Assembly (NCBI RefSeq): GCF_001632745.1
Contig: NZ_LQRT01000024.1
Coordinates: forward strand, 186,001-250,000
Reading direction: 5' to 3'
Length of the DNA: 64,000 nt
Source: Aquimarina aggregata
Lineage (GTDB): Bacteria; Bacteroidota; Bacteroidia; Flavobacteriales; Flavobacteriaceae
The position numbers and the translations under genes are program-made. Under the pieces are notes generated by a model, which worked only from the letters and a program-made list of their open reading frames with translations, was not told the DNA's origin and did no database searches. This document shows, in pieces, positions 1 to 64,000 of the stretch (position 1 is the stretch's first letter; each line of letters starts with the position of its first letter).

Positions 1-2
1 GT

Positions 3-1886
3 ATCGGTCAGATACTAAAAAAAATTCCAAAACAAGATATAGAAAAAACGGCATTGGTATTAGCAGATGAAGGCTTATTGCAACCGTTATTAAACGCAAT
101 GCCAAATACGGTTGAATCTGTAAATATTACTATGGGATTGCCACTTAAGGAAATTCCGGTTTCAAGCTTTTTTGAGCTATTATTTGAGTTACATAAAAAT
201 GACAATCATAGGGGACTATATTATAAGTCGGTTCTAGAAATTTTAAATAGCCGTCCCGCTTATTGGCTTTTGGGAGATACAGCTAAGCAATTAATAAATA
301 CTATATCCAAAGAAAATATAGTGTATGTAACACTTAGAAATTTACAAGATCAATGTTCAAGTAAAGAGATAGAGATACTTGATTTGTTGTTTAAACCTTG
401 GGATGGAGTTGCTATAGCATTAGAACATTGCAGAACTATTGTGCAATTAATTAAAGAAAAACTAGATAAAGATAAAGATGCTTTAGAGTTAGAGTATATC
501 TATCAATTTTATCTGATATTCAATAAACTGTTTACATTATACAACACATACAAGTATATTACTACTATCGGAGCTTTATACACCTTGTATAAAGATATTT
601 TAATGTCTGAAACTCTTGATTTTTCGGGGGAACCTTTTAGAGGCTTACAATTCATGGGTATGTTAGAGTCTAGATGTTTGGATTTTGAAACCGTAATTAT
701 AAGCTCTGTAAATGAAGGAGTTTTACCTGCTGGTAAAAGCACAAATTCTTTTATTCCTTATGATTTAAAAAGAGCATATAACCTTCCGACGTATAAAGAA
801 AAGGATGCAATATATACGTATCACTTTTATAGATTAATTCAACGTGCCAAGAATGTGTATTTGATCTATAATACAGAAGACGAAGGTGTAGGAGGAGGAG
901 AAAAGAGTCGATTTTTATTACAATTGGATATTGATAAGAGACCTAAACATACAGTAACACATTATACTGTTTCGTCTAATGTTCCTAAGTTTAATACGCA
1001 ATCACATCAGGTAGGAAAAAACAATGCTGTTTTAATAAAATTAAGAGAACTAGCAGCGCATGGATTGTCCCCATCTGCCCTAACTTCATACATAAGAAAC
1101 CCAATAGACTTTTATTACAAGTATGTTTTAGGGATTCGTGAAACAGATGAGGTTGAAGAGACCATTGCTGCCAATACCTTAGGAACAGTAATTCATAATA
1201 CCTTAGAAACGTTTTATAAACCCCTTGAAAATAGTTTTCTTTCTATAGATGAAATAAAAAGAATGAGAGATGCTATAGATACAGAGCTTCAGGCAGAATT
1301 TAAACGAGAATATGCAGACTTAGATATCACTCAGGGTAAAAATCTCCTAATTTTTGAAGTAGCAAAACAATACATTCGTAATTTTTTAAAATCTGAAGAG
1401 AAGGTAGTAAGTGAAGGAGGTAAATTAAAGATCATTGCTATAGAGAGTAATTTAAAAACACAGGTACAAATTCCTGAGTTAGATTTTCCAGTATATATAA
1501 AAGGAAAAGTAGATAGAATTGATGAACTTGATGGTCAATTAAGAGTAATAGACTATAAGACTGGAAAAGTAACAAGAAATGATGTAGTATTAATGGATTG
1601 GGAAGTAATTACTGAAGATTATAAATATAGTAAGGCCGTGCAGGTTTTAGCCTATGGGTATATGCAACATAATGAAAACCCAATTTCTGAAGCCTTTACA
1701 GCGGGTATTATTTCTTTTAAAAACCTTAAAGAGGGATATCTTAAGTTTGGAACAAAAGAAAGCATCAGAAGTAAACCTAATCATAACATTACAAACGAGA
1801 CTTTTGAAGCATACCTTTCCCAATTAAAAAAATTGATTCTTGAGATTTTTAATATCGAGATCCCATTTATCGAAAAAGAAGTATAG
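3..1886 (+). CDS. AddB-like PD-(D/E)XK nuclease family protein, 3' part
   Basis: The reading frame is open to the window edge (first full codon at 3), so this is the C-terminal about 627 residues of a longer protein. The TTG at 54 is not a real start, because the preceding codons continue a normal coding sequence (IGQILKKIPKQDIEK). The C-terminal third carries a RecB/AddB-type nuclease domain: LGTVIHNTLE near 1180-1210, the catalytic VDRID...VIDYKTGK segment near 1509-1567, and a QVLAY motif near 1639-1653. The family repairs double-strand breaks as the nuclease-bearing partner of an AddA-type helicase-nuclease. The N-terminal, helicase-like half lies outside the window. The stop is 4 nt before the next ORF, so the two may be cotranscribed. 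Family assignment is firm; exact AddB orthology is inferred. Confidence 0.88.
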   Translation: MGQILKKIPKQDIEKTALVLADEGLLQPLLNAMPNTVESVNITMGLPLKEIPVSSFFELLFELHKNDNHRGLYYKSVLEILNSRPAYWLLGDTAKQLINTISKENIVYVTLRNLQDQCSSKEIEILDLLFKPWDGVAIALEHCRTIVQLIKEKLDKDKDALELEYIYQFYLIFNKLFTLYNTYKYITTIGALYTLYKDILMSETLDFSGEPFRGLQFMGMLESRCLDFETVIISSVNEGVLPAGKSTNSFIPYDLKRAYNLPTYKEKDAIYTYHFYRLIQRAKNVYLIYNTEDEGVGGGEKSRFLLQLDIDKRPKHTVTHYTVSSNVPKFNTQSHQVGKNNAVLIKLRELAAHGLSPSALTSYIRNPIDFYYKYVLGIRETDEVEETIAANTLGTVIHNTLETFYKPLENSFLSIDEIKRMRDAIDTELQAEFKREYADLDITQGKNLLIFEVAKQYIRNFLKSEEKVVSEGGKLKIIAIESNLKTQVQIPELDFPVYIKGKVDRIDELDGQLRVIDYKTGKVTRNDVVLMDWEVITEDYKYSKAVQVLAYGYMQHNENPISEAFTAGIISFKNLKEGYLKFGTKESIRSKPNHNITNETFEAYLSQLKKLILEIFNIEIPFIEKEV

Positions 1887-1890
1887 AGCA

Positions 1891-2736
1891 ATGATTAAGA
1901 ATGAAAACCTAAGCATTAAAGGAAAGCATAATAAACCAATCATGATGGATTTTTCCTATGTTTCAAATAAAACAAGAAAACCAATTGTAATATTTTGTCA
2001 TGGTTATAAAGGTTTTAAAGATTGGGGAGCTTGGAATTTAGTTGCAGAAATGTTTGCTAAGGCTGGATTCTTTTTTGTGAAGTTTAACTTTTCTCATAAC
2101 GGAGGAACAAAAGAACAGCCAATAGATTTTCCTGATTTAGAAGCATTCGGTAATAACACATTTATCATAGAGTTAGATGATCTAGAAAACGTTTTGGATT
2201 TGATAACAGCTTCAAGTTTTAAGCATAAGAACGAAGTTGATAGTACTAAAATTACATTAATAGGACATTCTCGTGGGGGAGGCATTGCAACAATTAAAGC
2301 CACCGAAGACCATAGGGTTAACAAGCTAATTACTTGGGCTAGTGTTTGTGATTATAAAAATAGATTTCCAAAAGGAGAAACGCTAAAGCAATGGAAAGAA
2401 GATGGAGTAATGTTTGTAGAAAATGGAAGAACAAAACAACAAATGCCACATTATTTTCAATTTTATACCTCTTTTGTTGATAATGAAAATCGTCTTACCA
2501 TCAAAAAGGCTGTAAAGAATATTAAGGTACCACATTTAATAATTCATGGCACAAAAGACCCAACTGTAAGTGTTAAAGAAGCAAAAGAGATTCATTCCTG
2601 GAACGACAAAAGTGAATTATTTCTTGTAGAAGACGCAAATCACGTTTTTGGAGCAAAACATCCTTGGGAAACAGAGATTCTACCTCACCATTTACTAGAA
2701 ATTGTTGAAAAATCGATGCAATTTGCAATACTTTAA
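1891..2736 (+). CDS. alpha/beta hydrolase (dienelactone hydrolase / peptidase S9-like)
   Basis: An approximately 281-residue cytosolic alpha/beta-hydrolase. Visible features are an HGYKGFKDWG oxyanion-hole segment near the N-terminus, the nucleophile elbow GHSRGG (Gly-His-Ser-Arg-Gly), an acidic residue in HGTKDPTVSV, and the catalytic His in DANHVFGAKHPW. The longer ORF begins at 1840 inside the preceding gene. The ATG at 1891, 4 nt after that gene's stop, is preferred because homologous-looking sequence (MIKNENLSIKG) begins there. No signal peptide is seen. The substrate cannot be read from sequence. It is probably transcribed with the AddB-like gene and ended by the hairpin at 2742. Confidence 0.88.
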   Translation: MIKNENLSIKGKHNKPIMMDFSYVSNKTRKPIVIFCHGYKGFKDWGAWNLVAEMFAKAGFFFVKFNFSHNGGTKEQPIDFPDLEAFGNNTFIIELDDLENVLDLITASSFKHKNEVDSTKITLIGHSRGGGIATIKATEDHRVNKLITWASVCDYKNRFPKGETLKQWKEDGVMFVENGRTKQQMPHYFQFYTSFVDNENRLTIKKAVKNIKVPHLIIHGTKDPTVSVKEAKEIHSWNDKSELFLVEDANHVFGAKHPWETEILPHHLLEIVEKSMQFAIL

Positions 2737-2741
2737 CAGAT

Positions 2742-2780
2742 TTGTGTTGAAGAAAACACAATGTTTTTCTTTTTTTTTTG
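2742..2780 (+). terminator. intrinsic terminator after the alpha/beta hydrolase
   Basis: Perfect 7-bp inverted repeat TTGTGTT / AACACAA (2742-2748 and 2755-2761) with a 6-nt loop, followed by a very T-rich tract through about 2780. It ends transcription of the hydrolase. It also shows that the ATG at 2761, which would encode a poly-Phe N-terminus, sits in terminator sequence and is not a start codon. Confidence 0.7.
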
Positions 2781-2793
2781 TTTATTTGTCAGT

Positions 2794-3078
2794 ATGAAGT
2801 CAAGTAGACACATCATAGCATCCATTTTCCTAATGATTTTCAGTTTCATTCAGTTGGCTGATCTTCATGTTTTGGACCATGATGCCAATGATGTTGATTG
2901 TACTATTTGTCAATTTGCTTCTCAGGATCATAATGATGATTTTATATCAGCAGAGATAGTAATGCTTCCAGATGCTGTGATTATTCCGGCAGATGTGGTT
3001 CGCAGTACATACGAGAATCGATATTTTAAAACAAATAAGAATCATTCCTTTCTAAATAAAGCTCCTCCTGTAGCTTAA
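2794..3078 (+). CDS. small secreted/membrane protein with His/Asp/Cys-rich segment
   Basis: A 94-residue protein beginning MKSSRHIIASIFLMIFSF, a plausible signal peptide or membrane anchor. It continues with LHVLDHDANDVDCTICQFASQ, which carries His, Asp and a CxxC pair of potential metal ligands. The start at 2794 is chosen over 2761 because the upstream codons lie in a terminator T-tract. It lies 84 nt upstream of a TonB-dependent receptor gene in the same direction and probably belongs to the same uptake unit. No family is recognised. A role in metal handling is inferred only from the residues and the neighbour. Confidence 0.7.
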   Translation: MKSSRHIIASIFLMIFSFIQLADLHVLDHDANDVDCTICQFASQDHNDDFISAEIVMLPDAVIIPADVVRSTYENRYFKTNKNHSFLNKAPPVA

Positions 3079-3162
3079 TTTATTATTTCAACTTTTTTAT
3101 TGACAATTAACTAGTAGCACTATTATATATGCTATTAGTATATCCATTATTTTATTTAACGA

Positions 3163-5559
3163 ATGAAAAGACACACATGGTTATTAGTGTTTCTTCTCGG
3201 GATTAACCTCTTATCAGGACAAGACTGTAGTCAAATACTATCTGGTCGAGTCATAGATTTTCATGATGGGGTGCCCTTAGAAGGAGCAACGATAACATTT
3301 GATAACCGCACAATTATGACCGACAATAAAGGTTCATATAGTATAGATGGCTTATGCAGAATATCATACGCTTTTACCATATCTCATAAAGATTGTAACT
3401 CTCAGGTAGTAACATTAGATCTAGCTAAAATATCTTCAAAAGATTTTTACTTAGAACATCATCTTAATGAGTTGGAAGAGGTAAATGTAAACGAAAGTAA
3501 AACAAAAACATCATCGTCTCAAGAGGAAACAATTGATAAAAATATCATAGAGAGATACAGCAATGCTTCTCTAGGAGATGCTCTAAAAGAGATAACAGGT
3601 GTGTCTTCTTTAAACACGGGATCAACTATTGTTAAACCTATTATACAAGGTCTCAACGGAAGTAGAGTACTAATTATGAATAATGGTGTAAGAATGCAAG
3701 ATATGGAGTGGGGAGACGAACATGCTCCAAATGTCGATATTAATGTAGCTAACAATATTACAGTGGTCAAAGGCGCATCTGCATTAAAATATGGAGGAGA
3801 TGCTATTGGAGGTGTAATTATTATGGAATCTAATAAAGCTCCAGCCAAAGATACCCTATTCGGAAAAACAGTTCTTTCTGGAGGCACAAATGGAAGAGGT
3901 GGATCTTTAACTTCGAAATTGACAAAGGCTTATGAAAGCGGAATGTTTCTAAAAGTACAAGGAACTCTAAAAAGATTTGGGGATGTAGAAGCTCCGGATT
4001 ATGTTCTTTCTAATACCGCAATTTTTGAAAAAGGGTTTTCTGCATCATTTGGAGTAAATAAATTTACCCATGGTTGGGATGTGTTTTATTCTTTTTATGC
4101 TAATGAGTTGGGCGTTTTAGCATCATCTCATATAGGTAACGTAGATAGACTTATTGCTTCCATAAATAGTGGTGAGCCGGATATTATTCGTGATTTTACT
4201 TATGATATTGAAAATCCAAAACAAGAGGTGACTCATCATTTGGGAAAAATAAAATATTTTAAAAGATTTGAACAGCTCGGTAAATGGACTACTCAATATG
4301 ATTTCCAACTCAACAACAGATTAGAATTTGACATTAGAAGAACCGAAGAACGTAATAAAATACCAAGTATAGATTTAGAATTAACCACTCATTCTATAAC
4401 CTCGGATTTTGAATTTGATTCTAGCGAAAAATATAAGTTTACCGCTGGAGCATTATTTAGATATCAAGAAAATTTTGCAAACCCACTTACAGGAGTGAGA
4501 CGTCTTATTCCTGATTACAAGAAATATGATGCAGGAGCATTTCTTACCGTAGCATATGATTTAAAGGAAGATTTAATTGTGGATGCAGGAATTCGGTATG
4601 ATTTTAATCAAATTGATGCACAGAAATTTTATTTGATCTCACGATGGGAAGAAAGAAATTATGATCAAGATTTTTCAGATATTGTTATTGATAGAAATGT
4701 AGCTGGATCACAGTTTCTAACAAATCCAGTTTTTGACTATCATAATGTTTCAGGAACAGCAGGGATTCAATACATATTTAATGATGACTATGAGTTTCGT
4801 TTTAATTATGCCTTATCCCAACGAGCTCCTAATCCGTCAGAATTATTTAGTGATGGCTTGCATCATTCTGCGGCAAGGATCGAATTAGGAGATCTTAGAA
4901 TCGATCAAGAAACTTCTCATAAAATATCTTTATCCCTTAAAGATAGTCATGAAAAATGGGGATGGGAAGTGGCTCCATATGCTAATTTTATTCAAGATTA
5001 TATTCTTTTAGAGCCAGTAGGTACAGAGTTAACTATTAGAGGTGCTTTTCCTGTCTGGCAATATAGACAAACGAATGTTAGATTATTAGGAGTGGATGCC
5101 AGAGCATATGCAAATTGGCACACAAACTGGATAACTGATCATAAGTTTTCCTTGGTAAAAGGACAGGAAACAGATGATAAACAAGCGTTAATAAACATGC
5201 CTGCTCCTAATTTTAATAATAAAATCACATTTACTAAAACAGAGTGGTATGATTTTACAGCTTCTTTAGAGAGCCAATACCATTTTAGACAAAATGAATT
5301 TCCACCAAATATAACGGTGTTTTCTCCCGATAGTGGACAAGACGTTTTACTAGAGATAAATACGCCACCTTCTGCCTATCATTTACTCAATTTCAATACA
5401 GGTATGAAATTTAAGATGGGAGATAAAAGTTCTTTAAACCTTGGATTTACAATTAACAATTTAGCCAATACAACATACAGAAATTATCTAAATCGTCAGC
5501 GCTATTATGCAGATGATTTAGGTAGAAATTTTTTATTACGAATATCAATTAACTATTAA
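3163..5559 (+). CDS. TonB-dependent outer-membrane receptor
   Basis: A 798-residue outer-membrane receptor. Order of parts: signal peptide (about 1-19, ending near LLSGQ); a carboxypeptidase-regulatory-like beta-sandwich (SGRVIDFHDGVPLEGATITF, about 25-105); a plug domain (about 125-230, with VLIMNNGVRMQDMEWG and VVKGASALKYGGDAIGGV); then a beta-barrel ending in an aromatic-rich terminal strand. The segment RAPNPSELFSDGLHHSAARIELGD resembles metal or siderophore receptors such as ZnuD-type proteins, judged from memory. It imports a ligand across the outer membrane using TonB energy. It is flanked by a small Cys/His-rich protein gene upstream and a lipoprotein gene 8 nt downstream, forming a three-gene uptake operon. 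Receptor identity is certain; a metal ligand is an inference. Confidence 0.93.
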   Translation: MKRHTWLLVFLLGINLLSGQDCSQILSGRVIDFHDGVPLEGATITFDNRTIMTDNKGSYSIDGLCRISYAFTISHKDCNSQVVTLDLAKISSKDFYLEHHLNELEEVNVNESKTKTSSSQEETIDKNIIERYSNASLGDALKEITGVSSLNTGSTIVKPIIQGLNGSRVLIMNNGVRMQDMEWGDEHAPNVDINVANNITVVKGASALKYGGDAIGGVIIMESNKAPAKDTLFGKTVLSGGTNGRGGSLTSKLTKAYESGMFLKVQGTLKRFGDVEAPDYVLSNTAIFEKGFSASFGVNKFTHGWDVFYSFYANELGVLASSHIGNVDRLIASINSGEPDIIRDFTYDIENPKQEVTHHLGKIKYFKRFEQLGKWTTQYDFQLNNRLEFDIRRTEERNKIPSIDLELTTHSITSDFEFDSSEKYKFTAGALFRYQENFANPLTGVRRLIPDYKKYDAGAFLTVAYDLKEDLIVDAGIRYDFNQIDAQKFYLISRWEERNYDQDFSDIVIDRNVAGSQFLTNPVFDYHNVSGTAGIQYIFNDDYEFRFNYALSQRAPNPSELFSDGLHHSAARIELGDLRIDQETSHKISLSLKDSHEKWGWEVAPYANFIQDYILLEPVGTELTIRGAFPVWQYRQTNVRLLGVDARAYANWHTNWITDHKFSLVKGQETDDKQALINMPAPNFNNKITFTKTEWYDFTASLESQYHFRQNEFPPNITVFSPDSGQDVLLEINTPPSAYHLLNFNTGMKFKMGDKSSLNLGFTINNLANTTYRNYLNRQRYYADDLGRNFLLRISINY

Positions 5560-5567
5560 ATTTTAAA

Positions 5568-6170
5568 ATGATGAACTTAAGTAAATTTTTAACCGTGTTT
5601 TTTGCAGCAGCCTTGATACTAACGTCTTGCTCAAGTGATGATGACGCTCCACCACCAGTTACTCCAGAAGAAGTTGTTACAACAATGGTAGTAACACTTA
5701 CAGATGGTACAGATACGGTTACCCTTCGTTTTTTTGATGAAGATGGCGCAGATGGCCCAACTGAACCTACAGGAACAGTAAGTGGTGCATTAAAAGCAAG
5801 CACAACATATACGGGTTCGATTAGTATCCTAAACGAAACCGAAGACCCTGCTGAAAATGTTAATGAAGAGATTCAAGAAGAAGCAGACGATCACCAGTTT
5901 TTTTATATACCTACAAATTTAGGGGTTTCTACTACCTATACGGATAAAGAATCTGATTATGAGAATGCAAACGGAGTACAATTTACTTCTGAAAATCCTG
6001 TGGGATTAACATTTACAATGACAACGACAGCTGATACGGGCGATGGTATGTTAAGGTTTGTTTTAAGACATGAGCCTAATAAAGATGCTGCCGGAGTTTC
6101 TGGAGGAGACATTACGAATGCAGGAGGAGACCCAGATATAGACTGGACGTTTAATGTATCCGTAGAATAA
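5568..6170 (+). CDS. lipoprotein linked to TonB receptor (type 1 periplasmic-binding-fold-like)
   Basis: A 200-residue lipoprotein. The signal peptide ends at a lipobox (LILTSC) followed by SSDDD, the usual Bacteroidota outer-membrane retention context. The mature part is Thr/Asp-rich and beta-predicted (VVTLTDGTDTVTLRFFDEDG; LTFTMTTTADTGDGMLRFVLRHEP). It resembles a family that flavobacterial annotations call type 1 periplasmic binding fold proteins, from memory. It starts 8 nt after the receptor stop, so the two are cotranscribed, and it probably acts beside the receptor as a surface or periplasmic ligand-handling lipoprotein. Two hairpins follow the stop. Confidence 0.85.
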   Translation: MMNLSKFLTVFFAAALILTSCSSDDDAPPPVTPEEVVTTMVVTLTDGTDTVTLRFFDEDGADGPTEPTGTVSGALKASTTYTGSISILNETEDPAENVNEEIQEEADDHQFFYIPTNLGVSTTYTDKESDYENANGVQFTSENPVGLTFTMTTTADTGDGMLRFVLRHEPNKDAAGVSGGDITNAGGDPDIDWTFNVSVE

Positions 6171-6181
6171 ATTTTAAAAAA

Positions 6182-6210
6182 ATCTCCCGGACCAACACGG
6201 GAGATCTTTT
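6182..6210 (+). terminator. intrinsic terminator of the TonB receptor operon
   Basis: 8-bp perfect stem ATCTCCCG (6182-6189) / CGGGAGAT (6198-6205) with an 8-nt loop, preceded by an A-tract and followed by CTTTT. It lies 11 nt after the lipoprotein stop. Confidence 0.85.
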
Positions 6211-6240
6211 AACCTATACTAGTATTATAAAAATTTAATT

Positions 6241-6267
6241 GTAAACATAGTGTGGTTTACGTTTTTT
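6241..6267 (+). terminator. possible second terminator hairpin
   Basis: GTAAAC (6241-6246) pairs with GTTTAC (6255-6260), followed by GTTTTTT. The stem is short, so it may only back up the stronger hairpin at 6182. A separate 7-bp inverted repeat TGATTCA-ttg-TGAATCA follows at 6271-6287 and could be an operator for the next gene. Confidence 0.4.
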
Positions 6268-6396
6268 GATTGATTCATTGTGAATCATCCCCCATAGCAA
6301 ATCAAAAAACAGAACCACTTCAATACAGAAAAATTGCTTTTTTTATTAAAGATTGAACTATAAATTTTAACTGATTAATTTATAAATTTTACTCTT

Positions 6397-7965
6397 ATGA
6401 CCTATTTTAAAAAAACATTTTTTGCCATTTCGATCGCATCACTTTGCCTGTGGTCGTGCCAAGAACCCGAAATTGCAGAAGAATCTGCAGAAACAATACC
6501 GCAAATACGTATTGATGAAATTAACCACACGTCAAAAGATATATTAAAGAAAGTGTTTGCAGAAGCCTTGGCTAAATCTTTAAATGAAAGCGTGTCACTT
6601 AGAATGCTCTTAAAAGAAGAATCTCTAAAAAAGTTCGATAATGATTATGATGTTCTTTATCACATGATAAAAGATCGTCAGCTATTAGATGGTAAAACAT
6701 TAAGAACTACACTTGAAAATCACTTAGGAGAAGAAAAATTATTAGAAATAGAACAGGAATTACCAACTCTTACGATTTTTATCCCTGAGTTACCAGAAGA
6801 CTCATTTTCTGCCGATATCTGGGATGCCACTACACAAATACCTCATGTGGCGTATAATGTAAAATCAACTAATGATGTACCTGTTATAAAAAGCAATAGC
6901 GAAATCTTCGTTTTACCATCACACGAGATACCTCTATTTCCGGTTATTGTAGTAAAAGAAAACGAAAGAGTAATATTAGATGGGAAATCCAGTTCTAAAG
7001 GATTTTCAACTAAAAACAGTGAAAAAAACATACTAAAAACCAATGATGGAATTAGTTTTCGGTTTTTAGATGATTCTTTCAATAGAAATCTAAATAAAGA
7101 AAATGAATCTTTTTCAGAAAAAGATTTGGCAAAATCCACTGTAGATCCAAAACATATAGCTGCTTTTGATTTTTTCGAAAACCAAGCAGGTTGGCAAAGA
7201 GATCATTTATATTATAATCAGTCTCCTACAAGTCCAAAAGGCCCATTTTTATTTGATTTTCAAGAACACATTACTTCTTTTAGACTAAAAGGAGGAGGAG
7301 GATGGTCTAATGGCGTAGTCGCATACAACAAAATTGCAGATCAAACGGGTGACCCTAGGATAGGGATACAATACGTACAAGGATATCCACAAACCTATGG
7401 TAGTTGGACAGATGGCGTTTTTGAATTTAAGGTAACGGCTCTTATCAATGCTAAAAATGGTATTGGTTCAGAGTTTATAACATACTTTCCCGTACAGGCA
7501 CGAGATCTATTCCGTATAAGAAGATCAACACCTTCAGGAGAAGATTATAATACATTACGTTTAAGACACTTGAGAACTAAAAGAGTTAATCTTAATCTTC
7601 CTCTTATCAAATGGGATTTAGATCAGTATGCATCTACTATAAAAATCGAAATAGAAGAAGTAGATAGAACAGAGGCGATAACCACAACAGATACTAGAAC
7701 AGTAAAATATGCAACTAATTTTGGTTTTGATATAGGATTTGGTAAAAAAGTAAAAATAGGATTAGAGTTTGGTGCTTCGCGAGAAGAGACCAAAACACAA
7801 ACTATTACAAAAACATATACTGCAGAAAATGATAGACTAGGAGCTATCATCGCTGATTTTGCAGATGATTGTGTTAGGAAAAGCTCGTCTAATAACTATT
7901 CTGTAGGTAGAAGATATACTACCGGGTGGTTTGAAATAGATCTAGCGCCTTTACGAGTGCAATAA
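6397..7965 (+). CDS. large secreted lipoprotein of unknown function (DUF3103-like)
   Basis: A 522-residue lipoprotein: signal peptide with lipobox ending LWSC (Cys about 21). The N-terminal region is helical (about 45-130). The middle has the pattern PTLTIFIPELPEDSFSADIW, which resembles DUF3103 proteins from memory. A Gly-rich segment follows. The C-terminal beta-rich part (about 410-500) alternates polar residues (TTTDTRTVKYATNFGFDIG; REETKTQTITKTYT). That end loosely resembles the Ser/Thr-rich beta-hairpin of aerolysin-like proteins, but is not convincing by itself. It is monocistronic: a terminator pair lies upstream, and 13 nt after the stop a conserved RNA element with its own terminator begins. 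No function can be stated. Confidence 0.8.
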   Translation: MTYFKKTFFAISIASLCLWSCQEPEIAEESAETIPQIRIDEINHTSKDILKKVFAEALAKSLNESVSLRMLLKEESLKKFDNDYDVLYHMIKDRQLLDGKTLRTTLENHLGEEKLLEIEQELPTLTIFIPELPEDSFSADIWDATTQIPHVAYNVKSTNDVPVIKSNSEIFVLPSHEIPLFPVIVVKENERVILDGKSSSKGFSTKNSEKNILKTNDGISFRFLDDSFNRNLNKENESFSEKDLAKSTVDPKHIAAFDFFENQAGWQRDHLYYNQSPTSPKGPFLFDFQEHITSFRLKGGGGWSNGVVAYNKIADQTGDPRIGIQYVQGYPQTYGSWTDGVFEFKVTALINAKNGIGSEFITYFPVQARDLFRIRRSTPSGEDYNTLRLRHLRTKRVNLNLPLIKWDLDQYASTIKIEIEEVDRTEAITTTDTRTVKYATNFGFDIGFGKKVKIGLEFGASREETKTQTITKTYTAENDRLGAIIADFADDCVRKSSSNNYSVGRRYTTGWFEIDLAPLRVQ

Positions 7966-7978
7966 TAAAAGAAAATTG

Positions 7979-8076
7979 ATTGAAACTATGATAATTTGTA
8001 TAAGTTGAGTTTGTAGTATTATATGCAATTAAGTTTCAATTTAAACCCTTTGGAGTAGTTACCAAAGGGTTTTTTA
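7979..8076 (+). ncRNA. repeated structured RNA element, copy 1
   Basis: An approximately 98-nt element. A 9-bp closing stem ATTGAAACT (7979-7987) / AGTTTCAAT (8032-8040) encloses a conserved AAGTTGAGTTTG core. It is followed at once by an 11-bp terminator hairpin AAACCCTTTGG / CCAAAGGGTTT with loop AGTAGTTA (8054-8061) and a T-run. Copies 2 (8602) and 3 (18061) keep the architecture while the terminator stem changes in a compensatory way. It begins 13 nt after the stop of the upstream lipoprotein gene, so it could be that gene's structured 3' end or a separate small RNA. No known family can be confirmed by eye. Confidence 0.65.
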
Positions 8077-8080
8077 TTTT

Positions 8081-8601
8081 TTAGAAACTATGTTATTTAA
8101 TTTTTTTGAGAAACTAAAAGTCATTTGCTTGATGCATATGCTGTTAAATATGTCTTAATTACGCAACCTTTTAGTCTTTTTGACGTCTTTTAATTGGAAT
8201 ATATACGCTATTGTTTTTACAAAAATAAATAGCAATTAAAATTGGGGTTTTATTATCAATTTCTATGAAAGTTTTAACAACTTTAAGATGGGGTATTTTG
8301 CATCAAAGTTGTTATAATTATAACACATCTTTATGAATACTTGGTATAAATTTTGATGAGTTAAGAACAATGTATTAAGTCTATTTAGTTTTTGGCCAAA
8401 AAAGGACTGAGAATATATTAATAAAAGAGGCTTAATTATTTTAAAAAGAATAGTGAAAATTGATTTTCAATGCGTTAATAGCAATCGTTTTATCAAGATA
8501 TTATGGCATTGTTAAATGTGAATTATCATAGATTAAATGTTAAAATATTTAAGGGATACCGCTTATATTCGTGGCGTAAAACCTAACCATATAAATAGTA
8601 C
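8081..8601. other. gene-free stretch between RNA-element copies 1 and 2
   Basis: AT-rich sequence with no convincing gene. It contains an inverted repeat AACAACTTT (8276-8284) / AAAGTTGTT (8305-8313) and, directly after, the perfect 14-bp palindrome GTTATAATTATAAC (8311-8324). A 23-codon ORF (8265-8336) overlaps both and is not considered real. The stretch lies between two copies of the same RNA element, in the same orientation about 620 bp apart. Confidence 0.5.
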
Positions 8602-8699
8602 AATTGAAACTATCATAATTAGTATAAGTTGAGTTTGTGTTAAATACAATTAAGTTTCAATTTAGACCCCTGGGAGTAGTTACCCGGGGGTTGTTTTTT
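8602..8699 (+). ncRNA. repeated structured RNA element, copy 2
   Basis: Closing stem AATTGAAACT (8602-8611) / AGTTTCAATT (8653-8662), 10 bp and perfect, around the conserved core AAGTTGAGTTTGTG. Terminator stem ACCCCTGGG (8666-8674) / CCCGGGGGT (8683-8691), loop AGTAGTTA, then a T-run to 8699. Compared with copy 1 the stem is changed (CTTTGG/CCAAAG becomes CCTGGG/CCCGGG) with pairing kept. No protein gene lies upstream on this strand for over 600 bp, which favours an independent small RNA. Its end overlaps the last codon of the convergent LytTR regulator gene by 2 nt. Confidence 0.7.
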
Positions 8700-9423
8700 A
8701 GAGTAGTACCTGCATCAATTTTGACTTATTTCTCCTGCTAATAGGAATCCTATTTTCACCAATATACACTACCTCTTTTTTTAAATCAAAACTTTCAATC
8801 TTTTTTATATTCACCACACAAGACCTATTAACTTTCATGAATTCTGAAGAATTGATTTTATCAATTAACTCTTTTAGAGAAAGCTTTATTCTTATTTCTT
8901 CTTTAGAAATGAGTATTGAACAGTATTTTCCTTCGACGTTGATTAAACAGATATCAGAAATGTTTATTTTTTGTAATACTTTATCCGTTTTTACAATAAT
9001 ATAGTCTTGCTCTATTTGAGAGTCTGAATGCTTAAAAGTTTTATAACTGAAATTATCTTTTTTATGCTGGCAAGCTAACGCAAAGGTTCTTTTGAAATTT
9101 TCTTTATCCAGAGGTTTAGTAATATAAGAATAGGGAAATGTTTCTTTTGCTTTGTTAAACGTAGCTTCATCAATTGATGAAGTTAGATACATAATAATAA
9201 TAGGAAGATTATTTTCACGAACATATTCAGCTATTTCTATTCCGCTTCGTTTTCCTTTTAGATTAATATCCAACAGGATTAAATTTGGTTTAACAGCTTT
9301 TATTAAACGAAAAGCTTCTTCAGAATCCCCTGTGCTGTTTAATGAACTAATTTTCATTTCAGTTAATAGGACTTCTAATGCATTTACATAAATGACATCG
9401 TCCTCAACAATAAGTACTCTCAC
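8698..9423 (-). CDS. LytTR-family response regulator
   Basis: 241 residues. The N-terminal receiver domain (about 1-120) has the acidic pair E7-D8-D9, phosphoacceptor Asp52 in LILLDINL, and the YITKPLD lysine loop. The C-terminal LytTR DNA-binding domain (about 140-241) contains IVKTDKVLQKINISDICLINVEG and MKVNRSCVVNIKKIE. It activates or represses transcription after phosphorylation. It lies 215 nt downstream of the propeller sensor kinase gene in the same direction, so the two very likely form a two-component pair. Its 3' end meets the terminator of RNA-element copy 2 from the other strand. Confidence 0.92.
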   Translation of the reverse strand: MRVLIVEDDVIYVNALEVLLTEMKISSLNSTGDSEEAFRLIKAVKPNLILLDINLKGKRSGIEIAEYVRENNLPIIIMYLTSSIDEATFNKAKETFPYSYITKPLDKENFKRTFALACQHKKDNFSYKTFKHSDSQIEQDYIIVKTDKVLQKINISDICLINVEGKYCSILISKEEIRIKLSLKELIDKINSSEFMKVNRSCVVNIKKIESFDLKKEVVYIGENRIPISRRNKSKLMQVLL

Positions 9424-9638
9424 AATACAAATTTAATATTTCAATAATTAAAGTTTACTTTCAAAACGTAGTATAGCTATTTTTCTTTATGCAACATAAA
9501 AGAAAATTTGATTAGGTTTTAAGACGTTTATGTTATTAATAGCAAATACCATTCCTTTATAAAAAGAAATCTGATGTTTTGTCATAACAAAAGAGTATTA
9601 GGGGTTTGTCAAAGAGATAGTTACTAGGTTTCTAGAAA

Positions 9639-12600
9639 CTAATCTTGAGCACTAGGAAAAGTTACATGAAATTGTGATCCGATATTCAAAGAACTTTCTA
9701 CCTCTAGTTTTAAGTTGTTTAGTTTTATAAATTCTTTGCAAAGTATTAAGCCCAAACCACTACCTTCTTCTCCCCTAACACCGTAATTACTTTTTTTATA
9801 TCCTATGTCAAAAAGTTTTTCTAAAGCATCTTTATCCATACCAATTCCATTATCTTGAACAGTAAACTTAATAGTTTTATCACCTGTGCACGTCGCTTTT
9901 AATTCTATCAGACCTTTTTCTTCTGTATACTTTATGGCATTGCTTAATAAGTTTCTTACAATACTAGTTGTCGTATTATAATCCGCATATATGTTTGTAC
10001 TCTTGTCGATTAAAAAGAGAACTTGAATCCTATTTTTTTTAATACTTTCATCATATTGATCAAGGCATTCAGAAACTAGCGTATATAAATTTATTTTTTG
10101 AGGGTTAATGGTAATCATATTTTGTTGCGCCATTGCCCATTTCAAGAGGTTGTCTAGTAGATTGTTTAATTTAATCGAAGAACCTCTAATTTTATGAGAT
10201 AATTCTTCTATTTTATCTAGTTCTTTATTTTTAATAAAGTGGTCTATTAAGTAGGGAACTTCTTGAAACGAAATAAGTGGGCTTCTTAGATCATGTGCTA
10301 TAATGGCAAAAAAACGATCTTTTGTTTTATTAAGGATCTTAAGTTCATCGGTTCTTTTATTAACCACGGCCTCTAGTTGTCTTTTTTGTTGTTGGACATA
10401 CCTAATGCGAAATGAATACATTACATATAAAGAGGTAAGGACTAATAATAGTAGTGTTGCTAGAAACCATGGAGTTGCCCAAAAAGGTGGTTTTACGAGA
10501 ATAGAAATAGTGATTCCTTCTTCATTCCATACTCCATGATTGTTAGAAGCTTTGATACGAAGGGTGTAGTTTTTCGCAGATAGGTTAGTAAGCGTGATGG
10601 TGTTTTTAGTACCTAGATTAATCCAATCTTCATGCAGCCCCTCTAGCTTATAGGCATACTGATTAAGGTAATGATTGTAAAAGCTCAAGGCAGAAAAATC
10701 AAACGATATTACCGTATCTTCATGTGATAATTCTAAGATTCCATTAGATGAAAATGCTTGATGTAAGGGAATTTCTTTATTAAACTTTTTAAACCTGGTT
10801 AAGGCTACCTGAGGAATAAAGGTGTTTTTTTTTATTTCTTCAGGCTGAAAAGCATTTACTCCATTTGTACCCCCAAAAAACATTTTTCCTTCTTTGTTTT
10901 TAAAATAAGCATTGGCATTAAATTCATTGCCTTGTAAACCATTACTCTTATCATAATTAACAAAGGTTTCTTGTACTGGATTGAACATAGATAGGCCTTT
11001 ATTAGTGCTTAGCCATAGATTTCCACGCTTATCTTCTAATATTCCATATACAACATTATTTGGTAAACCATCCTTAACGGTATAATGTTTAAACGATTCT
11101 TTATCTCTATCAAAAAGATTTAGCCCACCCCCATTCGTTGCAATCCAAAAGTTTCCTTTTTTATCTTCATAAAAAGAATGGATAAAGTATGAATTGATTC
11201 CGTTTTTCTTATCAGGTCGTTCTTTATATCGTATAAATTTTTCTGTATGTTTATCAAACTTAGCAAATCCATGGCCTTCGGTTCCTACCCAAAAAACACC
11301 TTTTCGATCCTTGTATATTGTATTTATTTTGTTTGAAGGGATACTGTAAGGGTTTTGTGGATCTGTTCTAAAAATTTTAGAGGATTTATTGGTTATGTCC
11401 ACAATGTATAACCCATTAGAGGTTCCAATCCATAATTTGTCTTTGCTCTCAGGAACTATATCAAAAATAAAATTGCAGTTACCATAGAGATATTTAGGGT
11501 ATCGGGTAAATTTTTTTTGATATTTATCTAGTAAGAATAGACCTTTATCATGTATACTAATCCAAAATATGTCTTTTGATATATTTGGATCATTATAGAT
11601 TTCATAGACATCCATACCAACCATTTTAGAATACGTTGTAAAGTCATCGGCATAATGTTGTAATTTACCATTTTGGATATCGATAAGATCAAGCCCGCCG
11701 TACCCACCTATCCAGATGTTTTTATCCATATCCTCATAGATTGAACGAATACTAGAAAAACCTAAGCTGTTTTGATTATTTTCATCTCTTTTATAGGTTT
11801 CAATGGTATTAATAGCGGGAGCTAGCATGAATACTCCGTATCCCATTGTGCCTAACCAAACAATTCCTGATTGATCTACCCAAATGGTTTTAATTGAGTT
11901 TTGAGTTCCTTTTATAGGGTAAAAGCTAAACGTACCATTTTTAGGGTTAAAAACTTCTAATCCGTAATTAGTAGATTGCCATATGAGACCACTTTTGTCC
12001 TGGATCATGATCCCACTATGATATAAATAGTCGTTCCTTTTATAGTTTTTTTGTGTTGACCAGTTTGGTTTATAAAAAACACAAGTTTCTTTAGTCGCAA
12101 GATTTATTTGCTCTAAGGATTTGTTATCATGCCTACTTCTGTATAATAATAGTTCACCATAATTATTTTCCTGAATCATTTGATGACTATATCCAATATT
12201 GTTTATAACTGTATTATAAGAGGTTATAAATTGTTGTTTTTGAATATCGAAAATATAAATACTAGTATCCTCATCTTTTAAAGCTTCAATGTATAAACGA
12301 TTTTCGGATTTATTACTTTTTATACGAGATATAGCTTTATCATCATTAATCGTATATCTTTCGGTTTTATTTGTATTAAGGTTGAATTTAAGTAGTTCTC
12401 CTTTAGATGTTCCTATCCAAACAATTCCTTTGGTATTGGAGTAGATTGTCCTTATTATATGTTGCGCGTTTAGATGTTCATTTTCAAAAAATTGAAAGCA
12501 CTCTGTAAATGGGTCAAAACTATATAACCCGTTTAAAGTTCCTATCCATAGTACGCCGGTAGTATCTTCATAAATAGCAGTAATAACATTATTTTGTATA

Positions 12601-12851
12601 CTACAGGGATTATCGTAATAATAATTATAGATTTTAAATTCGTATCCATCATATCGATTAAGTCCATCTTTGGTTCCGAACCACATAAACCCTTTTTTAT
12701 CTTGAATAATACTAGATATATAGCCTTGAGAAAGTCCATCGTTAGTAGTTAAATGTATGTAAGATGAGGGGTCTTCTTGAGCGTATCCGCAATTAATTAT
12801 ACTGCTAAGAAGTACACTAATTAATAGATGATAAATTTTATTTTTTTGCAT
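9639..12851 (-). CDS. propeller-domain sensor histidine kinase
   Basis: 1070 residues. Signal peptide (about 1-24). A large periplasmic sensor follows, built of two beta-propellers from repeated units of the type GLWIGT..GL..FD (for example GFMWFGTKDGLNRYDGYEF, GVLWIGTLNGLYSFDP). Next come a Y_Y_Y domain (about 690-760), one membrane helix (PWFLATLLLLVLTSLYVMY), a HisKA domain with H-box FFAIIAHDLRSPL, and an HATPase domain (NLLSNAIKYT, DNGIGMD, GSGLGL). Unlike many Bacteroidota hybrid two-component systems it has no fused receiver or AraC domain; output must pass to the LytTR regulator encoded next. Such sensors usually detect glycans or small molecules in the periplasm. The ligand is unknown. 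Confidence 0.95.
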   Translation of the reverse strand: MQKNKIYHLLISVLLSSIINCGYAQEDPSSYIHLTTNDGLSQGYISSIIQDKKGFMWFGTKDGLNRYDGYEFKIYNYYYDNPCSIQNNVITAIYEDTTGVLWIGTLNGLYSFDPFTECFQFFENEHLNAQHIIRTIYSNTKGIVWIGTSKGELLKFNLNTNKTERYTINDDKAISRIKSNKSENRLYIEALKDEDTSIYIFDIQKQQFITSYNTVINNIGYSHQMIQENNYGELLLYRSRHDNKSLEQINLATKETCVFYKPNWSTQKNYKRNDYLYHSGIMIQDKSGLIWQSTNYGLEVFNPKNGTFSFYPIKGTQNSIKTIWVDQSGIVWLGTMGYGVFMLAPAINTIETYKRDENNQNSLGFSSIRSIYEDMDKNIWIGGYGGLDLIDIQNGKLQHYADDFTTYSKMVGMDVYEIYNDPNISKDIFWISIHDKGLFLLDKYQKKFTRYPKYLYGNCNFIFDIVPESKDKLWIGTSNGLYIVDITNKSSKIFRTDPQNPYSIPSNKINTIYKDRKGVFWVGTEGHGFAKFDKHTEKFIRYKERPDKKNGINSYFIHSFYEDKKGNFWIATNGGGLNLFDRDKESFKHYTVKDGLPNNVVYGILEDKRGNLWLSTNKGLSMFNPVQETFVNYDKSNGLQGNEFNANAYFKNKEGKMFFGGTNGVNAFQPEEIKKNTFIPQVALTRFKKFNKEIPLHQAFSSNGILELSHEDTVISFDFSALSFYNHYLNQYAYKLEGLHEDWINLGTKNTITLTNLSAKNYTLRIKASNNHGVWNEEGITISILVKPPFWATPWFLATLLLLVLTSLYVMYSFRIRYVQQQKRQLEAVVNKRTDELKILNKTKDRFFAIIAHDLRSPLISFQEVPYLIDHFIKNKELDKIEELSHKIRGSSIKLNNLLDNLLKWAMAQQNMITINPQKINLYTLVSECLDQYDESIKKNRIQVLFLIDKSTNIYADYNTTTSIVRNLLSNAIKYTEEKGLIELKATCTGDKTIKFTVQDNGIGMDKDALEKLFDIGYKKSNYGVRGEEGSGLGLILCKEFIKLNNLKLEVESSLNIGSQFHVTFPSAQD

Positions 12852-13112
12852 TCTCTAAGAATAAGTGGTACCTGTACAAAGCTGATTTTTAAGGCTGCAA
12901 TAGTATTTCAATTTTGAAATAATCAAAAGTATAAACTCTAAAAATTATCTTAAAAATTTCTTTAAAATCACTCATACCAAAAAAACAACCAGTTGTACCA
13001 GTTAAAGCTAAAAAAGGAAGTCAAAGTTATTGAAACAGATACATCTAGTTCTCTTAGCGTACTTCAGTTTGACATAGTTTATTAATATGTCTGAAAAAAC
13101 TTTATAAAACCG
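12852..13112. other. intergenic region between divergent genes
   Basis: AT-rich region upstream of the sensor kinase (minus) and of the lipoprotein gene at 13216 (plus). No ORF of note. The part closest to the lipoprotein gene is the duplicated promoter block listed separately. Confidence 0.5.
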
Positions 13113-13180
13113 CTTATTCCTATTCTAAGACCAGTCGATTCGTATTTTTTGAGGATACTAAAACACGTTTCATCTTTACC
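13113..13180 (+). promoter_or_regulatory. duplicated promoter block, copy A
   Basis: 61 of 68 positions match 14411-14478, and each copy starts 103-106 nt before a lipoprotein start codon. Inside it, TTG (13149-13151), a 19-nt spacer and CATCTTTA (13171-13178) fit the Bacteroidota -33 TTG / -7 TAnnTTTG promoter with substitutions. The best-conserved run is TATTTTTTGAGGATACTAAA, which covers the -33 region and part of the spacer and may also hold a regulator site. Confidence 0.6.
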
Positions 13181-13215
13181 GAATCTTAAATCAATAATTT
13201 ATAAAACAATAAAAA

Positions 13216-14244
13216 ATGAGTAAAAAATTTCACTTGTTATTTGCAATTATGATGGCTTCAACATTGTTAGTTTCATGTAATAAGATATTTCTAGGTAAAG
13301 GTACTTGTAAAATTGGTTCTGTTGAAAAGGAATTTACCAAGGCTAACTCTTTTAATAAAGGAGTTCTTGCTTTATCAAATGGAGATGATGAGTTTGTATC
13401 TTTCTTTTTTCCAATCCCAACGACCTTTCCCACAACGTATGATATGAATACAAGAAAAATAATCACAGTTGACTGTTCTGTTAATGGTAAACAATATAGT
13501 GCCACTAATGGGGCTTTAGGTTTTGGAAGACAAGGTTCATTTACTATTAAAATTACAAAGTATAGTAACTCCAGAATTTCAGGAACGTTTCAGTTTACTG
13601 CTATTAATGATGATCATGAGCAAATAGTTATTAAAGACGGAATCTTTAATGAAATTCCGGATTTAGAATTTTTTAATAAGAAACTTGGGCTAATGGAAGA
13701 CAAACCGTCCCATACTCAAGACCCGCAAGATCCTAAAATAGAACACCAATCGAAGGAAAGTAAATCATTTCACATTACAGAGATTCAAGATCAAGAAAAA
13801 AGTAAAACTGAAGAAGAACTAATTTCTGATATCAGAGAAAAATTTGGTGCTATTAACTATAATATTAATTCTTATACAAAAGTCAAAAAAGACGTAATGG
13901 AAGAAAGTACAGAAGGTGGCGAGCTTGAGGGTTATTTTAAAAACACTGAATTAAGGAAAATGATAACGACTTACTACGGCGAAATGGGTAAGCTAATAGA
14001 AGAATACTATTTGTGGGACGATCAATTATTTTTTGTTTTCACACATGAACATTACTATGATAAGCCAATGCATATGGAAGGTTCAAAGGTTTCTAAAATA
14101 AATGAGAATCGATATTATTTTTATAAAGATAAGCTAGTAAGGTGGCTTGATCCACAAAAGAAAAAAGTTGCCAAATCAAAATTTACCGAAAAGGGGACAG
14201 AAATACTACAAAAATCTAAAAAGTTGAAAGAAAAAGTAAAATAA
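13216..14244 (+). CDS. lipoprotein with DUF6252-like N-terminal domain
   Basis: 342 residues. Lipoprotein signal with lipobox LLVSC. The mature N-terminal domain (about 25-150) ends in the beta-hairpin pattern FTIKITKYSNSRISGTFQFT...IKDGIFNEIP, which recalls DUF6252 proteins from memory. A charged linker (about 155-205) follows, then a C-terminal domain (about 205-320) with REKFGAINYNINSYTK and FFVFTHEHYYDKP, of a type I do not recognise. It ends in a Lys-rich tail. It is driven by duplicated promoter copy A, so it is probably coregulated with the lipocalin-like gene at 14517. Function unknown. Confidence 0.8.
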   Translation: MSKKFHLLFAIMMASTLLVSCNKIFLGKGTCKIGSVEKEFTKANSFNKGVLALSNGDDEFVSFFFPIPTTFPTTYDMNTRKIITVDCSVNGKQYSATNGALGFGRQGSFTIKITKYSNSRISGTFQFTAINDDHEQIVIKDGIFNEIPDLEFFNKKLGLMEDKPSHTQDPQDPKIEHQSKESKSFHITEIQDQEKSKTEEELISDIREKFGAINYNINSYTKVKKDVMEESTEGGELEGYFKNTELRKMITTYYGEMGKLIEEYYLWDDQLFFVFTHEHYYDKPMHMEGSKVSKINENRYYFYKDKLVRWLDPQKKKVAKSKFTEKGTEILQKSKKLKEKVK

Positions 14245-14410
14245 AAGCATAAGACAGAACAATCGTAACCAGCGAGTATGGTTAATGCTTATAAAATGAC
14301 CAGTAATACCGCATGTAGTAAATAAAGGAGATTTGATACTTTAAAAGGTATCAAATTGATTCTCTTTGTTTTATGAAAATTAACTTGTTTGTCTATATAC
14401 TTAGAAACCA

Positions 14411-14478
14411 CTTATTCCTATTATAAAACCAATCGAATCCTATTTTTTGAGGATACTAAAACACGCTTCATCTTTGCC
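14411..14478 (+). promoter_or_regulatory. duplicated promoter block, copy B
   Basis: Second copy of the block at 13113 (61 of 68 identical). TTG at 14447-14449, a 19-nt spacer, then CATCTTTG at 14469-14476: a good fit to TTG-N19-TAnnTTTG apart from the first base of the -7 box. It precedes the lipocalin-like lipoprotein gene. Confidence 0.65.
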
Positions 14479-14516
14479 CGACAGTAATTCAAAAGATATA
14501 TAAAAACTTCAAAAAA

Positions 14517-15059
14517 ATGATTAAACAACTTTACTTATTATTTCTAGTCACCGTTGCTTCAACGCTATTAATTTCATGCAGTAATGATGATGATAGTTCA
14601 CCTGATTTGTCAGATACTTTGGCGCTCGACGGTATTTGGAAGCTAACTAGTTTAAAAACAGAAAACGGAAAAATATCACCAGAGGATATTTCTTTAATAG
14701 CAGATTTTGAAATGATCGGAGAATATTATGGTCTCCTGATTGATTTTATTGAACCAAATATTTTAACTCAAACTGGTTTTTATGATCTAAGATTAAGAGC
14801 TGCTGGGAATGAGGAATTTGTAGAAGATATTGAAGTAGTTATACCTCCTGGGAGATGGTCAAAAGAAGGGAATGAGTTAACTATAAGTTTCAATAACAAT
14901 ACGCTAACTTTTGTTATCAACAAAATATCTAAAGACAAGATAAGCCTTGTAGCCGATCTTAATTCTTACTTATCAATAATGAATGTCTTCGAAGATGAAG
15001 ATGAACCTAAACTTACGTTCAAAGGCGAGATTGTTTTAGAATTAACAAAACAGAACTAG
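14517..15059 (+). CDS. lipocalin-like lipoprotein
   Basis: 180 residues. Lipobox LLISC followed by SNDDDSSP. The mature part opens with LDGIWKLTSLKTENG, the G-x-W start of small Bacteroidota lipocalin-like domains, and continues with alternating strands (GRWSKEGNELTISFNNNTLTF) to about residue 175. Probably an outer-membrane-anchored small-molecule or stress lipoprotein; no ligand can be inferred. It shares its promoter block with the lipoprotein gene at 13216, and a perfect hairpin follows. Confidence 0.8.
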   Translation: MIKQLYLLFLVTVASTLLISCSNDDDSSPDLSDTLALDGIWKLTSLKTENGKISPEDISLIADFEMIGEYYGLLIDFIEPNILTQTGFYDLRLRAAGNEEFVEDIEVVIPPGRWSKEGNELTISFNNNTLTFVINKISKDKISLVADLNSYLSIMNVFEDEDEPKLTFKGEIVLELTKQN

Positions 15060-15092
15060 AAAACGCTTTTTTTTGCCTCCAGATCAAAAACA

Positions 15093-15125
15093 AAGGCTTT
15101 TAGAAAGTTACTTTCTAAAAGCCTT
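15093..15125 (+). terminator. 15-bp perfect hairpin after the lipocalin-like gene
   Basis: AAGGCTTTTAGAAAG (15093-15107) and CTTTCTAAAAGCCTT (15111-15125) pair perfectly across a 3-nt loop. The T-tract after it is poor, so it may be a Rho-independent terminator of modest strength or an RNA-stabilising 3' hairpin. Confidence 0.65.
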
Positions 15126-15290
15126 ATCATAATCGTTTATATATACTTAGCAAATATGTAAAATGCTTAGAATGCATTTAATAAACCGCCCCAGTATAAC
15201 AATACAAATAAAAACAGACAATACTAATTAAAACCACAACCACTAGAATTTTAATAATAGAAGTTCTATAGATTATCAAAATAGTATAAA

Positions 15291-17006
15291 ATGAAAAACA
15301 AATACTTTATAATTTACGTAATAACAGCACTATTGAGTTTAACTAGTGCAACGGCTCAAGAACAATTATGGAAAGGAACCTTTGAGGGTTGGGATTTTGG
15401 TTTTAAAGACGGAAAAGGAAACCGTGACGAATTTTGGAAAATCCAACCTAACGGAGAACTACATGCTATAGGAGGCACATGGTATGACCGCCAAAGTGGT
15501 ATGCGCACAGCAAAACCTTACAGTAATTATGAATTAACATTAGAATATAAATGGTTAACACCAGGAAGTGGTGATAGAGATGGTAACAGTGGTATCTGGA
15601 TTCATGGAGAAAATAATTTTGCTCAAGATAACGGTGGATTTCCAAATTCTATAGAAGTACAGCTTAAAAAAGGAGAAGCAGGAGATCTTCTTAGAAAAGG
15701 AATGGATATAAAAGCTAGGCCTGGCTATCTTAATAAAGGTAAATATGGAAATGGAAGAATAAGACATGAACAACTACCAAGACGTAGTGACCCTAAAGGT
15801 ACCATAGAGTATTTTCATAAAGAATGGAATACAATGACCATACGATGTGAAGAAGACCTTATTTCTGTATATCTAAACGGATTTTTGATTAATCAAGGGA
15901 ACGTTTTTAAAAATGGAAAAGCTGTAACATCTGGATTTATAACATTGCAATCTGAATTAAAAAATCTAGCTTTTAGAAACATTTATATTGAAGAAATAGA
16001 GAATACAGAGCGTTGTTCTATTAGTCCTATAGTATATGACAAACATGGTATTACTAATAATATAAGTAGAGAAGATGATTATGCTGAAATTGAAATTGGA
16101 GGCTATGTAGTATTATGTGCGATTACCCAGAGTGAAGGAACTTGGACCTGGACAGGACCTAATAATTTTAGTGATGTAGGAAGGTGTATTACTATTCCAA
16201 ATGTTCAAGAAGATCAATTGGGAATCTACACAGCTACTTTTGCTGGAATCAATGGATGTAATGCCTCTCATAACTTTGAAATAGGACTTGAAAAAGATAT
16301 ATCTGGCACCTATCATTTCATTAACGTAAAAACTAAAAAGTACTTGGATGCAGATCCAAATACAGTGGTAAAACAAGGAAATAATGAAGCAAATGATAAT
16401 GATACGCACTGGAACTTGATCCCTTCTACCCCTGGGTATTTTTTTATAGATAATGATAAGAATGACCGAGGGCCTTTGATGGCAGCATCTTCACTACATA
16501 ATAGTATATCTTATGAGGCAGAAGAATTGCTTATGACTCCAGCTCCTCGAAGAGAGTGGAAAGCGATCAAAGTTGGTTATAACACTTACCAGTTTTTATG
16601 CAAAGATGAAGCAAGAGGATATTTAACAGCAGTGGTTGGTAATGAAAAAGTAATAAATACAAATAACTTAATAGGAGACGGAGTAGCTATAGAATGGGAA
16701 TTGATTCCTGTTTCCAATAGTAAAAAGTCTGATAATAAACTGACTATAAATAAATCAAATCACAGTAATATTCTGGTTACCCAAGCCGCTAATAATGGAT
16801 CATTTACGGTTCATTTTAACGGACAAAAAATATCAGATCTAATAATTTACAATATGACGGGTCAAAATGTGTACAAAAAAACCTTTGGAGAGCAAAAACC
16901 TACGAGTCATTTATTAGTAAATCAAAATTTTGTGTCAGGAATATATATACTACAAACCATAGACGCAAATGGTAATACGAAAAGTACCAAGTTTATGGTT
17001 GACTAG
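15291..17006 (+). CDS. T9SS-exported DUF1080 (3-keto-disaccharide hydrolase-like) protein
   Basis: 571 residues. Signal peptide (about 1-22, ending TATAQ). DUF1080 domain (about 23-235), a concanavalin-like sandwich with YELTLEYKW, GNSGIWIHGENN and EWNTMTIRCEEDLISVYLNG. An Ig-like segment (about 255-335, GTWTWTGPNNFSDVG). A beta-trefoil-like segment (about 338-480, YHFINVKTKKYLDADPN). Finally a T9SS type A sorting domain (about 495-571, with ISDLIIYNMTGQNVYKK, ending STKFMVD). It is therefore exported through the outer membrane, probably to bind or hydrolyse a carbohydrate. The domain combination is unusual. Catalysis is inferred from the family name only. Confidence 0.88.
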   Translation: MKNKYFIIYVITALLSLTSATAQEQLWKGTFEGWDFGFKDGKGNRDEFWKIQPNGELHAIGGTWYDRQSGMRTAKPYSNYELTLEYKWLTPGSGDRDGNSGIWIHGENNFAQDNGGFPNSIEVQLKKGEAGDLLRKGMDIKARPGYLNKGKYGNGRIRHEQLPRRSDPKGTIEYFHKEWNTMTIRCEEDLISVYLNGFLINQGNVFKNGKAVTSGFITLQSELKNLAFRNIYIEEIENTERCSISPIVYDKHGITNNISREDDYAEIEIGGYVVLCAITQSEGTWTWTGPNNFSDVGRCITIPNVQEDQLGIYTATFAGINGCNASHNFEIGLEKDISGTYHFINVKTKKYLDADPNTVVKQGNNEANDNDTHWNLIPSTPGYFFIDNDKNDRGPLMAASSLHNSISYEAEELLMTPAPRREWKAIKVGYNTYQFLCKDEARGYLTAVVGNEKVINTNNLIGDGVAIEWELIPVSNSKKSDNKLTINKSNHSNILVTQAANNGSFTVHFNGQKISDLIIYNMTGQNVYKKTFGEQKPTSHLLVNQNFVSGIYILQTIDANGNTKSTKFMVD

Positions 17007-17196
17007 TGTAGAATAATATTATATGATGATCATCTTGCCTTTATCAATTCTGAATCAGAACATAAATCTGTTATTGAATTTAAAATAATTATTCCCAAGT
17101 GATTAAAAAAAATCAGAATTAAAAAAATGATATAACATCCATCATATTAATAATGGAAAAAAAGTAAGTAAGAATCTGTTTTTAACACATTAAACC

Positions 17197-17243
17197 CTAT
17201 CAGATATGTTTAACAATGTATGGCTCCTTTTTATGTCTGATAG
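17197..17243 (+). promoter_or_regulatory. inverted repeat in the leader of the outer-membrane protein gene
   Basis: CTATCAGATAT (17197-17207) pairs with ATGTCTGATAG (17233-17243), 11 bp including one G-U, 41 nt before the start codon of the barrel protein gene. It could be an operator or a 5'-UTR stem. No specific regulator can be named. Confidence 0.4.
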
Positions 17244-17284
17244 TTAGTATACAGGAGTTGAAATAATAAATTAATATTTAAATT

Positions 17285-17851
17285 ATGAGAAAAATTTTAG
17301 TACTAGCTGTAGTTACTTTATTAGGAATGACAACTACAAATGCACAAGTTAAATTTGGTTTTGGTTTTGGTTATGCAGTACCTTCAGGAGATATTGCAGA
17401 CATTACTGATGGTGGACTTTCCGCGCACCTTGAATTAGGATATGGAGTAACAGAAAATATTGATGTTTCTATTTTATGGCAAGGTGATTTCCTAACTGGG
17501 GCTGATGTTCAAATAAACGACATACAATCATCGGTATCTTACGGAGCTGTAGCCTTAGGAAGTTTCCTTGTAAATGGCCGTTACTTTTTTACAGACACAA
17601 AATTTAAACCTTATGGAAGCCTTGGATTGGGATTAACTAATATAGGATCGATAGAAATAGAGTCTAATATTACTACAGTTCAAGGGAATGTTGGGAGTAC
17701 GTCTAACTTTGCATTTCGTCCAGCTGTTGGTTTTAAGTATGGTGTTCTTAATATGAATGCTGCTTATCTGAATGCAGGTAAAGTAGGCGATACTTCAATA
17801 AGTGATTTTACGGTAAATATTGGTCTGTTATTTACTTTCGGAGGACAATAG
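17285..17851 (+). CDS. outer-membrane beta-barrel protein (OmpW/OprF-like fold)
   Basis: 188 residues. Signal peptide ending NAQ (about 1-20), then alternating amphipathic strands with turn glycines (KFGFGFGYAVPSGDI, GLSAHLELGYGVTENIDVSI, FKPYGSLGLGLTNIG), ending in a terminal strand LLFTFGGQ. Typical of small eight-stranded Bacteroidota outer-membrane proteins. Preceded by a leader inverted repeat. No operon partner; the next element on the strand is RNA-element copy 3. Confidence 0.85.
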   Translation: MRKILVLAVVTLLGMTTTNAQVKFGFGFGYAVPSGDIADITDGGLSAHLELGYGVTENIDVSILWQGDFLTGADVQINDIQSSVSYGAVALGSFLVNGRYFFTDTKFKPYGSLGLGLTNIGSIEIESNITTVQGNVGSTSNFAFRPAVGFKYGVLNMNAAYLNAGKVGDTSISDFTVNIGLLFTFGGQ

Positions 17852-18060
17852 ATTAGAATCAAATTAAAATACTAAAAAAGAGACTGTATAAACCACCCAA
17901 TGTTATGCATAAAACAAAAACCTAGACATAATTATAACAAGTATTGATGTTGAAATAATTATTTACGAGTACTATAGAAAGGTTAAGTAATTAAATGAAT
18001 TCTATAAAAGTAAATTTATTTAATTGAAATACAAAAAAGACCTTCAGTACAGTACCTTAC
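17852..18060. other. intergenic, nothing clear
   Basis: AT-rich spacer between the barrel gene and RNA-element copy 3. No ORF or strong hairpin was seen. If copy 3 is an independent RNA, its promoter must lie in the last part of this stretch; I did not find a good TTG/TAnnTTTG pair at correct spacing. Confidence 0.4.
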
Positions 18061-18161
18061 AATTGAAACTATCATGATTAGTTAGTATGAGTTGAGTTTG
18101 TGTTTACTACAACTACGTTTCAATTTAGACCCCTGGGAGTGGTTACCTGGGGGTTGTTTTT
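18061..18161 (+). ncRNA. repeated structured RNA element, copy 3
   Basis: Closing stem AATTGAAAC (18061-18069) / GTTTCAATT (18117-18125). Conserved core GAGTTGAGTTTGTG. Terminator stem ACCCCTGGG (18129-18137) / CCTGGGGGT (18146-18154) with loop AGTGGTTA and TTGTTTTT after it. Compared with copy 2, one C-G pair of the terminator stem becomes a G-T wobble and a 2-3-nt insertion falls in the interior. It lies 210 nt after the barrel gene and points toward the 3' end of the TIR gene. The 10-kb distance from copies 1 and 2 shows it is dispersed, not a simple tandem duplication. Confidence 0.7.
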
Positions 18162-18254
18162 AACATTTACGAAGATCAGATAATTTAAGTTGTAATTTGA
18201 AATACAAAAGGAAAGAGTATGAAGAAATTTTTTTTTCTATAAGATTTTCATCCG

Positions 18255-19274
18255 TTAAATCTGTTTAAGCTGTTTTTTGTAAGATGTAACCCAAGAGGGT
18301 ACTTCTACTGTGTTAACTTTATTAAGTATTAATTCAGTTTTCTCTCTATTAGGCGAATTTTTAAGGACTATTGTATCATTAGAATAAACCCAACCACCTT
18401 TTAAGATATCGTTGCTAATAATGTCAAGAAAAAAGTAACCGTTGATATAATGACTATTTAACCATTTGAACTCTCCATATATTCTCTTTTTTGTTATTTT
18501 AATATTATAAAAATGAGCCAAGAAGTTTTCGTTGTCTTCATACAAATAGGGCATATGAAATTTATCGTCAATAAAGAATCCGTAATATGAAGATTTAGTA
18601 ATTGGGCTTTCCCAAAGCCCAGATAAAATATTTAGGTGATGATGATCAAAAAGGTTTGAGTCTATAGATTCATTATTTTGTTCGGTTAAATTTGATAGAA
18701 TTTTTTCGATTTGGTTTACTCTTATTTTCAATCCTTCATTGACATCATTATAATTAAGAAGTAAATTTTCATACTTTTCATTATCTGATTTCCTTTTATC
18801 AGGAAAATTTAAGGAATTTAACTTAACCTCTAGATCATCCCACCATTTATCAAAGATTATGTCAATTTTATTATTGGGTAAATCAAGAGAGTCAAATAAT
18901 TTAATAAGTAGTTTTTTTAACCCACTTTTATCTATTGTTAAGGTTTGAAATTGTGAGAGTGGACTTTTAGATATTTCAGAATCTTTTATATTAATAAGAA
19001 GCGGTATAACCATAGAATTATTTATGTGCTTAGACAATGCACCTGCCTCAAAATTTATCCAAGGAGACATTAAATTTTCGTTAGTTAAACAAATTATACC
19101 TGCATTACATTGCTCTAATTCTTTTGCTAGTTTATCACTCCATCTATCACCTGGACTTAAACTAGAAGAAGATATAAAAGTTGGGATGTTTGGCAAAATA
19201 CAATTTAACCAATCACCCAATATTGTTGAAAATTCATTGCTTAATTTTCCAGACCAACTAATAAATATTTTCAT
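18255..19274 (-). CDS. TIR-domain protein with unrecognised beta-rich C-terminal domain
   Basis: 339 residues, no signal peptide. N-terminal TIR_2-like domain (about 1-135): starts MKIFISWSGKLSNEF; BB-loop-like region SSSSLSPGDRWSDKLAKEL; then IICLTNENLMSPWINFEAG, where Glu76 occupies the position of the catalytic glutamate in NAD-cleaving TIR domains. A helical linker follows (about 150-205). The C-terminal domain (about 213-325) is rich in aromatic residues and beta strands (LSGLWESPITKSSYYGFFID; RIYGEFKWLNSHYINGYFF) and could be a small ligand-sensing barrel. The gene stands alone among unrelated genes. Bacterial TIR proteins of this kind often act in anti-phage abortive defence; here that is an inference. 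Confidence 0.85.
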   Translation of the reverse strand: MKIFISWSGKLSNEFSTILGDWLNCILPNIPTFISSSSLSPGDRWSDKLAKELEQCNAGIICLTNENLMSPWINFEAGALSKHINNSMVIPLLINIKDSEISKSPLSQFQTLTIDKSGLKKLLIKLFDSLDLPNNKIDIIFDKWWDDLEVKLNSLNFPDKRKSDNEKYENLLLNYNDVNEGLKIRVNQIEKILSNLTEQNNESIDSNLFDHHHLNILSGLWESPITKSSYYGFFIDDKFHMPYLYEDNENFLAHFYNIKITKKRIYGEFKWLNSHYINGYFFLDIISNDILKGGWVYSNDTIVLKNSPNREKTELILNKVNTVEVPSWVTSYKKQLKQI

Positions 19275-19998
19275 ACAATTTTTTAGAAGAGGTTTTAATC
19301 AAAATGATGATAATGAATAGAATCAAGGAATATACCTTAAAAATAAGATAAAAGTATGAAGTTATTTCTATTTGAAGTAATGAAAATACTAATTTTACCT
19401 TAGATTATATAACTAAAAAAAACAAAAACCTCTTTTGTAAGCAACACGTTTACTAAGAGGTTTTTTGAAACAAAATGTATCATGGCAATACATAATTCTT
19501 AGCACTAAAAAATTAAGAATATCATATTTAGATAGCAATAAATTAAAAATGTAAAATGGAATATAATAAACCCCCCGTCTAATAACATCCTATCTTTAAA
19601 TCTTTTTTTTATCTAAACATCGATTTGTATTTGGCTGATATGTTTGTATTAATAGAACAACTGATTCATACAAAATCCTTTGTTACTTTTGTTTTTTTTT
19701 GACTTATATGTTGTTTAGAATAAGGTTTTTTAGAAAAAGAAAGTGAAGAAACCTATTTTACAAGGGAGATTTAACGGATAATAACTGCGTTCTATGCCCC
19801 TATTTTATTAATCTTTATTTTATTATTTTTCCTAATCGTTTGATAATCATTTTTTTGTTTTTCAATGATTACAATCGTATTACATAATATTGAAATAGCA
19901 AATTTTTTTTTGAATGATTCATTTCGATATTTTTTATTCTAAAAAAACCTTATGAGAGTGTGAATAAGATTAAGAAATACTCTTAAAACCAAATAAAG
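19275..19998. other. long intergenic region between TIR and metallopeptidase genes
   Basis: 724 bp, strongly AT-rich, with poly-T tracts around 19600-19900. It should hold the divergent promoters of the TIR gene (minus) and the HEIGH peptidase gene (plus). Apart from the terminator-like hairpin at 19424 and a short palindrome TGAATGATTCA near 19911-19921, I see no gene or RNA with confidence. Confidence 0.5.
19424..19466 (+). terminator. terminator-like hairpin in a gene-free region
   Basis: AAAAACCTCTT (19424-19434) pairs with AAGAGGTTTTT (19455-19465) across a 20-nt loop; U-tracts exist on both strands. No gene ends here on either strand (the TIR gene starts at 19274), so it may end an unseen small transcript or be a remnant. 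Confidence 0.6.
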
Positions 19999-20829
19999 AT
20001 GAAAAAGATCACCTTTGTACTATTATCTATTGTTATTGTTACAATAGTGTTGTCATGCGAAAAAAAGGAAACATTAAATGAACTTTTAGGTAAAACTACA
20101 ATGCTAACAACAAGTCAATTAGAGAAATTATTGGCACTTGGTGTTAATGTTGATAATGTAACACTTGAAAACCTTAGACTTTTTGACGGGACACTTGAAA
20201 AGAACCTTGTATTAGGTGATATTACAATTCCTGTTGCAAAAATAGATGAGTATGTAACCTTAAAGACTTCAGAGAATAATAAACAACAACTCGAGGTATC
20301 AAATATTGTAGCACCAGAATATCGAAATATAAAAATTGTTGGGTATTCTGGAGAAGGGTTTGCGCTAACTTCAAAAATGCGAACGGCACTCTCATGGGCA
20401 GTTTCAAATTATAACAATTTATCTACTACTCTTAATTTTTCACTTACCTATGGTACCGATACTGATACAGCTGATATTATAGTGTATAAAGTTGAAGGAG
20501 AGGCAGGAGGTTCTGCTGGATTTCCTTCCATTAATGGAAAACCGTATAAATATGTTAGAATTAATTCAGATACTGATAATCTAACTATTAATATGAATGA
20601 GCATATAATCACACATGAGATTGGACATTGCATAGGGTTAAGACATAAAGACTGGATGAATCCTTGCGGAAAAGGATTGATCTCGGATGTAGAATTTAAA
20701 TTAATTCAGGATAAGTCTGCATTTCTTTTTGAAGACTCGATTATGCAATCCTGTTTCTCATCTACTAGCGATGGCGAATTTACAGATGCCGATAAAAACC
20801 TAATAACTTTTCTATATCAAAAAAAGTAA
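19999..20829 (+). CDS. M57-type (dual-action HEIGH) zinc metallopeptidase lipoprotein
   Basis: 276 residues. Lipobox IVLSC (Cys20). The catalytic metzincin-type motif HEIGHCIGLRH lies at 206-216 (zinc ligands His206, His210, His216; Glu207), followed by Asp-Trp-Met and Pro-Cys-Gly. Upstream, GFPSINGKPYKYVRIN and ITHEIGH match the dual-action HEIGH peptidase family (M57) as remembered. The N-terminal about 100 residues form a helix-rich region with LEKLLALGVNVDNVTLENL, common to these lipoproteins. It is probably anchored at the outer membrane and acts on extracellular or periplasmic proteins. Monocistronic. Confidence 0.88.
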   Translation: MKKITFVLLSIVIVTIVLSCEKKETLNELLGKTTMLTTSQLEKLLALGVNVDNVTLENLRLFDGTLEKNLVLGDITIPVAKIDEYVTLKTSENNKQQLEVSNIVAPEYRNIKIVGYSGEGFALTSKMRTALSWAVSNYNNLSTTLNFSLTYGTDTDTADIIVYKVEGEAGGSAGFPSINGKPYKYVRINSDTDNLTINMNEHIITHEIGHCIGLRHKDWMNPCGKGLISDVEFKLIQDKSAFLFEDSIMQSCFSSTSDGEFTDADKNLITFLYQKK

Positions 20830-21007
20830 AACATCTTAGTACGCTATTTCAATGTATGTGATGTTTTACATAACAATGCTAAGACACAAATCATATAAAT
20901 ATAGTTCACAAAAGTTAGTTTAGAATTTGCAACGATTGTTCTTTTTTTATAGTCCTATTAATATGGCTTACGATGTTAAACCAGGTCATAGTGATAATGG
21001 ATAATTC

Positions 21008-22141
21008 ATGAATTTGATTTTAGATTTTGTTTTGGTTAGTGGTATGGTTTTTATCATGATCATATTGTTCTTGTTAATTCAACAAAAAGAACAAAAATTA
21101 CCTCAAAAAATACTTGTTTTGTTTTTTGTTCTTGTACTATTTATCACGACGTTTTTTTATGCTTTATCACATTATATCATATGGTTGATACGCCTTAGTT
21201 TTGTCCCTAATGATATTAGTTTTTTAGTAATAGGACCGTTATTATTTTTATATGTTAAGTCATTGTTTTTAGAAGAAAAAAAACTTGTAAGAAGAACATT
21301 GATTCATTTTATTCCAGCTGCCGTATACGCTATTGGCGTTGCCATTCCTACCTTGCTATATGATATTTTTAAGAATGATACACTAGCCTATGTAGTTTCA
21401 GAAAACATATACATTTTTTTAAAACTGGGAGATGTACATTTTATAGTATACCTTATTATTTCATTGAGATTATTAGCAAAGTACAGAAAGTTAACAAAGA
21501 ATACACAGGCTAATGTAACGGCATATGATTTTAATTGGATAAAGATTATGTTAAGAGGAGCATTGTACATTGTTATATTCAATCTAATTATTGATGTATA
21601 TGAATCTTTTTATGGAAATTTTGAATGGAATTTCGAGTACCTCTCTGTAATGTCTATGATTATATTAATTGTATATCTAGGGTATTATGGCGTTTATCAA
21701 TCCAAAGTGTTACTACCTGACTTCTTATTAGAAAATTCTAAAGTAATCACTTCTGCTAGTTCAAAAAAACGAATATTAACCAATATTCAAAAAGAAGAAT
21801 TTGAAGTGTTAGAAAATAGATTAAATCACATTTTAAAAACAAATAAGCCTTATCTAGATGAAGATTTAACACTAAATAAATTGGCCAAGGAACTTGCTAC
21901 TACAGATAAGAAACTTTCTGCATTATTAAACCAGTACATGAATACGACTTTTTACGATTTGATTAATACCTATAGGGTAGCAGAAATGAAAGAAAAGATG
22001 CAATCCGAGTTGTATCGTAATTATACATTATTAGCAATTTCTTATGAATGTGGTTTTAAGTCAAAAACTAGCTTTAATAGGATATTCAAAAAAGAAATGG
22101 GATGTTCTCCTTCAGTATACCGAAAAACGTTTAGTAAATAA
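21008..22141 (+). CDS. membrane-anchored AraC-family regulator
   Basis: 377 residues. The N-terminal about 235 residues contain about seven hydrophobic helices (LVSGMVFIMIILFLLIQ; ILVLFFVLVLFITTFFYAL; and so on). The C-terminal AraC-type DNA-binding domain (about 275-377) has two helix-turn-helix units: LTLNKLAKELATTDKKLSALLNQ and YTLLAISYECGFKSKTSFNRIFKKEMGCSPSVYRK. Such 7-TM AraC proteins are common in flavobacteria and may sense membrane or extracellular signals. The outer-membrane-type protein encoded 75 nt downstream is an obvious candidate target or partner. Confidence 0.9.
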   Translation: MNLILDFVLVSGMVFIMIILFLLIQQKEQKLPQKILVLFFVLVLFITTFFYALSHYIIWLIRLSFVPNDISFLVIGPLLFLYVKSLFLEEKKLVRRTLIHFIPAAVYAIGVAIPTLLYDIFKNDTLAYVVSENIYIFLKLGDVHFIVYLIISLRLLAKYRKLTKNTQANVTAYDFNWIKIMLRGALYIVIFNLIIDVYESFYGNFEWNFEYLSVMSMIILIVYLGYYGVYQSKVLLPDFLLENSKVITSASSKKRILTNIQKEEFEVLENRLNHILKTNKPYLDEDLTLNKLAKELATTDKKLSALLNQYMNTTFYDLINTYRVAEMKEKMQSELYRNYTLLAISYECGFKSKTSFNRIFKKEMGCSPSVYRKTFSK

Positions 22142-22216
22142 GTGCCATTGCTTCCATTGGAGCGATTCTGAAGGTCTAAATTCATTGGTTTGTGTCTTAA
22201 TCAAAAAATCAAAACA

Positions 22217-22783
22217 ATGAAAAAAACAATGCTTACGATAGTTCTCTTTACTTTTGTTTTAACGCTACAATCTCAGAAAACAAGTGTAGAAAAATCTATT
22301 TTTGGACTTCAAATAGGTGCGGTTGGAGTTTGGGTTCATCATGAATTAAAGTTATCAAATCAGATGGTATTGCGTAGTGAAATAGGCTTTGATATTAATA
22401 GTGGAAACAATGATTTTTATCCAGACACGAGTTTCTTGTTGACCTCGGTACTTACTCTAGAACCACGCTGGTATTATAACTTGAATAAGCGTATTAGTAA
22501 GGGAAAAAGGATAGATGCAAATAGTGGTAATTTCTTTTCCTTAAAAACAAGTTATCATCCAGATCTACTTGTGATTTCAAATAGCGACGAGAGTATTAAT
22601 GTAGTACCAGATATTTCAATAATTCCTACTTGGGGATTAAAAAGAAACATAGGTAAACATTTTAACTATGAAGCAGGAGCAGGTATAGGTTACATATATT
22701 ATTTTGCTAAAAATGAAGGGTTCACAAAAGATAAAGGAGAAACTGCTCTTAATTTACATTTACGAATTGGATATAGATTTTAA
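22217..22783 (+). CDS. outer-membrane beta-barrel protein, putative
   Basis: 188 residues from the ATG at 22217. The longer ORF starts at 22190, but MKKTMLTIVLFTFVLTLQSQ is a normal signal peptide starting at the internal Met. The mature part alternates amphipathic strands (SIFGLQIGAVGVWVHHELKL, LTLEPRWYYNLNKRISKGKR, HFNYEAGAGIGYIYYFAKN) and ends YRF, a typical barrel terminus. It follows the AraC-type regulator gene by 75 nt in the same direction, so it may be cotranscribed or regulated by it. Confidence 0.78.
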   Translation: MKKTMLTIVLFTFVLTLQSQKTSVEKSIFGLQIGAVGVWVHHELKLSNQMVLRSEIGFDINSGNNDFYPDTSFLLTSVLTLEPRWYYNLNKRISKGKRIDANSGNFFSLKTSYHPDLLVISNSDESINVVPDISIIPTWGLKRNIGKHFNYEAGAGIGYIYYFAKNEGFTKDKGETALNLHLRIGYRF

Positions 22784-22810
22784 TTTTTCTAAAATATGTA
22801 CTCTTTTTAG

Positions 22811-22849
22811 AAAAAAGAAACCCTTCTATAGCATGTCTATAGAAGGGTT
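22811..22849 (-). terminator. terminator of tRNA-Ala
   Basis: 13-bp perfect stem AACCCTTCTATAG (22819-22831) / CTATAGAAGGGTT (22837-22849) with a 5-nt loop. On the minus strand a T-rich tract (22811-22818) follows, so it ends the tRNA transcript. It could also slow transcription from the barrel gene on the plus strand. Confidence 0.85.
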
Positions 22850-22854
22850 AAGAG

Positions 22855-22928
22855 TGGAGCATATCGGAGTCGAACCGATGACCTCTACGCTGCCAGCGTA
22901 GCGCTCTAGCCAGCTGAGCTAATGCCCC
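22855..22928 (-). tRNA. tRNA-Ala (anticodon GGC)
   Basis: A cloverleaf can be folded on the minus strand. The acceptor stem GGGGCAT pairs with ATGCTCC (one G-U), the D-arm contains AGCTCAGCTGGCTAGAGC, the anticodon arm CTACG-CTGGCAG-CGTAG places GGC at 34-36, and the T-arm has GGTTCGAGTCC. The discriminator base is A and CCA is not encoded. It is followed by a strong terminator. Confidence 0.97.
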
Positions 22929-22933
22929 ATTTT

Positions 22934-23734
22934 TTATTGAACTCCTCGTAGGATTAATAAAGGAATTCTACTTTCAAAATCTTTTTTAAGAACGGTATTT
23001 TTTTCCCAAAGTTTAGCAAAAAAACCTCGTTTTCGTCTAAAAACACAGAGAAGGTCAGGGTAATGCTCATTTAAATGTTCTAATACACCCTGAAATAATG
23101 TTGCATTTTCAGAAGATTTATAAGAACTAGTAATCTCTCCTAAGTCTTTGTCGAATTCAGAATCTTCGGGCAAAAAATCAACTGTTTTTACCTGAAGTAA
23201 CTTTAATTCAGCACCAAAAGCCTTCAAAACTTCTTTTATAGGGTTTAATGCGTTTTCTTTTTTTATGATACCAGATTTAACGGCCATAAGAATATTCTTG
23301 ATAGGACTAAAACTATACATTTCAGGAATAACCAATATAGGGATTATAGTCTTCTTTACTAAGCTTCCAGAAATTTCATTTAGATAATACGGATTTTTAA
23401 TGTCGCTATTTTCGGGGCTTAAAACAATAAGATCTATAGCATGTTCTAGATTAAACTTAGGTATTGATTCTAATAAATCTCCTTCTAATGGTAATGCTAT
23501 TATTTTTACGCCTTTTTTATCAAGAGAAGCTAGCCTTTCTTCAATAGAAGATGCTGTTATTTCCTTAAGAGTTTTATTTACAGAAGGAAGACTACCAGCC
23601 CTAGGTAGTTCTTTAAAAACTTGAGCTACATATATTGTACCGCCTAGCTCCTGTGCCAGATCTATAGCATATTGTATTAAAGAGAGCGTGGTTTTTTCAT
23701 TAGATAGCCCAAAGGGGACCAGTATATTCTTCAT
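22934..23734 (-). CDS. universal stress protein family (two UspA domains)
   Basis: 266 residues from the ATG at 23734. The ORF extends upstream to 23815, but MKNILVPFGLSNEKTT is the standard UspA start. Two UspA-like repeats: about 1-140 (ILVPFGLS; DLIVLSPENSD) and about 145-266 (KNILMAVKSGIIKKENALNPI; LLCVFRRKRGFFAKLWEKN). The second repeat lacks an obvious Gly-rich ATP-binding loop. A cytosolic stress-linked protein of unclear biochemical role. It ends 5 nt from the start of tRNA-Ala on the same strand. Confidence 0.88.
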   Translation of the reverse strand: MKNILVPFGLSNEKTTLSLIQYAIDLAQELGGTIYVAQVFKELPRAGSLPSVNKTLKEITASSIEERLASLDKKGVKIIALPLEGDLLESIPKFNLEHAIDLIVLSPENSDIKNPYYLNEISGSLVKKTIIPILVIPEMYSFSPIKNILMAVKSGIIKKENALNPIKEVLKAFGAELKLLQVKTVDFLPEDSEFDKDLGEITSSYKSSENATLFQGVLEHLNEHYPDLLCVFRRKRGFFAKLWEKNTVLKKDFESRIPLLILRGVQ

Positions 23735-23914
23735 TCTAAATATTTGATTTGTGTGATTCGTTGGCAAAATTACAACTTTATACTTTTCTTGAATAAAAAA
23801 TATGCAAATATGCACTTTGCAATATCATAAAGTTTATTAAAATAAGTGTCAGAATATAGTTTGTGTATGCTAACTACAGGATAAAGTTAGTATTTTTGAG
23901 CTTTCAATAATTTT

Positions 23915-24415
23915 ATGATTCGCAAAGCACAACTCGCTGATTTAACTACTGTTTATGATTTAACACAAGCTTGTGCTCAAGCCATGATTGCCAACGACAT
24001 TTATCAATGGAATGAGCACTACCCAACCTTAGAACGTTTTCAAAAAGACATAGAATTACAAGAATTGTATATGCTCGAAGAGAATGAAACATTTTACGGC
24101 ATTGTAGTACTAACCACAATAATTGATGAGGAATATGTACCCGTAAAATGGCTGACAGAAAATGATAGAAATTTGTATATACATCGTTTAGCAGTTCATC
24201 CTAAATATTGGGGAGATGGTTATGCGCAACGACTTATGGATTTTGCAGAACAGTACGCTAGAAATAATGAATACACATCTTTACGATTAGATACCTTTAG
24301 TCAGAATAAAAGAAATCAGAAGTTTTATGAAATGCGTGGATATAAACGCTTAGAAGAAATTTATTTACCAAAACAAAGTATACACCCCTTTTACTGTTAC
24401 GAACTAATACTATGA
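23915..24415 (+). CDS. GNAT-family N-acetyltransferase
   Basis: 166 residues. N-terminal MIRKAQLADLTTVYDLTQAC; the acetyl-CoA loop is seen in LYIHRLAVHPKYWGDGYAQRL (motif A: V-x-P-x-x-x-G-x-G/A-x-x-L), followed by LRLDTFSQNKRNQKFYEMRGYKR (motif B). Acceptor substrate unknown. A TATTTTTG box (23891-23898) upstream fits the Bacteroidota -7 element, but no TTG lies at good spacing. Its stop overlaps the start of the MATE gene (ATGA), so the two are translationally coupled. Confidence 0.9.
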   Translation: MIRKAQLADLTTVYDLTQACAQAMIANDIYQWNEHYPTLERFQKDIELQELYMLEENETFYGIVVLTTIIDEEYVPVKWLTENDRNLYIHRLAVHPKYWGDGYAQRLMDFAEQYARNNEYTSLRLDTFSQNKRNQKFYEMRGYKRLEEIYLPKQSIHPFYCYELIL

Positions 24416-25740
24416 ATAAAACTATTGGTTTTAAAAATATTAACCGACTTGCCGTGCCTGCCATAATAGCTGGTATTGCAGAACCACTGCTTTCAATAAC
24501 AGATACTGCTATTGTAGGTAATATTCCAGAATTTGGAACCGAGTCATTGGCAGCTGTTGGTATTGTGGGTTCATTTTTGTCTGCTTTGATTTGGATTTTG
24601 GGACAAACACGAAGTGCAATTTCTGCTATTATTTCTCAATATTTGGGAGCAGGTAAGATAGAAGAAGTAAAAACACTTCCGGCACAAGCTATATTTTTTA
24701 ATGTGGCCTTGAGTGTAGTGCTTTTATTATCAACCGTATTTTTTGTTGAAGAAATTTTTAAACTCTATAATGCATCTGGGCTAATTTTAGAATATTGTGT
24801 AGAATACTATGATATTAGAGTTTGGGGCTTCCCTTTAACCTTATTTACTTTTGCGGTTTTTGGTATTTTTAGAGGGCTTCAAAATACTTTTTGGCCAATG
24901 ATAGTTGCACTTATCGGGGCACTAACCAATATAGGACTGGATTTTGTTTTGGTATATGGTATCGAAGATGTAATACCTGCAATGGGAATTAGAGGCGCTG
25001 CATGGGCAAGCTTGATTTCTCAGTTTATTATGGCGATTCTTGTTTTTGTTTTACTAGTGGTTAAAACTAATGTAAGTTTAAAATTGAAATTTCCATTAAA
25101 TAAGGAGTTAGGAAGATTGGTTACTATGAGTCTTAATCTTTTTGTACGTTCAATAGCCTTAAATACAGCTTTGTATTTTGCTACAGCTAACGCTACAAAA
25201 TATGGTGACGAATATATTGCTGCATATACAATTTCTATGAATATATGGATGTTTACTGCCTTTTTTATAGACGGTTATGGGGCAGCTGGAAATATTTTAA
25301 GCGGTAAGTTATTAGGAGCAAAAGATTATAAATCCTTATGGAAATTGGCAAAAAGAGTTTCTACTTATGGAATAATGGTAAGCCTGGTTTTGGCACTTTT
25401 TGGATTCGTGTTTTATAGAAGCATAGGACAAGTTTTTACTACAGAAACACTTGTGCTGGAGACGTTCTATAGTGTGTTTTTTATTGTACTAATTGTACAA
25501 CCTATAAACGGATTGGCTTTTGTTTTTGATGGAGTTTTTAAAGGTTTAGGAGAGATGAGTTATCTTAGAAATGTTTTACTGGGAGCAACATTTTTGGCCT
25601 TTATACCTACCTTATATTTGTGTAATTTTTTTGATTTGAAACTTTACGGAATTTGGATAGCATTTTCTATCTGGGCACTTTTTAGAGGAATAGCATTAAT
25701 ACTAAAGTTCAGAAAAAAATTCAAATCCCTGTCGTTATGA
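24412..25740 (+). CDS. MATE-family efflux transporter
   Basis: 442 residues with about 12 membrane helices in two halves. It starts INRLAVPAIIAGIAEPLLSITDTAIVGNI and repeats a related pattern in the second half (LNLFVRSIALNTALYFATANATKYGDEYIAAY). This is the DinF-like branch of MATE exporters, which use a cation gradient to export organic cations or metabolites. It overlaps the GNAT gene by 4 nt. Its 3' end overlaps a tiny ORF on the other strand by 6 nt. Confidence 0.92.
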   Translation: MNKTIGFKNINRLAVPAIIAGIAEPLLSITDTAIVGNIPEFGTESLAAVGIVGSFLSALIWILGQTRSAISAIISQYLGAGKIEEVKTLPAQAIFFNVALSVVLLLSTVFFVEEIFKLYNASGLILEYCVEYYDIRVWGFPLTLFTFAVFGIFRGLQNTFWPMIVALIGALTNIGLDFVLVYGIEDVIPAMGIRGAAWASLISQFIMAILVFVLLVVKTNVSLKLKFPLNKELGRLVTMSLNLFVRSIALNTALYFATANATKYGDEYIAAYTISMNIWMFTAFFIDGYGAAGNILSGKLLGAKDYKSLWKLAKRVSTYGIMVSLVLALFGFVFYRSIGQVFTTETLVLETFYSVFFIVLIVQPINGLAFVFDGVFKGLGEMSYLRNVLLGATFLAFIPTLYLCNFFDLKLYGIWIAFSIWALFRGIALILKFRKKFKSLSL

Positions 25741-25833
25741 TGCAAGTGACCTAATAACCCCAATAAGCGTTAATACATACAATGATCCCATTAAAATTTC
25801 AAGACGATATTTTTCGAAATATTTTTTTATCAT
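25735..25833 (-). CDS. tiny putative membrane protein B (32 aa)
   Basis: 32 codons, ATG to TAA: a basic/aromatic head MIKKYFEKYRLEI followed by a hydrophobic segment LMGSLYVLTLIGVI and a short tail. It closely resembles in design the 31-codon ORF 69 nt upstream on the same strand (both have an F/Y-FEK-x-RL-x-I head and one membrane helix). Its stop lies within the last codons of the convergent MATE gene. No homologue is recalled; the parallel design of the pair is the main reason to list it. Confidence 0.45.
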   Translation of the reverse strand: MIKKYFEKYRLEILMGSLYVLTLIGVIRSLAS

Positions 25834-25902
25834 GATTTAAGTGTAAAGATTAAATAGTATTAATGAAATATGTTTTTTAATCACATATTTTACATAGACT
25901 TT

Positions 25903-25998
25903 CTAATTAAAAAGAAAGACAAATAGCCCCACAGAATATGCTAATATTAAAAAAAGCCCAATCCTTAATCTGTTTTTTTCAAAAAATTGTTCTAACAT
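25903..25998 (-). CDS. tiny putative membrane protein A (31 aa)
   Basis: 31 codons, ATG to TAG: head MLEQFFEKNRLRIG followed by a hydrophobic helix LFLILAYSVGLFVFLF and Asn. First of a tandem pair of look-alike mini-ORFs on the minus strand, in an otherwise gene-free 422-bp stretch (25741-26162). An A/T-rich leader without a clear Shine-Dalgarno is normal for this phylum. The rest of the stretch holds only the promoter region of the enoyl-CoA hydratase gene. Confidence 0.45.
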   Translation of the reverse strand: MLEQFFEKNRLRIGLFLILAYSVGLFVFLFN

Positions 25999-26162
25999 GT
26001 TTTAAAGATAAGTGTTGTAAGTTATTTTTAAGGTGTTGTTGAATGTGTATTTATTATTAGTTTTTAACATGAAATAAACATAATTATAGACAAATTTTTA
26101 TGGTTATGATAATATTATGAATTCAAATAGGGATTACCTATTTTTATCTCAAAGCAATACTA

Positions 26163-26927
26163 ATGACAAAAAGATCTAACGGAAGCCTATATGTGCACAC
26201 CGAAAACAAAATCGGAATAATAGAATTTGGACACCCAGCGAGTAACTCTTTTCCATCAACGTTGCTAGATAGGTTAGAGAAAGCTATTTTGCAATTATCA
26301 GATGATGAAGCCACATATGTTATCATATTAAAATCAGAGGGAGATAGAGCATTTTGTGCAGGAGCCTCTTTTGATGAATTAATGTCCATTACAGATCTTG
26401 ATGAAGGAAAACGATTTTTTTCGGGTTTTGCGAAAGTAATTAATGCGATGCGCCTTTGTAAAAAACCAATTATCGGAAGAATTCAAGGTAAAACTGTAGG
26501 AGGTGGAGTAGGTTTAGCATCTGCTTGTGATTATTGTTTGGCTACCGAAGCGGCCTCGATTAAACTTAGTGAGTTAACAATAGGTATCGGACCCTTTGTA
26601 ATAGAACCAGCAGTATCTAGAAAAATTGGATTATCGGGTTTTGAAACTTTGGCTTGGGATGCATCGCAATGGAAAACCGCATATTGGGCCAAAGAACAAG
26701 GACTTTATGCCAGAGTTTTTAGCACTATCGAAGAGCTTAATAAAGAAGTGCAATTATTTGCAGAAAAATTGGCAAGTTATAATCCGCAAGCACTACAAGA
26801 AATGAAAAAAATAGCATGGAAAAATACGAATCATTGGGAAAACTTGTTATTAGAACGAGCAGCTATCTCTGGTGAATTAGTACTTTCAGAATTCACAAAA
26901 AACGCATTAGCAAAATTTAAAAAATAA
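26163..26927 (+). CDS. enoyl-CoA hydratase/isomerase family protein
   Basis: 254 residues with a crotonase fold. The oxyanion-hole segments are ILKSEGDRAFCAGASFDEL (first) and GRIQGKTVGGGVGLASACDYCLA (second). Downstream KLSELTIGIGPFVIEPAVSRKIG corresponds to the region carrying the second catalytic acid in hydratases, here Glu in IEPA. Probably hydrates or isomerises an acyl-CoA in fatty- or amino-acid breakdown; methylglutaconyl-CoA hydratase-like is possible. Monocistronic as far as can be seen. Confidence 0.9.
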   Translation: MTKRSNGSLYVHTENKIGIIEFGHPASNSFPSTLLDRLEKAILQLSDDEATYVIILKSEGDRAFCAGASFDELMSITDLDEGKRFFSGFAKVINAMRLCKKPIIGRIQGKTVGGGVGLASACDYCLATEAASIKLSELTIGIGPFVIEPAVSRKIGLSGFETLAWDASQWKTAYWAKEQGLYARVFSTIEELNKEVQLFAEKLASYNPQALQEMKKIAWKNTNHWENLLLERAAISGELVLSEFTKNALAKFKK

Positions 26928-26985
26928 TGCACAAAATTGTGAGACCATATTTAGTATATACATTGTTAATAAAAGTATCAATCAA

Positions 26986-28503
26986 ATGAAAAGTAAATTA
27001 ATTTATATTCTGTTTATCATATGTATATCAGGTTGTAAAAAAGCAACTACCAAAAATGATACTGAACTGGCACAAGAAACTCAAAATAATCCTGTAGAGG
27101 TTTCAATGGACACCAATGCAGCAAACTTTTTAAAGGATTCGTCGGTTACAGCACTTTCTATTGGTATATATAAGGATGATAAAACATACATAAAACATTA
27201 TGGTGAAATAGATAGATCAAAAGGAAATCCACCAAATGATAAAACACTTTTTGAAATTGCTTCTATAACCAAAACACTTACCGGAACGCTTGCTGCTCAA
27301 GCTGTATTGGATGGCAAATTAAATTTAGATGACGACATTCGAAAGTATTTAGATGGTGATTATAAGAATCTTGAATACGAAGGTCAGCCTATTTTAATAA
27401 AGCATATACTTACACATACCGCAAGTTTGCCTTCAAATAATAAAGGAATCAATGAGCTATCCAGAAAAAATGAGGATAGTCTATCTTTTAAATTTGCCGA
27501 AGTTGAAGGAAAGTATAGTAAAGATCTTTATTTTAATTATTTAAAAGAAATAACGCTAGATACTGTTCCAGGAACAAGGTATAGGTACTCTAATCTAGGA
27601 GCTAATCTTATGGGACATATTTTAGAAACTACTTATGAAAAGTCATTTTCAACCTTATTAGATGAATTTGTTTTTAAAAAAGCGGGAATGACCAATACCA
27701 AAATGAATCTAAATGAAGAGGAACATAGTAGGTTAGCTAATGGGTATGATCATAAAGGTAATCTAATGCCTCATTTCCCTATGCCGATTAAACTTTGGGG
27801 TGCTGCCGGAGCATTAAAATCATCAATGCCAGACCTAATAAAGTACATGCAGTTTCAATTAGACAATTCTAATGCTGTAGTTCAAGAATCTCACAAAAAA
27901 ATCTATCAAGAAGATGACGATGAATGGGTTGGATATTTTTGGCGCGTAGATGAAAATAAAGAAGGAGCATTTTACCATCATCACGGTGGTATGTTTGGAG
28001 CTAATACATATTTCTATGTATATCCAGAATATAAAATGGGTATTGCAGTTACTACTAATGTTGGTGGGGGTAGAGCAGCATCAGTCTTAGGCGAAGTAGC
28101 AGATGGATTGTTAGATGATTTAAAGCCTTTTGGAGAAAAATCAATTTCCCGTGCAATTTCGAACGTATGTTTCGAAGATGTAGATAAAGGAATTCAGTAT
28201 TATCACCAGTTAAAAAAAGAAAACCTTAACGGATACAATTTTTCGAATGAAAATGAATTAAATGTGTTAGGATACCGACTTCTTAGAAAAGGAAAAATCA
28301 AAGCCGCTATAAAAGTGTTTACACTGTTAGTAGCCGAGTTTCCTGAAGCTTCAAATCCTTATGATAGTCTTGGAGAAGGGTATTTTGAAGATAAGAACTA
28401 TGAGTTATCTTTATTAAATTATAAAAAGTCGTTAGTATTAAATCCAGAAAACGATAATGCTAAAATGATGATCGAGAGGATAAATAATATAAGTAGAAAA
28501 TAA
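26986..28503 (+). CDS. beta-lactamase-fold serine hydrolase lipoprotein with C-terminal TPR
   Basis: 505 residues. Lipobox ISGC (Cys17). Class C beta-lactamase/DD-peptidase-type domain (about 45-380) with Ser93-x-x-Lys96 (SITK), a Tyr-Ser-Asn motif (RYRYSNLG, about 200), and a His-His-Gly-Gly motif (HHHGGMFG) in the KTG position. The C-terminal about 100 residues form TPR-like helices (AIKVFTLLVAEFPEASNPYDSLGEGYFE). Such proteins are esterases or D-aminopeptidases of the cell envelope, and true beta-lactamase activity is unlikely to be the main role. A 32-codon membrane ORF starts 3 nt after its stop. Confidence 0.9.
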   Translation: MKSKLIYILFIICISGCKKATTKNDTELAQETQNNPVEVSMDTNAANFLKDSSVTALSIGIYKDDKTYIKHYGEIDRSKGNPPNDKTLFEIASITKTLTGTLAAQAVLDGKLNLDDDIRKYLDGDYKNLEYEGQPILIKHILTHTASLPSNNKGINELSRKNEDSLSFKFAEVEGKYSKDLYFNYLKEITLDTVPGTRYRYSNLGANLMGHILETTYEKSFSTLLDEFVFKKAGMTNTKMNLNEEEHSRLANGYDHKGNLMPHFPMPIKLWGAAGALKSSMPDLIKYMQFQLDNSNAVVQESHKKIYQEDDDEWVGYFWRVDENKEGAFYHHHGGMFGANTYFYVYPEYKMGIAVTTNVGGGRAASVLGEVADGLLDDLKPFGEKSISRAISNVCFEDVDKGIQYYHQLKKENLNGYNFSNENELNVLGYRLLRKGKIKAAIKVFTLLVAEFPEASNPYDSLGEGYFEDKNYELSLLNYKKSLVLNPENDNAKMMIERINNISRK

Positions 28504-28506
28504 CAA

Positions 28507-28605
28507 ATGGAAATATTGAATTTTTTAGGAGGAAATGGATTATTCTTAATTTTAGGAATAGGTTTAGCAGTGGTATATTTTATAAATAGAAGAAAGAGAA
28601 GGTAA
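28507..28605 (+). CDS. tiny membrane protein (32 aa) with basic C-terminus
   Basis: ATG begins 3 nt after the serine hydrolase stop; TAA at 28603. The product is a short head (MEILNFLGGNG), one hydrophobic helix (LFLILGIGLAVVYFI) and a strongly basic tail (NRRKRR), which would put the C-terminus in the cytoplasm. The GGAGG-like sequence inside the head is coding. Close coupling to the upstream gene and the clean helix-plus-basic-tail design argue for a real gene. Function unknown. Confidence 0.55.
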   Translation: MEILNFLGGNGLFLILGIGLAVVYFINRRKRR

Positions 28606-28641
28606 TCTTCCTTAACTTTGTAAAAATTTATAAAATAGGCA

Positions 28642-29094
28642 ATGAGTAAAATTCGGATCACCAAACAATTCTCTTTTGAAACAGGTCATGCATTATATGG
28701 GTATGACGGTAAATGTAGAAATGTACATGGCCATAGCTATAAGTTAAGTGTAACCGTAATAGGCACTCCAATTACAGATACGTCTCATGTAAAATTAGGA
28801 ATGGTAATCGATTTTGGAGATCTTAAGAAAATTGTAAAAGAAGATATCGAAGATGTGTTTGATCACGCGACTGTATTTAATAAAAACACACCGCACAAAG
28901 AACTTGCAAAAGAACTTGCAGATAGAGGTCATAATGTGATTTTAGTAGACTACCAACCTACTAGTGAAAATATGGTCATTGATTTTGCTCAAAAGATCAA
29001 AGATAGATTACCTGGTAATATTCAATTACATTCACTTAAACTGCAAGAAACTGAAACATCCTATGCAGAGTGGTTTGCAAGTGATAATTCTTAA
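28642..29094 (+). CDS. queD: 6-carboxytetrahydropterin synthase / PTPS family (QueD-like)
   Basis: 150 residues. Zinc-binding histidines are seen in FETGHALYGYDGKCRNVHGHSYKL, with the catalytic Cys in KCRNVHGH; DHATVFN and the C-terminal LQETETSYAEW (Glu that binds the pterin ring) complete the family pattern. It converts dihydroneopterin triphosphate to a 6-substituted tetrahydropterin, as in the queuosine pathway (QueD). Some family members act in other pterin routes. A TAACTTTG box (28613-28620) upstream fits a -7 element, without a clear TTG. Confidence 0.88.
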   Translation: MSKIRITKQFSFETGHALYGYDGKCRNVHGHSYKLSVTVIGTPITDTSHVKLGMVIDFGDLKKIVKEDIEDVFDHATVFNKNTPHKELAKELADRGHNVILVDYQPTSENMVIDFAQKIKDRLPGNIQLHSLKLQETETSYAEWFASDNS

Positions 29095-29184
29095 GTGAGA
29101 AACTCTATTGTGCTATATAGATGATGTGTAAAACCTTTTACGCCTTATAGTGGATTTCCTATATTTACATTTCAAATAAAAACT

Positions 29185-29940
29185 ATGAACCTTCCTGAAG
29201 GGAAAAATATATATTTTGCAAGTGATAATCACTTAGGGGCTCCTACATCAAAAGAGAGCTTTCCTAGAGAACAGGAGTTTGTGAAATGGTTAGACGAAGT
29301 TAAAAAAGATGCAGCAGCAATTTTTTTGTTAGGTGATCTTTTTGATTTTTGGTTTGAGTATAAGACTGTAGTTCCTAAAGGATTTACAAGAACGTTGGGT
29401 AAACTCGCAGAAATTACAGATTCTGGTATTCCTGTATACTATTTTGTTGGTAATCATGACTTATGGATGAATGGTTATTTTGAAGAAGAATTAAACATTC
29501 CTGTATATCATAAACCCCAAGAGTTTATGTTTAATACGACAACTTTTTTTATCGGACATGGCGATGGATTAGGCCCGGGAGATAAAGGATATAAAAGAAT
29601 GAAGAAAGTGTTTACAAACCCTGTGGCTAAATGGTTTTTTAGATGGTTACATCCGGATTTGGGGGTTAAACTAGCACAATACTTATCTGTAAAGAATAAG
29701 TTAATTTCAGGAGATGAGGATGTGGTGTTTTTGGGTGAAGAAAACGAATGGCTTGTGCAATATTGTAAAAGAAAACTCGAAAGCAAACATCGAGATTATT
29801 TTGTATTCGGCCATAGACATTTACCTATGGAGATCAAATTAAATGAAACATCGAGATATACAAATCTTGGTGATTGGATCACTCATTATACATATGCAGT
29901 TTTTGATGGTAAAGATTTACAATTAAAAAAATATAAGTAA
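29185..29940 (+). CDS. lpxH: UDP-2,3-diacylglucosamine diphosphatase (LpxH-like)
   Basis: 251 residues, a calcineurin-like metallophosphoesterase with all metal motifs: ASDNHLG (D-x-H), LGDLFDFWFEY (GD..D), FVGNHDLWM (GNHD), FIGHGDGLGPGD (GHGD) and VFGHRHLP (GHxH). It hydrolyses UDP-2,3-diacylglucosamine to lipid X in lipid A synthesis at the inner-membrane surface. The tryptophan and phenylalanine after GDLFD are typical of the LpxH group. A terminator hairpin follows 2 nt after the stop. Confidence 0.88.
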   Translation: MNLPEGKNIYFASDNHLGAPTSKESFPREQEFVKWLDEVKKDAAAIFLLGDLFDFWFEYKTVVPKGFTRTLGKLAEITDSGIPVYYFVGNHDLWMNGYFEEELNIPVYHKPQEFMFNTTTFFIGHGDGLGPGDKGYKRMKKVFTNPVAKWFFRWLHPDLGVKLAQYLSVKNKLISGDEDVVFLGEENEWLVQYCKRKLESKHRDYFVFGHRHLPMEIKLNETSRYTNLGDWITHYTYAVFDGKDLQLKKYK

Positions 29941-29942
29941 TA

Positions 29943-29973
29943 AAAAGGAGTAGTTCATAAAACTACTCCTTTT
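29943..29973. terminator. bidirectional terminator between lpxH and the fascin-like gene
   Basis: AAAAGGAGTAGTT (29943-29955) / AACTACTCCTTTT (29961-29973), 13 bp and perfect with a 5-nt loop. It has U-tracts on both strands and serves the convergent genes on each side. Confidence 0.9.
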
Positions 29974-29992
29974 GCAATATTTTGACGATTGA

Positions 29993-31222
29993 TTACTTTA
30001 ATATCATTTGTTTTACAACAGTTTTATTACCTACTTTTACTTTTACTAAGTATAAACCAGCACTACCAACAACATTACTAAATTCATTTAGTGAAATGGT
30101 ATTAGCTCCTGATCTTAAGATTCCTAAATCTTTTTTTGCAATACTTCTTCCATTTAAATCCATAATCTCTAATGTAGATGATACTTTGTTTTGAGTATCA
30201 ATTTGGAGATTAACATTACTTAGGGTAGATGGATTAGGATATACACTAATATTTGTACTCAAAAGGTCTCCACTTTTACTGGTAGCGATTCTTGATGAAG
30301 AAAGTCCTTTGATTACGAATTTCTCCCATGCTCCAATAGCTCCTCGATTACAATTAGCCGCACCATTACCATTTTCATGACTTACATATTTTCCATTGTT
30401 TCCTCTAATAGCATATACATCACCTCCTTGGGATACTAATGTGAATTTTTCCCAAGCTCCAACGGCATTACGATTTGCAGTCATGCGCTTATTTCCATTC
30501 TCAGAGCTTACATATTTTCCATTACTAGCCTTAATGCTTACAGTACCGTTTCCTGCAGATTGAACTGAAAATTTTTGTTGGTTTCCAGCGCTACCACTGT
30601 TAAAATTCATGTTTGTGCTTAAGTACTTATTGATAGATTGACCCTTAAAAGTAACAGATCCGCCGCTATTATTACCACCTCCGTTATTTCCACCGCCATT
30701 ACCGCCAAATCGTGCTCTGGTTCTTAACCACGCCATGTCATATCCAGGTCCTTTACATTTACATCCTTTGCTACCTTGATCTACACGACCAGGACATACT
30801 TTTTCATCCTTAATTCTCTTACCTTGTATAGTGATTGCATCTCCGTGTCCTGGTTCATTACCACACTGTATGGTATTGTATCGTGGATCTCCGTTTCGTA
30901 TGTTTCTGAATTTAGGATGCTTTTTAAGCTCATCACAGATGTCTTTAATATTTCTTCCTTGCCCGTTGATGGTGATTTTGAAATTACCAACACCATGATC
31001 AAAAGAAGATTTACAGAAACAAAGATCATTTGCTTGATAGCTATCTGTCCATGAGTTTGCGTTAGGAACTATTTTTACACCTTGGTCATAGGTATCTTGA
31101 CCGGTACATCCTGTATCAGGTACTTTTGCAAGAGAACCGTCAGCCTTAGGATTTGATTGTGCAATTACTGAAGTAATGCTTAGAGCAAGTAAAAAAATGA
31201 AAATAGATAATTTACGTTTCAT
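29993..31222 (-). CDS. T9SS-exported Cys-rich protein with fascin-like beta-trefoil domain
   Basis: 409 residues. Signal peptide (about 1-21, ending VIAQ). N-terminal domain (about 22-175) with eight cysteines (TGCTGQD, LCFCK, KDICDEL, IQCGNEPGHGD, KVCPG, KGCKCKG), not recognised. A Gly/Asn-rich linker (about 177-190). A fascin-like beta-trefoil (about 192-315) with repeated GKYVSSENG and GAWEKF units, probably carbohydrate-binding. A T9SS type A sorting domain (about 330-409, ending TVVKQMILK). The protein should be released or surface-anchored through the outer membrane. The N-terminal domain may be a hydrolase or binding module; no catalytic motif is certain. Confidence 0.85.
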   Translation of the reverse strand: MKRKLSIFIFLLALSITSVIAQSNPKADGSLAKVPDTGCTGQDTYDQGVKIVPNANSWTDSYQANDLCFCKSSFDHGVGNFKITINGQGRNIKDICDELKKHPKFRNIRNGDPRYNTIQCGNEPGHGDAITIQGKRIKDEKVCPGRVDQGSKGCKCKGPGYDMAWLRTRARFGGNGGGNNGGGNNSGGSVTFKGQSINKYLSTNMNFNSGSAGNQQKFSVQSAGNGTVSIKASNGKYVSSENGNKRMTANRNAVGAWEKFTLVSQGGDVYAIRGNNGKYVSHENGNGAANCNRGAIGAWEKFVIKGLSSSRIATSKSGDLLSTNISVYPNPSTLSNVNLQIDTQNKVSSTLEIMDLNGRSIAKKDLGILRSGANTISLNEFSNVVGSAGLYLVKVKVGNKTVVKQMILK

Positions 31223-31524
31223 AATTGTGTAGTTAGTTTAAATGAGTTAGTTTGAAATTTTATTGTTATTGTATCAAAGGTCTGACTATAAGTGTATAAA
31301 CTACGTTTAAAAGGAGTACATTAGGGGTACATTTAAGTATTCAAGAATACATAAAGCATACTTTTAAGAGAATTAAAGTGATTGAAAAATAAAGTATAGT
31401 AAGAAGAGCTATACTTATTGAGAAATTGGAAGCTTCAAAATCAAAACAGATATTCCTATTAAAGAATTAGACAAAATAAGTTTATCATGGTATAAGTTTA
31501 GTGAGTAAATCTACTGTATAGAAT
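31223..31524. other. intergenic upstream of the fascin-like gene
   Basis: AT-rich, no ORF. One 8-bp inverted repeat AAGTATAG / CTATACTT lies near 31392-31416. The promoter of the minus-strand fascin-like gene must lie in the first part; a matching -7/-33 pair was not found. Confidence 0.4.
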
Positions 31525-32511
31525 TTAAACTTTCTGTTTTTTTTGCCTTAATGAAATGATTTCTTCAGGAATTTCAATACCTATTTCTTCCGAGATTTTA
31601 AGAGCTTTTGAGTGTTCTATAAAAATCACCTGATTATTGAAAATGGCTTCGATGAGGTAATGGTTACCATTAAAATAAGCACCTTTTACTTCTGCTTTTA
31701 TAGTTGATTTTGAATTTATGATTAATTCATAAGGATAAATAAGAAGAATAGTTTCATCTTTTGTATCAGAAAATGAAGAAAGTTTGATTTGATTTACTTC
31801 TCCAAAAAGAGAAGCGATATAGTAATCTGTGGGATTTTGATACAGATCAACCGTGTTTTCTTTAGCTACTATTTCACCATGTCGAATGACAATGGTTTGA
31901 TCTGTAAAAGAAAGAATATCGGTTTTATCGTGGGTAGCAGTAATACTTGTGATTTTATTTCTGATAAGGTATTTATATAAATTTCTACGTAACGCACTCC
32001 TTCTAAAATTATCTATGTTTCCGAAAGGCTCATCTAGTAATAATATTTCAGGTTTTTTGGCAAGTGCTTTTGCTAGAGCTACTCTTTGTTTTTGTCCGCC
32101 ACTTAAGTTTTCAACTTTTATATTTGCAAATGCAGTCATTTCTACTATTTCTAGTAACTCATTTACACGACCCTTTTTAAGGTCAGGTTCAAAATTAGAG
32201 AGATACTGGCCAATATTTTCTGAAACACTTCGATACGGTTGTAATTCAAAACCCTGGGACAGGTATTTCATATTTTCTTGACCTGGGATTAAATGGAAAC
32301 TCGGGCCTAGTATTTTTTTATCTTTCCAATATAATTCACCTTCATGTACATCCAGTAGCCCATAAATGATCTTAAGTAATGTGCTTTTACCACAACCACT
32401 AGCTCCAATCAATGCAATGTGTTGTCCTTTTTCAATAGTAAAAGAGACATTTTTTAAAATCGGTTCGGTAGTATACGCAAAGGATATATTCTGTACTGTA
32501 AGCATACTCAA
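31525..32511 (-). CDS. ABC transporter ATP-binding protein (orphan)
   Basis: 328 residues. Walker A GASGCGKST (about 37-45), Q-loop YLSQGFELQPYRSV, signature LSGGQKQR, Walker B EILLLDEPFGNID, H-loop ATHDKTD. The about 100-residue C-terminal extension (IASLFGEVNQIKLSSF onward) is a TOBE-like regulatory region as in iron(III)/polyamine/molybdate importer ATPases. No permease or binding protein gene lies next to it, so the partner must be elsewhere. An alternative start two codons downstream (MLTVQN) is possible. It follows the prolyl oligopeptidase gene but is separated by a terminator. Confidence 0.92.
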   Translation of the reverse strand: MSMLTVQNISFAYTTEPILKNVSFTIEKGQHIALIGASGCGKSTLLKIIYGLLDVHEGELYWKDKKILGPSFHLIPGQENMKYLSQGFELQPYRSVSENIGQYLSNFEPDLKKGRVNELLEIVEMTAFANIKVENLSGGQKQRVALAKALAKKPEILLLDEPFGNIDNFRRSALRRNLYKYLIRNKITSITATHDKTDILSFTDQTIVIRHGEIVAKENTVDLYQNPTDYYIASLFGEVNQIKLSSFSDTKDETILLIYPYELIINSKSTIKAEVKGAYFNGNHYLIEAIFNNQVIFIEHSKALKISEEIGIEIPEEIISLRQKKQKV

Positions 32512-32541
32512 ATATATTGAACTTTGACGAAGTTATACACT

Positions 32542-32576
32542 AAAAAATCCGCTTCTTTTAAGAGAGCGGATTTTTT
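32542..32576 (-). terminator. terminator of the prolyl oligopeptidase gene
   Basis: AAAAAATCCGCT (32542-32553) / AGCGGATTTTTT (32565-32576), 12 bp with an 11-nt loop. It lies 20 nt after the prolyl oligopeptidase stop on the minus strand, before the ABC ATPase gene. Confidence 0.88.
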
Positions 32577-32596
32577 AATCTATGAAATTAATAAGA

Positions 32597-34759
32597 TTAT
32601 CCTTTTACTTTATTATTTACTTTTTCGGGTAATACTTCATATCCCATATTGTGAAGTGTAAAACTAAATATATCGACATATAAATCCATAGTTTTAGTAA
32701 CATTTCCACTCCCATGCCCAGCATTGGTTTCGATACGTATTAATGTAGGATTATCACCAGTTTGTTTAGCTTGTAATTCTGCTGCAAATTTAAACGAATG
32801 TGCAGGTACTACTCTATCATCATGATCACCAGTAGTCACCAAAGTCGCAGGATATTGTACACCTTCTTTTACATTATGAACAGGCGAGTAGCCTTTTAGA
32901 TAATCAAACATTTCTTTATTATCTTCTGCTGTTCCGTAATCATAGGCCCATCCTGCACCTGCAGTAAAGGTATGATAACGCAGCATATCTAAAACACCAA
33001 CAGCGGGTAAGGCTACTTTCATAAGGTCAGGGCGTTGCGTCATCGTAGCGCCAACTAAAAGTCCACCATTTGACCCACCACGAATGGCTAGATAATCACT
33101 AGAGGTATATTTTTTTGCTATTAAAAATTCTGCGGCAGCTATAAAATCATCAAATACATTTTGTTTTTGCATTTTTGTTCCCGCATCATGCCATTTTTTA
33201 CCATACTCTCCACCCCCTCTTAGATTAGGTACTGCATAAATACCTCCTTGCTCCATCCAAACTGCATTTGCTATGCTAAAAGAGGGAGTCAAACTAATAT
33301 TAAACCCACCATAACCATATAAGATGGTGGGGTTTTTACCATTTAATTCGATTCCTTTTTTATGTGTAATTATCATTGGTACTTTGGTACCGTCTTTTGA
33401 AGTATAAAATACCTGTTTGCTTTCATAATTGTCTGGATTAAAATCAATTTTAGGTTTATAATAAATTTTTGAATCCCCTTTTTCTATATCATATTTATAA
33501 ATAGTACCAGGTGTTTTATAGTTAGTAAATGAATAATAGAGTTCTTTCTCTTCCTTTTTACTTCCAAAACCATTTGCACTGCCTACTCCTGGTAACTCGA
33601 TTTCACGAATTAGTTTACCATTATAATCATATTGTAATACTTTGGATATTGCGTCGACCATATATTCTGCAAAGAAATACCCTCCACCAGTACTAGGACT
33701 TAATACATTTTCGGTTTCCGGGATAAAGTCTTTCCAGTTTTCAGGAGTTGGATTAGCTGCATCTACGGTAACAATTTTTTGATTTGGAGCATTTAAATTG
33801 GTAACCAAATATAGTTTTGAACCCACGTTATCAATGATATAGGTGTCAGAATCAGTATTATCAAGAATAGTGATTAGCTTGCTATTTGGTTTAGAAATAT
33901 CTTTTATATATAATTTATTTCCTTTGGTATAAATACGAGCACTAATAATTAGATATCGTCCATCTTCAGTTACATTTCCATTAACATATCGGTGTTTTTG
34001 TTCTGGTGTACCGCCAAAAATTAATTGATCTTCTTTTTGAGAAGTCCCTATCTTATGAAAAAATAATTTATGCTGATCTGTTTTTGCAGATAGAGTACTT
34101 CCTTTGGGTTTATCATAGCTAGAGTAATAGAATCCTTCATCACCTCTCCAGGAAGGTCTAGAAAATTTTATATCCATTGTGTCTTCTAATATTTCCCTCG
34201 TTTCCGTATTATTGATTATTATTTTACTCCAATCACTACCGCCTTCAGAAATTAAATATGTAAAAAGACTGGCATTTTTTGAAAAACCTACACCGTATAA
34301 ATAAGCATCACTGTTTTTACTAAATGTATTTGGGTCTAGAAAAACTTCTGGAGCATCACCTTCATTTTTAAAACGGTACAATACATCTTGATTTTGAAGA
34401 CCGTCATTTTTATAAAAATAGGTATAGTCACCTTCTTTAAAAGGAGAATCTACTTTTTCGTAATTCCAAAGATCAGAGAGACGCTTTTTTAAATCTTCTC
34501 TAAAAGGAATGTTTTCTAGATACCCAAAAGTAGTTTTGTTTTGAGCTGCTACCCATTTACCCGTTTCTTCACTTCTATCATCTTCTAACCAGCGATAAGG
34601 GTCTTTAACTTCAGTGCCAAAATACGTATCAACAGTATCTACTTTTTTAGTTTCAGAATAGTCTACTGCCATGCTTGTTTTTGAGTTTTGTTCTTTAGTT
34701 TCATTTTTGCATGCTACCGTTAAAACAATAATTGATAGCATAAACAGTCTGTTTTTCAT
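32597..34759 (-). CDS. prolyl oligopeptidase family (S9A) lipoprotein
   Basis: 720 residues. Lipobox-like LTVAC (Cys17). The N-terminal S9 propeller (about 35-440) starts DTYFGTEVKDPYRWLEDDRS, the standard opening of S9A enzymes. The C-terminal alpha/beta-hydrolase has the nucleophile elbow GGSNGGLLVG, an Asp in GDHDDRVVPAHS and a His in NAGHGSG, giving a complete Ser-Asp-His triad. It cleaves short proline-containing peptides in the periplasm or at the surface. Upstream on the minus strand is the long hairpin after the DoxX gene. Confidence 0.94.
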   Translation of the reverse strand: MKNRLFMLSIIVLTVACKNETKEQNSKTSMAVDYSETKKVDTVDTYFGTEVKDPYRWLEDDRSEETGKWVAAQNKTTFGYLENIPFREDLKKRLSDLWNYEKVDSPFKEGDYTYFYKNDGLQNQDVLYRFKNEGDAPEVFLDPNTFSKNSDAYLYGVGFSKNASLFTYLISEGGSDWSKIIINNTETREILEDTMDIKFSRPSWRGDEGFYYSSYDKPKGSTLSAKTDQHKLFFHKIGTSQKEDQLIFGGTPEQKHRYVNGNVTEDGRYLIISARIYTKGNKLYIKDISKPNSKLITILDNTDSDTYIIDNVGSKLYLVTNLNAPNQKIVTVDAANPTPENWKDFIPETENVLSPSTGGGYFFAEYMVDAISKVLQYDYNGKLIREIELPGVGSANGFGSKKEEKELYYSFTNYKTPGTIYKYDIEKGDSKIYYKPKIDFNPDNYESKQVFYTSKDGTKVPMIITHKKGIELNGKNPTILYGYGGFNISLTPSFSIANAVWMEQGGIYAVPNLRGGGEYGKKWHDAGTKMQKQNVFDDFIAAAEFLIAKKYTSSDYLAIRGGSNGGLLVGATMTQRPDLMKVALPAVGVLDMLRYHTFTAGAGWAYDYGTAEDNKEMFDYLKGYSPVHNVKEGVQYPATLVTTGDHDDRVVPAHSFKFAAELQAKQTGDNPTLIRIETNAGHGSGNVTKTMDLYVDIFSFTLHNMGYEVLPEKVNNKVKG

Positions 34760-34825
34760 AGTGTAATCCGTTAGAATTTTGACAAATCTATCAAAACGAG
34801 GGTTTTAAAATGCTAAAGAAACTAT

Positions 34826-34926
34826 AAAAAAAGACTGCTCCTTATTATAATCCATGAAGAAAAATGGGTTTCTTCGGTATTACTTTGGGGTATAGTAGTA
34901 CGTCGGATTACGATGTAAGAGCAGTC
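34826..34926 (-). ncRNA. approximately 94-nt structured hairpin with T-run after DoxX
   Basis: On the minus strand GACTGCTCTTA (34926-34916) pairs with TAAGGAGCAGTC (34844-34833, one bulged base), and further in GTAATCC pairs with GGATTAT. An inner stem GAAGAAA/TTTCTTC also exists. A run of seven T (34832-34826) follows directly. This is either an unusually long, branched intrinsic terminator of the DoxX gene or a small structured RNA ended by it. It sits 34 nt after the DoxX stop and 67 nt before the start of the prolyl oligopeptidase. Confidence 0.55.
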
Positions 34927-34959
34927 AGAATTTTCTGTAAGAAACAAAAAAAATTGGAC

Positions 34960-35328
34960 TTAGAAAAGTGTTTTGTACTTGGTCCAATGTTTATATATCA
35001 AAAAAGTGTTTACAATAAAAACAAAAGCACCAGGACCTATATTTGCAGGGTCCAATGTACCATGGAATAAAATGATATTCACAGATATAGGTGCCATAAG
35101 GATCAAGGCAAAGGGTACCGCTTTATTAGTTACTAATAAGAGTCCTACAATCACTTCGATAAGCCCTACTGTTTTTAAAATATAGCTATTTGCAAGTGCA
35201 CCAAATAGTATTCCTGCTTCTGGATTTGCAAATTCAAAATCTGGAAGAAATCCTATAAATTTATTACTTCCAAAAATGATTAACATTACTCCTAATAGTA
35301 TTTTTAGTGCTAAAATTAATTTTTTCAT
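34960..35328 (-). CDS. DoxX-like small membrane protein
   Basis: 122 residues with four hydrophobic helices: LILALKILLGVMLIIFGSNKF, ILKTVGLIEVIVGLLLV, AVPFALILMAPISVNIILFH and AFVFIVNTFLIYKHW. The pattern FGSNKFIGFLP and the overall layout fit the DoxX family of four-helix membrane proteins, whose members are linked to redox balance. Function here unknown. The long hairpin at 34833-34926 follows it. Confidence 0.85.
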   Translation of the reverse strand: MKKLILALKILLGVMLIIFGSNKFIGFLPDFEFANPEAGILFGALANSYILKTVGLIEVIVGLLLVTNKAVPFALILMAPISVNIILFHGTLDPANIGPGAFVFIVNTFLIYKHWTKYKTLF

Positions 35329-35518
35329 TTTTTTGTTTTTTCTGGGATTAAATTACTGTATTAGAGACGAAAATGTTAAAAACCTTACAAATTTAGATGA
35401 GGAATAAGATGAAAGAAATACCTTAGACCAAGGTTCTTAATGAAGGGGTTTATATATTTTATAAACACGTAAAATGCCTTTATAAACTAAAGACAAACAT
35501 CTTTTAATCGACAAATTA

Positions 35519-38062
35519 ATGAAACTCACACATCAAATAAAGTACATTTTCCTTGCATGTATATTTCCTATTTTTTCTATTGCTCAAGATTATTTTTACA
35601 AGGATAAACAACCATTTAATTCTGAAATCCCGTCTCCAGAATCTTTTCTTGGATATTCTATCGGTGAACAGCATACGCGACATGATCAAATAGTCGCCTA
35701 TTTTATTAAACTTGCCGAGATTTCTGATAAGGCTTCGATAACCATTTATGGAAAAACACATGAGAACCGAAAACTTGTTATGCTTACTGTTTCTAGTACT
35801 CAAAATATAAATAACCTTTCTTCTCTTAAAGAACAACATTTAACGTTTACAGATCCCAATAAAACTGCTACTAATTATGATGAAATACCAGTTTTTGTTC
35901 AGTTAGGTTATAATGTGCATGGTAATGAACCCTCTAGTGCAGAAGCAGCCATGTTAACGGCATATACGCTAATAGCTTCTACTAGTGAAGAAGTAACGCA
36001 GTATATCGAAAATGCTATTGTATTTATTGATCCTACAATTAATCCAGATGGTCGAGATAGGCATACACAGTGGGCAAATCAATTTAAAGGTAGCCCTTTG
36101 GTAAGTGATAATTATGATGCAGAACATAATGAAATGTGGCCTAGAGGTCGAACCAACCACTATTGGTTTGATCTTAATCGGGATTGGTTACTAGGGATTA
36201 ATCCAGAAAGTAAAGGAAAACTAAAATGGTATCATGAATGGTATCCAAATGTAGTTACGGACTTTCATGAAATGGGAACAAACAGCACTTATTTTTTTGA
36301 ACCCATGAAACCTATAGGTTCTCAAGATCCTATAATGCCCAAAGAAAATTATAAAGATTTAAATAATCTATTTGCTCCTTATTTTTCAAGTGCATTAGAT
36401 AATATAGGGTCTTTTTATTTTACAAAAGAAGCTTTTGATGGCACATATCCGGGTTATGGATCTTCTTATCCTGATTTGCAAGGAGGCTTAGCATTGTTAT
36501 TTGAGCAAGCGAGTTCTAGAGGACATTTACAAGATACAGATTATGGCACTATTTCATTTCCGTTTACAATTCGAAATCAATACATATCTAGTATTGCCAC
36601 TATCAAAGCAGCGGTAGAGAATAGAGTGGTACTTCGTAAATATCAACAAGACTTTTTTAAATCGGCAGTAAATACTACTCTAAAAAAAGGGGTTAATGCC
36701 TATGAGTTTGGTGATTTGTATGATCAAAACCGTAATAAGGCTTTTATTGATAAATTACTACTGCATAAAATTAAAGTATATAAGAATGGAAAACGATTTG
36801 TAGTTCCTGTAAAACAGCCGCAACAACGAATGGTACAAACAATTTTTGAGACTTATACTAAATATCGCGATAGTGTGTTTTATGATGCTTCTGCATGGAG
36901 TTTGGCTAATTTTTATAATATGAAATATAAAGTAGTACCAGCTACTAATCTTAATGAACAAATTTCTACAACCGATGATCTAGTAAGTTTTGAAAAAACA
37001 GAAAAATCTAATTATGCTTACATTCTAGATTGGGACGATTATAACGCACCAGCAGCCTTGTATCATATGCAGTCACAAGGATTAAAAGTAGCTGCCGCGT
37101 TTAAACCTTTTAGTAGTATGACCTCTGTAGGAGAGAAAAACTTTAATTACGGTAGTATTCTTATTCCCGTAAGTAAACAAGAAAAAACTAGTGATGAGGT
37201 ATATGCAATTATTAAAGAAACTCAGAACAAATTCAATGTTCCTGTATATGCAACTAATTCTGGATTTAGTACTAATGGAATTGATTTAGGAAGCCGAAAT
37301 TTTCAGAAATTAGATACTCCAAAAGCGGTATTACTTGTGGGTGATGGTGTTAGTTCTTATGAGGCAGGTGAGGTTTGGCATCTTTTAGATACTAGAGTGC
37401 ATATGCCAATTACCAAGTTACAGATTAACGATTTTGATCGTTTGCCATTAGAAAAGTATACTACTATGGTAATGGTTTCAGGAGGGTATAAGCAATTAGA
37501 CTCTCTTCGTCAGAAAAAGATAAAAAATTGGGTAGAGCAAGGAAATACGTTAGTGACCATATCCAGAGCCTCTAAATGGGCAATAGATAAAAAAATAGTA
37601 AAAGAAAACCTTACCAAAAAACCTAAGGATACTACAAAAAACAAAAAAGTAAAACGATTGCCGTATGTTGATGCCGGAGAAAACATAGGTCGTGAACGTT
37701 TAGGAGGTGCTATTTTTGAAGTAGATCTTGACATTACACATCCATTAGGTTTTGGATATCGCAATAGGTCATTACCAGTATATAAAAATAATGAAGTATT
37801 TGTGGTGCCCAGTGAGAATCCGTATGCTACTGTAGCAAAGTATACAAATAATGCACACATAGATGGGTATATTTCTATCGACAATTACGAAAACTATTTG
37901 AAACCATCAGCGTCTTTAATTGTAAGTAAACTTGGGGGTGGACGTGTAATTTTGTTTGCTGATAATCCAAATTTTAGGGGATCCTGGTACGGTACTAACC
38001 GTTTGTTTTTGAATGCATTATTTTTAGGTAATCATATTAACGTTCCTAAGGTTGAGAAATAA
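35519..38062 (+). CDS. M14-family zinc carboxypeptidase, secreted
   Basis: 847 residues. Signal peptide (about 1-22, ending SIAQ). M14 catalytic domain (about 35-390) with zinc ligands His and Glu in YNVHGNEPSSAEA, a later His in VVTDFHEMG, the substrate-binding FIDPTINPDGRDR region, and catalytic Glu in LLFEQASSRG. The C-terminal about 450 residues contain a glutamine-amidotransferase-like segment (VLLVGDGVSSYEAGEVWHLLD) seen in many Bacteroidota M14 proteins. Acts on peptides outside the cytoplasm. No T9SS sorting domain. Confidence 0.92.
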   Translation: MKLTHQIKYIFLACIFPIFSIAQDYFYKDKQPFNSEIPSPESFLGYSIGEQHTRHDQIVAYFIKLAEISDKASITIYGKTHENRKLVMLTVSSTQNINNLSSLKEQHLTFTDPNKTATNYDEIPVFVQLGYNVHGNEPSSAEAAMLTAYTLIASTSEEVTQYIENAIVFIDPTINPDGRDRHTQWANQFKGSPLVSDNYDAEHNEMWPRGRTNHYWFDLNRDWLLGINPESKGKLKWYHEWYPNVVTDFHEMGTNSTYFFEPMKPIGSQDPIMPKENYKDLNNLFAPYFSSALDNIGSFYFTKEAFDGTYPGYGSSYPDLQGGLALLFEQASSRGHLQDTDYGTISFPFTIRNQYISSIATIKAAVENRVVLRKYQQDFFKSAVNTTLKKGVNAYEFGDLYDQNRNKAFIDKLLLHKIKVYKNGKRFVVPVKQPQQRMVQTIFETYTKYRDSVFYDASAWSLANFYNMKYKVVPATNLNEQISTTDDLVSFEKTEKSNYAYILDWDDYNAPAALYHMQSQGLKVAAAFKPFSSMTSVGEKNFNYGSILIPVSKQEKTSDEVYAIIKETQNKFNVPVYATNSGFSTNGIDLGSRNFQKLDTPKAVLLVGDGVSSYEAGEVWHLLDTRVHMPITKLQINDFDRLPLEKYTTMVMVSGGYKQLDSLRQKKIKNWVEQGNTLVTISRASKWAIDKKIVKENLTKKPKDTTKNKKVKRLPYVDAGENIGRERLGGAIFEVDLDITHPLGFGYRNRSLPVYKNNEVFVVPSENPYATVAKYTNNAHIDGYISIDNYENYLKPSASLIVSKLGGGRVILFADNPNFRGSWYGTNRLFLNALFLGNHINVPKVEK

Positions 38063-38076
38063 GTATCCAATAAATT

Positions 38077-38105
38077 AAAACCCTCGTTATTTAAAATAAC
38101 GAGGG
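38077..38105 (-). terminator. terminator of asd
   Basis: CCCTCGTTAT (38081-38090) / ATAACGAGGG (38096-38105), 10 bp with a 5-nt loop. T residues follow on the minus strand (complement of 38077-38080). It lies 27 nt beyond the asd stop and may also act on the convergent M14 gene. Confidence 0.82.
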
Positions 38106-38132
38106 CTGTAATTTATATATAATTGGTGTAGA

Positions 38133-39125
38133 TTAACCTATCAATTCGTTTTGAATAAGATACTCACCTATCTGTACGGCATTAGTCGCAGCACCTTTAC
38201 GTAAATTATCTGATACTACCCACATGTTTAAGGCATTCTCTCTAGAGTGATCTCTACGAATTCTGCCTACAAAAACATCATTTTTACCTTCTGCATAAAT
38301 AGGCATTGGATACGTATTGGTATCTGGATTATCTTGTACGGTTACTCCAGAGGTATCATTCAATAGCGTTCTTACATCGTTTTCAACAAATTCATTTTCA
38401 AATTCCAGATTCACGCTCTCACTATGTCCCCCAACAACAGGTATTCGTATTGCAGTAGCAGTAACAGCAATTGTACGATCATCAAGAATTTTTTGTGTCT
38501 CGTTCACTAATTTCATCTCCTCTTTGGTATATCCATTTTCTTGAAAAACGTCACAATGCGGAATGGCATTACGGTGAATAGGATAAGGATACGCCATTTC
38601 TCCTTTTTCACCAGCATATTCGTTCTCTAACTGTTGCACTGCTTTCACGCCAGTACCTGTTATAGATTGATAAGTAGAAATAACCGCACGATTGATTTTA
38701 TATTTATCGTGTAATGGTCCCAAAGCCATAACTAATTGTATTGTTGAACAATTAGGATTAGCAATAATTTTGTCTTCTTTGGTTAATGCTGTGGCATTAA
38801 TTTCTGGTACAACTAATTTTTTTGTTGGATCCATTCTCCAGGCAGAAGAATTGTCAATAACAGTAATACCAGCTTCTGCAAATTTTGGAGCCCATTCTAA
38901 AGAAGTATCTCCTCCTGCAGAAAACAATGCTACATCAGGTTGCATCTCAATAGCGGTTGTTAATCCAACTACAGTATATTCTTTATCTTTATAAGAGATT
39001 TTTTTACCTATTGATCTCTCTGAGGCTACAGGGATTAATTCTGTTACAGGAAAATTTCTTTCCGCTAATACTTTTAACATTACGGTACCTACCAAACCAG
39101 TAGCACCAACAACAGCAACTTTCAT
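38133..39125 (-). CDS. asd: aspartate-semialdehyde dehydrogenase
   Basis: 330 residues. NADP-binding start MKVAVVGATGLVG; catalytic Cys126 in IANPNCSTIQ; phosphate/substrate residues in ISTYQSITGTGVKAV; and the C-terminal active-site His in GGHSESVNLEF. It reduces aspartyl phosphate to aspartate semialdehyde for lysine, threonine, methionine and diaminopimelate synthesis. It lies downstream of mscL, alr and tdk on the same strand, an order often conserved in flavobacteria. Confidence 0.97.
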   Translation of the reverse strand: MKVAVVGATGLVGTVMLKVLAERNFPVTELIPVASERSIGKKISYKDKEYTVVGLTTAIEMQPDVALFSAGGDTSLEWAPKFAEAGITVIDNSSAWRMDPTKKLVVPEINATALTKEDKIIANPNCSTIQLVMALGPLHDKYKINRAVISTYQSITGTGVKAVQQLENEYAGEKGEMAYPYPIHRNAIPHCDVFQENGYTKEEMKLVNETQKILDDRTIAVTATAIRIPVVGGHSESVNLEFENEFVENDVRTLLNDTSGVTVQDNPDTNTYPMPIYAEGKNDVFVGRIRRDHSRENALNMWVVSDNLRKGAATNAVQIGEYLIQNELIG

Positions 39126-39318
39126 ATTCTACTTATTATATTTTAGTGTTTCTCTATTTCAGAAACTTTTATTTTTAAAGCCTACTTCATTTTTGATGAT
39201 ACAAAAATCGTATAAACTGTTTAAATTTCCTCAAATGTGCGGAATATTTCTAGTATGACAATTATTTTACATAAAAATATAGAAATTAGCATGATTTGTT
39301 ATATATAAAACAAATTGT

Positions 39319-39348
39319 AAAAAAATAACCGCCCAATCAAGGACGGTT
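39319..39348 (-). terminator. terminator of mscL
   Basis: On the minus strand AACCGTCC pairs with GGGCGGTT (one T-G pair; 39327-39334 and 39341-39348) with a 6-nt loop, followed by ATTTTTTT. It lies 51 nt after the mscL stop. Confidence 0.8.
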
Positions 39349-39399
39349 TAGTTAGAATATGTAGTATAGCGGTAGCTATAGATAATTCTTGTATAACAA

Positions 39400-39822
39400 T
39401 TACTGCTTTTTCAGAAGATCTCTTATTTCGGCAAGTAATTCTTCTTGTGTAGGACCAGCAGGAGGTGCAGGTGCAGCCTCTTCCTCTTTCTTTTTAGATT
39501 TTTCATATGCTTTAAGCACAATAAAAATAAATAATCCAACAATGATAAAGTTGATTATCGCTTGTATTAGATTACCATACGTCATTACAGCAGCTCCAGC
39601 CTCTTTAGCTGCGGCTAGGGTTTCATAGGCTTGTCCGTCTAATGAAATGAATTTTTGAGTAAAATCTGTTCCTCCTGTAATAACACCAACGATTGGCATA
39701 ATGATATCGGCTACTGCCGAACCAACAATTTTGTTAAAGGCGCCACCAATTACAACAGCTGTGGCTAAGGCAACAATATCTCCTTTTAGTAAAAAAGATT
39801 TAAAATCCTTAAAAAATCCCAT
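39400..39822 (-). CDS. mscL: large-conductance mechanosensitive channel
   Basis: 140 residues. Cytoplasmic helix [46 protein letters not shown] is the first helix and pore segment typical of MscL. The second helix is [22 protein letters not shown], followed by a Lys/Glu/Ala/Pro-rich linker and a C-terminal helix ([13 protein letters not shown]). It opens during hypo-osmotic shock to release solutes. Slightly longer periplasmic loop than in Escherichia coli. Confidence 0.96.
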
Positions 39823-39922
39823 ATTGATTATATTTAGATAATTAGTATAGTACTAATTTAACGAAAAAAAACAGCGTTTGTTAAAATTATCTTTATTAAT
39901 ACGCATTTCTTTTCGATAAAAA

Positions 39923-41038
39923 TCAATTATCATCGATAACAATACGTTTTACGCGTTGCGCTATTGCGGTTAATAGCTCATAAGAAATGGTTCCTGATAA
40001 CTCAGCGACTTTAGCAGCATCCGAATTGGCGTCAAAAATAGAGATTTCATCACCTTCTTCACAATCAATATTTGTAACATCAACCATAATCATATCCATA
40101 CATACATTGCCAATGATAAAGGCCTGTTTGCCTTTGATCATTACAAATCCTTTTTTATTACCATATTGCCTACTTATACCATCTGCATGGCCAATCGGAA
40201 TAGTGGCAGTTTTTGTAAAATCACTAGCCTTAAATGCTCTATTGTATCCGACTGAGTCTCCTGGTTCTAACTTATGAATTTGAGAAATTACCGACTTTAA
40301 AGAAGCTACGGGTTTGAGTTGAGCGTCATATTTAGCATCATTACCATAGCCATATAATCCAATACCTGCACGTACCATATCAAAATGGGCCTCGGGATAA
40401 TTAAGTAATCCAGAAGTATTAGATTGATGCAGTAATGGTCTATATCCCAATCTCTCTATCATAATATCTGTTATTTTTCTAAAGAGGTTGATTTGATGCA
40501 CTGTAAAATCTCTTTCAGAATGATCTTCACTTGCAGCTAAATGAGAAAGTATAGCTACTATTTTTATACTATCAGTTTTAGAGAGTTTGTCAATAATATG
40601 ATCAATACCATTTTCACCAAACCCAATACGATTTAGTCCACTATTAAACTTTATATGAATAGGATATTCTTTTTGTTTATTTAAAGTCGCTACCTCAATG
40701 AATTTTGTCAACGTTCTAAGGCTATAAATACTTGGCTCTAAATCATATTTGATTAACTTTTCAAAGTTTACAGGCTGAGGATGCAGTACTAAAATGGGTG
40801 TTGTAATACCGGCTTCTCTTAGAGTAATTCCTTCAGAAACATACGCAACAGCAAAATAATCTACCCCTATTTTTTCTAAATGTGTAGCCATTATCGCCGC
40901 ATCGCTACCATATCCAGATGCTTTTACAACAGCTAACATTTTTACGGTAGCATCGATCTTACTTTTTAAATAGGTATAATTGTGAGTAAGATGGCTAAGG
41001 TTGATTTCTAATACAGTTTCTTTTACACTACTACTCAT
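39923..41038 (-). CDS. alr: alanine racemase
   Basis: 371 residues. PLP-binding Lys39 in [30 protein letters not shown] and [13 protein letters not shown] in the barrel; PLP-site [10 protein letters not shown]; and the C-terminal domain with [10 protein letters not shown] (catalytic Tyr), [14 protein letters not shown]. It interconverts L- and D-alanine for peptidoglycan. It overlaps tdk by 8 nt, so the two are cotranscribed. Confidence 0.96.
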
Positions 41039-41669
41039 TCGATTTCTTAGATATTTCCTTAGGGTCTTTAACGTCCATTTTGCTTACCTTTTCTTTTAGC
41101 ATAGCTTTATAATATGCTCCCCGACTTAGAGGTTCGTACTCCTCGGTTTCACCTAGTAAGACTAAATCATCTTTTGTAGATTTGCGGTAGCTAAACTGTG
41201 CCAAGTTTCCTGTTCTTGTGCAAACGGCGTGTACTTTAGTAACATATTCTGCGGTAGCCATTAATGCTGGCATTGGTCCAAAAGGATTGCCTTTAAAATC
41301 CATATCCAAACCAGCAACAATTACTCTAATTCCTTGATTTGCTAAATCATTGCAAACAGCAACAATTTCATCATCAAAAAATTGAGCTTCATCTATTCCT
41401 ATCACATCACACGTGTTTGCTAATATTCTAATATTTGCGGCTGCTGGTACTGGAGTTGATCTAATCTCATTTGAATCATGAGAAACCACCATTTCATCGT
41501 CATATCTTGTGTCGATTGCAGGTTTAAATATTTCAACTTTTTGTTTTGCAAATTTAGCGCGTTTTAACCTGCGAATTAATTCTTCGGTCTTGCCCGAAAA
41601 CATAGAACCACAGATTACCTCTATCCAACCAAATTGCTCTTTATGATTTACTGTATTTTCGAGAAACAT
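41031..41669 (-). CDS. tdk: thymidine kinase
   Basis: 212 residues. P-loop [19 protein letters not shown]; catalytic Glu in [16 protein letters not shown]; nucleotide-binding [15 protein letters not shown]; and the thymidine-binding region LAQFSYRK. The zinc-binding lasso cysteines are reduced (one Cys at VCTRTGNL), as in some bacterial type II kinases. Salvages thymidine to dTMP. Start at ATG 41669; it overlaps alr by 8 nt. Confidence 0.95.
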
Positions 41670-41766
41670 TTTGTATTTTTCAGCATCAATTAAAGAAATC
41701 CCTTCTCCTTAACATACCAGATGAATTTTAAAACCACCTAAAATGGTTATTGATTTACATCTTTTT

Positions 41767-41797
41767 TTGGTATTGCATTAAAGATGAGGTAAATTTA
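41767..41797 (+). promoter_or_regulatory. candidate Bacteroidota promoter for the gene at 41839
   Basis: TTG (41767-41769), 20 nt, TAAATTTA (41790-41797), one mismatch from TAnnTTTG, 42 nt before the start codon. Confidence 0.45.
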
Positions 41798-41838
41798 TTA
41801 AAAAACAAATAGCAGTATTATAAACGAATAAGAAAGTT

Positions 41839-42645
41839 ATGAAGAAGAAATTGGAAGCCGAGCTTATTAGTATTGCTCATAGAATATTACAACTTAAAGG
41901 TAGCGGGACATTACTCCAGTTGCAAGAAGAAGCGAGACAGGTCTATGAAAAATTAACTATTCTTAATTTTTCTGAGAGCCATTTTGCAGGTCCTCAACCA
42001 ACCATTGGGCAAGTTAGAGCCGCTATTGATCAAAGTGTTTTAGAAAAAGAAGTAAAGATTGAAAACAAAATTCAGGAAACTGAAGGAATAGAAATTTCAG
42101 AATTAGAACCGATTATAAAAGAGGAACCTGTTGTTGAAACGATAGTAGAGCCAGAATTAAAAGAAGTAGAACAAATAATCGAAGAACCAAACGTTGAGCA
42201 TAAACCGGAGTTAGTAATCGAAGAAATTAACGCTCGAGTTACAGAAGATCTTTTTGTACCCGCAATTGCCAACGAAGATAAAGCAATAAATAATTTACAT
42301 AGTACTGAAAATAGAGCCAATAAAGATCAAGAAGATTATAAAACGCATGCACGATCTACATTCGAGACCGAAACTCAAGATGAGAGGCCTAAATCACTTA
42401 ATGAACAGCTTCGTAAAGATATCCATATTGGGTTAAATGACCGATTAGCGTTTATCAAGTATCTTTTTGAAGGTAGCGCTCCAGATTATAATCGTGTATT
42501 ATCCCAACTTAATACATTAACAAATAAAAAGGAAGCTCAAGAGTTTATAATAAACATGGTGAAACCAGATTATAACCATTGGGAAAATAAAGAAGAATAT
42601 GAAGAGCGCTTTATAACTACTGTGCTTAGTAAATTTGATGAGTAG
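41839..42645 (+). CDS. conserved flavobacterial hypothetical protein
   Basis: 268 residues, cytosolic and strongly acidic in the middle. N-terminal folded helix part (about 1-70, KKKLEAELISIAHRILQLKG). A long Glu/Val/Ile-rich low-complexity stretch (about 75-175, EEPVVETIVEPELKEVEQIIEEPN). A C-terminal folded part (about 185-268, LNEQLRKDIHIGLNDRLAFIKYLFEGSAPDYNRVLSQLN) that is probably the conserved domain. No function is known to me. It is divergent from tdk and has its own promoter. Confidence 0.85.
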   Translation: MKKKLEAELISIAHRILQLKGSGTLLQLQEEARQVYEKLTILNFSESHFAGPQPTIGQVRAAIDQSVLEKEVKIENKIQETEGIEISELEPIIKEEPVVETIVEPELKEVEQIIEEPNVEHKPELVIEEINARVTEDLFVPAIANEDKAINNLHSTENRANKDQEDYKTHARSTFETETQDERPKSLNEQLRKDIHIGLNDRLAFIKYLFEGSAPDYNRVLSQLNTLTNKKEAQEFIINMVKPDYNHWENKEEYEERFITTVLSKFDE

Positions 42646-42736
42646 ATACGATAGTTTAAATGATAAAAAATAATCATACTCGAAATGTTTTGGATATAGT
42701 TTCCGACAGATATTAAGAACTAATAATAAAATTGTA

Positions 42737-43081
42737 ATGAAAATTGTTTATTGGATTGCTACTGTTGCATTGTGTGCTATAATGTTATATTCTGCTCAGA
42801 TGTATTTTTTTAATACAGAAATGGTTAAAGGTTTTTTTGAAAGCTTTAATTATCCAACTTATATAGTAATTCCATTAGCAGTGGCAAAATTGTTAGGTAT
42901 TGCAGCAATACTTACCAATAAAATAAAATGGGTTAAAGAATGGGCCTACGCAGGTTTCTTTTTTGATTTGGTATTAGCTAATTTAGCCCATGCTAATGCA
43001 GGACACCCTATTGGTTTCTCTGTATATGCAATAGTATTGTTGATTGTTTCTTATGTAGCAGGAAAAAAAGTAAGACCTTAA
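42737..43081 (+). CDS. DoxX-family membrane protein
   Basis: 114 residues with four hydrophobic helices: IVYWIATVALCAIMLYSAQMY, TYIVIPLAVAKLLGIAAIL, WVKEWAYAGFFFDLVLANLAHA and FSVYAIVLLIVSYVAGKK. DoxX-like. Its stop overlaps the rsmI start codon by one base (TAATG), so the two are translationally coupled. Function unknown. Confidence 0.85.
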   Translation: MKIVYWIATVALCAIMLYSAQMYFFNTEMVKGFFESFNYPTYIVIPLAVAKLLGIAAILTNKIKWVKEWAYAGFFFDLVLANLAHANAGHPIGFSVYAIVLLIVSYVAGKKVRP

Positions 43082-43752
43082 TGTCAAAATTATACCTTGT
43101 CCCAACACCCATTGGCAACCTAGAAGATATAACTTTTAGAGCACTTACAGTACTTAATGAAGTTGATTTAATTCTTGCAGAAGATACTCGCACAAGTGGA
43201 AAATTATTAAAGCATTTTGAGATTTCAACTCCTATGCAAAGTCATCATATGCATAATGAACATAAAACTGTTGATCGAATTATCCAAAAATTAAAAAACG
43301 GAGAAACTATTGCTTTAATTAGTGATGCAGGAACCCCTGCAATAAGTGATCCAGGGTTTTTATTAACAAGAGCCTGTGTCGAGCATAAAATTGAAGTAGA
43401 TTGTTTACCAGGAGCAACAGCTTTTGTACCCGCATTAGTAAATAGCGGTTTGCCAAATGATAAGTTTGTTTTTGAAGGGTTTCTGCCTATAAAAAAAGGA
43501 AGACAAACACGATTAAAGATACTTGCAGAAGAAACAAGAACTATGATCTTTTATGAATCTCCTCATAAACTTATTAAAGCATTAACAAGTTTTGTAGAAT
43601 ATTTTGGCGCTGACCGACAGGTTTCTGTGTCAAGAGAATTAACCAAAATGTACGAAGAAACGATACGTGGAACAGCACAAGAAGTACTAAATCATTTTGA
43701 AGCTAAACCCCCTAAAGGAGAGATTGTAATTATCGTAGAAGGAAACAAATAA
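43081..43752 (+). CDS. rsmI: 16S rRNA (cytidine-1402 2'-O)-methyltransferase
   Basis: 223 residues. SAM-dependent tetrapyrrole-methylase-like fold with LYLVPTPIGNLEDITFRAL, ILAEDTRTSGKLL, ALISDAGTPAISDPGF and IFYESPHKL, the diagnostic RsmI motifs. It methylates C1402 of 16S rRNA at the decoding site. It starts on the last base of the DoxX stop codon. It is shorter than proteobacterial RsmI, because it lacks the C-terminal extension. Confidence 0.95.
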   Translation: MSKLYLVPTPIGNLEDITFRALTVLNEVDLILAEDTRTSGKLLKHFEISTPMQSHHMHNEHKTVDRIIQKLKNGETIALISDAGTPAISDPGFLLTRACVEHKIEVDCLPGATAFVPALVNSGLPNDKFVFEGFLPIKKGRQTRLKILAEETRTMIFYESPHKLIKALTSFVEYFGADRQVSVSRELTKMYEETIRGTAQEVLNHFEAKPPKGEIVIIVEGNK

Positions 43753-43785
43753 ATACATTTAAAACAAAATTTAATAGCACATATA

Positions 43786-44127
43786 ATGACTATTACAACA
43801 TTTATAGAAAAACTTAAAACTACACCAAAAGCCATTTCATTTCAGGAAACCATGCAAGTGATTGAAGATCATTATGATTTTGAACCTACATCATTTACCA
43901 ATGGAGAAATAACAAATAATACAGGTCAAAATTCAGGTTCTTGTAAGTTATTTGCTTTTGCAAAATTACAGCAACTTAATAGTGAAGAAACTTTGCATTG
44001 TTTTGGAAATTATTATACCGATGTTTTAAATACTCCAGCGGGTAATGATCACCAAAATATTCGCAATTTTATGAAAACAGGATGGAATGGGATTTCTTTT
44101 TCTAATGATCCTTTATTGCTAAAATAA
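43786..44127 (+). CDS. HopJ type III effector family protein
   Basis: 113 residues, cytosolic: starts MTITTFIEKLKTTPKAISFQETMQVIEDHYDF, then EPTSFTNGEITNNTGQNSGSCKLFAFAKLQQL and ETLHCFGNYYTDVL. This is the HopJ family, first named from a plant-pathogen effector but widespread in free-living bacteria, where the role is unknown. It follows rsmI by 33 nt in the same direction. There is no sign of a type III system, so the name should not be read as virulence. Confidence 0.85.
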   Translation: MTITTFIEKLKTTPKAISFQETMQVIEDHYDFEPTSFTNGEITNNTGQNSGSCKLFAFAKLQQLNSEETLHCFGNYYTDVLNTPAGNDHQNIRNFMKTGWNGISFSNDPLLLK

Positions 44128-44133
44128 AAACAT

Positions 44134-44451
44134 CTATTTTTTTGATTGTTTGAACTTTTTGGTCATTTCTTTATGCCACAATCGCTGTTTTGGATTTGTC
44201 AAAGCTAGAGAAAAAGGACTGTAAATAGGCATTAGAATTTTTTCATGAGTAGTAGAGATTCCTAGGTTGATTTGCTTATCTAGATTTAGATCTGGCTTAT
44301 AGATAGGCATTTTAGTACGCTTTTTTGATATTGAGTGATCTTTAAAAGGTTTAAATTCATGCTGTTTTGTAACTTTTTTCTGGCTATAAGTACTTATAGA
44401 TACAGAGAATATAAGCATAATAGTCATATATGTTAAGCCATGTACATTCAT
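44134..44451 (-). CDS. small secreted basic protein, hypothetical
   Basis: 105 residues. Signal peptide (MNVHGLTYMTIMLIFSVSISTYSQ). The mature part is basic and low in hydrophobic residues (KKVTKQHEFKPFKDHSISKKRTKMPIYKPDLNLDKQINLG). No family is recognised. It lies between two plus-strand genes, 6 nt from the HopJ-family stop and 72 nt from the metallopeptidase start. Confidence 0.65.
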   Translation of the reverse strand: MNVHGLTYMTIMLIFSVSISTYSQKKVTKQHEFKPFKDHSISKKRTKMPIYKPDLNLDKQINLGISTTHEKILMPIYSPFSLALTNPKQRLWHKEMTKKFKQSKK

Positions 44452-44523
44452 GATACTATTTTATAAATTAGATAGTTTACGTTGTTATACTAACTAAAGA
44501 TAAATTCAAAAGTTGCAAAATCG

Positions 44524-45222
44524 TTGAAAAGTAAACCATTATTCACCATTTTAGGAATAAGTGCACTAGTTTTTTTATTATGGCAACTTCCTTATTTTGG
44601 TTTTATACAGTATCCTTTTTTATTATTAGGTACTTGGTTTCATGAAATGGGCCATGGTTTAACTGCTGTATTGCTAGGAGGCAAATTTTATTATTTAGAG
44701 ATTTATGAAAACGGAGGAGGAGTTGCATATTCTGATGTTTCGTTAAGTTATCTCAACACCAACTTGGCTAGGGCGATGACAGCAGCAGGTGGTTTACTTG
44801 GACCTGCAATTTCTGGAGCGATATTGATTACATCTGCAAAAAAGAAAGTTACTTCTAAAGTTACACTGTGGCTCTTAATTATTGTCATGGTAGTATCTTT
44901 ACTTTTATGGATACAAGAACTATTAGCATTAGTAGTTTTAAGTGTTTTTGCAGCTATTTTATTTGGTATAGCTATACTAAAGATCAGAAGACTAGAAATT
45001 TTTACACTTCTTTTTTTAGGAACACAATGCGTATTAAGCACGTATTTGCAAATAGGGTATTTATTTACAAAACAATTTGAAAGAGATGGAAACATCCAAT
45101 ATTCAGATACACAAATGATCGCAGTACATCTATTTGGAACCTATTGGATGTGGGCAATATTAATATTAATACTTACTATTATTCTTGTTTATAAAAGTTA
45201 TCGATATTATTTAAAAAAATAA
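44524..45222 (+). CDS. M50-like membrane metallopeptidase
   Basis: 232 residues with about six membrane helices. The zinc motif HEMGH sits in LLGTWFHEMGHGLTAVLLGG (about 40-58), followed by the conserved ARAMTAAGGLLGPAISGAIL segment. It is the M50B-like type, a small intramembrane protease family without PDZ. The start is TTG at 44524; no ATG lies upstream in frame, and the signal-like helix begins at once. Substrate unknown. A perfect 16-bp hairpin begins at the stop codon. Confidence 0.85.
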   Translation: MKSKPLFTILGISALVFLLWQLPYFGFIQYPFLLLGTWFHEMGHGLTAVLLGGKFYYLEIYENGGGVAYSDVSLSYLNTNLARAMTAAGGLLGPAISGAILITSAKKKVTSKVTLWLLIIVMVVSLLLWIQELLALVVLSVFAAILFGIAILKIRRLEIFTLLFLGTQCVLSTYLQIGYLFTKQFERDGNIQYSDTQMIAVHLFGTYWMWAILILILTIILVYKSYRYYLKK

Positions 45223-45256
45223 AGTTGTTAGAAAACGTAGTTTTCTAACAACTTTT
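45221..45256. terminator. bidirectional terminator after the M50-like gene
   Basis: AAAGTTGTTAGAAAAC (45221-45236) / GTTTTCTAACAACTTT (45240-45255), 16 bp and perfect with a 3-nt loop. It serves the M50-like gene and the convergent small protein gene (stop at 45278). Confidence 0.9.
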
Positions 45257-45277
45257 ATCTTACTGAGAGCAAATTAA

Positions 45278-45712
45278 TTAAGCCTCTGGATATAAAGTAA
45301 CATAATCACCACTGGATACAGGTGGACTAACCTCCATTTTATTTTTTTTAATAACAATCTCTACAGGTCTATCACTTTTTGCATCATTAGCAGTCAAGAA
45401 ACAAAAAAAGTTAGACTTACATGTCCATGTTTTACGATCGTCTTTGTACCGTATCCACCAATAATCCTTTCCCGTTCTACCGATTCCTGTCCAATACCCA
45501 GCTTTTAAAGCAAATATTCGTTCGTTATTGTCAATCAGGTCAAAACGTTCAATATCATATCGATCACTTTCATATCGGTGTATAAATTCTATTTCTGTAA
45601 TTGGTGTTCCCCATTCATTTTTAATGTAAACATCACTCCATGAATTTGGACGTCCTTTTTCGAACTCTAAGGTCTGGTTTTCTAACGCTTCACTATATGA
45701 TAAGTTTTTCAT
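45278..45712 (-). CDS. beta-rich partner protein of the aerolysin-like gene
   Basis: 144 residues, no signal peptide. Beta-strand-rich and aromatic: SWSDVYIKNEWGTPITEIEF, GYWTGIGRTGKDYWWIRYKD, then WTCKSNFFCFLTANDA and VSPPVSSGDYVTLYPEA. The layout recalls small beta-sandwich proteins annotated as PUD (up-regulated in Daf-2) or aegerolysin-like, from memory and unconfirmed. It follows the aerolysin-like lipoprotein gene by 45 nt on the same strand, so the two are probably an operon. Its lack of a leader peptide, next to a lipoprotein, is odd. Confidence 0.75.
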   Translation of the reverse strand: MKNLSYSEALENQTLEFEKGRPNSWSDVYIKNEWGTPITEIEFIHRYESDRYDIERFDLIDNNERIFALKAGYWTGIGRTGKDYWWIRYKDDRKTWTCKSNFFCFLTANDAKSDRPVEIVIKKNKMEVSPPVSSGDYVTLYPEA

Positions 45713-45757
45713 ACTATTTGATTTTAAGTTTCTGCTATTTATAAGTTTATAAAAATA

Positions 45758-47410
45758 TCAATTGTCACAAGCACCAGCGATGTCACGAGAAATGGTTTCA
45801 GTTTCTATAAGTCGATTAATTATATTCGTCCCACGAACAGTAACTTCGATATAATCATCTTGTATATCGGTGATAACACCTGTAAAGTTGTTAAAAGCAA
45901 ACTGCGTAGTTATTTCTTGTCCGGTTAGGGCTTCGCTATTTTCTTGATAAGTTCCTTTAATTCTAAAACGTTGTACATAAGGTATTCTCACATTTTCATA
46001 GGTTTGATAGATATCTGCTACCGTAATAGCTGTTTTGGGAGGTACTTGTTGGGTACGCTCTGTAGAGATTTGTGTAGATCGACTTTCTTCAAAGGCGCCA
46101 GATCTGGTGCTTGTATTGGTTCTTGATTTACTAAAAACGTAGCTGCCAGTAACTGAACTTTTAACAGAGCCTCCTGCACCAAAGAACTTAGTAGATACCT
46201 CAGCCTCGATAGTTACAGAAACCGAATACTCTTGGCTTGAGCTAACCGACATCGACTCTTCCCAACCTAGTATTTCTTTAGTTTCTAGAGATTCGGATCT
46301 GCCTACTGTTTGTTGTAGGTTGCCGCTACTACAGTTTCTTAAGGTACTGTTATATGCTTCTGAAGTTCTCGAAGGTGGTAGTATCGGTCGCATAAATTTT
46401 GATTCAATAGGTTGTATGTCCCAATCAATATCAAAAGATAAAATTCTGAAATAAGCAGGATCGACATTGTTATTTCTTGCGTTAAGACGATCTCCTAATA
46501 AGAAAAGAGGATTTCCTGTAAAAGTAGGAGTTATGGTATATAGACCAGTTTCAACTTTATCAATTTTGAACTTATAATTTGGAGGTATACCTGTATTATT
46601 GCCTCCATTTCTAATTAGATTTGCTTTACTCTGAATTCGTAGCTCCGAATTGGCAGGAACAATATATAAGTAATGTATATCATCCCCGTTATGCACAGCA
46701 ATGGTAAATACTCCTTCCTCACCAGGTACTTGGACAAATCTATAGGTTGTAAATAATCCGGTGTTTTCTGAATTATAATCTAGATCAGCCAATTGGCTAA
46801 TGATAATTGGAGTATTTAAAAGTACAGTATTTGTATATAAAGTAGAATTAGGTGCTCCATATATTTCATCACTATTTGCAGTAGCAAGTTGCATAAAATG
46901 TTTAACATCTTCTCGAATACTAACCTTGGCGTATAGATCTTCAAGTGCATCTGCAGTTATTTCTTGTGCTATTGGGCTAGAAGTAAACGAGAGTTTTGAT
47001 ATTTCAGAAGATGCTAATTCAGTATTGGTTTCATCAAAAATTTTAATGGTTAGTGCAACACCATTTTTGAGTTCAGTTTTTGCCTCATCAGACAGATTTT
47101 CATTTTTTAGAGATAAGTTGGCGGTATTATTGAATTGATCAAAAGGTATTTTTTGACTGTAATTACCTGTCGTTGCAGTAACTGTAATATCAGCGGTCGT
47201 TGGTTTGTATCCTTTTCTGGCAATAGTCCTAGCACTTATACTTATTCCTATTTCTCCTGCATCAGTTTCAAATTCTTTTAAATCGATACCTGGTAATTGC
47301 TCTATTTCTGGAATTGGTTGTTCTCCTATTTCTCCGTCATCATTACTACATCCCCATAATATTAATACTAAAAGGATGAGTGTTTTTAAAATAATTGTGT
47401 GAATTTTCAT
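45758..47410 (-). CDS. aerolysin-like (ETX/MTX2-type) lipoprotein
   Basis: 550 residues. Lipobox LWGC followed by SNDDGEIG. N-terminal Ig-like strand region (about 40-140). A middle region (about 150-370) with a beta-trefoil-like look (YLYIVPANSELRIQSK; GNPLFLLGDRLNARNN). The C-terminal region (about 374-490) has the marks of the aerolysin/ETX-MTX2 fold: alternating Ser/Thr-rich strands around a glycine-rich turn (SVSVTIEAEVSTKFFGAGG; YVFSKSRTNTSTRSG), then TQQVPPKTAITVADIYQTYE, matching the V-P-P-x-T strand of the family. This predicts a beta-pore-forming or membrane-binding protein. Pore formation is inferred and not shown. It heads a two-gene unit. Confidence 0.75.
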   Translation of the reverse strand: MKIHTIILKTLILLVLILWGCSNDDGEIGEQPIPEIEQLPGIDLKEFETDAGEIGISISARTIARKGYKPTTADITVTATTGNYSQKIPFDQFNNTANLSLKNENLSDEAKTELKNGVALTIKIFDETNTELASSEISKLSFTSSPIAQEITADALEDLYAKVSIREDVKHFMQLATANSDEIYGAPNSTLYTNTVLLNTPIIISQLADLDYNSENTGLFTTYRFVQVPGEEGVFTIAVHNGDDIHYLYIVPANSELRIQSKANLIRNGGNNTGIPPNYKFKIDKVETGLYTITPTFTGNPLFLLGDRLNARNNNVDPAYFRILSFDIDWDIQPIESKFMRPILPPSRTSEAYNSTLRNCSSGNLQQTVGRSESLETKEILGWEESMSVSSSQEYSVSVTIEAEVSTKFFGAGGSVKSSVTGSYVFSKSRTNTSTRSGAFEESRSTQISTERTQQVPPKTAITVADIYQTYENVRIPYVQRFRIKGTYQENSEALTGQEITTQFAFNNFTGVITDIQDDYIEVTVRGTNIINRLIETETISRDIAGACDN

Positions 47411-47649
47411 AATGTGTTTTTCTAGTTAATTTTTCCCCGCTGATTTACAGTTTTGATATTCGTGTATAAATGAATACTCCAAAATTGAGATTGCTACTTA
47501 ATAAATAAAAGACTGTAAATACTGTAAAAATAAATCCGTGGAAAATCCTTGTTTGGCACGGGTAAATACGGGTTAATTAACTGATAGTTAGATATAAATG
47601 GTTTTTTTGATTAGTTTTAGAGTACTATAAACAGTAAAAAATCAAAACA

Positions 47650-48381
47650 ATGGGGGATTTAATTTCAGAAGAAGAATTTGAAAATTGTACTACACGATGG
47701 TGCGAAGAAAATGTATTGAGTTTGGCACATCATTTTCATGGATTGCATAAAACTCAGTATGAAAGAGTAACTCGCTTTGATATGAAAGGTGTCGAAGAAT
47801 TCAGAACTATTGATAAAATAGATAAAATAAGAATTTGTTTAGCGCTTAAAAAAGTAAAGAAAAAAAACAGGAAGAAAGAAATTACATTTTGTCCTTACCT
47901 TCAAATCAATGAGGATAAAGGCTTAAGTTTTGAACTCATACCTACTACAGAAAGACCACCATTATTTCCAAAGTTGCCAGGCTCTAATCGTGTTCCAGAA
48001 ATATTTAAACATATGGTTTGGAAAAATTGGGATCAGGTTGAGATGCATCATATTGATGATCTTTTTCATTGTACTAATAAAGAAAATCAAGAAAAAAACA
48101 CTGATAAAGAATGTATAGTAAGAGTGCGATCTTTTGAAATAACAGGAGCTGATATTATTAAGGCTATAAATGATAAAAAAGAAATAATTAATGAAATTAT
48201 TCTGTATCCCGGAATTGATATGAATAAATTTAATACAAAAGAGATGATTTCTTTTACACCTGTGTTGGGAATTAAACCTAATCTTTTTGAGACTAGTGGT
48301 ACCAATAAAATGGGTCTCATAGAGTCTAATGATGATGAAACTTTTATAGAATATAGTTTGCCATGTCCTCCCACTTGTTAG
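47650..48381 (+). CDS. hypothetical cysteine-rich protein
   Basis: 243 residues, no signal peptide or membrane segment; charged and with eight or more cysteines (ENCTTRWCEEN, LFHCTNKEN, KECIVRVRSFE, ending CPPTC). ALKKVKKKNRKKEITFCPYLQI lies in the middle. No family is recognised. It starts 23 nt before the next ORF's start after its own stop, so it is likely the first gene of the operon with the 7-TM protein, histidine kinase and LuxR-type regulator. It might be a ligand, regulator or target of that system. Confidence 0.7.
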   Translation: MGDLISEEEFENCTTRWCEENVLSLAHHFHGLHKTQYERVTRFDMKGVEEFRTIDKIDKIRICLALKKVKKKNRKKEITFCPYLQINEDKGLSFELIPTTERPPLFPKLPGSNRVPEIFKHMVWKNWDQVEMHHIDDLFHCTNKENQEKNTDKECIVRVRSFEITGADIIKAINDKKEIINEIILYPGIDMNKFNTKEMISFTPVLGIKPNLFETSGTNKMGLIESNDDETFIEYSLPCPPTC

Positions 48382-48404
48382 CGTAACTATTTAATTAGAT
48401 ATTA

Positions 48405-49055
48405 ATGAATAAAGAACTTTTTTTCATAATAGGCAATATCTCTTCTCTTGTCATAATTGTGCCAATAGTATTTGCTATATTAAAATATAACAGATTAAAT
48501 AAGGTACAAGTAAGCTTGGGTTATATTTTAATTTTGGTATTTATTGTGGAACTGATTACAAATATATTTTGGCACAAAAAAATTAATAATTTACCGATAT
48601 TTCATTTTTATGCCATTTTTGAGTTTTTATTGATTGTCAATATCTATAAAAGTGCTTTGTCAGGGCTATTCTCAAAAGGAGTTTTTATTATTTTGGCAAT
48701 TGGTTTTACGGCATTTGCAATTATCAACATGTTCTTTTTTCAGAATATTTTTGAATTTAACTCTAATGTCACAACGGTAATGGGAGTATTAGTCGTCTTT
48801 TTTGCATTAAGTTATTTTTATAAATTACTAAAGGAAGTACGGTATAGTGCATTAGAAACTAATCCTATGTTTTGGATAAATTCGGGCTTCTTGATTTATT
48901 TTTCGAGTAATTTAATACTCTTTTTTATTAATAATAACCTGTTTAAAGAAGCTTCAGAGGCAAGTTATATGGTTTGGGGACTTCATGCTATTGTTAATAT
49001 CATATTAATACTGTTTTATACGATTGCCATATGGGTGAAACCGAAGGAACAATAA
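48405..49055 (+). CDS. multi-pass membrane protein, putative sensor partner
   Basis: 216 residues with about seven hydrophobic helices (FIIGNISSLVIIVPIVFAIL; LGYILILVFIVELITNIF; FYAIFEFLLIVNIY; GVFIILAIGFTAFAIINMFF; and others). No catalytic motif. Its last 25 bases overlap the histidine kinase gene, so the two are translationally coupled. With a kinase that has only one membrane helix, it may supply the sensor function. Similar proteins occur next to HisKA_3 kinases in flavobacteria. Confidence 0.8.
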   Translation: MNKELFFIIGNISSLVIIVPIVFAILKYNRLNKVQVSLGYILILVFIVELITNIFWHKKINNLPIFHFYAIFEFLLIVNIYKSALSGLFSKGVFIILAIGFTAFAIINMFFFQNIFEFNSNVTTVMGVLVVFFALSYFYKLLKEVRYSALETNPMFWINSGFLIYFSSNLILFFINNNLFKEASEASYMVWGLHAIVNIILILFYTIAIWVKPKEQ

Positions 49056-49810
49056 CATTAAAGATAATAATCATTGGTATGGGAGTAATTTTTCTATTAT
49101 CTCTATCCTTGATCGTATTCTTTGTTATATACCAACGCAGGTTATTGGCACAACAGAAAAAGCATCAAAAAATAGCATCAGATTATCAAAAAGAACTATT
49201 ACAAACTTCTATTTTAAGTCAAGAAGAAGAACGCACTCGAATTGCAAAAGAATTACATGATGATGTTGGTGCTATGCTTACCACAACTAAACTATATTTT
49301 GGACAAATTATACCAGAATTACCTCCTGAAGAATTAAAAGAGATTACAGACAAAACAAAAGTCTTTTTGGACGATATGATTCGTAGTGTACGCAGTATCT
49401 CCCAAGATTTAAGACCAGTAGTTTTAGAAAAATTGGGATTGATAGAAGCGATACAGAGTTTGATTCAAACGCTGAATGATTCAGGTAGAATTAAAGTATA
49501 TTTTGATAATAATACAAATAATGTAGTACCAAAATCAAAAGAACTAAACTTGTATAGAATTGTTCAGGAGTTGATTACAAATACTATTAAGCATGCAGAA
49601 GCTTCTGTTATCAAGATTATATTGAAAAATGAGGGAGACGGGTTGATTATTTTATATGAAGATGACGGAAAAGGGATAGACCAAGAAATGCTTTTGCATA
49701 AAAAAGGATTAGGACTTAAAAATATAGAAAGTAGATTATCTGTACTATCAGGAAGTATGAAATTCCTTAAAAAAAATGAGGGAATAAAAGTTGAGATTAG
49801 ATGTATGTAG
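49031..49810 (+). CDS. sensor histidine kinase (HisKA_3, NarX/LiaS type)
   Basis: 259 residues. One N-terminal membrane helix (IIIIGMGVIFLLSLSLIVFFVIYQ), then a short coiled coil, a HisKA_3 dimerisation domain with phosphoacceptor His76 (RTRIAKELHDDVGAML), and an HATPase domain (NLYRIVQELITNTIKHA; EDDGKGID; GLGLKNIESR). It has no periplasmic sensor, which fits a membrane partner encoded just upstream (25-nt overlap). It phosphorylates the LuxR-type regulator encoded downstream. Confidence 0.94.
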   Translation: MGETEGTITLKIIIIGMGVIFLLSLSLIVFFVIYQRRLLAQQKKHQKIASDYQKELLQTSILSQEEERTRIAKELHDDVGAMLTTTKLYFGQIIPELPPEELKEITDKTKVFLDDMIRSVRSISQDLRPVVLEKLGLIEAIQSLIQTLNDSGRIKVYFDNNTNNVVPKSKELNLYRIVQELITNTIKHAEASVIKIILKNEGDGLIILYEDDGKGIDQEMLLHKKGLGLKNIESRLSVLSGSMKFLKKNEGIKVEIRCM

Positions 49811-49841
49811 CTATACATCAGAAGTTAATTACCACATAATT

Positions 49842-50495
49842 ATGGATACTATAAAATTAGGACTAATTGATGATCATAATTTATTTCGCGAAGGAATAAA
49901 ATCTTTATTACTTAAAATGTCTGGTATTTCATTAGTACTAGAAGCAGTAAGTGGGAGGGATTTTTTAACTAAATTAAGCAATATAGTTCCAGATGTTGTT
50001 CTTTTAGATTTAGAAATGGAAGATATAAATGGAGTAGAAGTCACACAAAAAATACAAGAACTATACCCAGATCTAAAAATTATTATCCTTACTATGCATA
50101 AAGAAGAAAGAATGATTTCTTATTTAATGGAGTTAGGAGCTAATGGATATTTATTAAAAGATACAAATCAGCAAGAACTAGAAGAGGCTATACGATCTAC
50201 GCACCAAAAAGGATTTTACTTTAACGCTTTGGTTTCTGAGGCATTATTAAAAGGTCTTAAGAATAAAGGAGCAAAACCTCAAATCATAGGTAAAAACTAC
50301 CAGCTTACGAGTAGAGAGTTAGAGGTGTTAGAATTAATTACTATGGAATATACGACCACAGAAATAGCCGACAAACTTTTTCTGAGCGCCAGAACAATTG
50401 AAGGTCATCGTAAAAACCTAATCAGTAAATTAGGGGTGAAAAATACAGCTGGATTAATAATGAAAGCGGTTAGAGACAATATTATTTCGATTTAA
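49842..50495 (+). CDS. LuxR/NarL-family response regulator
   Basis: 217 residues from the ATG at 49842; the ORF can be extended to 49791, but MDTIKLGLIDDHNLFREG is the normal start. Receiver domain with phosphoacceptor Asp56 (VVLLDLEMED) and lysine in GYLLKDT. C-terminal LuxR HTH (TSRELEVLELITMEYTTTEIADKLFLSARTIEGHRKNLISKLG). Completes the kinase-regulator pair. A very long hairpin terminator follows 5 nt after the stop. Confidence 0.95.
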   Translation: MDTIKLGLIDDHNLFREGIKSLLLKMSGISLVLEAVSGRDFLTKLSNIVPDVVLLDLEMEDINGVEVTQKIQELYPDLKIIILTMHKEERMISYLMELGANGYLLKDTNQQELEEAIRSTHQKGFYFNALVSEALLKGLKNKGAKPQIIGKNYQLTSRELEVLELITMEYTTTEIADKLFLSARTIEGHRKNLISKLGVKNTAGLIMKAVRDNIISI

Positions 50496-50500
50496 AAGCA

Positions 50501-50567
50501 ATCAATACGAATTAAAAAGACCTGTTAATTTTCTCAAAACTAACAGGTCTTTTTAATTCGTATTGAT
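50501..50567. terminator. 27-bp perfect bidirectional terminator hairpin
   Basis: 50501-50527 and 50541-50567 are exact reverse complements (27 bp, 13-nt loop), including AAAAAGACCTGTTA / TAACAGGTCTTTTT in the inner half. It ends the two-component operon and the convergent AhpD-like gene (stop at 50584). Confidence 0.9.
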
Positions 50568-50583
50568 AATATTGAAATATTAA

Positions 50584-51174
50584 CTAGACATGTTTACCTT
50601 TTTCCCAACCATGTTTGCCTAGGTATTGTTCTCCAGATTCAATAGCACCTTCTTCTACCATGGTACCCATAGAATCATTCCATCTATTTAGGTATCCAAA
50701 TAAGGAAATAACACCTAACATCTCTACGATTTCACCTTCGTCCCAGTATTTATATAATTCTGTTTTAATTGTGTCATCAACAGCATTGGGAATAAGAGAA
50801 GCAGCAAGAGAAAAATCAAGAGCTGCGCGCTCTGCATCACTAAATGCTGAATGAGTTTTATATTCCCAAATATTATCTAGTTGTTCCTGCTCTGCACCAT
50901 AACGTTCTGCAGCTCTAATAGCATGAGCCTGACAATATCTACACCCTGTAGCATTACTGCTTACCCATGCAATCATACGTTTTAAAGCAGATGTAACTCT
51001 ACCTTCATTAGCCATAACAGCTTTATTTAGATTTATAAACGCTTTAGAAATGGCTGGTCTTCGTTGCATTGTTAATACAGAATTTGGGCAAAAACCTAAA
51101 GTTTCATTAAAGAATTCTGCTAATTCTCTAGTTTCTGGATCGTGATCCGCAGATAATGGAGTTACTAATGGCAT
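50584..51174 (-). CDS. carboxymuconolactone decarboxylase / AhpD-like protein
   Basis: 196 residues, cytosolic, all-helical. The redox motif Cys-x-x-Cys is in TGCRYCQAHAIRAAERYGA, with the downstream His of AhpD-type peroxidase-related enzymes, then FSDAERAALDFSLAAS. Probably a peroxide- or nitrosative-stress redox protein. A good promoter lies upstream on the minus strand (51225-51254). Confidence 0.88.
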   Translation of the reverse strand: MPLVTPLSADHDPETRELAEFFNETLGFCPNSVLTMQRRPAISKAFINLNKAVMANEGRVTSALKRMIAWVSSNATGCRYCQAHAIRAAERYGAEQEQLDNIWEYKTHSAFSDAERAALDFSLAASLIPNAVDDTIKTELYKYWDEGEIVEMLGVISLFGYLNRWNDSMGTMVEEGAIESGEQYLGKHGWEKGKHV

Positions 51175-51224
51175 ATGTATGTGTATTTTTGATTGTAAGT
51201 ATAATTTTTATGGCTAGCAAAATA

Positions 51225-51254
51225 CAAAACTAAAGTCAAATCAAGAGTGGTCAA
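51225..51254 (-). promoter_or_regulatory. Bacteroidota promoter of the AhpD-like gene
   Basis: On the minus strand TTG (complement of 51252-51254), a 19-nt spacer, TAGTTTTG (complement of 51225-51232): a full match to TTG-N19-TAnnTTTG. A start near 51218 would leave a leader of about 44 nt. Confidence 0.7.
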
Positions 51255-51301
51255 GATGTTTTTTGTACTTTGGATTTTTAATATTGGAATATACTTTACG
51301 A

Positions 51302-52990
51302 ATGAGATGGACACTAAAACCAAAGCCCGAAATAACAGCGGTAAATACTTTGGCAAAAGCACTAAATGTTGATACGATAATTGCCACACTTCTTGTACAA
51401 AGAGGCATTCAAACCTATGATGAAGCTAAAAAGTTTTTTAGACCATCACTAGATGAGTTACACGATCCTTTTTTGATGAAGGATATGGATAAGGCTGTTG
51501 TGCGAATAAAAAATGCTATTGAAAGTGGAGAAAACATAATGGTATATGGTGATTATGATGTAGACGGAACAACTTCTGTAGCGTTACTGTCGTCATATTT
51601 AAAAACATTATCACCACAAGTAACAACATATATTCCTGATCGATATAATGAAGGGTACGGTATTTCTTATACAGGAATTGATTATGCTCATGATAACGAT
51701 ATCTCTCTGATTGTTGCTTTAGATTGTGGTATTAAAGCTATTGAGAAGGTAGCTTATGCAACATCTAAAAATATTGATTTTATTATTTGTGATCACCATA
51801 GGCCAGGTGATAAAATCCCTGATGCCGTTGCAGTTTTAGATCCAAAACGTGAAGATTGCGAATATCCATATAAAGAATTATGTGGTTGTGGTGTAGGATT
51901 TAAATTGATTCAGGCGTTAGCCATAGATCAAAATCAAGAAATAGAAGATTTATTACCTTATTTGGACTTGGTGGCAACTGCTATTGGAGCGGATATTGTG
52001 CCTATAACTGGAGAAAATCGCATATTGGCATTTTATGGGTTGCAAGTTATTAATGCTGCACCAAGAGCTGGTTTTAAAGCAATGTTATCCGAGGTAAAAA
52101 AAGAAAACTTAACCATTACAGATGTAGTATTTATAATTGCTCCTAGAATTAATGCGGCTGGAAGAATGAAACATGGATTACATGCCGTAACATTGCTTAC
52201 AGAAGAAAACTATGAGATAGCATTACAGTATGCATCAGAGATAGAAGTATACAATAGTGATCGAAAAGATGCCGATAAAAGCATAACAAAAGAAGCATTA
52301 GCACAAATACTTCATCACAAAGAAGAGGATAGATATACTACAGTTGTTTATGACGAGAAATGGCATAAAGGAGTTATTGGTATTGTAGCATCTAGATTAA
52401 CAGAGACCTATTATCGCCCCACCTTAGTATTTACTAAAAGTGGTGATAAGTTAGCCGCTTCGGCGAGATCTGTTAAAGGTTTTGATGTGTATAATGCACT
52501 TAATGAATGTACAGATTATATAGAGCAGTTCGGTGGACATAAATATGCAGCGGGTCTTACATTACTCGAAGAACAGTATGAGGCGTTTAAACAAAAGTTT
52601 GAAGAGGTTGTTTCTTCAACCATTGATACAGCATTATTAACTCCTGAAATAGCAATAGATACAGCAATAGAATTTGAACAGATAACCCCAAAGTTTTTTC
52701 GAATCTTAAAACAATTTGGACCTTTTGGACCTGGAAATATGACTCCCGTGTTTATGACAGAAGGTGTAAAAGATACAGGATATGGTAAATGTGTAGGCGA
52801 AGATGATAAACATCTGAAATGTAAAATACAAAAGAATGGTATTGCTATTGGAACAATAGGTTTTGGTCTGGGAAATAAGCATAAGATAATAGCCAGTAAA
52901 CAAGATTTTAAGGCAGCCTTCACGATTGATGAAAACGAATGGAATGGAGTTGTATCTCTTCAATTAAAGTTAAAGGATATCAGTGAGTAA
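51302..52990 (+). CDS. recJ: single-stranded-DNA-specific exonuclease RecJ
   Basis: 562 residues from ATG 51302 (MRWTLKPKPE); the 13 extra upstream codons of the longer ORF are not RecJ-like. DHH phosphoesterase motifs: VYGDYDVDGTTSVALL, LIVALDCGIKA, FIICDHHRPGD, CGCGVGFKLIQAL; DHHA1 region AGRMKHGLHAV and ASARSVKGFDVYNALNE, with GGHKYAAGLTL. It degrades single-stranded DNA 5' to 3' in recombination and mismatch repair. Confidence 0.97.
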   Translation: MRWTLKPKPEITAVNTLAKALNVDTIIATLLVQRGIQTYDEAKKFFRPSLDELHDPFLMKDMDKAVVRIKNAIESGENIMVYGDYDVDGTTSVALLSSYLKTLSPQVTTYIPDRYNEGYGISYTGIDYAHDNDISLIVALDCGIKAIEKVAYATSKNIDFIICDHHRPGDKIPDAVAVLDPKREDCEYPYKELCGCGVGFKLIQALAIDQNQEIEDLLPYLDLVATAIGADIVPITGENRILAFYGLQVINAAPRAGFKAMLSEVKKENLTITDVVFIIAPRINAAGRMKHGLHAVTLLTEENYEIALQYASEIEVYNSDRKDADKSITKEALAQILHHKEEDRYTTVVYDEKWHKGVIGIVASRLTETYYRPTLVFTKSGDKLAASARSVKGFDVYNALNECTDYIEQFGGHKYAAGLTLLEEQYEAFKQKFEEVVSSTIDTALLTPEIAIDTAIEFEQITPKFFRILKQFGPFGPGNMTPVFMTEGVKDTGYGKCVGEDDKHLKCKIQKNGIAIGTIGFGLGNKHKIIASKQDFKAAFTIDENEWNGVVSLQLKLKDISE

Positions 52991-53067
52991 ATAAAACTAA
53001 TATTTTGTTTATATTTATTTAGACTGATTATAAATAATTTAGTATTTTTGAGTTTAAAATAGAACTC

Positions 53068-53421
53068 ATGATGAATGCTATTGACAAAATTTTTAGTAAT
53101 CAGCTTGGAATTTCTTTTTTCTGGAAGAAAGAAGAGGTTAGTATAACACCCCGCATACAATTAGTATTTAAGGATATCGGATTCTTATTAAGTGTTAATG
53201 AGTTAAAGGATTTTTCTAATGCTTGTACTATTGCATTACAAACCCAATGCGCTGCATGTAAAACCCCCAAAACATGTAGGTCTTTATTGTTAAAAACTCC
53301 TTCAGATAAGATTGATCTAGCAGTAAATAAAGAAGAACTTGATCAAATAAAAGAGCTTATTAACGAAACTATTTTTCGTGTAGAACTTAAAAACTGGATG
53401 CGCAACTTGTGTCTTAACTAA
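53068..53421 (+). CDS. conserved small cysteine-containing hypothetical protein
   Basis: 117 residues, cytosolic. Central Cys-x-x-Cys cluster in QTQCAACKTPKTCRSLL, with a fourth Cys near the C-terminus (MRNLCLN), a possible metal site. Start ATG at 53068 (next codon is also ATG). A TATTTTTG box (53043-53050) lies upstream. The family is known in flavobacteria only as hypothetical, as far as I recall. Confidence 0.75.
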   Translation: MMNAIDKIFSNQLGISFFWKKEEVSITPRIQLVFKDIGFLLSVNELKDFSNACTIALQTQCAACKTPKTCRSLLLKTPSDKIDLAVNKEELDQIKELINETIFRVELKNWMRNLCLN

Positions 53422-53426
53422 AAGAA

Positions 53427-54362
53427 TTATTTTCTTATGAAGTCCATTATCTTATAAGAGATTTCTTCAGCTTTTGTTTCTTGAATAAAGTGTTTTTCGT
53501 CTATGATATGAATGTCTTCATTTTTTACATTTAAAGCATTAGCAGCACGTGTTTGCTGTGGCGGCCATTGTAACATAGTATCGTGAATTCCCCATATTAC
53601 AGAAACCGGTACAGTAACGTTTTCAAAGACATCAGAATAATCAGGTAGTTCATTACAGGTTTGACTAAAAAAGTAATACATAGCTTTAGTCTTTCCTTCT
53701 AACAATGGTGTTTTATAACCTTCGACATCTATTGAGTTTAGTGTATTTTCTTTAAGACCTTGTTTAAATAGGCTTTTTAATAAAGTATTTGTAGAAACTC
53801 CATTTCTATAGGCCCACATAGCGGTTTTTGCCATGCCTCCTGGTTTCATTCGAACAGGAGGATAAAATCCTTCTTCATAAATAATAGTATTTAAAACAAT
53901 GAGTTTTTCTATTTTATCAGGAGCTTGTCTCATTAACTCCCAAGTCCATAAACCACCAGCATCATGCATAACATGAGACCATTTTTCTATACCCAAAGAT
54001 GCCATAAGCTCTAATAAACGTTTGGCATGATTTTCTGCATTATAAAGCTCAAAACCATCCGGAGAATCGCTAGAACCATACCCTAGCATGTCAGGAATTA
54101 TGACACGATAACCACTGTCTACAAGGGGTTTTATCATTTTACGATATAACCAGCCAGAGGTTGGAACGCCATGAAGAAGGACAATTACAGGTCCTTTTCC
54201 TTGGTCTACATATTTTATAAGTCCATCATCTGTAGGGAATAACCTTTGATCTGCTCTAAAATCTTCATAGGTAATCTGATTTTTTCTGATTTTGGTATTT
54301 TCGTATGGTTTACATGAAAATAATAATATACCCGTAAGGATAAGTACAAAAAACTTCTGCAT
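53427..54362 (-). CDS. alpha/beta hydrolase lipoprotein, haloalkane-dehalogenase-like
   Basis: 311 residues. Lipobox LLFSC (Cys17). Oxyanion-hole HGVPTSGWLYRKM; nucleophile elbow HVMHDAGGLWTWE, where Asp (not Ser) is the nucleophile, as in dehalogenases and epoxide hydrolases; catalytic His in DEKHFIQE. It therefore looks like a periplasmic or surface haloalkane dehalogenase/epoxide hydrolase-like enzyme. The substrate is unknown. Confidence 0.88.
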   Translation of the reverse strand: MQKFFVLILTGILLFSCKPYENTKIRKNQITYEDFRADQRLFPTDDGLIKYVDQGKGPVIVLLHGVPTSGWLYRKMIKPLVDSGYRVIIPDMLGYGSSDSPDGFELYNAENHAKRLLELMASLGIEKWSHVMHDAGGLWTWELMRQAPDKIEKLIVLNTIIYEEGFYPPVRMKPGGMAKTAMWAYRNGVSTNTLLKSLFKQGLKENTLNSIDVEGYKTPLLEGKTKAMYYFFSQTCNELPDYSDVFENVTVPVSVIWGIHDTMLQWPPQQTRAANALNVKNEDIHIIDEKHFIQETKAEEISYKIMDFIRK

Positions 54363-54575
54363 GGTAATGATGATTTATAAGTGGGCAATTTACTTAAAAT
54401 CATTTTTGTATGCTATAAGGTTTTGAAATTTAATAAAAAGACAATCGCGTATCGAATGTTTTTAAAGCAATGGCTTAACATAATACTACTTGGACAGCAA
54501 TTTTTATTAACTTCTTTGTTTTTCACATCTCTTGATTGTTAACTTGACAACCATACTCAAACATTGCATCCTGAT

Positions 54576-56786
54576 TTATTGAAAAGTAAAACTTCTACTC
54601 GGTCCATTAAAGTTTCCAGTTCGAGAACTATATATCAATTGGTACCAATCGCTTACCTTCAAAATATTAGTCTGGTTTTTAATTACTTTTTGAATATAAT
54701 CATCATAAGTAAGGATAGACTGATATGATATTAATTCTACTTTTTCTACTGTTAGGGTGCCATTTGTATGTGCTGTTGCTACTGGATGTATAATACTATC
54801 TGGAAGTTCTGGGATAATGATTTTATCATTGTCTTTACTATTAAATGTTACATACCAACCAAATGTTGAACCATCAATATCGATACATTGCGCTCTACCC
54901 ACGACATGATCATTGCCTTGTACTGATAAGTCGATTTGATTATTTGAAAATGTGTAGTCGAACGTCACATTCGGAATTTGATAATTGCTCAGGGGAGCTC
55001 CTTTACGTTCAGTAAAATAATTGCCAAATCTAAAAGTATGTATATAGGAGCTGAATGAGTTATTCAAGTAATACTGCATAGGGCTATCTACAACACTTCC
55101 TCTATTAAAATGGTAGATTTGATTATAATTACTAAAATCATTTTCTTCTTGTGACATTGTGCCATAAACACCTAAATATGAAGAAGTATTTGAGAATGTA
55201 TTTGTAGAGTTTACTACAAGTTCACGAGATTCAAGATTAGTATCACTGAAATTTGCTTTATCCAGTATGTAATCTTCTCTTATTGGCTTGTCAATAACAA
55301 GGTATTGGTATGAATTTGGTTCATATACATAAAATGAATTAAACTGATTGGTATTTTGGGGTGTCGTATACGTGGATAGATTTAAGTAATTTTCAGTAGT
55401 ATTCAAAAAACTAGTATACCCAGATTCTGCATCTTTCAATGATCTTAAAGACCCTTGCGCTTTACCACCTTGTCCTATCAAAATATCATTAGAGAGGAAA
55501 TTAACTGTTGGTATTTGAACGCTGAAACCATTTTCAGCACTTGGTCGAATAGGTTCGGCTAAATTAAGTATTTTAGGGTTGTTTCTAGTCAGGTTTTGAT
55601 GTGTAGAGATTCCTGTAGCATTGCCATTATCTTGTAAATAAAATGACAACATGAATTCTGTAGTGGCATCAAATTCTTCAGGAGTATTTAAAATAATTTG
55701 TCGATCGTCTCTTAAAATTTCTTTAGAGACTACTAGTGAACCATCCATGCGAGAAATAAAAACAACAGGAAAAATAATAGCCGGATTTAATCTGTTTTCT
55801 GGAATATTGATAGTAATAAGTCTTCGATAGATATTTACAGGTATTTCTAAAGTGGTTGTATTTCCTAAAGTATCAATCGCTATAATTGTAAATGCTCCTT
55901 CTCCAACTCCAAAGGTTTCAGGATCAAATTTGTAATTTATCTCGGCGCTTATATCTGTTACAATTAATGACTCATCATTAAACTTAATTTCAACAGAGGT
56001 AATGTCAGAGTATAGATCTGTAATCTCAGGGTTTAAGGTAAGAGATTGATCAATTATCATTTCATTGGTAATACTTTCAAGATTAATTTCTGGTCCACTA
56101 TTATCGGATATAAAATTCACTTCAAAAAATGCTTTGTTTTCGGCAAGATCAATTGCTTCAATCTTTAGCTTATTTTCTCCATCTGATAAGGTTGATGTAT
56201 CCAAGTTTACCTCAAATTCGGTTTCCTCAGTAATTTCTGATATTAAATTATCATTGACATATATATTGACCCTTGCAATGCCTTCATTATCCAATGCTTT
56301 AAACGTAATTGCATTCGTATTTCCACTAAGAATTGTTTCTTCTTGCAACGAAACTTCACTTATCATAGGTATTTCATTATCAATATTTATAAGTTGTTCT
56401 TTTGAGGAAACATTTCCAGCTTTATCAGTTGCCGAAATTTTTAAAGTATAATCTTTAAATTTTCCAGTTAAGCTTTTAGAAGAATACCCAGAAATATCTA
56501 TTGTAATTAGAAATGGTGGAGTGGTGTCTTCACTTATCTTTTGATTGTCTATAAAAGCCTCAATCTTATCAATACCATTAGCGTCCTCAGCGTCTATTTT
56601 TATTTCAAGTTGTTGACTTACAACAATCGCAGTTTCTTCACTAGTATTTGGGAAACCAGTAAAAGAAATCTCTATACTTGGAGGGGTTATGTCTGATTCT
56701 AGAGGGTTAGTGTCTTCACTATCACAGGAATAAGTGAGCAAAATAATTGTAAGTAAAAATACAAAAGTGCTTGAGTAGTTGGTCAT
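54576..56786 (-). CDS. large Ig-like-repeat lipoprotein
   Basis: 736 residues from ATG 56786. The ORF can be extended to 56849, but MTNYSSTFVFLLTIILLTYSC is a normal lipoprotein signal. Three Ig-like repeats follow (about 30-325), each with the type TPPSIEISFTG...D-x-x-G-I-x-x-I-E pattern (Big-type and bacterial Ig). The C-terminal about 400 residues are less clear and beta-rich. Probably a surface adhesin-like or binding lipoprotein. Start codons upstream lack a lipobox at the correct distance. Confidence 0.82.
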   Translation of the reverse strand: MTNYSSTFVFLLTIILLTYSCDSEDTNPLESDITPPSIEISFTGFPNTSEETAIVVSQQLEIKIDAEDANGIDKIEAFIDNQKISEDTTPPFLITIDISGYSSKSLTGKFKDYTLKISATDKAGNVSSKEQLINIDNEIPMISEVSLQEETILSGNTNAITFKALDNEGIARVNIYVNDNLISEITEETEFEVNLDTSTLSDGENKLKIEAIDLAENKAFFEVNFISDNSGPEINLESITNEMIIDQSLTLNPEITDLYSDITSVEIKFNDESLIVTDISAEINYKFDPETFGVGEGAFTIIAIDTLGNTTTLEIPVNIYRRLITINIPENRLNPAIIFPVVFISRMDGSLVVSKEILRDDRQIILNTPEEFDATTEFMLSFYLQDNGNATGISTHQNLTRNNPKILNLAEPIRPSAENGFSVQIPTVNFLSNDILIGQGGKAQGSLRSLKDAESGYTSFLNTTENYLNLSTYTTPQNTNQFNSFYVYEPNSYQYLVIDKPIREDYILDKANFSDTNLESRELVVNSTNTFSNTSSYLGVYGTMSQEENDFSNYNQIYHFNRGSVVDSPMQYYLNNSFSSYIHTFRFGNYFTERKGAPLSNYQIPNVTFDYTFSNNQIDLSVQGNDHVVGRAQCIDIDGSTFGWYVTFNSKDNDKIIIPELPDSIIHPVATAHTNGTLTVEKVELISYQSILTYDDYIQKVIKNQTNILKVSDWYQLIYSSRTGNFNGPSRSFTFQ

Positions 56787-56962
56787 GATTAGTGTCTTAA
56801 ATAGAAGTTGTTTAATATATGTGTAATGGTTAGGCAAAATGTTATCCAAGATGCTTCTTTTTTATTCATAAAATTCTTATAAAGTTGAGTACGGACCTTA
56901 TAATTCTTATAAATACAATGTTAATGGTTGAACTAATTTAAAAAAACTAGCACTACTTATTT

Positions 56963-57418
56963 TTAATATACTTTTTTTATTAAAATCTCTTTTCCGTTAA
57001 AATTAAAATACGCTCCTTCTGTTTTACCTAGTATTAATTTACCAATAGGAGAATTGGCTGCCAGTACAAAATAGGGTAGTTGCTCGATTTCTACCTTGCC
57101 TATAGAAATACTTAAAAAATACTGCCCTTGAGAGGTAATAATTAAACTGCCTAGTCGTATATGTGTAGAGGCAGCTAAGTCAATTTTTGCAACTATTTGC
57201 TGTAATTTTTGTACTTGAGCTAATTGCGCTCCGGCTTTTTCACGTTCAAGTTGTAGCATGGCACGACCAGTTTCATGTTTATCTCCTGCAGTGCTTTTTG
57301 TTTCTGAAGAAAGCGATTCTTGAATATCATGTATAGTTCCTTGGATACGCTGTAATCTTTGTGCTACGTATTCTTGGCATTTATGAAGTAAAGCTTCTTT
57401 AATTTTGTGTTTACTCAT
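56963..57418 (-). CDS. GreA/GreB-like transcription factor
   Basis: 151 residues. N-terminal coiled coil (about 1-80) whose tip carries acidic residues (AGDKHETGRAML), as in Gre factors that insert into the RNA polymerase channel. C-terminal FKBP-like fold (about 90-151, FVLAANSPIGKLILGKTEGAYFNFNG). It probably acts on stalled RNA polymerase. This Bacteroidota family is often mislabelled in databases. It overlaps the GNAT gene's stop by 1 nt, so the two are coupled. Confidence 0.82.
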   Translation of the reverse strand: MSKHKIKEALLHKCQEYVAQRLQRIQGTIHDIQESLSSETKSTAGDKHETGRAMLQLEREKAGAQLAQVQKLQQIVAKIDLAASTHIRLGSLIITSQGQYFLSISIGKVEIEQLPYFVLAANSPIGKLILGKTEGAYFNFNGKEILIKKVY

Positions 57419-58005
57419 TATTGATTTTTAGACTTTAATAAAAAATAAAGTGGGTAATTTAGGATATGGGTTTCATGAAATATTTTAAAACCTAATTTAG
57501 TATAAAAATCTCTATTACTTTTTGTAGTAGTCTCAAGATATATTGGTTTTGATGATCCGTAGAAATAAAGTACTTCGTTTAATAATATAGTGCCTAAACC
57601 TTTATTTTTGTAAGAAGGAGAAGTACCCATAATCCACAAATGTAAAAAAGGGTGTTTAGGATGGTATTTAGCCAAAATTTTCTCTCTTTTCAAAACCCTA
57701 AAAGCATTTCTAAACCCAGTACACCAGATGGCAAGTTCTATTTCCCATAAAAGTGTCTTTAAATTCGTTTTTTTTCTTTCAGAATCTAAGAATAAGACAC
57801 AACTTTTCTCATTATCACTTAGAAATATATCTCCAAAAGTGAGTGCCATGTTAACTTGATATTTCATTAATCGACGGATTCGTTTTTCTCTTTTATGATC
57901 TTGTTTTACTACAAAATTTATAGAATTTGGAAATGTTTCGGTTATAAATGTAGCCGATAAAATAGCTACTACTTTTTCTTTATGCTTAAAAGAAGCTTTT
58001 TTCAT
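57418..58005 (-). CDS. GNAT-family acetyltransferase
   Basis: 195 residues. A less conserved N-terminal part, then the acetyl-CoA loop LWIMGTSPSYKNKGLGTILLNEV (motif A), followed by YLETTTKSNRDFYTKLGFKIF (motif B). It lies between mtgA (upstream, 21 nt) and the GreA-like gene (1-nt overlap) in a likely operon. Substrate unknown. Confidence 0.87.
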   Translation of the reverse strand: MKKASFKHKEKVVAILSATFITETFPNSINFVVKQDHKREKRIRRLMKYQVNMALTFGDIFLSDNEKSCVLFLDSERKKTNLKTLLWEIELAIWCTGFRNAFRVLKREKILAKYHPKHPFLHLWIMGTSPSYKNKGLGTILLNEVLYFYGSSKPIYLETTTKSNRDFYTKLGFKIFHETHILNYPLYFLLKSKNQ

Positions 58006-58026
58006 TTAGCCAATTGCGCATTGTGA

Positions 58027-58698
58027 TTAATGATCTTTAAATACTAAAGTACCATAATTATTCATCTGTATAAAAATCCATTCTTTTCTTTTTTGGGTAT
58101 AATCCGATGCAGGGGTTGCGAGATACTTTAAAGGATTAGGTAGTATTGCAGCAATTGCTGCCGCTTGTTCTTTATTAAGGTTTTCTGCAGGGATGTTAAA
58201 CCAAAACTTTGCGGCTGCTTCTGCACCATAAATACCATTACCCATTTCGATACTATTTAGATAAACTTCTAGAATACGCTCTTTAGACCATAACTTTTCA
58301 ATTAAAAATGTAAAATAACTTTCTAATCCTTTTCTAACCCAACTGCGTTGTGGCCATAAGAATACATTTTTTGCTGTTTGTTGTGAAATAGTACTAGCTC
58401 CTCGTAAACGTTTTCCGGCTTTGTGCTGTGCAATTGCCCGTTTAATAGCTTTTGTATCAAAGCCATTATGTTCAATAAATCGTTGATCTTCACTACAAAT
58501 TACTGCTAACTGCAAATTTTTTGAAATCTTAGATAAAGGTTTCCAGCGATGTTGTATGGTATGTTTTTTTTGTAATTTTCTAATGATCATTAATGGTGTT
58601 CCAGGAACATCAATCCACCGATAGCTTAATACCCAAACAGGGCTAAGTAATAAGAACGCCACAAAGCTTTTTAAGAGAATGCGAATAATTTTTTTCAT
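58027..58698 (-). CDS. mtgA: monofunctional peptidoglycan transglycosylase
   Basis: 223 residues. Membrane anchor (IIRILLKSFVAFLLLSPVWVL), then GT51 catalytic motifs: AVICSEDQRFIEHNGFD (catalytic Glu), GASTISQQTAKNVFLWPQRSWVRKGLE, and KERILEVYLNSIEMGNGIYGAEAAAKFWF. It polymerises lipid II into glycan strands at the outer face of the inner membrane. It is the first gene of the mtgA-GNAT-GreA-like unit. Confidence 0.95.
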   Translation of the reverse strand: MKKIIRILLKSFVAFLLLSPVWVLSYRWIDVPGTPLMIIRKLQKKHTIQHRWKPLSKISKNLQLAVICSEDQRFIEHNGFDTKAIKRAIAQHKAGKRLRGASTISQQTAKNVFLWPQRSWVRKGLESYFTFLIEKLWSKERILEVYLNSIEMGNGIYGAEAAAKFWFNIPAENLNKEQAAAIAAILPNPLKYLATPASDYTQKRKEWIFIQMNNYGTLVFKDH

Positions 58699-58789
58699 CT
58701 GTTAACTTTTATTGTCATTCAGTTTGAATAGAGTGATCAAAAAATCATTTTACTTATTTCATTTTATAACTATGTTAATAGAAACTAAT

Positions 58790-59902
58790 TTATAGTAGAT
58801 CTGCTAATTCTGTGCCAATAATACTTCCTATGGCAACGCCCATTCCTCCTAATCGAACTCCGCAAAACACATTATTTGATAGTTGTTTTACAATAGATTT
58901 TTTTTGAGACCCTACTCCCATTATGCCACTCCAGGAATAATCAATTTCAAAAGTAGTGTCTGGTAAAATAACATCATGCAAAAGCTCTTTTAGTTTATCT
59001 TGAACCACAAAGGTTTGAGCAAGTTCTGTAGTTTCTTCTGTTTTAAAATCTAGATTTCGGCCTCCTCCCAAAAGAACTCTATCATCAATATTTCTAAAGT
59101 AATAGTACCCTTTTTCTAAATGAAATGTGCCTTTAATATGCAAGTTTTTAATTGGTTTTGTAATTAAAACTTGAGCACGAGCAGGTTTTACATTATCAAC
59201 TCCCAATAAAGAAGCAAAACCATTTGTAGCAATTAATACTTTCTTACTATAAAACGTAAATTGATCTGTTTTTATTTCTGTAGAGGTGTTAAGATCATTT
59301 ATTTCTGTAACATGACAATTGTTTAAGATATGGATGCCACATGATTGTACTTTATAAAGAAGTTGCCTCATCATCTTTCCGGTATCAATTTGTCCTTCGA
59401 GCTGATTTACAATATACTGAGGTTGGATATTTTTAAAACGAAAAGAGTTTTCTTGAGAAGTAAATACATTGTCTTTAAAAATGGATTTTAATAGTGTATT
59501 TATATACTCTTTTTTAGAAATACATTCTTGGTATAAGATTTTATCATTTTTGGTAAATAATTCATATCCCTTATAGTGCTTGTATCCTATGGCTTGATCT
59601 CCTAAGGTTTTTCGTAAAATATCAAGACCATTAACTCTTTTTTGAATGAGTTGTAAAACTTCTTGTTCTGTGTGTGAATTTAGATCGTCAAGGATTTCCG
59701 ATAAACTTCCAAAACAGGCAAATCCAGCATTTTTAGTACTAGCACCATTTGGGAGCATACCGCGCTCAAGGATAAGAATTTTTGATTTAGGAAACTTTTC
59801 TCGTAACCTTAATGCGCTGGTAAGACCAACAATGCCACTGCCTATAATAGTAAAATCTACAGCCGTTAACCACGATTTATATTCCCAATAGCTAAAATTC
59901 AT
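58790..59902 (-). CDS. FAD-dependent oxidoreductase (DAO family)
   Basis: 370 residues. N-terminal FAD-binding Rossmann motif FTIIGSGIVGLTSALRLREKFP, then the ribose-binding Glu in ILERG. Downstream, the YYFRNIDDRVLLGGGRNLDF and SGIMGVGSQKKSIV segments, and the terminal FAD site FCGVRLGGMGVAIGS. It is similar to amino-acid or glycine oxidases (DadA/ThiO type). Substrate unknown. A terminator separates it from the accBC genes upstream. Confidence 0.88.
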   Translation of the reverse strand: MNFSYWEYKSWLTAVDFTIIGSGIVGLTSALRLREKFPKSKILILERGMLPNGASTKNAGFACFGSLSEILDDLNSHTEQEVLQLIQKRVNGLDILRKTLGDQAIGYKHYKGYELFTKNDKILYQECISKKEYINTLLKSIFKDNVFTSQENSFRFKNIQPQYIVNQLEGQIDTGKMMRQLLYKVQSCGIHILNNCHVTEINDLNTSTEIKTDQFTFYSKKVLIATNGFASLLGVDNVKPARAQVLITKPIKNLHIKGTFHLEKGYYYFRNIDDRVLLGGGRNLDFKTEETTELAQTFVVQDKLKELLHDVILPDTTFEIDYSWSGIMGVGSQKKSIVKQLSNNVFCGVRLGGMGVAIGSIIGTELADLL

Positions 59903-59920
59903 TTTTAATATAAGAGAATA

Positions 59921-59946
59921 AAAAAACCTCTAATTAGAGGTTTTTT
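59921..59946 (-). terminator. terminator of the fabH-accB-accC operon
   Basis: 26-bp perfect palindrome AAAAAACCTCTAA-TTAGAGGTTTTTT. On the minus strand it lies 5 nt after the accC stop and gives a hairpin with U-tract; it lies 18 nt before the FAD oxidoreductase start. Confidence 0.85.
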
Positions 59947-59951
59947 TTATG

Positions 59952-61301
59952 TTAGTCTTCTGGATCTTTCATTTCAAAATCTTCCATAAATTTAGTGGTG
60001 TAATTTCCAGAAACATAATCTGGATGATCCATTAATTGTCTATGGAAAGGAACTGTAGTTTTTATTCCTTCGACTACAAATTCATCTAAAGCTCTTTTCA
60101 TTTTGTTGATTGCTTCTTCACGTGTTTGCGCAGTGGTAATCAACTTAGCGATCATAGAATCGTAATTTGGTGGAATAGTATACCCACTATAAACATGTGT
60201 ATCAATACGCACACCATGACCTCCTGGAAGATGTAAATTGGTAATCTTACCTGGAGAAGGTCTAAAGTCTTTGTACGGATCCTCAGCATTGATTCTACAC
60301 TCGATAGAATGTAACTGCGGTATATAATTCTTGCCAGAAATTGGTACCCCAGCAGCTACTAGAATCTGCTCTCTGATCAAATCGTAATCTACAACTTGTT
60401 CTGTAATTGGGTGCTCTACCTGAATACGAGTATTCATTTCCATAAAGTAGAAATTACGGTGTTTGTCTACCAAAAATTCTACTGTACCGGCACCTTCATA
60501 TTTTATGTATTCTGCAGCTTTAACGGCTGCAGCTCCCATTTTCTCTCGCAATTCATCAGTCATGAATGGCGAAGGAGTCTCTTCGGTTAGTTTTTGGTGT
60601 CTTCGTTGTACAGAACAATCTCTTTCTGATAAGTGGCATGCTCTACCGTTACTATCACCTACTATTTGGATTTCGATATGACGTGGTTCTTCGATGAGTT
60701 TTTCCATATACATATCATCGTTACCAAATGCAGCTTTACTTTCTTGTCTAGCAGATTCCCAAGCGTTTTGAAGGTCTTCTTCTTTCCAAACGGCACGCAT
60801 ACCCTTTCCACCACCACCAGCACTAGCTTTAAGCATTACTGGGTAACCGGTTTCTTCAGCAACTTTTAAACAGGTCTCAAAATCTGGAATAATACCTTCG
60901 CTTCCTGGTACACAAGGGACACCAGCTTCAATCATAGTAGATTTAGCAGAAGCTTTATCTCCCATTCTATCAATCATTTCTGCACTGGCACCAATAAATT
61001 TTATTTCGTGCTCTTCACATATCTTAGAAAACTTAGCATTTTCAGAAAGAAAACCATAACCTGGATGTATAGCATCTGCATTGGTAATTTCTGCAGCGGC
61101 TATAATATTTGACATCTTAAGATAAGATTCGCTACTAGGTGCGGGTCCGATACAAACTGCTTCATCTGCAAAACGCACATGTAAACTTTCTGCATCTGCT
61201 GTAGAATATACTGCAACCGATTTGATCCCCATTTCTTTGCAGGTTCTGATTACTCGCATCGCAATCTCACCTCTATTTGCAATTAGAATTTTTTTAAACA
61301 T
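59952..61301 (-). CDS. accC: biotin carboxylase subunit of acetyl-CoA carboxylase
   Basis: 449 residues. [25 protein letters not shown] at the N-terminus; ATP-grasp with [15 protein letters not shown] (Gly-rich loop), [20 protein letters not shown], and [16 protein letters not shown] (catalytic Arg/Glu). It carboxylates biotin on AccB with bicarbonate and ATP, the first committed step of fatty-acid synthesis. It lies 91 nt downstream of accB, separated by a nested inverted repeat. Confidence 0.98.
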
Positions 61302-61324
61302 AACTTTTAAAATTTAAAAATCTC

Positions 61325-61382
61325 AAATTCCAAGCTCCAAATCCCATATGAAATGGATTTTGTGAATTTTGTGTTGGAATTT
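61325..61382 (-). repeat. nested inverted repeat between accB and accC
   Basis: Outer arms AAATTCCAA (61325-61333) / TTGGAATTT (61374-61382) and inner arms AAATCC (61339-61344) / GGATTT (61355-61360). The A/T-rich, AAATTCCAA-type sequence resembles short intergenic repeats common in flavobacteria (from memory). In the mRNA it would form a stem in the 91-nt space between the accB stop and accC start, where it could set the relative amounts of AccB and AccC. Confidence 0.55.
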
Positions 61383-61392
61383 TAGAATTGGG

Positions 61393-61887
61393 TTATGATG
61401 GATCTACTAAGAAAAGTGGTTGATCAAACTCTACCGGAGAAGAATCGTCTACTAATACTTTTACGATTTTACCAGAAACTTCGCTCTCAATTTCGTTGAA
61501 AAGCTTCATTGCTTCTATAATACAAAGCACATCACCTTCTTTTATAGAGTCACCAACTTCTACAAAAGTTGGTTTGTCCGGAGATGGTTTTCTGTATAAT
61601 GTACCTATAATAGGAGATTTTATAGTTATGTATTTTGAATTGTCTTCGTCTGAACTAGTTTCTGTAGCTACCGGAGTTGGAGCTGCAGGAACAGGTGCCG
61701 CAGGAACAGGTGCTACTTGACTAGCAACTGTATTGCCAACAGGAATCTGTTGAACAAATGTTGTCTCTTTACCGTCTTCTGACGCAGTCTTAATGGTGAT
61801 TTTAATGTCATCCATTTCTAACTTTACTTCGCTAGCTCCTGATTTGGCAACGAATTTAATTAAATTCTGAATTTCTTTTAAATCCAT
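61393..61887 (-). CDS. accB: biotin carboxyl carrier protein of acetyl-CoA carboxylase
   Basis: 164 residues. N-terminal helix region; an Ala/Pro/Val-rich linker (about 55-85, with PVPAAPVPAAP); the C-terminal biotinyl domain (about 90-164) with the biotin site EAMKLFNEIE (Lys carries biotin). It carries carboxybiotin between AccC and the carboxyltransferase. Follows fabH by 30 nt in the same operon. Confidence 0.97.
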   Translation of the reverse strand: MDLKEIQNLIKFVAKSGASEVKLEMDDIKITIKTASEDGKETTFVQQIPVGNTVASQVAPVPAAPVPAAPTPVATETSSDEDNSKYITIKSPIIGTLYRKPSPDKPTFVEVGDSIKEGDVLCIIEAMKLFNEIESEVSGKIVKVLVDDSSPVEFDQPLFLVDPS

Positions 61888-61917
61888 AATGTTGTGGGTA
61901 TTGTGTGTTATAGTTGT

Positions 61918-62913
61918 TTAGGAATTGTAGGCCCATTTAAGATATACAGACCCCCAAGTAAAGCCTCCACCAAATGAGGCAAATACGATATTATCTCCTT
62001 TTTTGAGTTGTTTTTCGTAGTCGTGCAATAGTAAGGGCAGTGTAGCCGATGTTGTATTGCCGTATCTTTGGATATTCATCAGAACTTTTTCCTGATCTAA
62101 TCCCATTCTATTTGCTGTTGCATCGATAATACGCTTGTTAGCTTGATGTGCTACAAGCCAGTTTACATCTGCTCCAGTTAAATTATTACGTTCTAAAATT
62201 TTTGAACTGGCATCTGCCATATTAGAGACAGCGTATTTAAATACCGTTTTTCCGTCTTGTTTTACAAAATGAAGTCTTTTAGCAACGGTTTCTTCAGTTG
62301 GAGGCAATATAGATCCACCGGCTTCTATTTTTAGAAACTCTCTTCCGATACCATCTGTACGTAAATATTCATCCTGTAACCCTAAACCTTCGTCGTTGGG
62401 TTCGAATAAGGCAGCACCGCCACCATCGCCAAAAATAATACAAGTTGTGCGATCGGTATAGTCTATTATAGAAGACATTTTATCTGCTCCTATTAAAAGA
62501 ATTTTTTTATACCTGCCAGATTCGATGTAACTAGCTGCGGTAGACATTCCATATAAAAAACTGGAACAAGCGGCTTGTAAATCATAAGAAAAAGCATTTA
62601 CAGCTCCAATTTGTGAAGCGGTATAGGCTGCTGTTGCAGCAACGGGAAGATCTGGAGTAGCGGTGGCAAAAATTACCATATCTATCTCTTTTGGATCTAG
62701 ATTTTTCTTAGCAATTAAGTCTTCTGCCGCTTTAATACCCAAAAAAGAACTTCCTTTGTCTTTATCTTTTAGTATTCTACGTTCTTTAATACCTGTACGA
62801 CTGGTAATCCATTCGTCGTTCGTGTCAACCATTGTAGCTAATATATCATTAGTTAACACATAGTCTGGCACATAAGCGCCTACAGCTGTGATAGCGGCTG
62901 TGATTTTACTCAT
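61918..62913 (-). CDS. fabH: beta-ketoacyl-ACP synthase III
   Basis: 331 residues. Catalytic Cys116 in LQAACSSFLYG; catalytic His in WLVAHQANKRI; Asn in MNIQRYGNTTSATLP; the C-terminal GDNIVFASFGGGFTWGSV is typical. It condenses acetyl-CoA (or a branched starter) with malonyl-ACP to begin fatty-acid synthesis. Upstream, 274 bp separate it from rpmF. Confidence 0.97.
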   Translation of the reverse strand: MSKITAAITAVGAYVPDYVLTNDILATMVDTNDEWITSRTGIKERRILKDKDKGSSFLGIKAAEDLIAKKNLDPKEIDMVIFATATPDLPVAATAAYTASQIGAVNAFSYDLQAACSSFLYGMSTAASYIESGRYKKILLIGADKMSSIIDYTDRTTCIIFGDGGGAALFEPNDEGLGLQDEYLRTDGIGREFLKIEAGGSILPPTEETVAKRLHFVKQDGKTVFKYAVSNMADASSKILERNNLTGADVNWLVAHQANKRIIDATANRMGLDQEKVLMNIQRYGNTTSATLPLLLHDYEKQLKKGDNIVFASFGGGFTWGSVYLKWAYNS

Positions 62914-63130
62914 ATCTTAGTTTTAGTTTCATCATCACATTATTTTAATGATCTGATAGAATTTGCCCAAAGCTATTTTGCATGATCTGCAAATAAATTG
63001 ATTATTGCTAATCAACTTAAATAACTCATTTCAAGGACTATAGTGCAAAAAATGCCCAAAAAGTTATTGAAATTACTAAATTATACACAAATATGGCGCA
63101 AAATAACTTGATTTTGACACATATTCAACT

Positions 63131-63163
63131 AAAAACAAGAAAACTCTCACATTTGTGAGAGTT
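63131..63163 (-). terminator. terminator after rpmF
   Basis: AACTCTCACA (63142-63151) / TGTGAGAGTT (63154-63163), 10 bp with a 2-nt loop as drawn (9 bp with a 4-nt loop is more realistic). T-rich tail on the minus strand (complement of 63131-63141). It lies 25 nt after rpmF, so fabH should have its own promoter in 62914-63130. Confidence 0.78.
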
Positions 63164-63187
63164 CTCCGTGAAACTTTAACAGTATAC

Positions 63188-63385
63188 TTACGCTACTTCT
63201 TCTTCTGTATTGTCGATTACAATTTGACCACGGTAGTATAATTTACCTTCGTGCCAGTGAGCTCTGTGGTATAAATGCGCTTCCCCAGTAGTTGGATCAG
63301 TAGCGATTTGTGGTACAGTAGCTTTATAATGAGTTCTTCTTTTATCTCTTCTCGTTTTCGATATTTTTCTCTTAGGATGTGCCAT
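63188..63385 (-). CDS. rpmF: 50S ribosomal protein L32
   Basis: 65 residues: [20 protein letters not shown] is the typical basic L32 start, and [19 protein letters not shown] follows. No zinc Cys pairs (Cys-free form). Encoded 10 nt after the DUF177 gene, the common order in flavobacteria and many other bacteria. Confidence 0.98.
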
Positions 63386-63395
63386 TGCTTAGCTA

Positions 63396-63935
63396 TTATT
63401 TATCGTTTAATAAGTTTTTTAATTTATCCCATCGAGGATCTGTTTCCTCTTGGTCTTCTACTATTGTGTTTTCTGTTGGACTTAATTCGTCTAACTTTTC
63501 AAGTATATCAGATTTTAATGTGCCATCTTCTACGCCAGGATGAACTCTTTTAGATGGTATTGCTAAAACAATTAGCTCATAAATATATTGTTGAATGTTT
63601 ATTTCATACTCTCCATGCGGAAGTATAAGAATTTCTTCATTCTCATCATTATATTCATTTCCAAATTTAACTACAAGAAATAATTCATTCTCAATAGGTA
63701 AATCAAAAGGTTCATTCGTAAGATCACAATTTACATTTACAGTACCTGTTGCTTTAAATTGAAGTTCAAACATAGTCGTTTTCTTATTGAACTCTAATTC
63801 AGTCTTTACTGCAGCTGCATTAAATTCGTCATACTCAAAATGCTCAAAGAACGTATTGTCAATCTGATACTCAAACTGGTGTAAACCTTGCTTTAGCCCA
63901 ACAAAAGGAATAGTATACTCTTTAAGTTGTATCAT
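63396..63935 (-). CDS. DUF177 (YceD-like) protein
   Basis: 179 residues, cytosolic, acidic. It has the conserved central region FKATGTVNVNCDLTNEPFDLPIENEL (Cys near C-D-L-T) and the RVHPGVEDGTLKSDILEKLDEL segment. The family is linked to 23S rRNA processing and lies upstream of rpmF in most bacteria; in flavobacteria this order continues to fabH-accB-accC, as here. The 65 bases from 63936 to the window edge hold its leader only. Confidence 0.92.
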   Translation of the reverse strand: MIQLKEYTIPFVGLKQGLHQFEYQIDNTFFEHFEYDEFNAAAVKTELEFNKKTTMFELQFKATGTVNVNCDLTNEPFDLPIENELFLVVKFGNEYNDENEEILILPHGEYEINIQQYIYELIVLAIPSKRVHPGVEDGTLKSDILEKLDELSPTENTIVEDQEETDPRWDKLKNLLNDK

Positions 63936-64000
63936 GTCATCATCAGTTTCAAGTGCCTACCAATTTGGTAAAGGCGGGTGCAAAGATAATAAAAAATCGT

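Follow-up and report, generated by a model that had tools for sequence, protein, structure and literature searches.

The window analysed here, a 64,000-nucleotide stretch of the Aquimarina aggregata genome, raised the question of what the three similar, dispersed elements on its plus strand are and what they act upon. The answer favoured here, with good though not complete confidence, is that they are multi-copy (sibling) trans-acting small RNAs (sRNAs) that act on the 5' ends of metalloprotease mRNAs, most likely as repressors. The three copies reported in the preliminary description were present, and a covariance model built from them delimited copy 1 to 7979..8077 (108 bits), copy 2 to 8603..8698 (122.7 bits), and copy 3 to 18062..18161 (107.1 bits), all on the plus strand. 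In a similarity search within the same genome, copy 2 matched copy 3 with E 1.1e-31 and copy 1 with E 3.9e-24. Moreover, all three copies were predicted to fold more stably than their dinucleotide shuffles, with z-scores of -4.4, -4.5, and -2.4, and 2 of 200 shuffles folded as well as copy 3. Considering these matches and folds together, the similarity of the copies is beyond chance.

Each copy has a closing stem of the ATTGAAACT/AGTTTCAAT type, and this part of the description held, except that the innermost closing pair of copy 3 is T-C and open. The conserved core AGTTGAGTTTG and the 8-nt terminator loops were confirmed. The terminator hairpins were located at 8043..8072 (+) in copy 1, with the loop AGTAGTTA at 8054-8061, at 8665..8692 (+) in copy 2, with the same loop AGTAGTTA at 8675-8682 as the proposed second pairing loop, and at 18128..18155 (+) in copy 3, with the loop AGTGGTTA at 18138-18145. 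The stem pairs of these hairpins differ between the copies and yet remain paired. The seed of copy 2, AAGTTGAGTTTGTGT, occupies 8626..8640 (+) and is the complement of protease leaders, and that of copy 3, AGTTGAGTTTGTGT, occupies 18090..18103 (+). The seed core of copy 1, AAGTTGAGTTTGT at 8002..8014 (+), has two mismatches to the 14-mer and, unlike copies 2 and 3, is not followed by GT. In the predicted folds, the seed was unpaired with mean values of 0.80, 0.55, and 0.37 in copies 1 to 3, being partly paired in copy 3.

The structure is conserved within the genus. A strong model match, defined as E < 1e-12, was obtained in 51 of 66 Aquimarina genomes, usually with several copies each, and at E ≤ 1 at least two matches were obtained in 48 of these 51 genomes. 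When 88 copies (81 distinct) were aligned by fitting to the model, two-sided changes were found at 18 of 20 base pairs, and 92.2% of the cells were paired compared with 81.9% in shuffles. This covariation supports the structured RNA with a built-in terminator that had been proposed. The motif AAGTTGA[AG]TTTGT was present in 72 of the 88 copies, indicating homologous copies with the same seed, and the terminator loop GTAGTTA was present in 62, the other 26 being without that loop. In addition, all 18 genomes examined for it contained a second RNA (type II), which has only the seed in common with the first and whose seed core adjoins a terminator. The small CCTAA/TTAGG stem of this second RNA gained no support from covariation because four of its five pairs never vary.

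The transcription of the elements was considered from their upstream regions. A predicted -7 promoter box of copy 2, TATATTCG at 8564..8571 (+), starts 39 nt upstream of the copy and places the predicted transcript start near 8576. In the 60 nt preceding each copy, TANNTTYG was found for 32 of the 88 copies, compared with 5 of 88 on the opposite strand, and the box started 38-40 nt upstream in 20 of those 32 copies. The flavobacterial promoter box is placed at -12 to -5 (PMC9723704). A promoter is predicted for copies of the copy-2 type. The elements could also be mere terminators of upstream operons, as copy 1 lies directly 3' of an ORF (6397-7965) and many copy-1-type elements lie directly 3' of a lipoprotein gene. 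This is highly improbable, since copy 2 has its predicted promoter and, as the preliminary description stated, no protein gene upstream on its strand (no same-strand ORF of at least 90 aa between 7965 and 8602, 637 nt), and since the conserved 15-nt core is not needed for termination. The idea of an independent small RNA is favoured for copy 2 by its predicted promoter, whereas copy 1 sits directly behind protein genes.

Upstream of copies 1 and 2, a TonB-dependent receptor (3163-5559) and a lipoprotein (5568-6170) are encoded on the plus strand (span 3163..6170), and both are recurrent neighbours. Using tblastn (E ≤ 1e-8) on 148 loci, some of them without the sRNA, the receptor was found in 76 and the lipoprotein in 61. 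This recurrent place near the receptor-lipoprotein pair speaks against another explanation, which takes the copies for the ends or relics of a terminator-bearing mobile repeat with no trans function. Their multiple copies and the spacing of tandem copies, often about 380-400 nt, would suit such a repeat; the promoter boxes, the covariation, and the conserved complementary leaders described below speak against it as well, and this already disfavoured explanation is barely credible. Apart from this, the receptor weakly resembled haem or zinc (ZnuD-type) uptake receptors. A partnership with the neighbouring LytTR regulator was rejected, as just 1 of the 148 loci had LytTR. The idea that a box for a metal regulator precedes the receptor operon was also dropped, as no palindrome was seen by eye in 22 aligned upstream regions; the same regions showed a promoter-like TTTATTTG.

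The core had been suggested to serve as a base-pairing seed, and conserved complementary sites in the leaders of three protease families strongly support this suggestion. Judged from these sites, the core AAGTTGAGTTTGTGT is very probably such a seed, and the candidate targets by complementarity alone are metalloproteases (PF12388, PF02128, and PF01400). The 11-mer complement CACAAA[CT]TCAA, mostly located no more than 25 nt from the start codon, was present in 28/30 M57, 29/30 M36, and 16/30 astacin leaders and in 0/205 background leaders. The corresponding numbers for the 10-mer ACAAA[CT]TCAA were 28/30, 30/30, 21/30, and 0/205. In the M57 set, which comprised the 30 orthologues with the best scores, each from a different genome, the 14-mer site was located at -20 to -24 in 29 of 30 leaders (exact in 26), inside a conserved block AACTACACAAACTCAACTT whose flanks diverge. 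In 28 of 30 M36 leaders, exactly 4 nt separated the site from a box reading TAATTTTG (12 leaders) or TAATTTTA (16 leaders). The mean duplex energy was -20.5 for M57, compared with a mean of -7.2 and a minimum of -14.3 for 251 background leaders, and none of 200 shuffled seeds came up to the mean seen for any one of the leader sets (M57, M36, and astacin). The complementarity of seed and leaders is an observed property of these families. On the other side of the balance, the last letter of the M36 promoter box was A, not G, in 16 of 28, and the astacin leaders, in which some start codons were placed by way of the protein match, matched more poorly than the M57 and M36 sets.

In a position test within the A. 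aggregata genome, a script marked 8 of 30 word loci as leaders compared with 0 of 30 control loci; two of the eight, antisense to genes (L404 and L417), were discounted, one (L411) was doubtful, and another 49 word sites and 15 control sites lay outside this test. Against the sRNA reading, one of the M57 best matches (L329) was without the site, and among 18 other M57 leaders taken from sRNA-bearing genomes, 8 had no site within two mismatches, that of the M57 gene at 19999 in the window being one of the 8. As the sRNA genes themselves contain the word, finding word and sRNA together is to some extent circular. In an independent check, the site was present in 0 of 3 leaders from two genomes without a strong sRNA match, one start codon being uncertain.

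In M57 leaders, the terminator loop provides a second match. Its complement, TAACTAC, directly abutted the seed site in 24 of 29 M57 leaders and occurred in 1 of 205 background leaders. Counting against the sRNA reading, this match was seen in 0 of 30 M36 and 1 of 30 astacin leaders, and the 26 copies without this loop and the partly paired seed of copy 3 count the same way. A cofold of copy 2 with an M57 leader was not counted as evidence, as the closing stem was opened. These matches help in weighing the reading in which the leader element ACACAAACTCAA is a protein site, on DNA or RNA, and the sRNA-like loci carry its complement as descendants of antisense insertions or as decoys. The element sits directly 3' of the promoter box in M36 genes, as a protein site might; such a site leaves unexplained why the terminator loop matches the adjacent half of the M57 leader, and in type I the core occupies the large loop of a hairpin that shows covariation, in type II a place beside a terminator. 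We consider this reading very unlikely.

In the sRNA reading, each RNA would be approximately 100-125 nt long, with the seed AAGUUGAGUUUGUGU exposed in the large loop of hairpin 1 and with hairpin 2 acting as the intrinsic terminator, its loop being GUAGUUA in most copies. The seed would pair with ACACAAACUCAA(CUU), which the mRNAs of secreted zinc metalloproteases (M57, M36, and M12A) carry in their short leaders. The duplex would lie close to or at the predicted 5' end of the mRNA and stop a few nt before the AUG. In M57 mRNAs, the terminator loop could also pair with the adjoining UAACUA(C), for a duplex of as many as 20 uninterrupted base pairs. We infer that the sRNAs are made and that this pairing happens. 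As the exposed loop matches the mRNA starts of secreted proteases, the sRNAs probably control the timing of protease production. In an extended and improbable version, that of a two-loop sRNA regulon, several sRNAs, perhaps of different ancestry, would have converged on one seed and would bind zinc metalloprotease mRNAs at their very 5' termini, one copy being made from the 3' region of the receptor operon, and metal or haem shortage would turn off the secreted zinc enzymes in a metal-sparing response.

As for the direction of control, it is rather likely that the pairing blocks ribosome loading and thus represses. The same pairing might protect the mRNA or open the leader and thereby activate the proteases, as the predicted M36 mRNA start coincides with the pairing site (28/30, identical 4-nt spacing). 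Furthermore, loss of the sRNA Rfp18 lowers two metalloprotease mRNAs in F. psychrophilum in stationary phase (PMC9723704). The direction may be opposite because Rfp18, the nearest studied analogue, raises its target mRNAs. However, the duplex ends a few nt before the AUG in a leader of approximately 25-30 nt and should hinder the ribosome, and we regard activation as a doubtful, secondary option. The hindrance expected from a duplex so close to the AUG follows from the 30S ribosome footprint.

Few sRNA-target networks are, to our knowledge, known in Bacteroidota. The proposed network can be tested directly because it offers a seed and a conserved site in the leaders, of which 30 were examined for each of the three enzyme families, and because some natural genomes are seemingly without the system. 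It would show how marine Aquimarina coordinates its secreted proteases. The Flavo-1 RNA motif was described from Bacteroidota, and the preliminary description had named it as a known motif to which the element might belong. The window gave no match to the Rfam covariance model of Flavo-1 at the gathering score or at E ≤ 10. None of the Rfam families matched the element: at the gathering score, the single match in the window was a tRNA elsewhere and four related loci gave nothing, and at E ≤ 10 only sub-threshold hits were obtained.

Outside the genus, model R2 had matches with E ≤ 0.01 in 27 of 397 family genomes, three of which were the genus itself. The remaining 24 were all below 43 bits, 6 of them with a loose seed (up to two mismatches), and were treated as probable chance matches. 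When a strict sRNA pattern was run on a collection of named genomes (84,980 species), 99 stretches were recovered, 53 labelled Aquimarina and 46 others, and 4 of these 46, from three assemblies with vaguer labels, carried the sRNA by model score. Of the other pattern stretches, 26 gave nothing above 19 bits when tested at E ≤ 1, and 16 gave nothing at E ≤ 0.1. The 14-mer had one hit each in 6 of 394 family genomes outside the genus, compared with 16 hits for the reversed control word, and none of 13 examined M36 relatives outside the genus (28 fetched) had the site within two mismatches. In the searches made, the RNA and the leader site were above chance level only within Aquimarina.

Two known systems are comparable. 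Rfp18, an sRNA of Flavobacterium psychrophilum and F. columnare (Guerin 2021, PMC9723704), is the closest precedent in function, as it is flavobacterial, genus-conserved, and affects secreted metalloproteases, with one stem-loop predicted to pair with all listed targets. It differs in that its pairing element is the third stem-loop, its fpp1 site lies between two genes of an operon, and its deletion lowers the target mRNA (PMC9723704). Rfp18 was compared by description, and elsewhere in the family sample the Aquimarina seed word occurs no more often than expected by chance. The LhrC family of Listeria monocytogenes is the closest in architecture, with multi-copy homologous sRNAs, a stem-loop A and a terminator loop, and it acts on surface-protein mRNA leaders (PMC13350326). 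Its CU-rich motifs target AG-rich ribosome sites (PMC13350326), whereas flavobacteria are described as being without Shine-Dalgarno sequences (PMC9723704) and the pairing loops in Aquimarina read AAGUUGAGUUUGUGU and AGUAGUUA and are not CU-rich. Moreover, two different loop sequences of the Aquimarina RNAs match two adjacent halves of one site in M57 leaders. No sequence relation to LhrC is claimed.

Across the genus, the 14-mer seed word had 261 sites, sRNA genes included, compared with 4 for the reversed word. ATTGAAAC and GTTRRRY-like letters brought up CRISPR or tracrRNA and integron attC as conceivable readings. Of 60 examined 14-mer sites, 25 fitted no class, and some of these were hairpins of the AAAGGA..CAGGAGTAATT kind.

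The three elements of the preliminary description were found as described, all on the plus strand; by model coordinates, copy 1 was located at 7979–8077, copy 2 at 8603–8698, and copy 3 at 18062–18161. When copy 2 was used as the query against its own 6.19-Mb genome, copy 3 was recovered at E 1.1e-31 and copy 1 at 3.9e-24. In the predicted folds, every copy had a closing stem around a large loop and a terminator hairpin, and the fold energies were below those of shuffled sequences (z -4.4, -4.5, and -2.4 for copies 1–3, respectively). In the comparison of the window with Rfam, a tRNA elsewhere was the sole family reaching its gathering score, and Flavo-1, which had been raised as a possible known motif, gave no match in the window at E ≤ 10. 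Just past copy 3, on the opposite strand, lies the gene of a TIR-domain protein (PF13676; 18255–19274, minus), a possible defence gene. The window also contains two 88-nt direct repeats (13107–13194 and 14405–14492; 84% identical), which are perhaps a shared promoter or leader; each lies a short distance 5' of a gene for a lipoprotein-like protein (13216 and 14517).

The three window copies were used to build a covariance model (R1), with which 66 genomes of the genus were searched. Matches at E ≤ 1 were obtained in 57 of the 66 genomes; in 51 of these E was below 1e-12, and in the other six the match was weak (E 0.0015 to 0.99). At least two matches were present in 48 of the 51 strongly matching genomes, and tandem copies approximately 380–400 nt apart were frequent in the genus. 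An alignment of 88 type I copies, 81 of them distinct, drew on matches in 50 sources. Paired cells amounted to 92.2%, compared with 81.9% in shuffles, and fell to 58–59% on sliding by one base; a bias towards the structure is built into these figures, since the copies had been aligned to the model. The selected RNA structure proposed from the three copies was borne out by covariation, with both-sided changes in 18 of the 20 base pairs across the 88 copies. A replaced closing stem, ACCGGAGC/GCTTCGGT, was visible directly in L021, an own-genome paralogue outside the window. Structure, copy number, and conservation were shown.

The flavobacterial promoter box is given in PMC9723704 as TAnnTTTG at -12 to -5. 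Of the 88 copies, 32 had TANNTTYG in the 60 nt before them (opposite strand, 5 of 88), and in 20 of those 32 it started 38–40 nt upstream. We infer that the RNAs are expressed. Among the matches listed, many copy-1-type RNAs began directly after the end of an apparent lipoprotein gene. The window's TonB receptor had matches in 76 of 148 loci, its lipoprotein in 61, and its LytTR regulator in 1. The receptor was closest to haem-receptor and ZnuD models, with scores under their cut-offs. A small ORF without a family (2761–3078, plus) is conserved ahead of it.

Among genomic matches of the core, its reverse complement was first seen just 5' of start codons. From sequence, the predicted main target is the mRNA of peptidase M57 (PF12388). 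In the best 30 M57 loci of 57 matching genomes, one per genome, the site stood at -20 to -24 in 29 leaders (26 exact, 3 with one mismatch), where a conserved block, AACTACACAAACTCAACTT, had divergent flanks; the leader of the remaining locus, L329, was without the site. In sRNA-carrying genomes, 18 more M57 leaders were inspected; the site was present with up to two mismatches in 10 and missing in 8, and the window's M57 paralogue close to copy 3 (19999–20829, plus) had no leader site. In the best 30 M36 (PF02128) loci of 47 matching genomes, ACAAA[CT]TCAA was found in 30 leaders and CACAAA[CT]TCAA in 29, and 24 differed from the full 14-mer at no more than two positions. Exactly 4 nt separated a box, TAATTTTG (12) or TAATTTTA (16), from the site in 28 of these 30, and this spacing puts the predicted +1 at the site's first base. 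For astacin (M12A, PF01400; 30 loci of 60 matching genomes), the shorter word was found in 21 leaders and the longer in 16, with the 14-mer within two mismatches in 19 of the 150-nt stretches. Neither word occurred in 205 background leaders (48 loci, nearly all Aquimarina). The suggested role of the core as a base-pairing seed gains strong support from conserved complementary sites in all three protease families. Duplexes with the 20-nt seed region had a mean energy of -20.5 for M57 and -7.2 (best -14.3) for 251 background leaders, window leaders among them. No shuffled seed out of 200 matched the observed means (M57 -20.5, M12A -17.2, M36 -17.4). Other candidate targets, each from single genomes, were an M43-like protein, a trypsin-like protein with a secretion tail, and a sortilin-like protein.

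The terminator loop was GTAGTTA in 62 of the 88 type I copies. Its complement, TAACTAC, directly abutted the seed site in 24 of 29 M57 leaders and was present in 1 of 205 background leaders, 0 of 30 M36 leaders, and 1 of 30 astacin leaders. A two-loop contact between sRNA and leader is likely for M57 only, judging from this complementarity.

Complementarity and its place in the leader were observed; we infer that pairing takes place in the cell and has an effect. The seed–leader duplex would comprise 15–20 bp and end a few nt 5' of the AUG. Since a duplex there, in a leader of approximately 25–30 nt, should hinder ribosome loading, repression is the first choice. Protection of the mRNA 5' end by pairing is a serious rival because Rfp18, the nearest studied RNA, had the opposite sign of effect on the mRNA level in PMC9723704. 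The Aquimarina RNA would be alike in function to Rfp18, a flavobacterial sRNA that acts on metalloproteases. The layout resembles that of LhrC, homologous sRNAs with a stem-loop A and a terminator loop (PMC13350326), but the CU-rich motif of LhrC is absent from the Aquimarina RNAs. No paper on sRNAs of Aquimarina was found in the literature searched.

Across the 66 genus genomes, the exact 14-mer, ACACAAACTCAACT, had 261 sites, compared with 4 sites of its reversed form; the eight good-quality genus genomes lacking a strong sRNA match had no 14-mer site, a co-occurrence that is partly circular because the 261 sites include sRNA genes. Among the matches listed, 102 sites were typed as not obviously type I (at least one proved type I and was dropped), and 60 of them were fetched from 18 genomes. 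On reading, these comprised 16 leaders (12 M57-like), 17 copies of a second RNA, 2 sites within genes, and 25 others. The own genome held 79 sites within two mismatches (6 exact, 6 with one), compared with 45 for the reversed word (0 exact, 2 with one). Leaders were flagged at 8 of 30 own-genome word loci, five or six being accepted, and at 0 of 30 control loci. At two loci, L245 (G000:C46:458360) and L398 (G000:C15:6616), the seed site is followed by ATG and a short, apparently broken frame; these are perhaps decayed targets.

The second RNA consists of AAAACCCTAAGCTAAGTTGAGTTTGTGTTAGG followed by a terminator unlike that of type I. It was present in all 18 site-fetched genomes, own genome included, one each among the sites examined. 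Two-sided changes occurred at 5 pairs of its terminator, and its putative small first stem hardly varied. Outside the seed, no sequence alignable with the first family was seen; the two families may be of common descent because their layout is the same. Long hairpins of the type AAAGGA..CAGGAGTAATT ... GCTCCTG..TCCTTTTT carry the same AGTTGAGTTTGTGT inside (loci L251, L259, L267, L271, L273, L274, L278, L281, L284, and L285). There are several per genome in some species, mostly >500 nt from ORFs of at least 110 aa (L281, 198 nt from one), and they may be dispersed repeats or a further carrier of the seed.

A search with a strict sRNA pattern through one genome per species found 99 stretches, of which 53 were titled Aquimarina; among the other 46, only four, in three vaguely titled assemblies, were recognized as the RNA by their model scores. 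This distribution makes Aquimarina the probable source of the window. In 394 family genomes sampled outside the genus, the 14-mer occurred once in each of 6, and the reversed control word exceeded it with 16 hits. Covariance model R2 gave only weak matches in family genomes outside the genus. The leader site was found in 0 of 13 M36 relatives examined outside the genus (28 fetched) and in 0 of 3 leaders from two genomes of the genus that lack a strong sRNA match. In two other genera of the family, loci L356 and L359 resemble the family in their two-hairpin arrangement but have another core in common, AATAGTTGATGGTTRG, which a terminator follows; they are possibly an analogous sRNA family. Loci L361 and L363, also from two other genera of the family, share the element CTTTAAGTGTTATAGATTA...GAAGCACTTCTAAACTAAACTTTGG ahead of a terminator.
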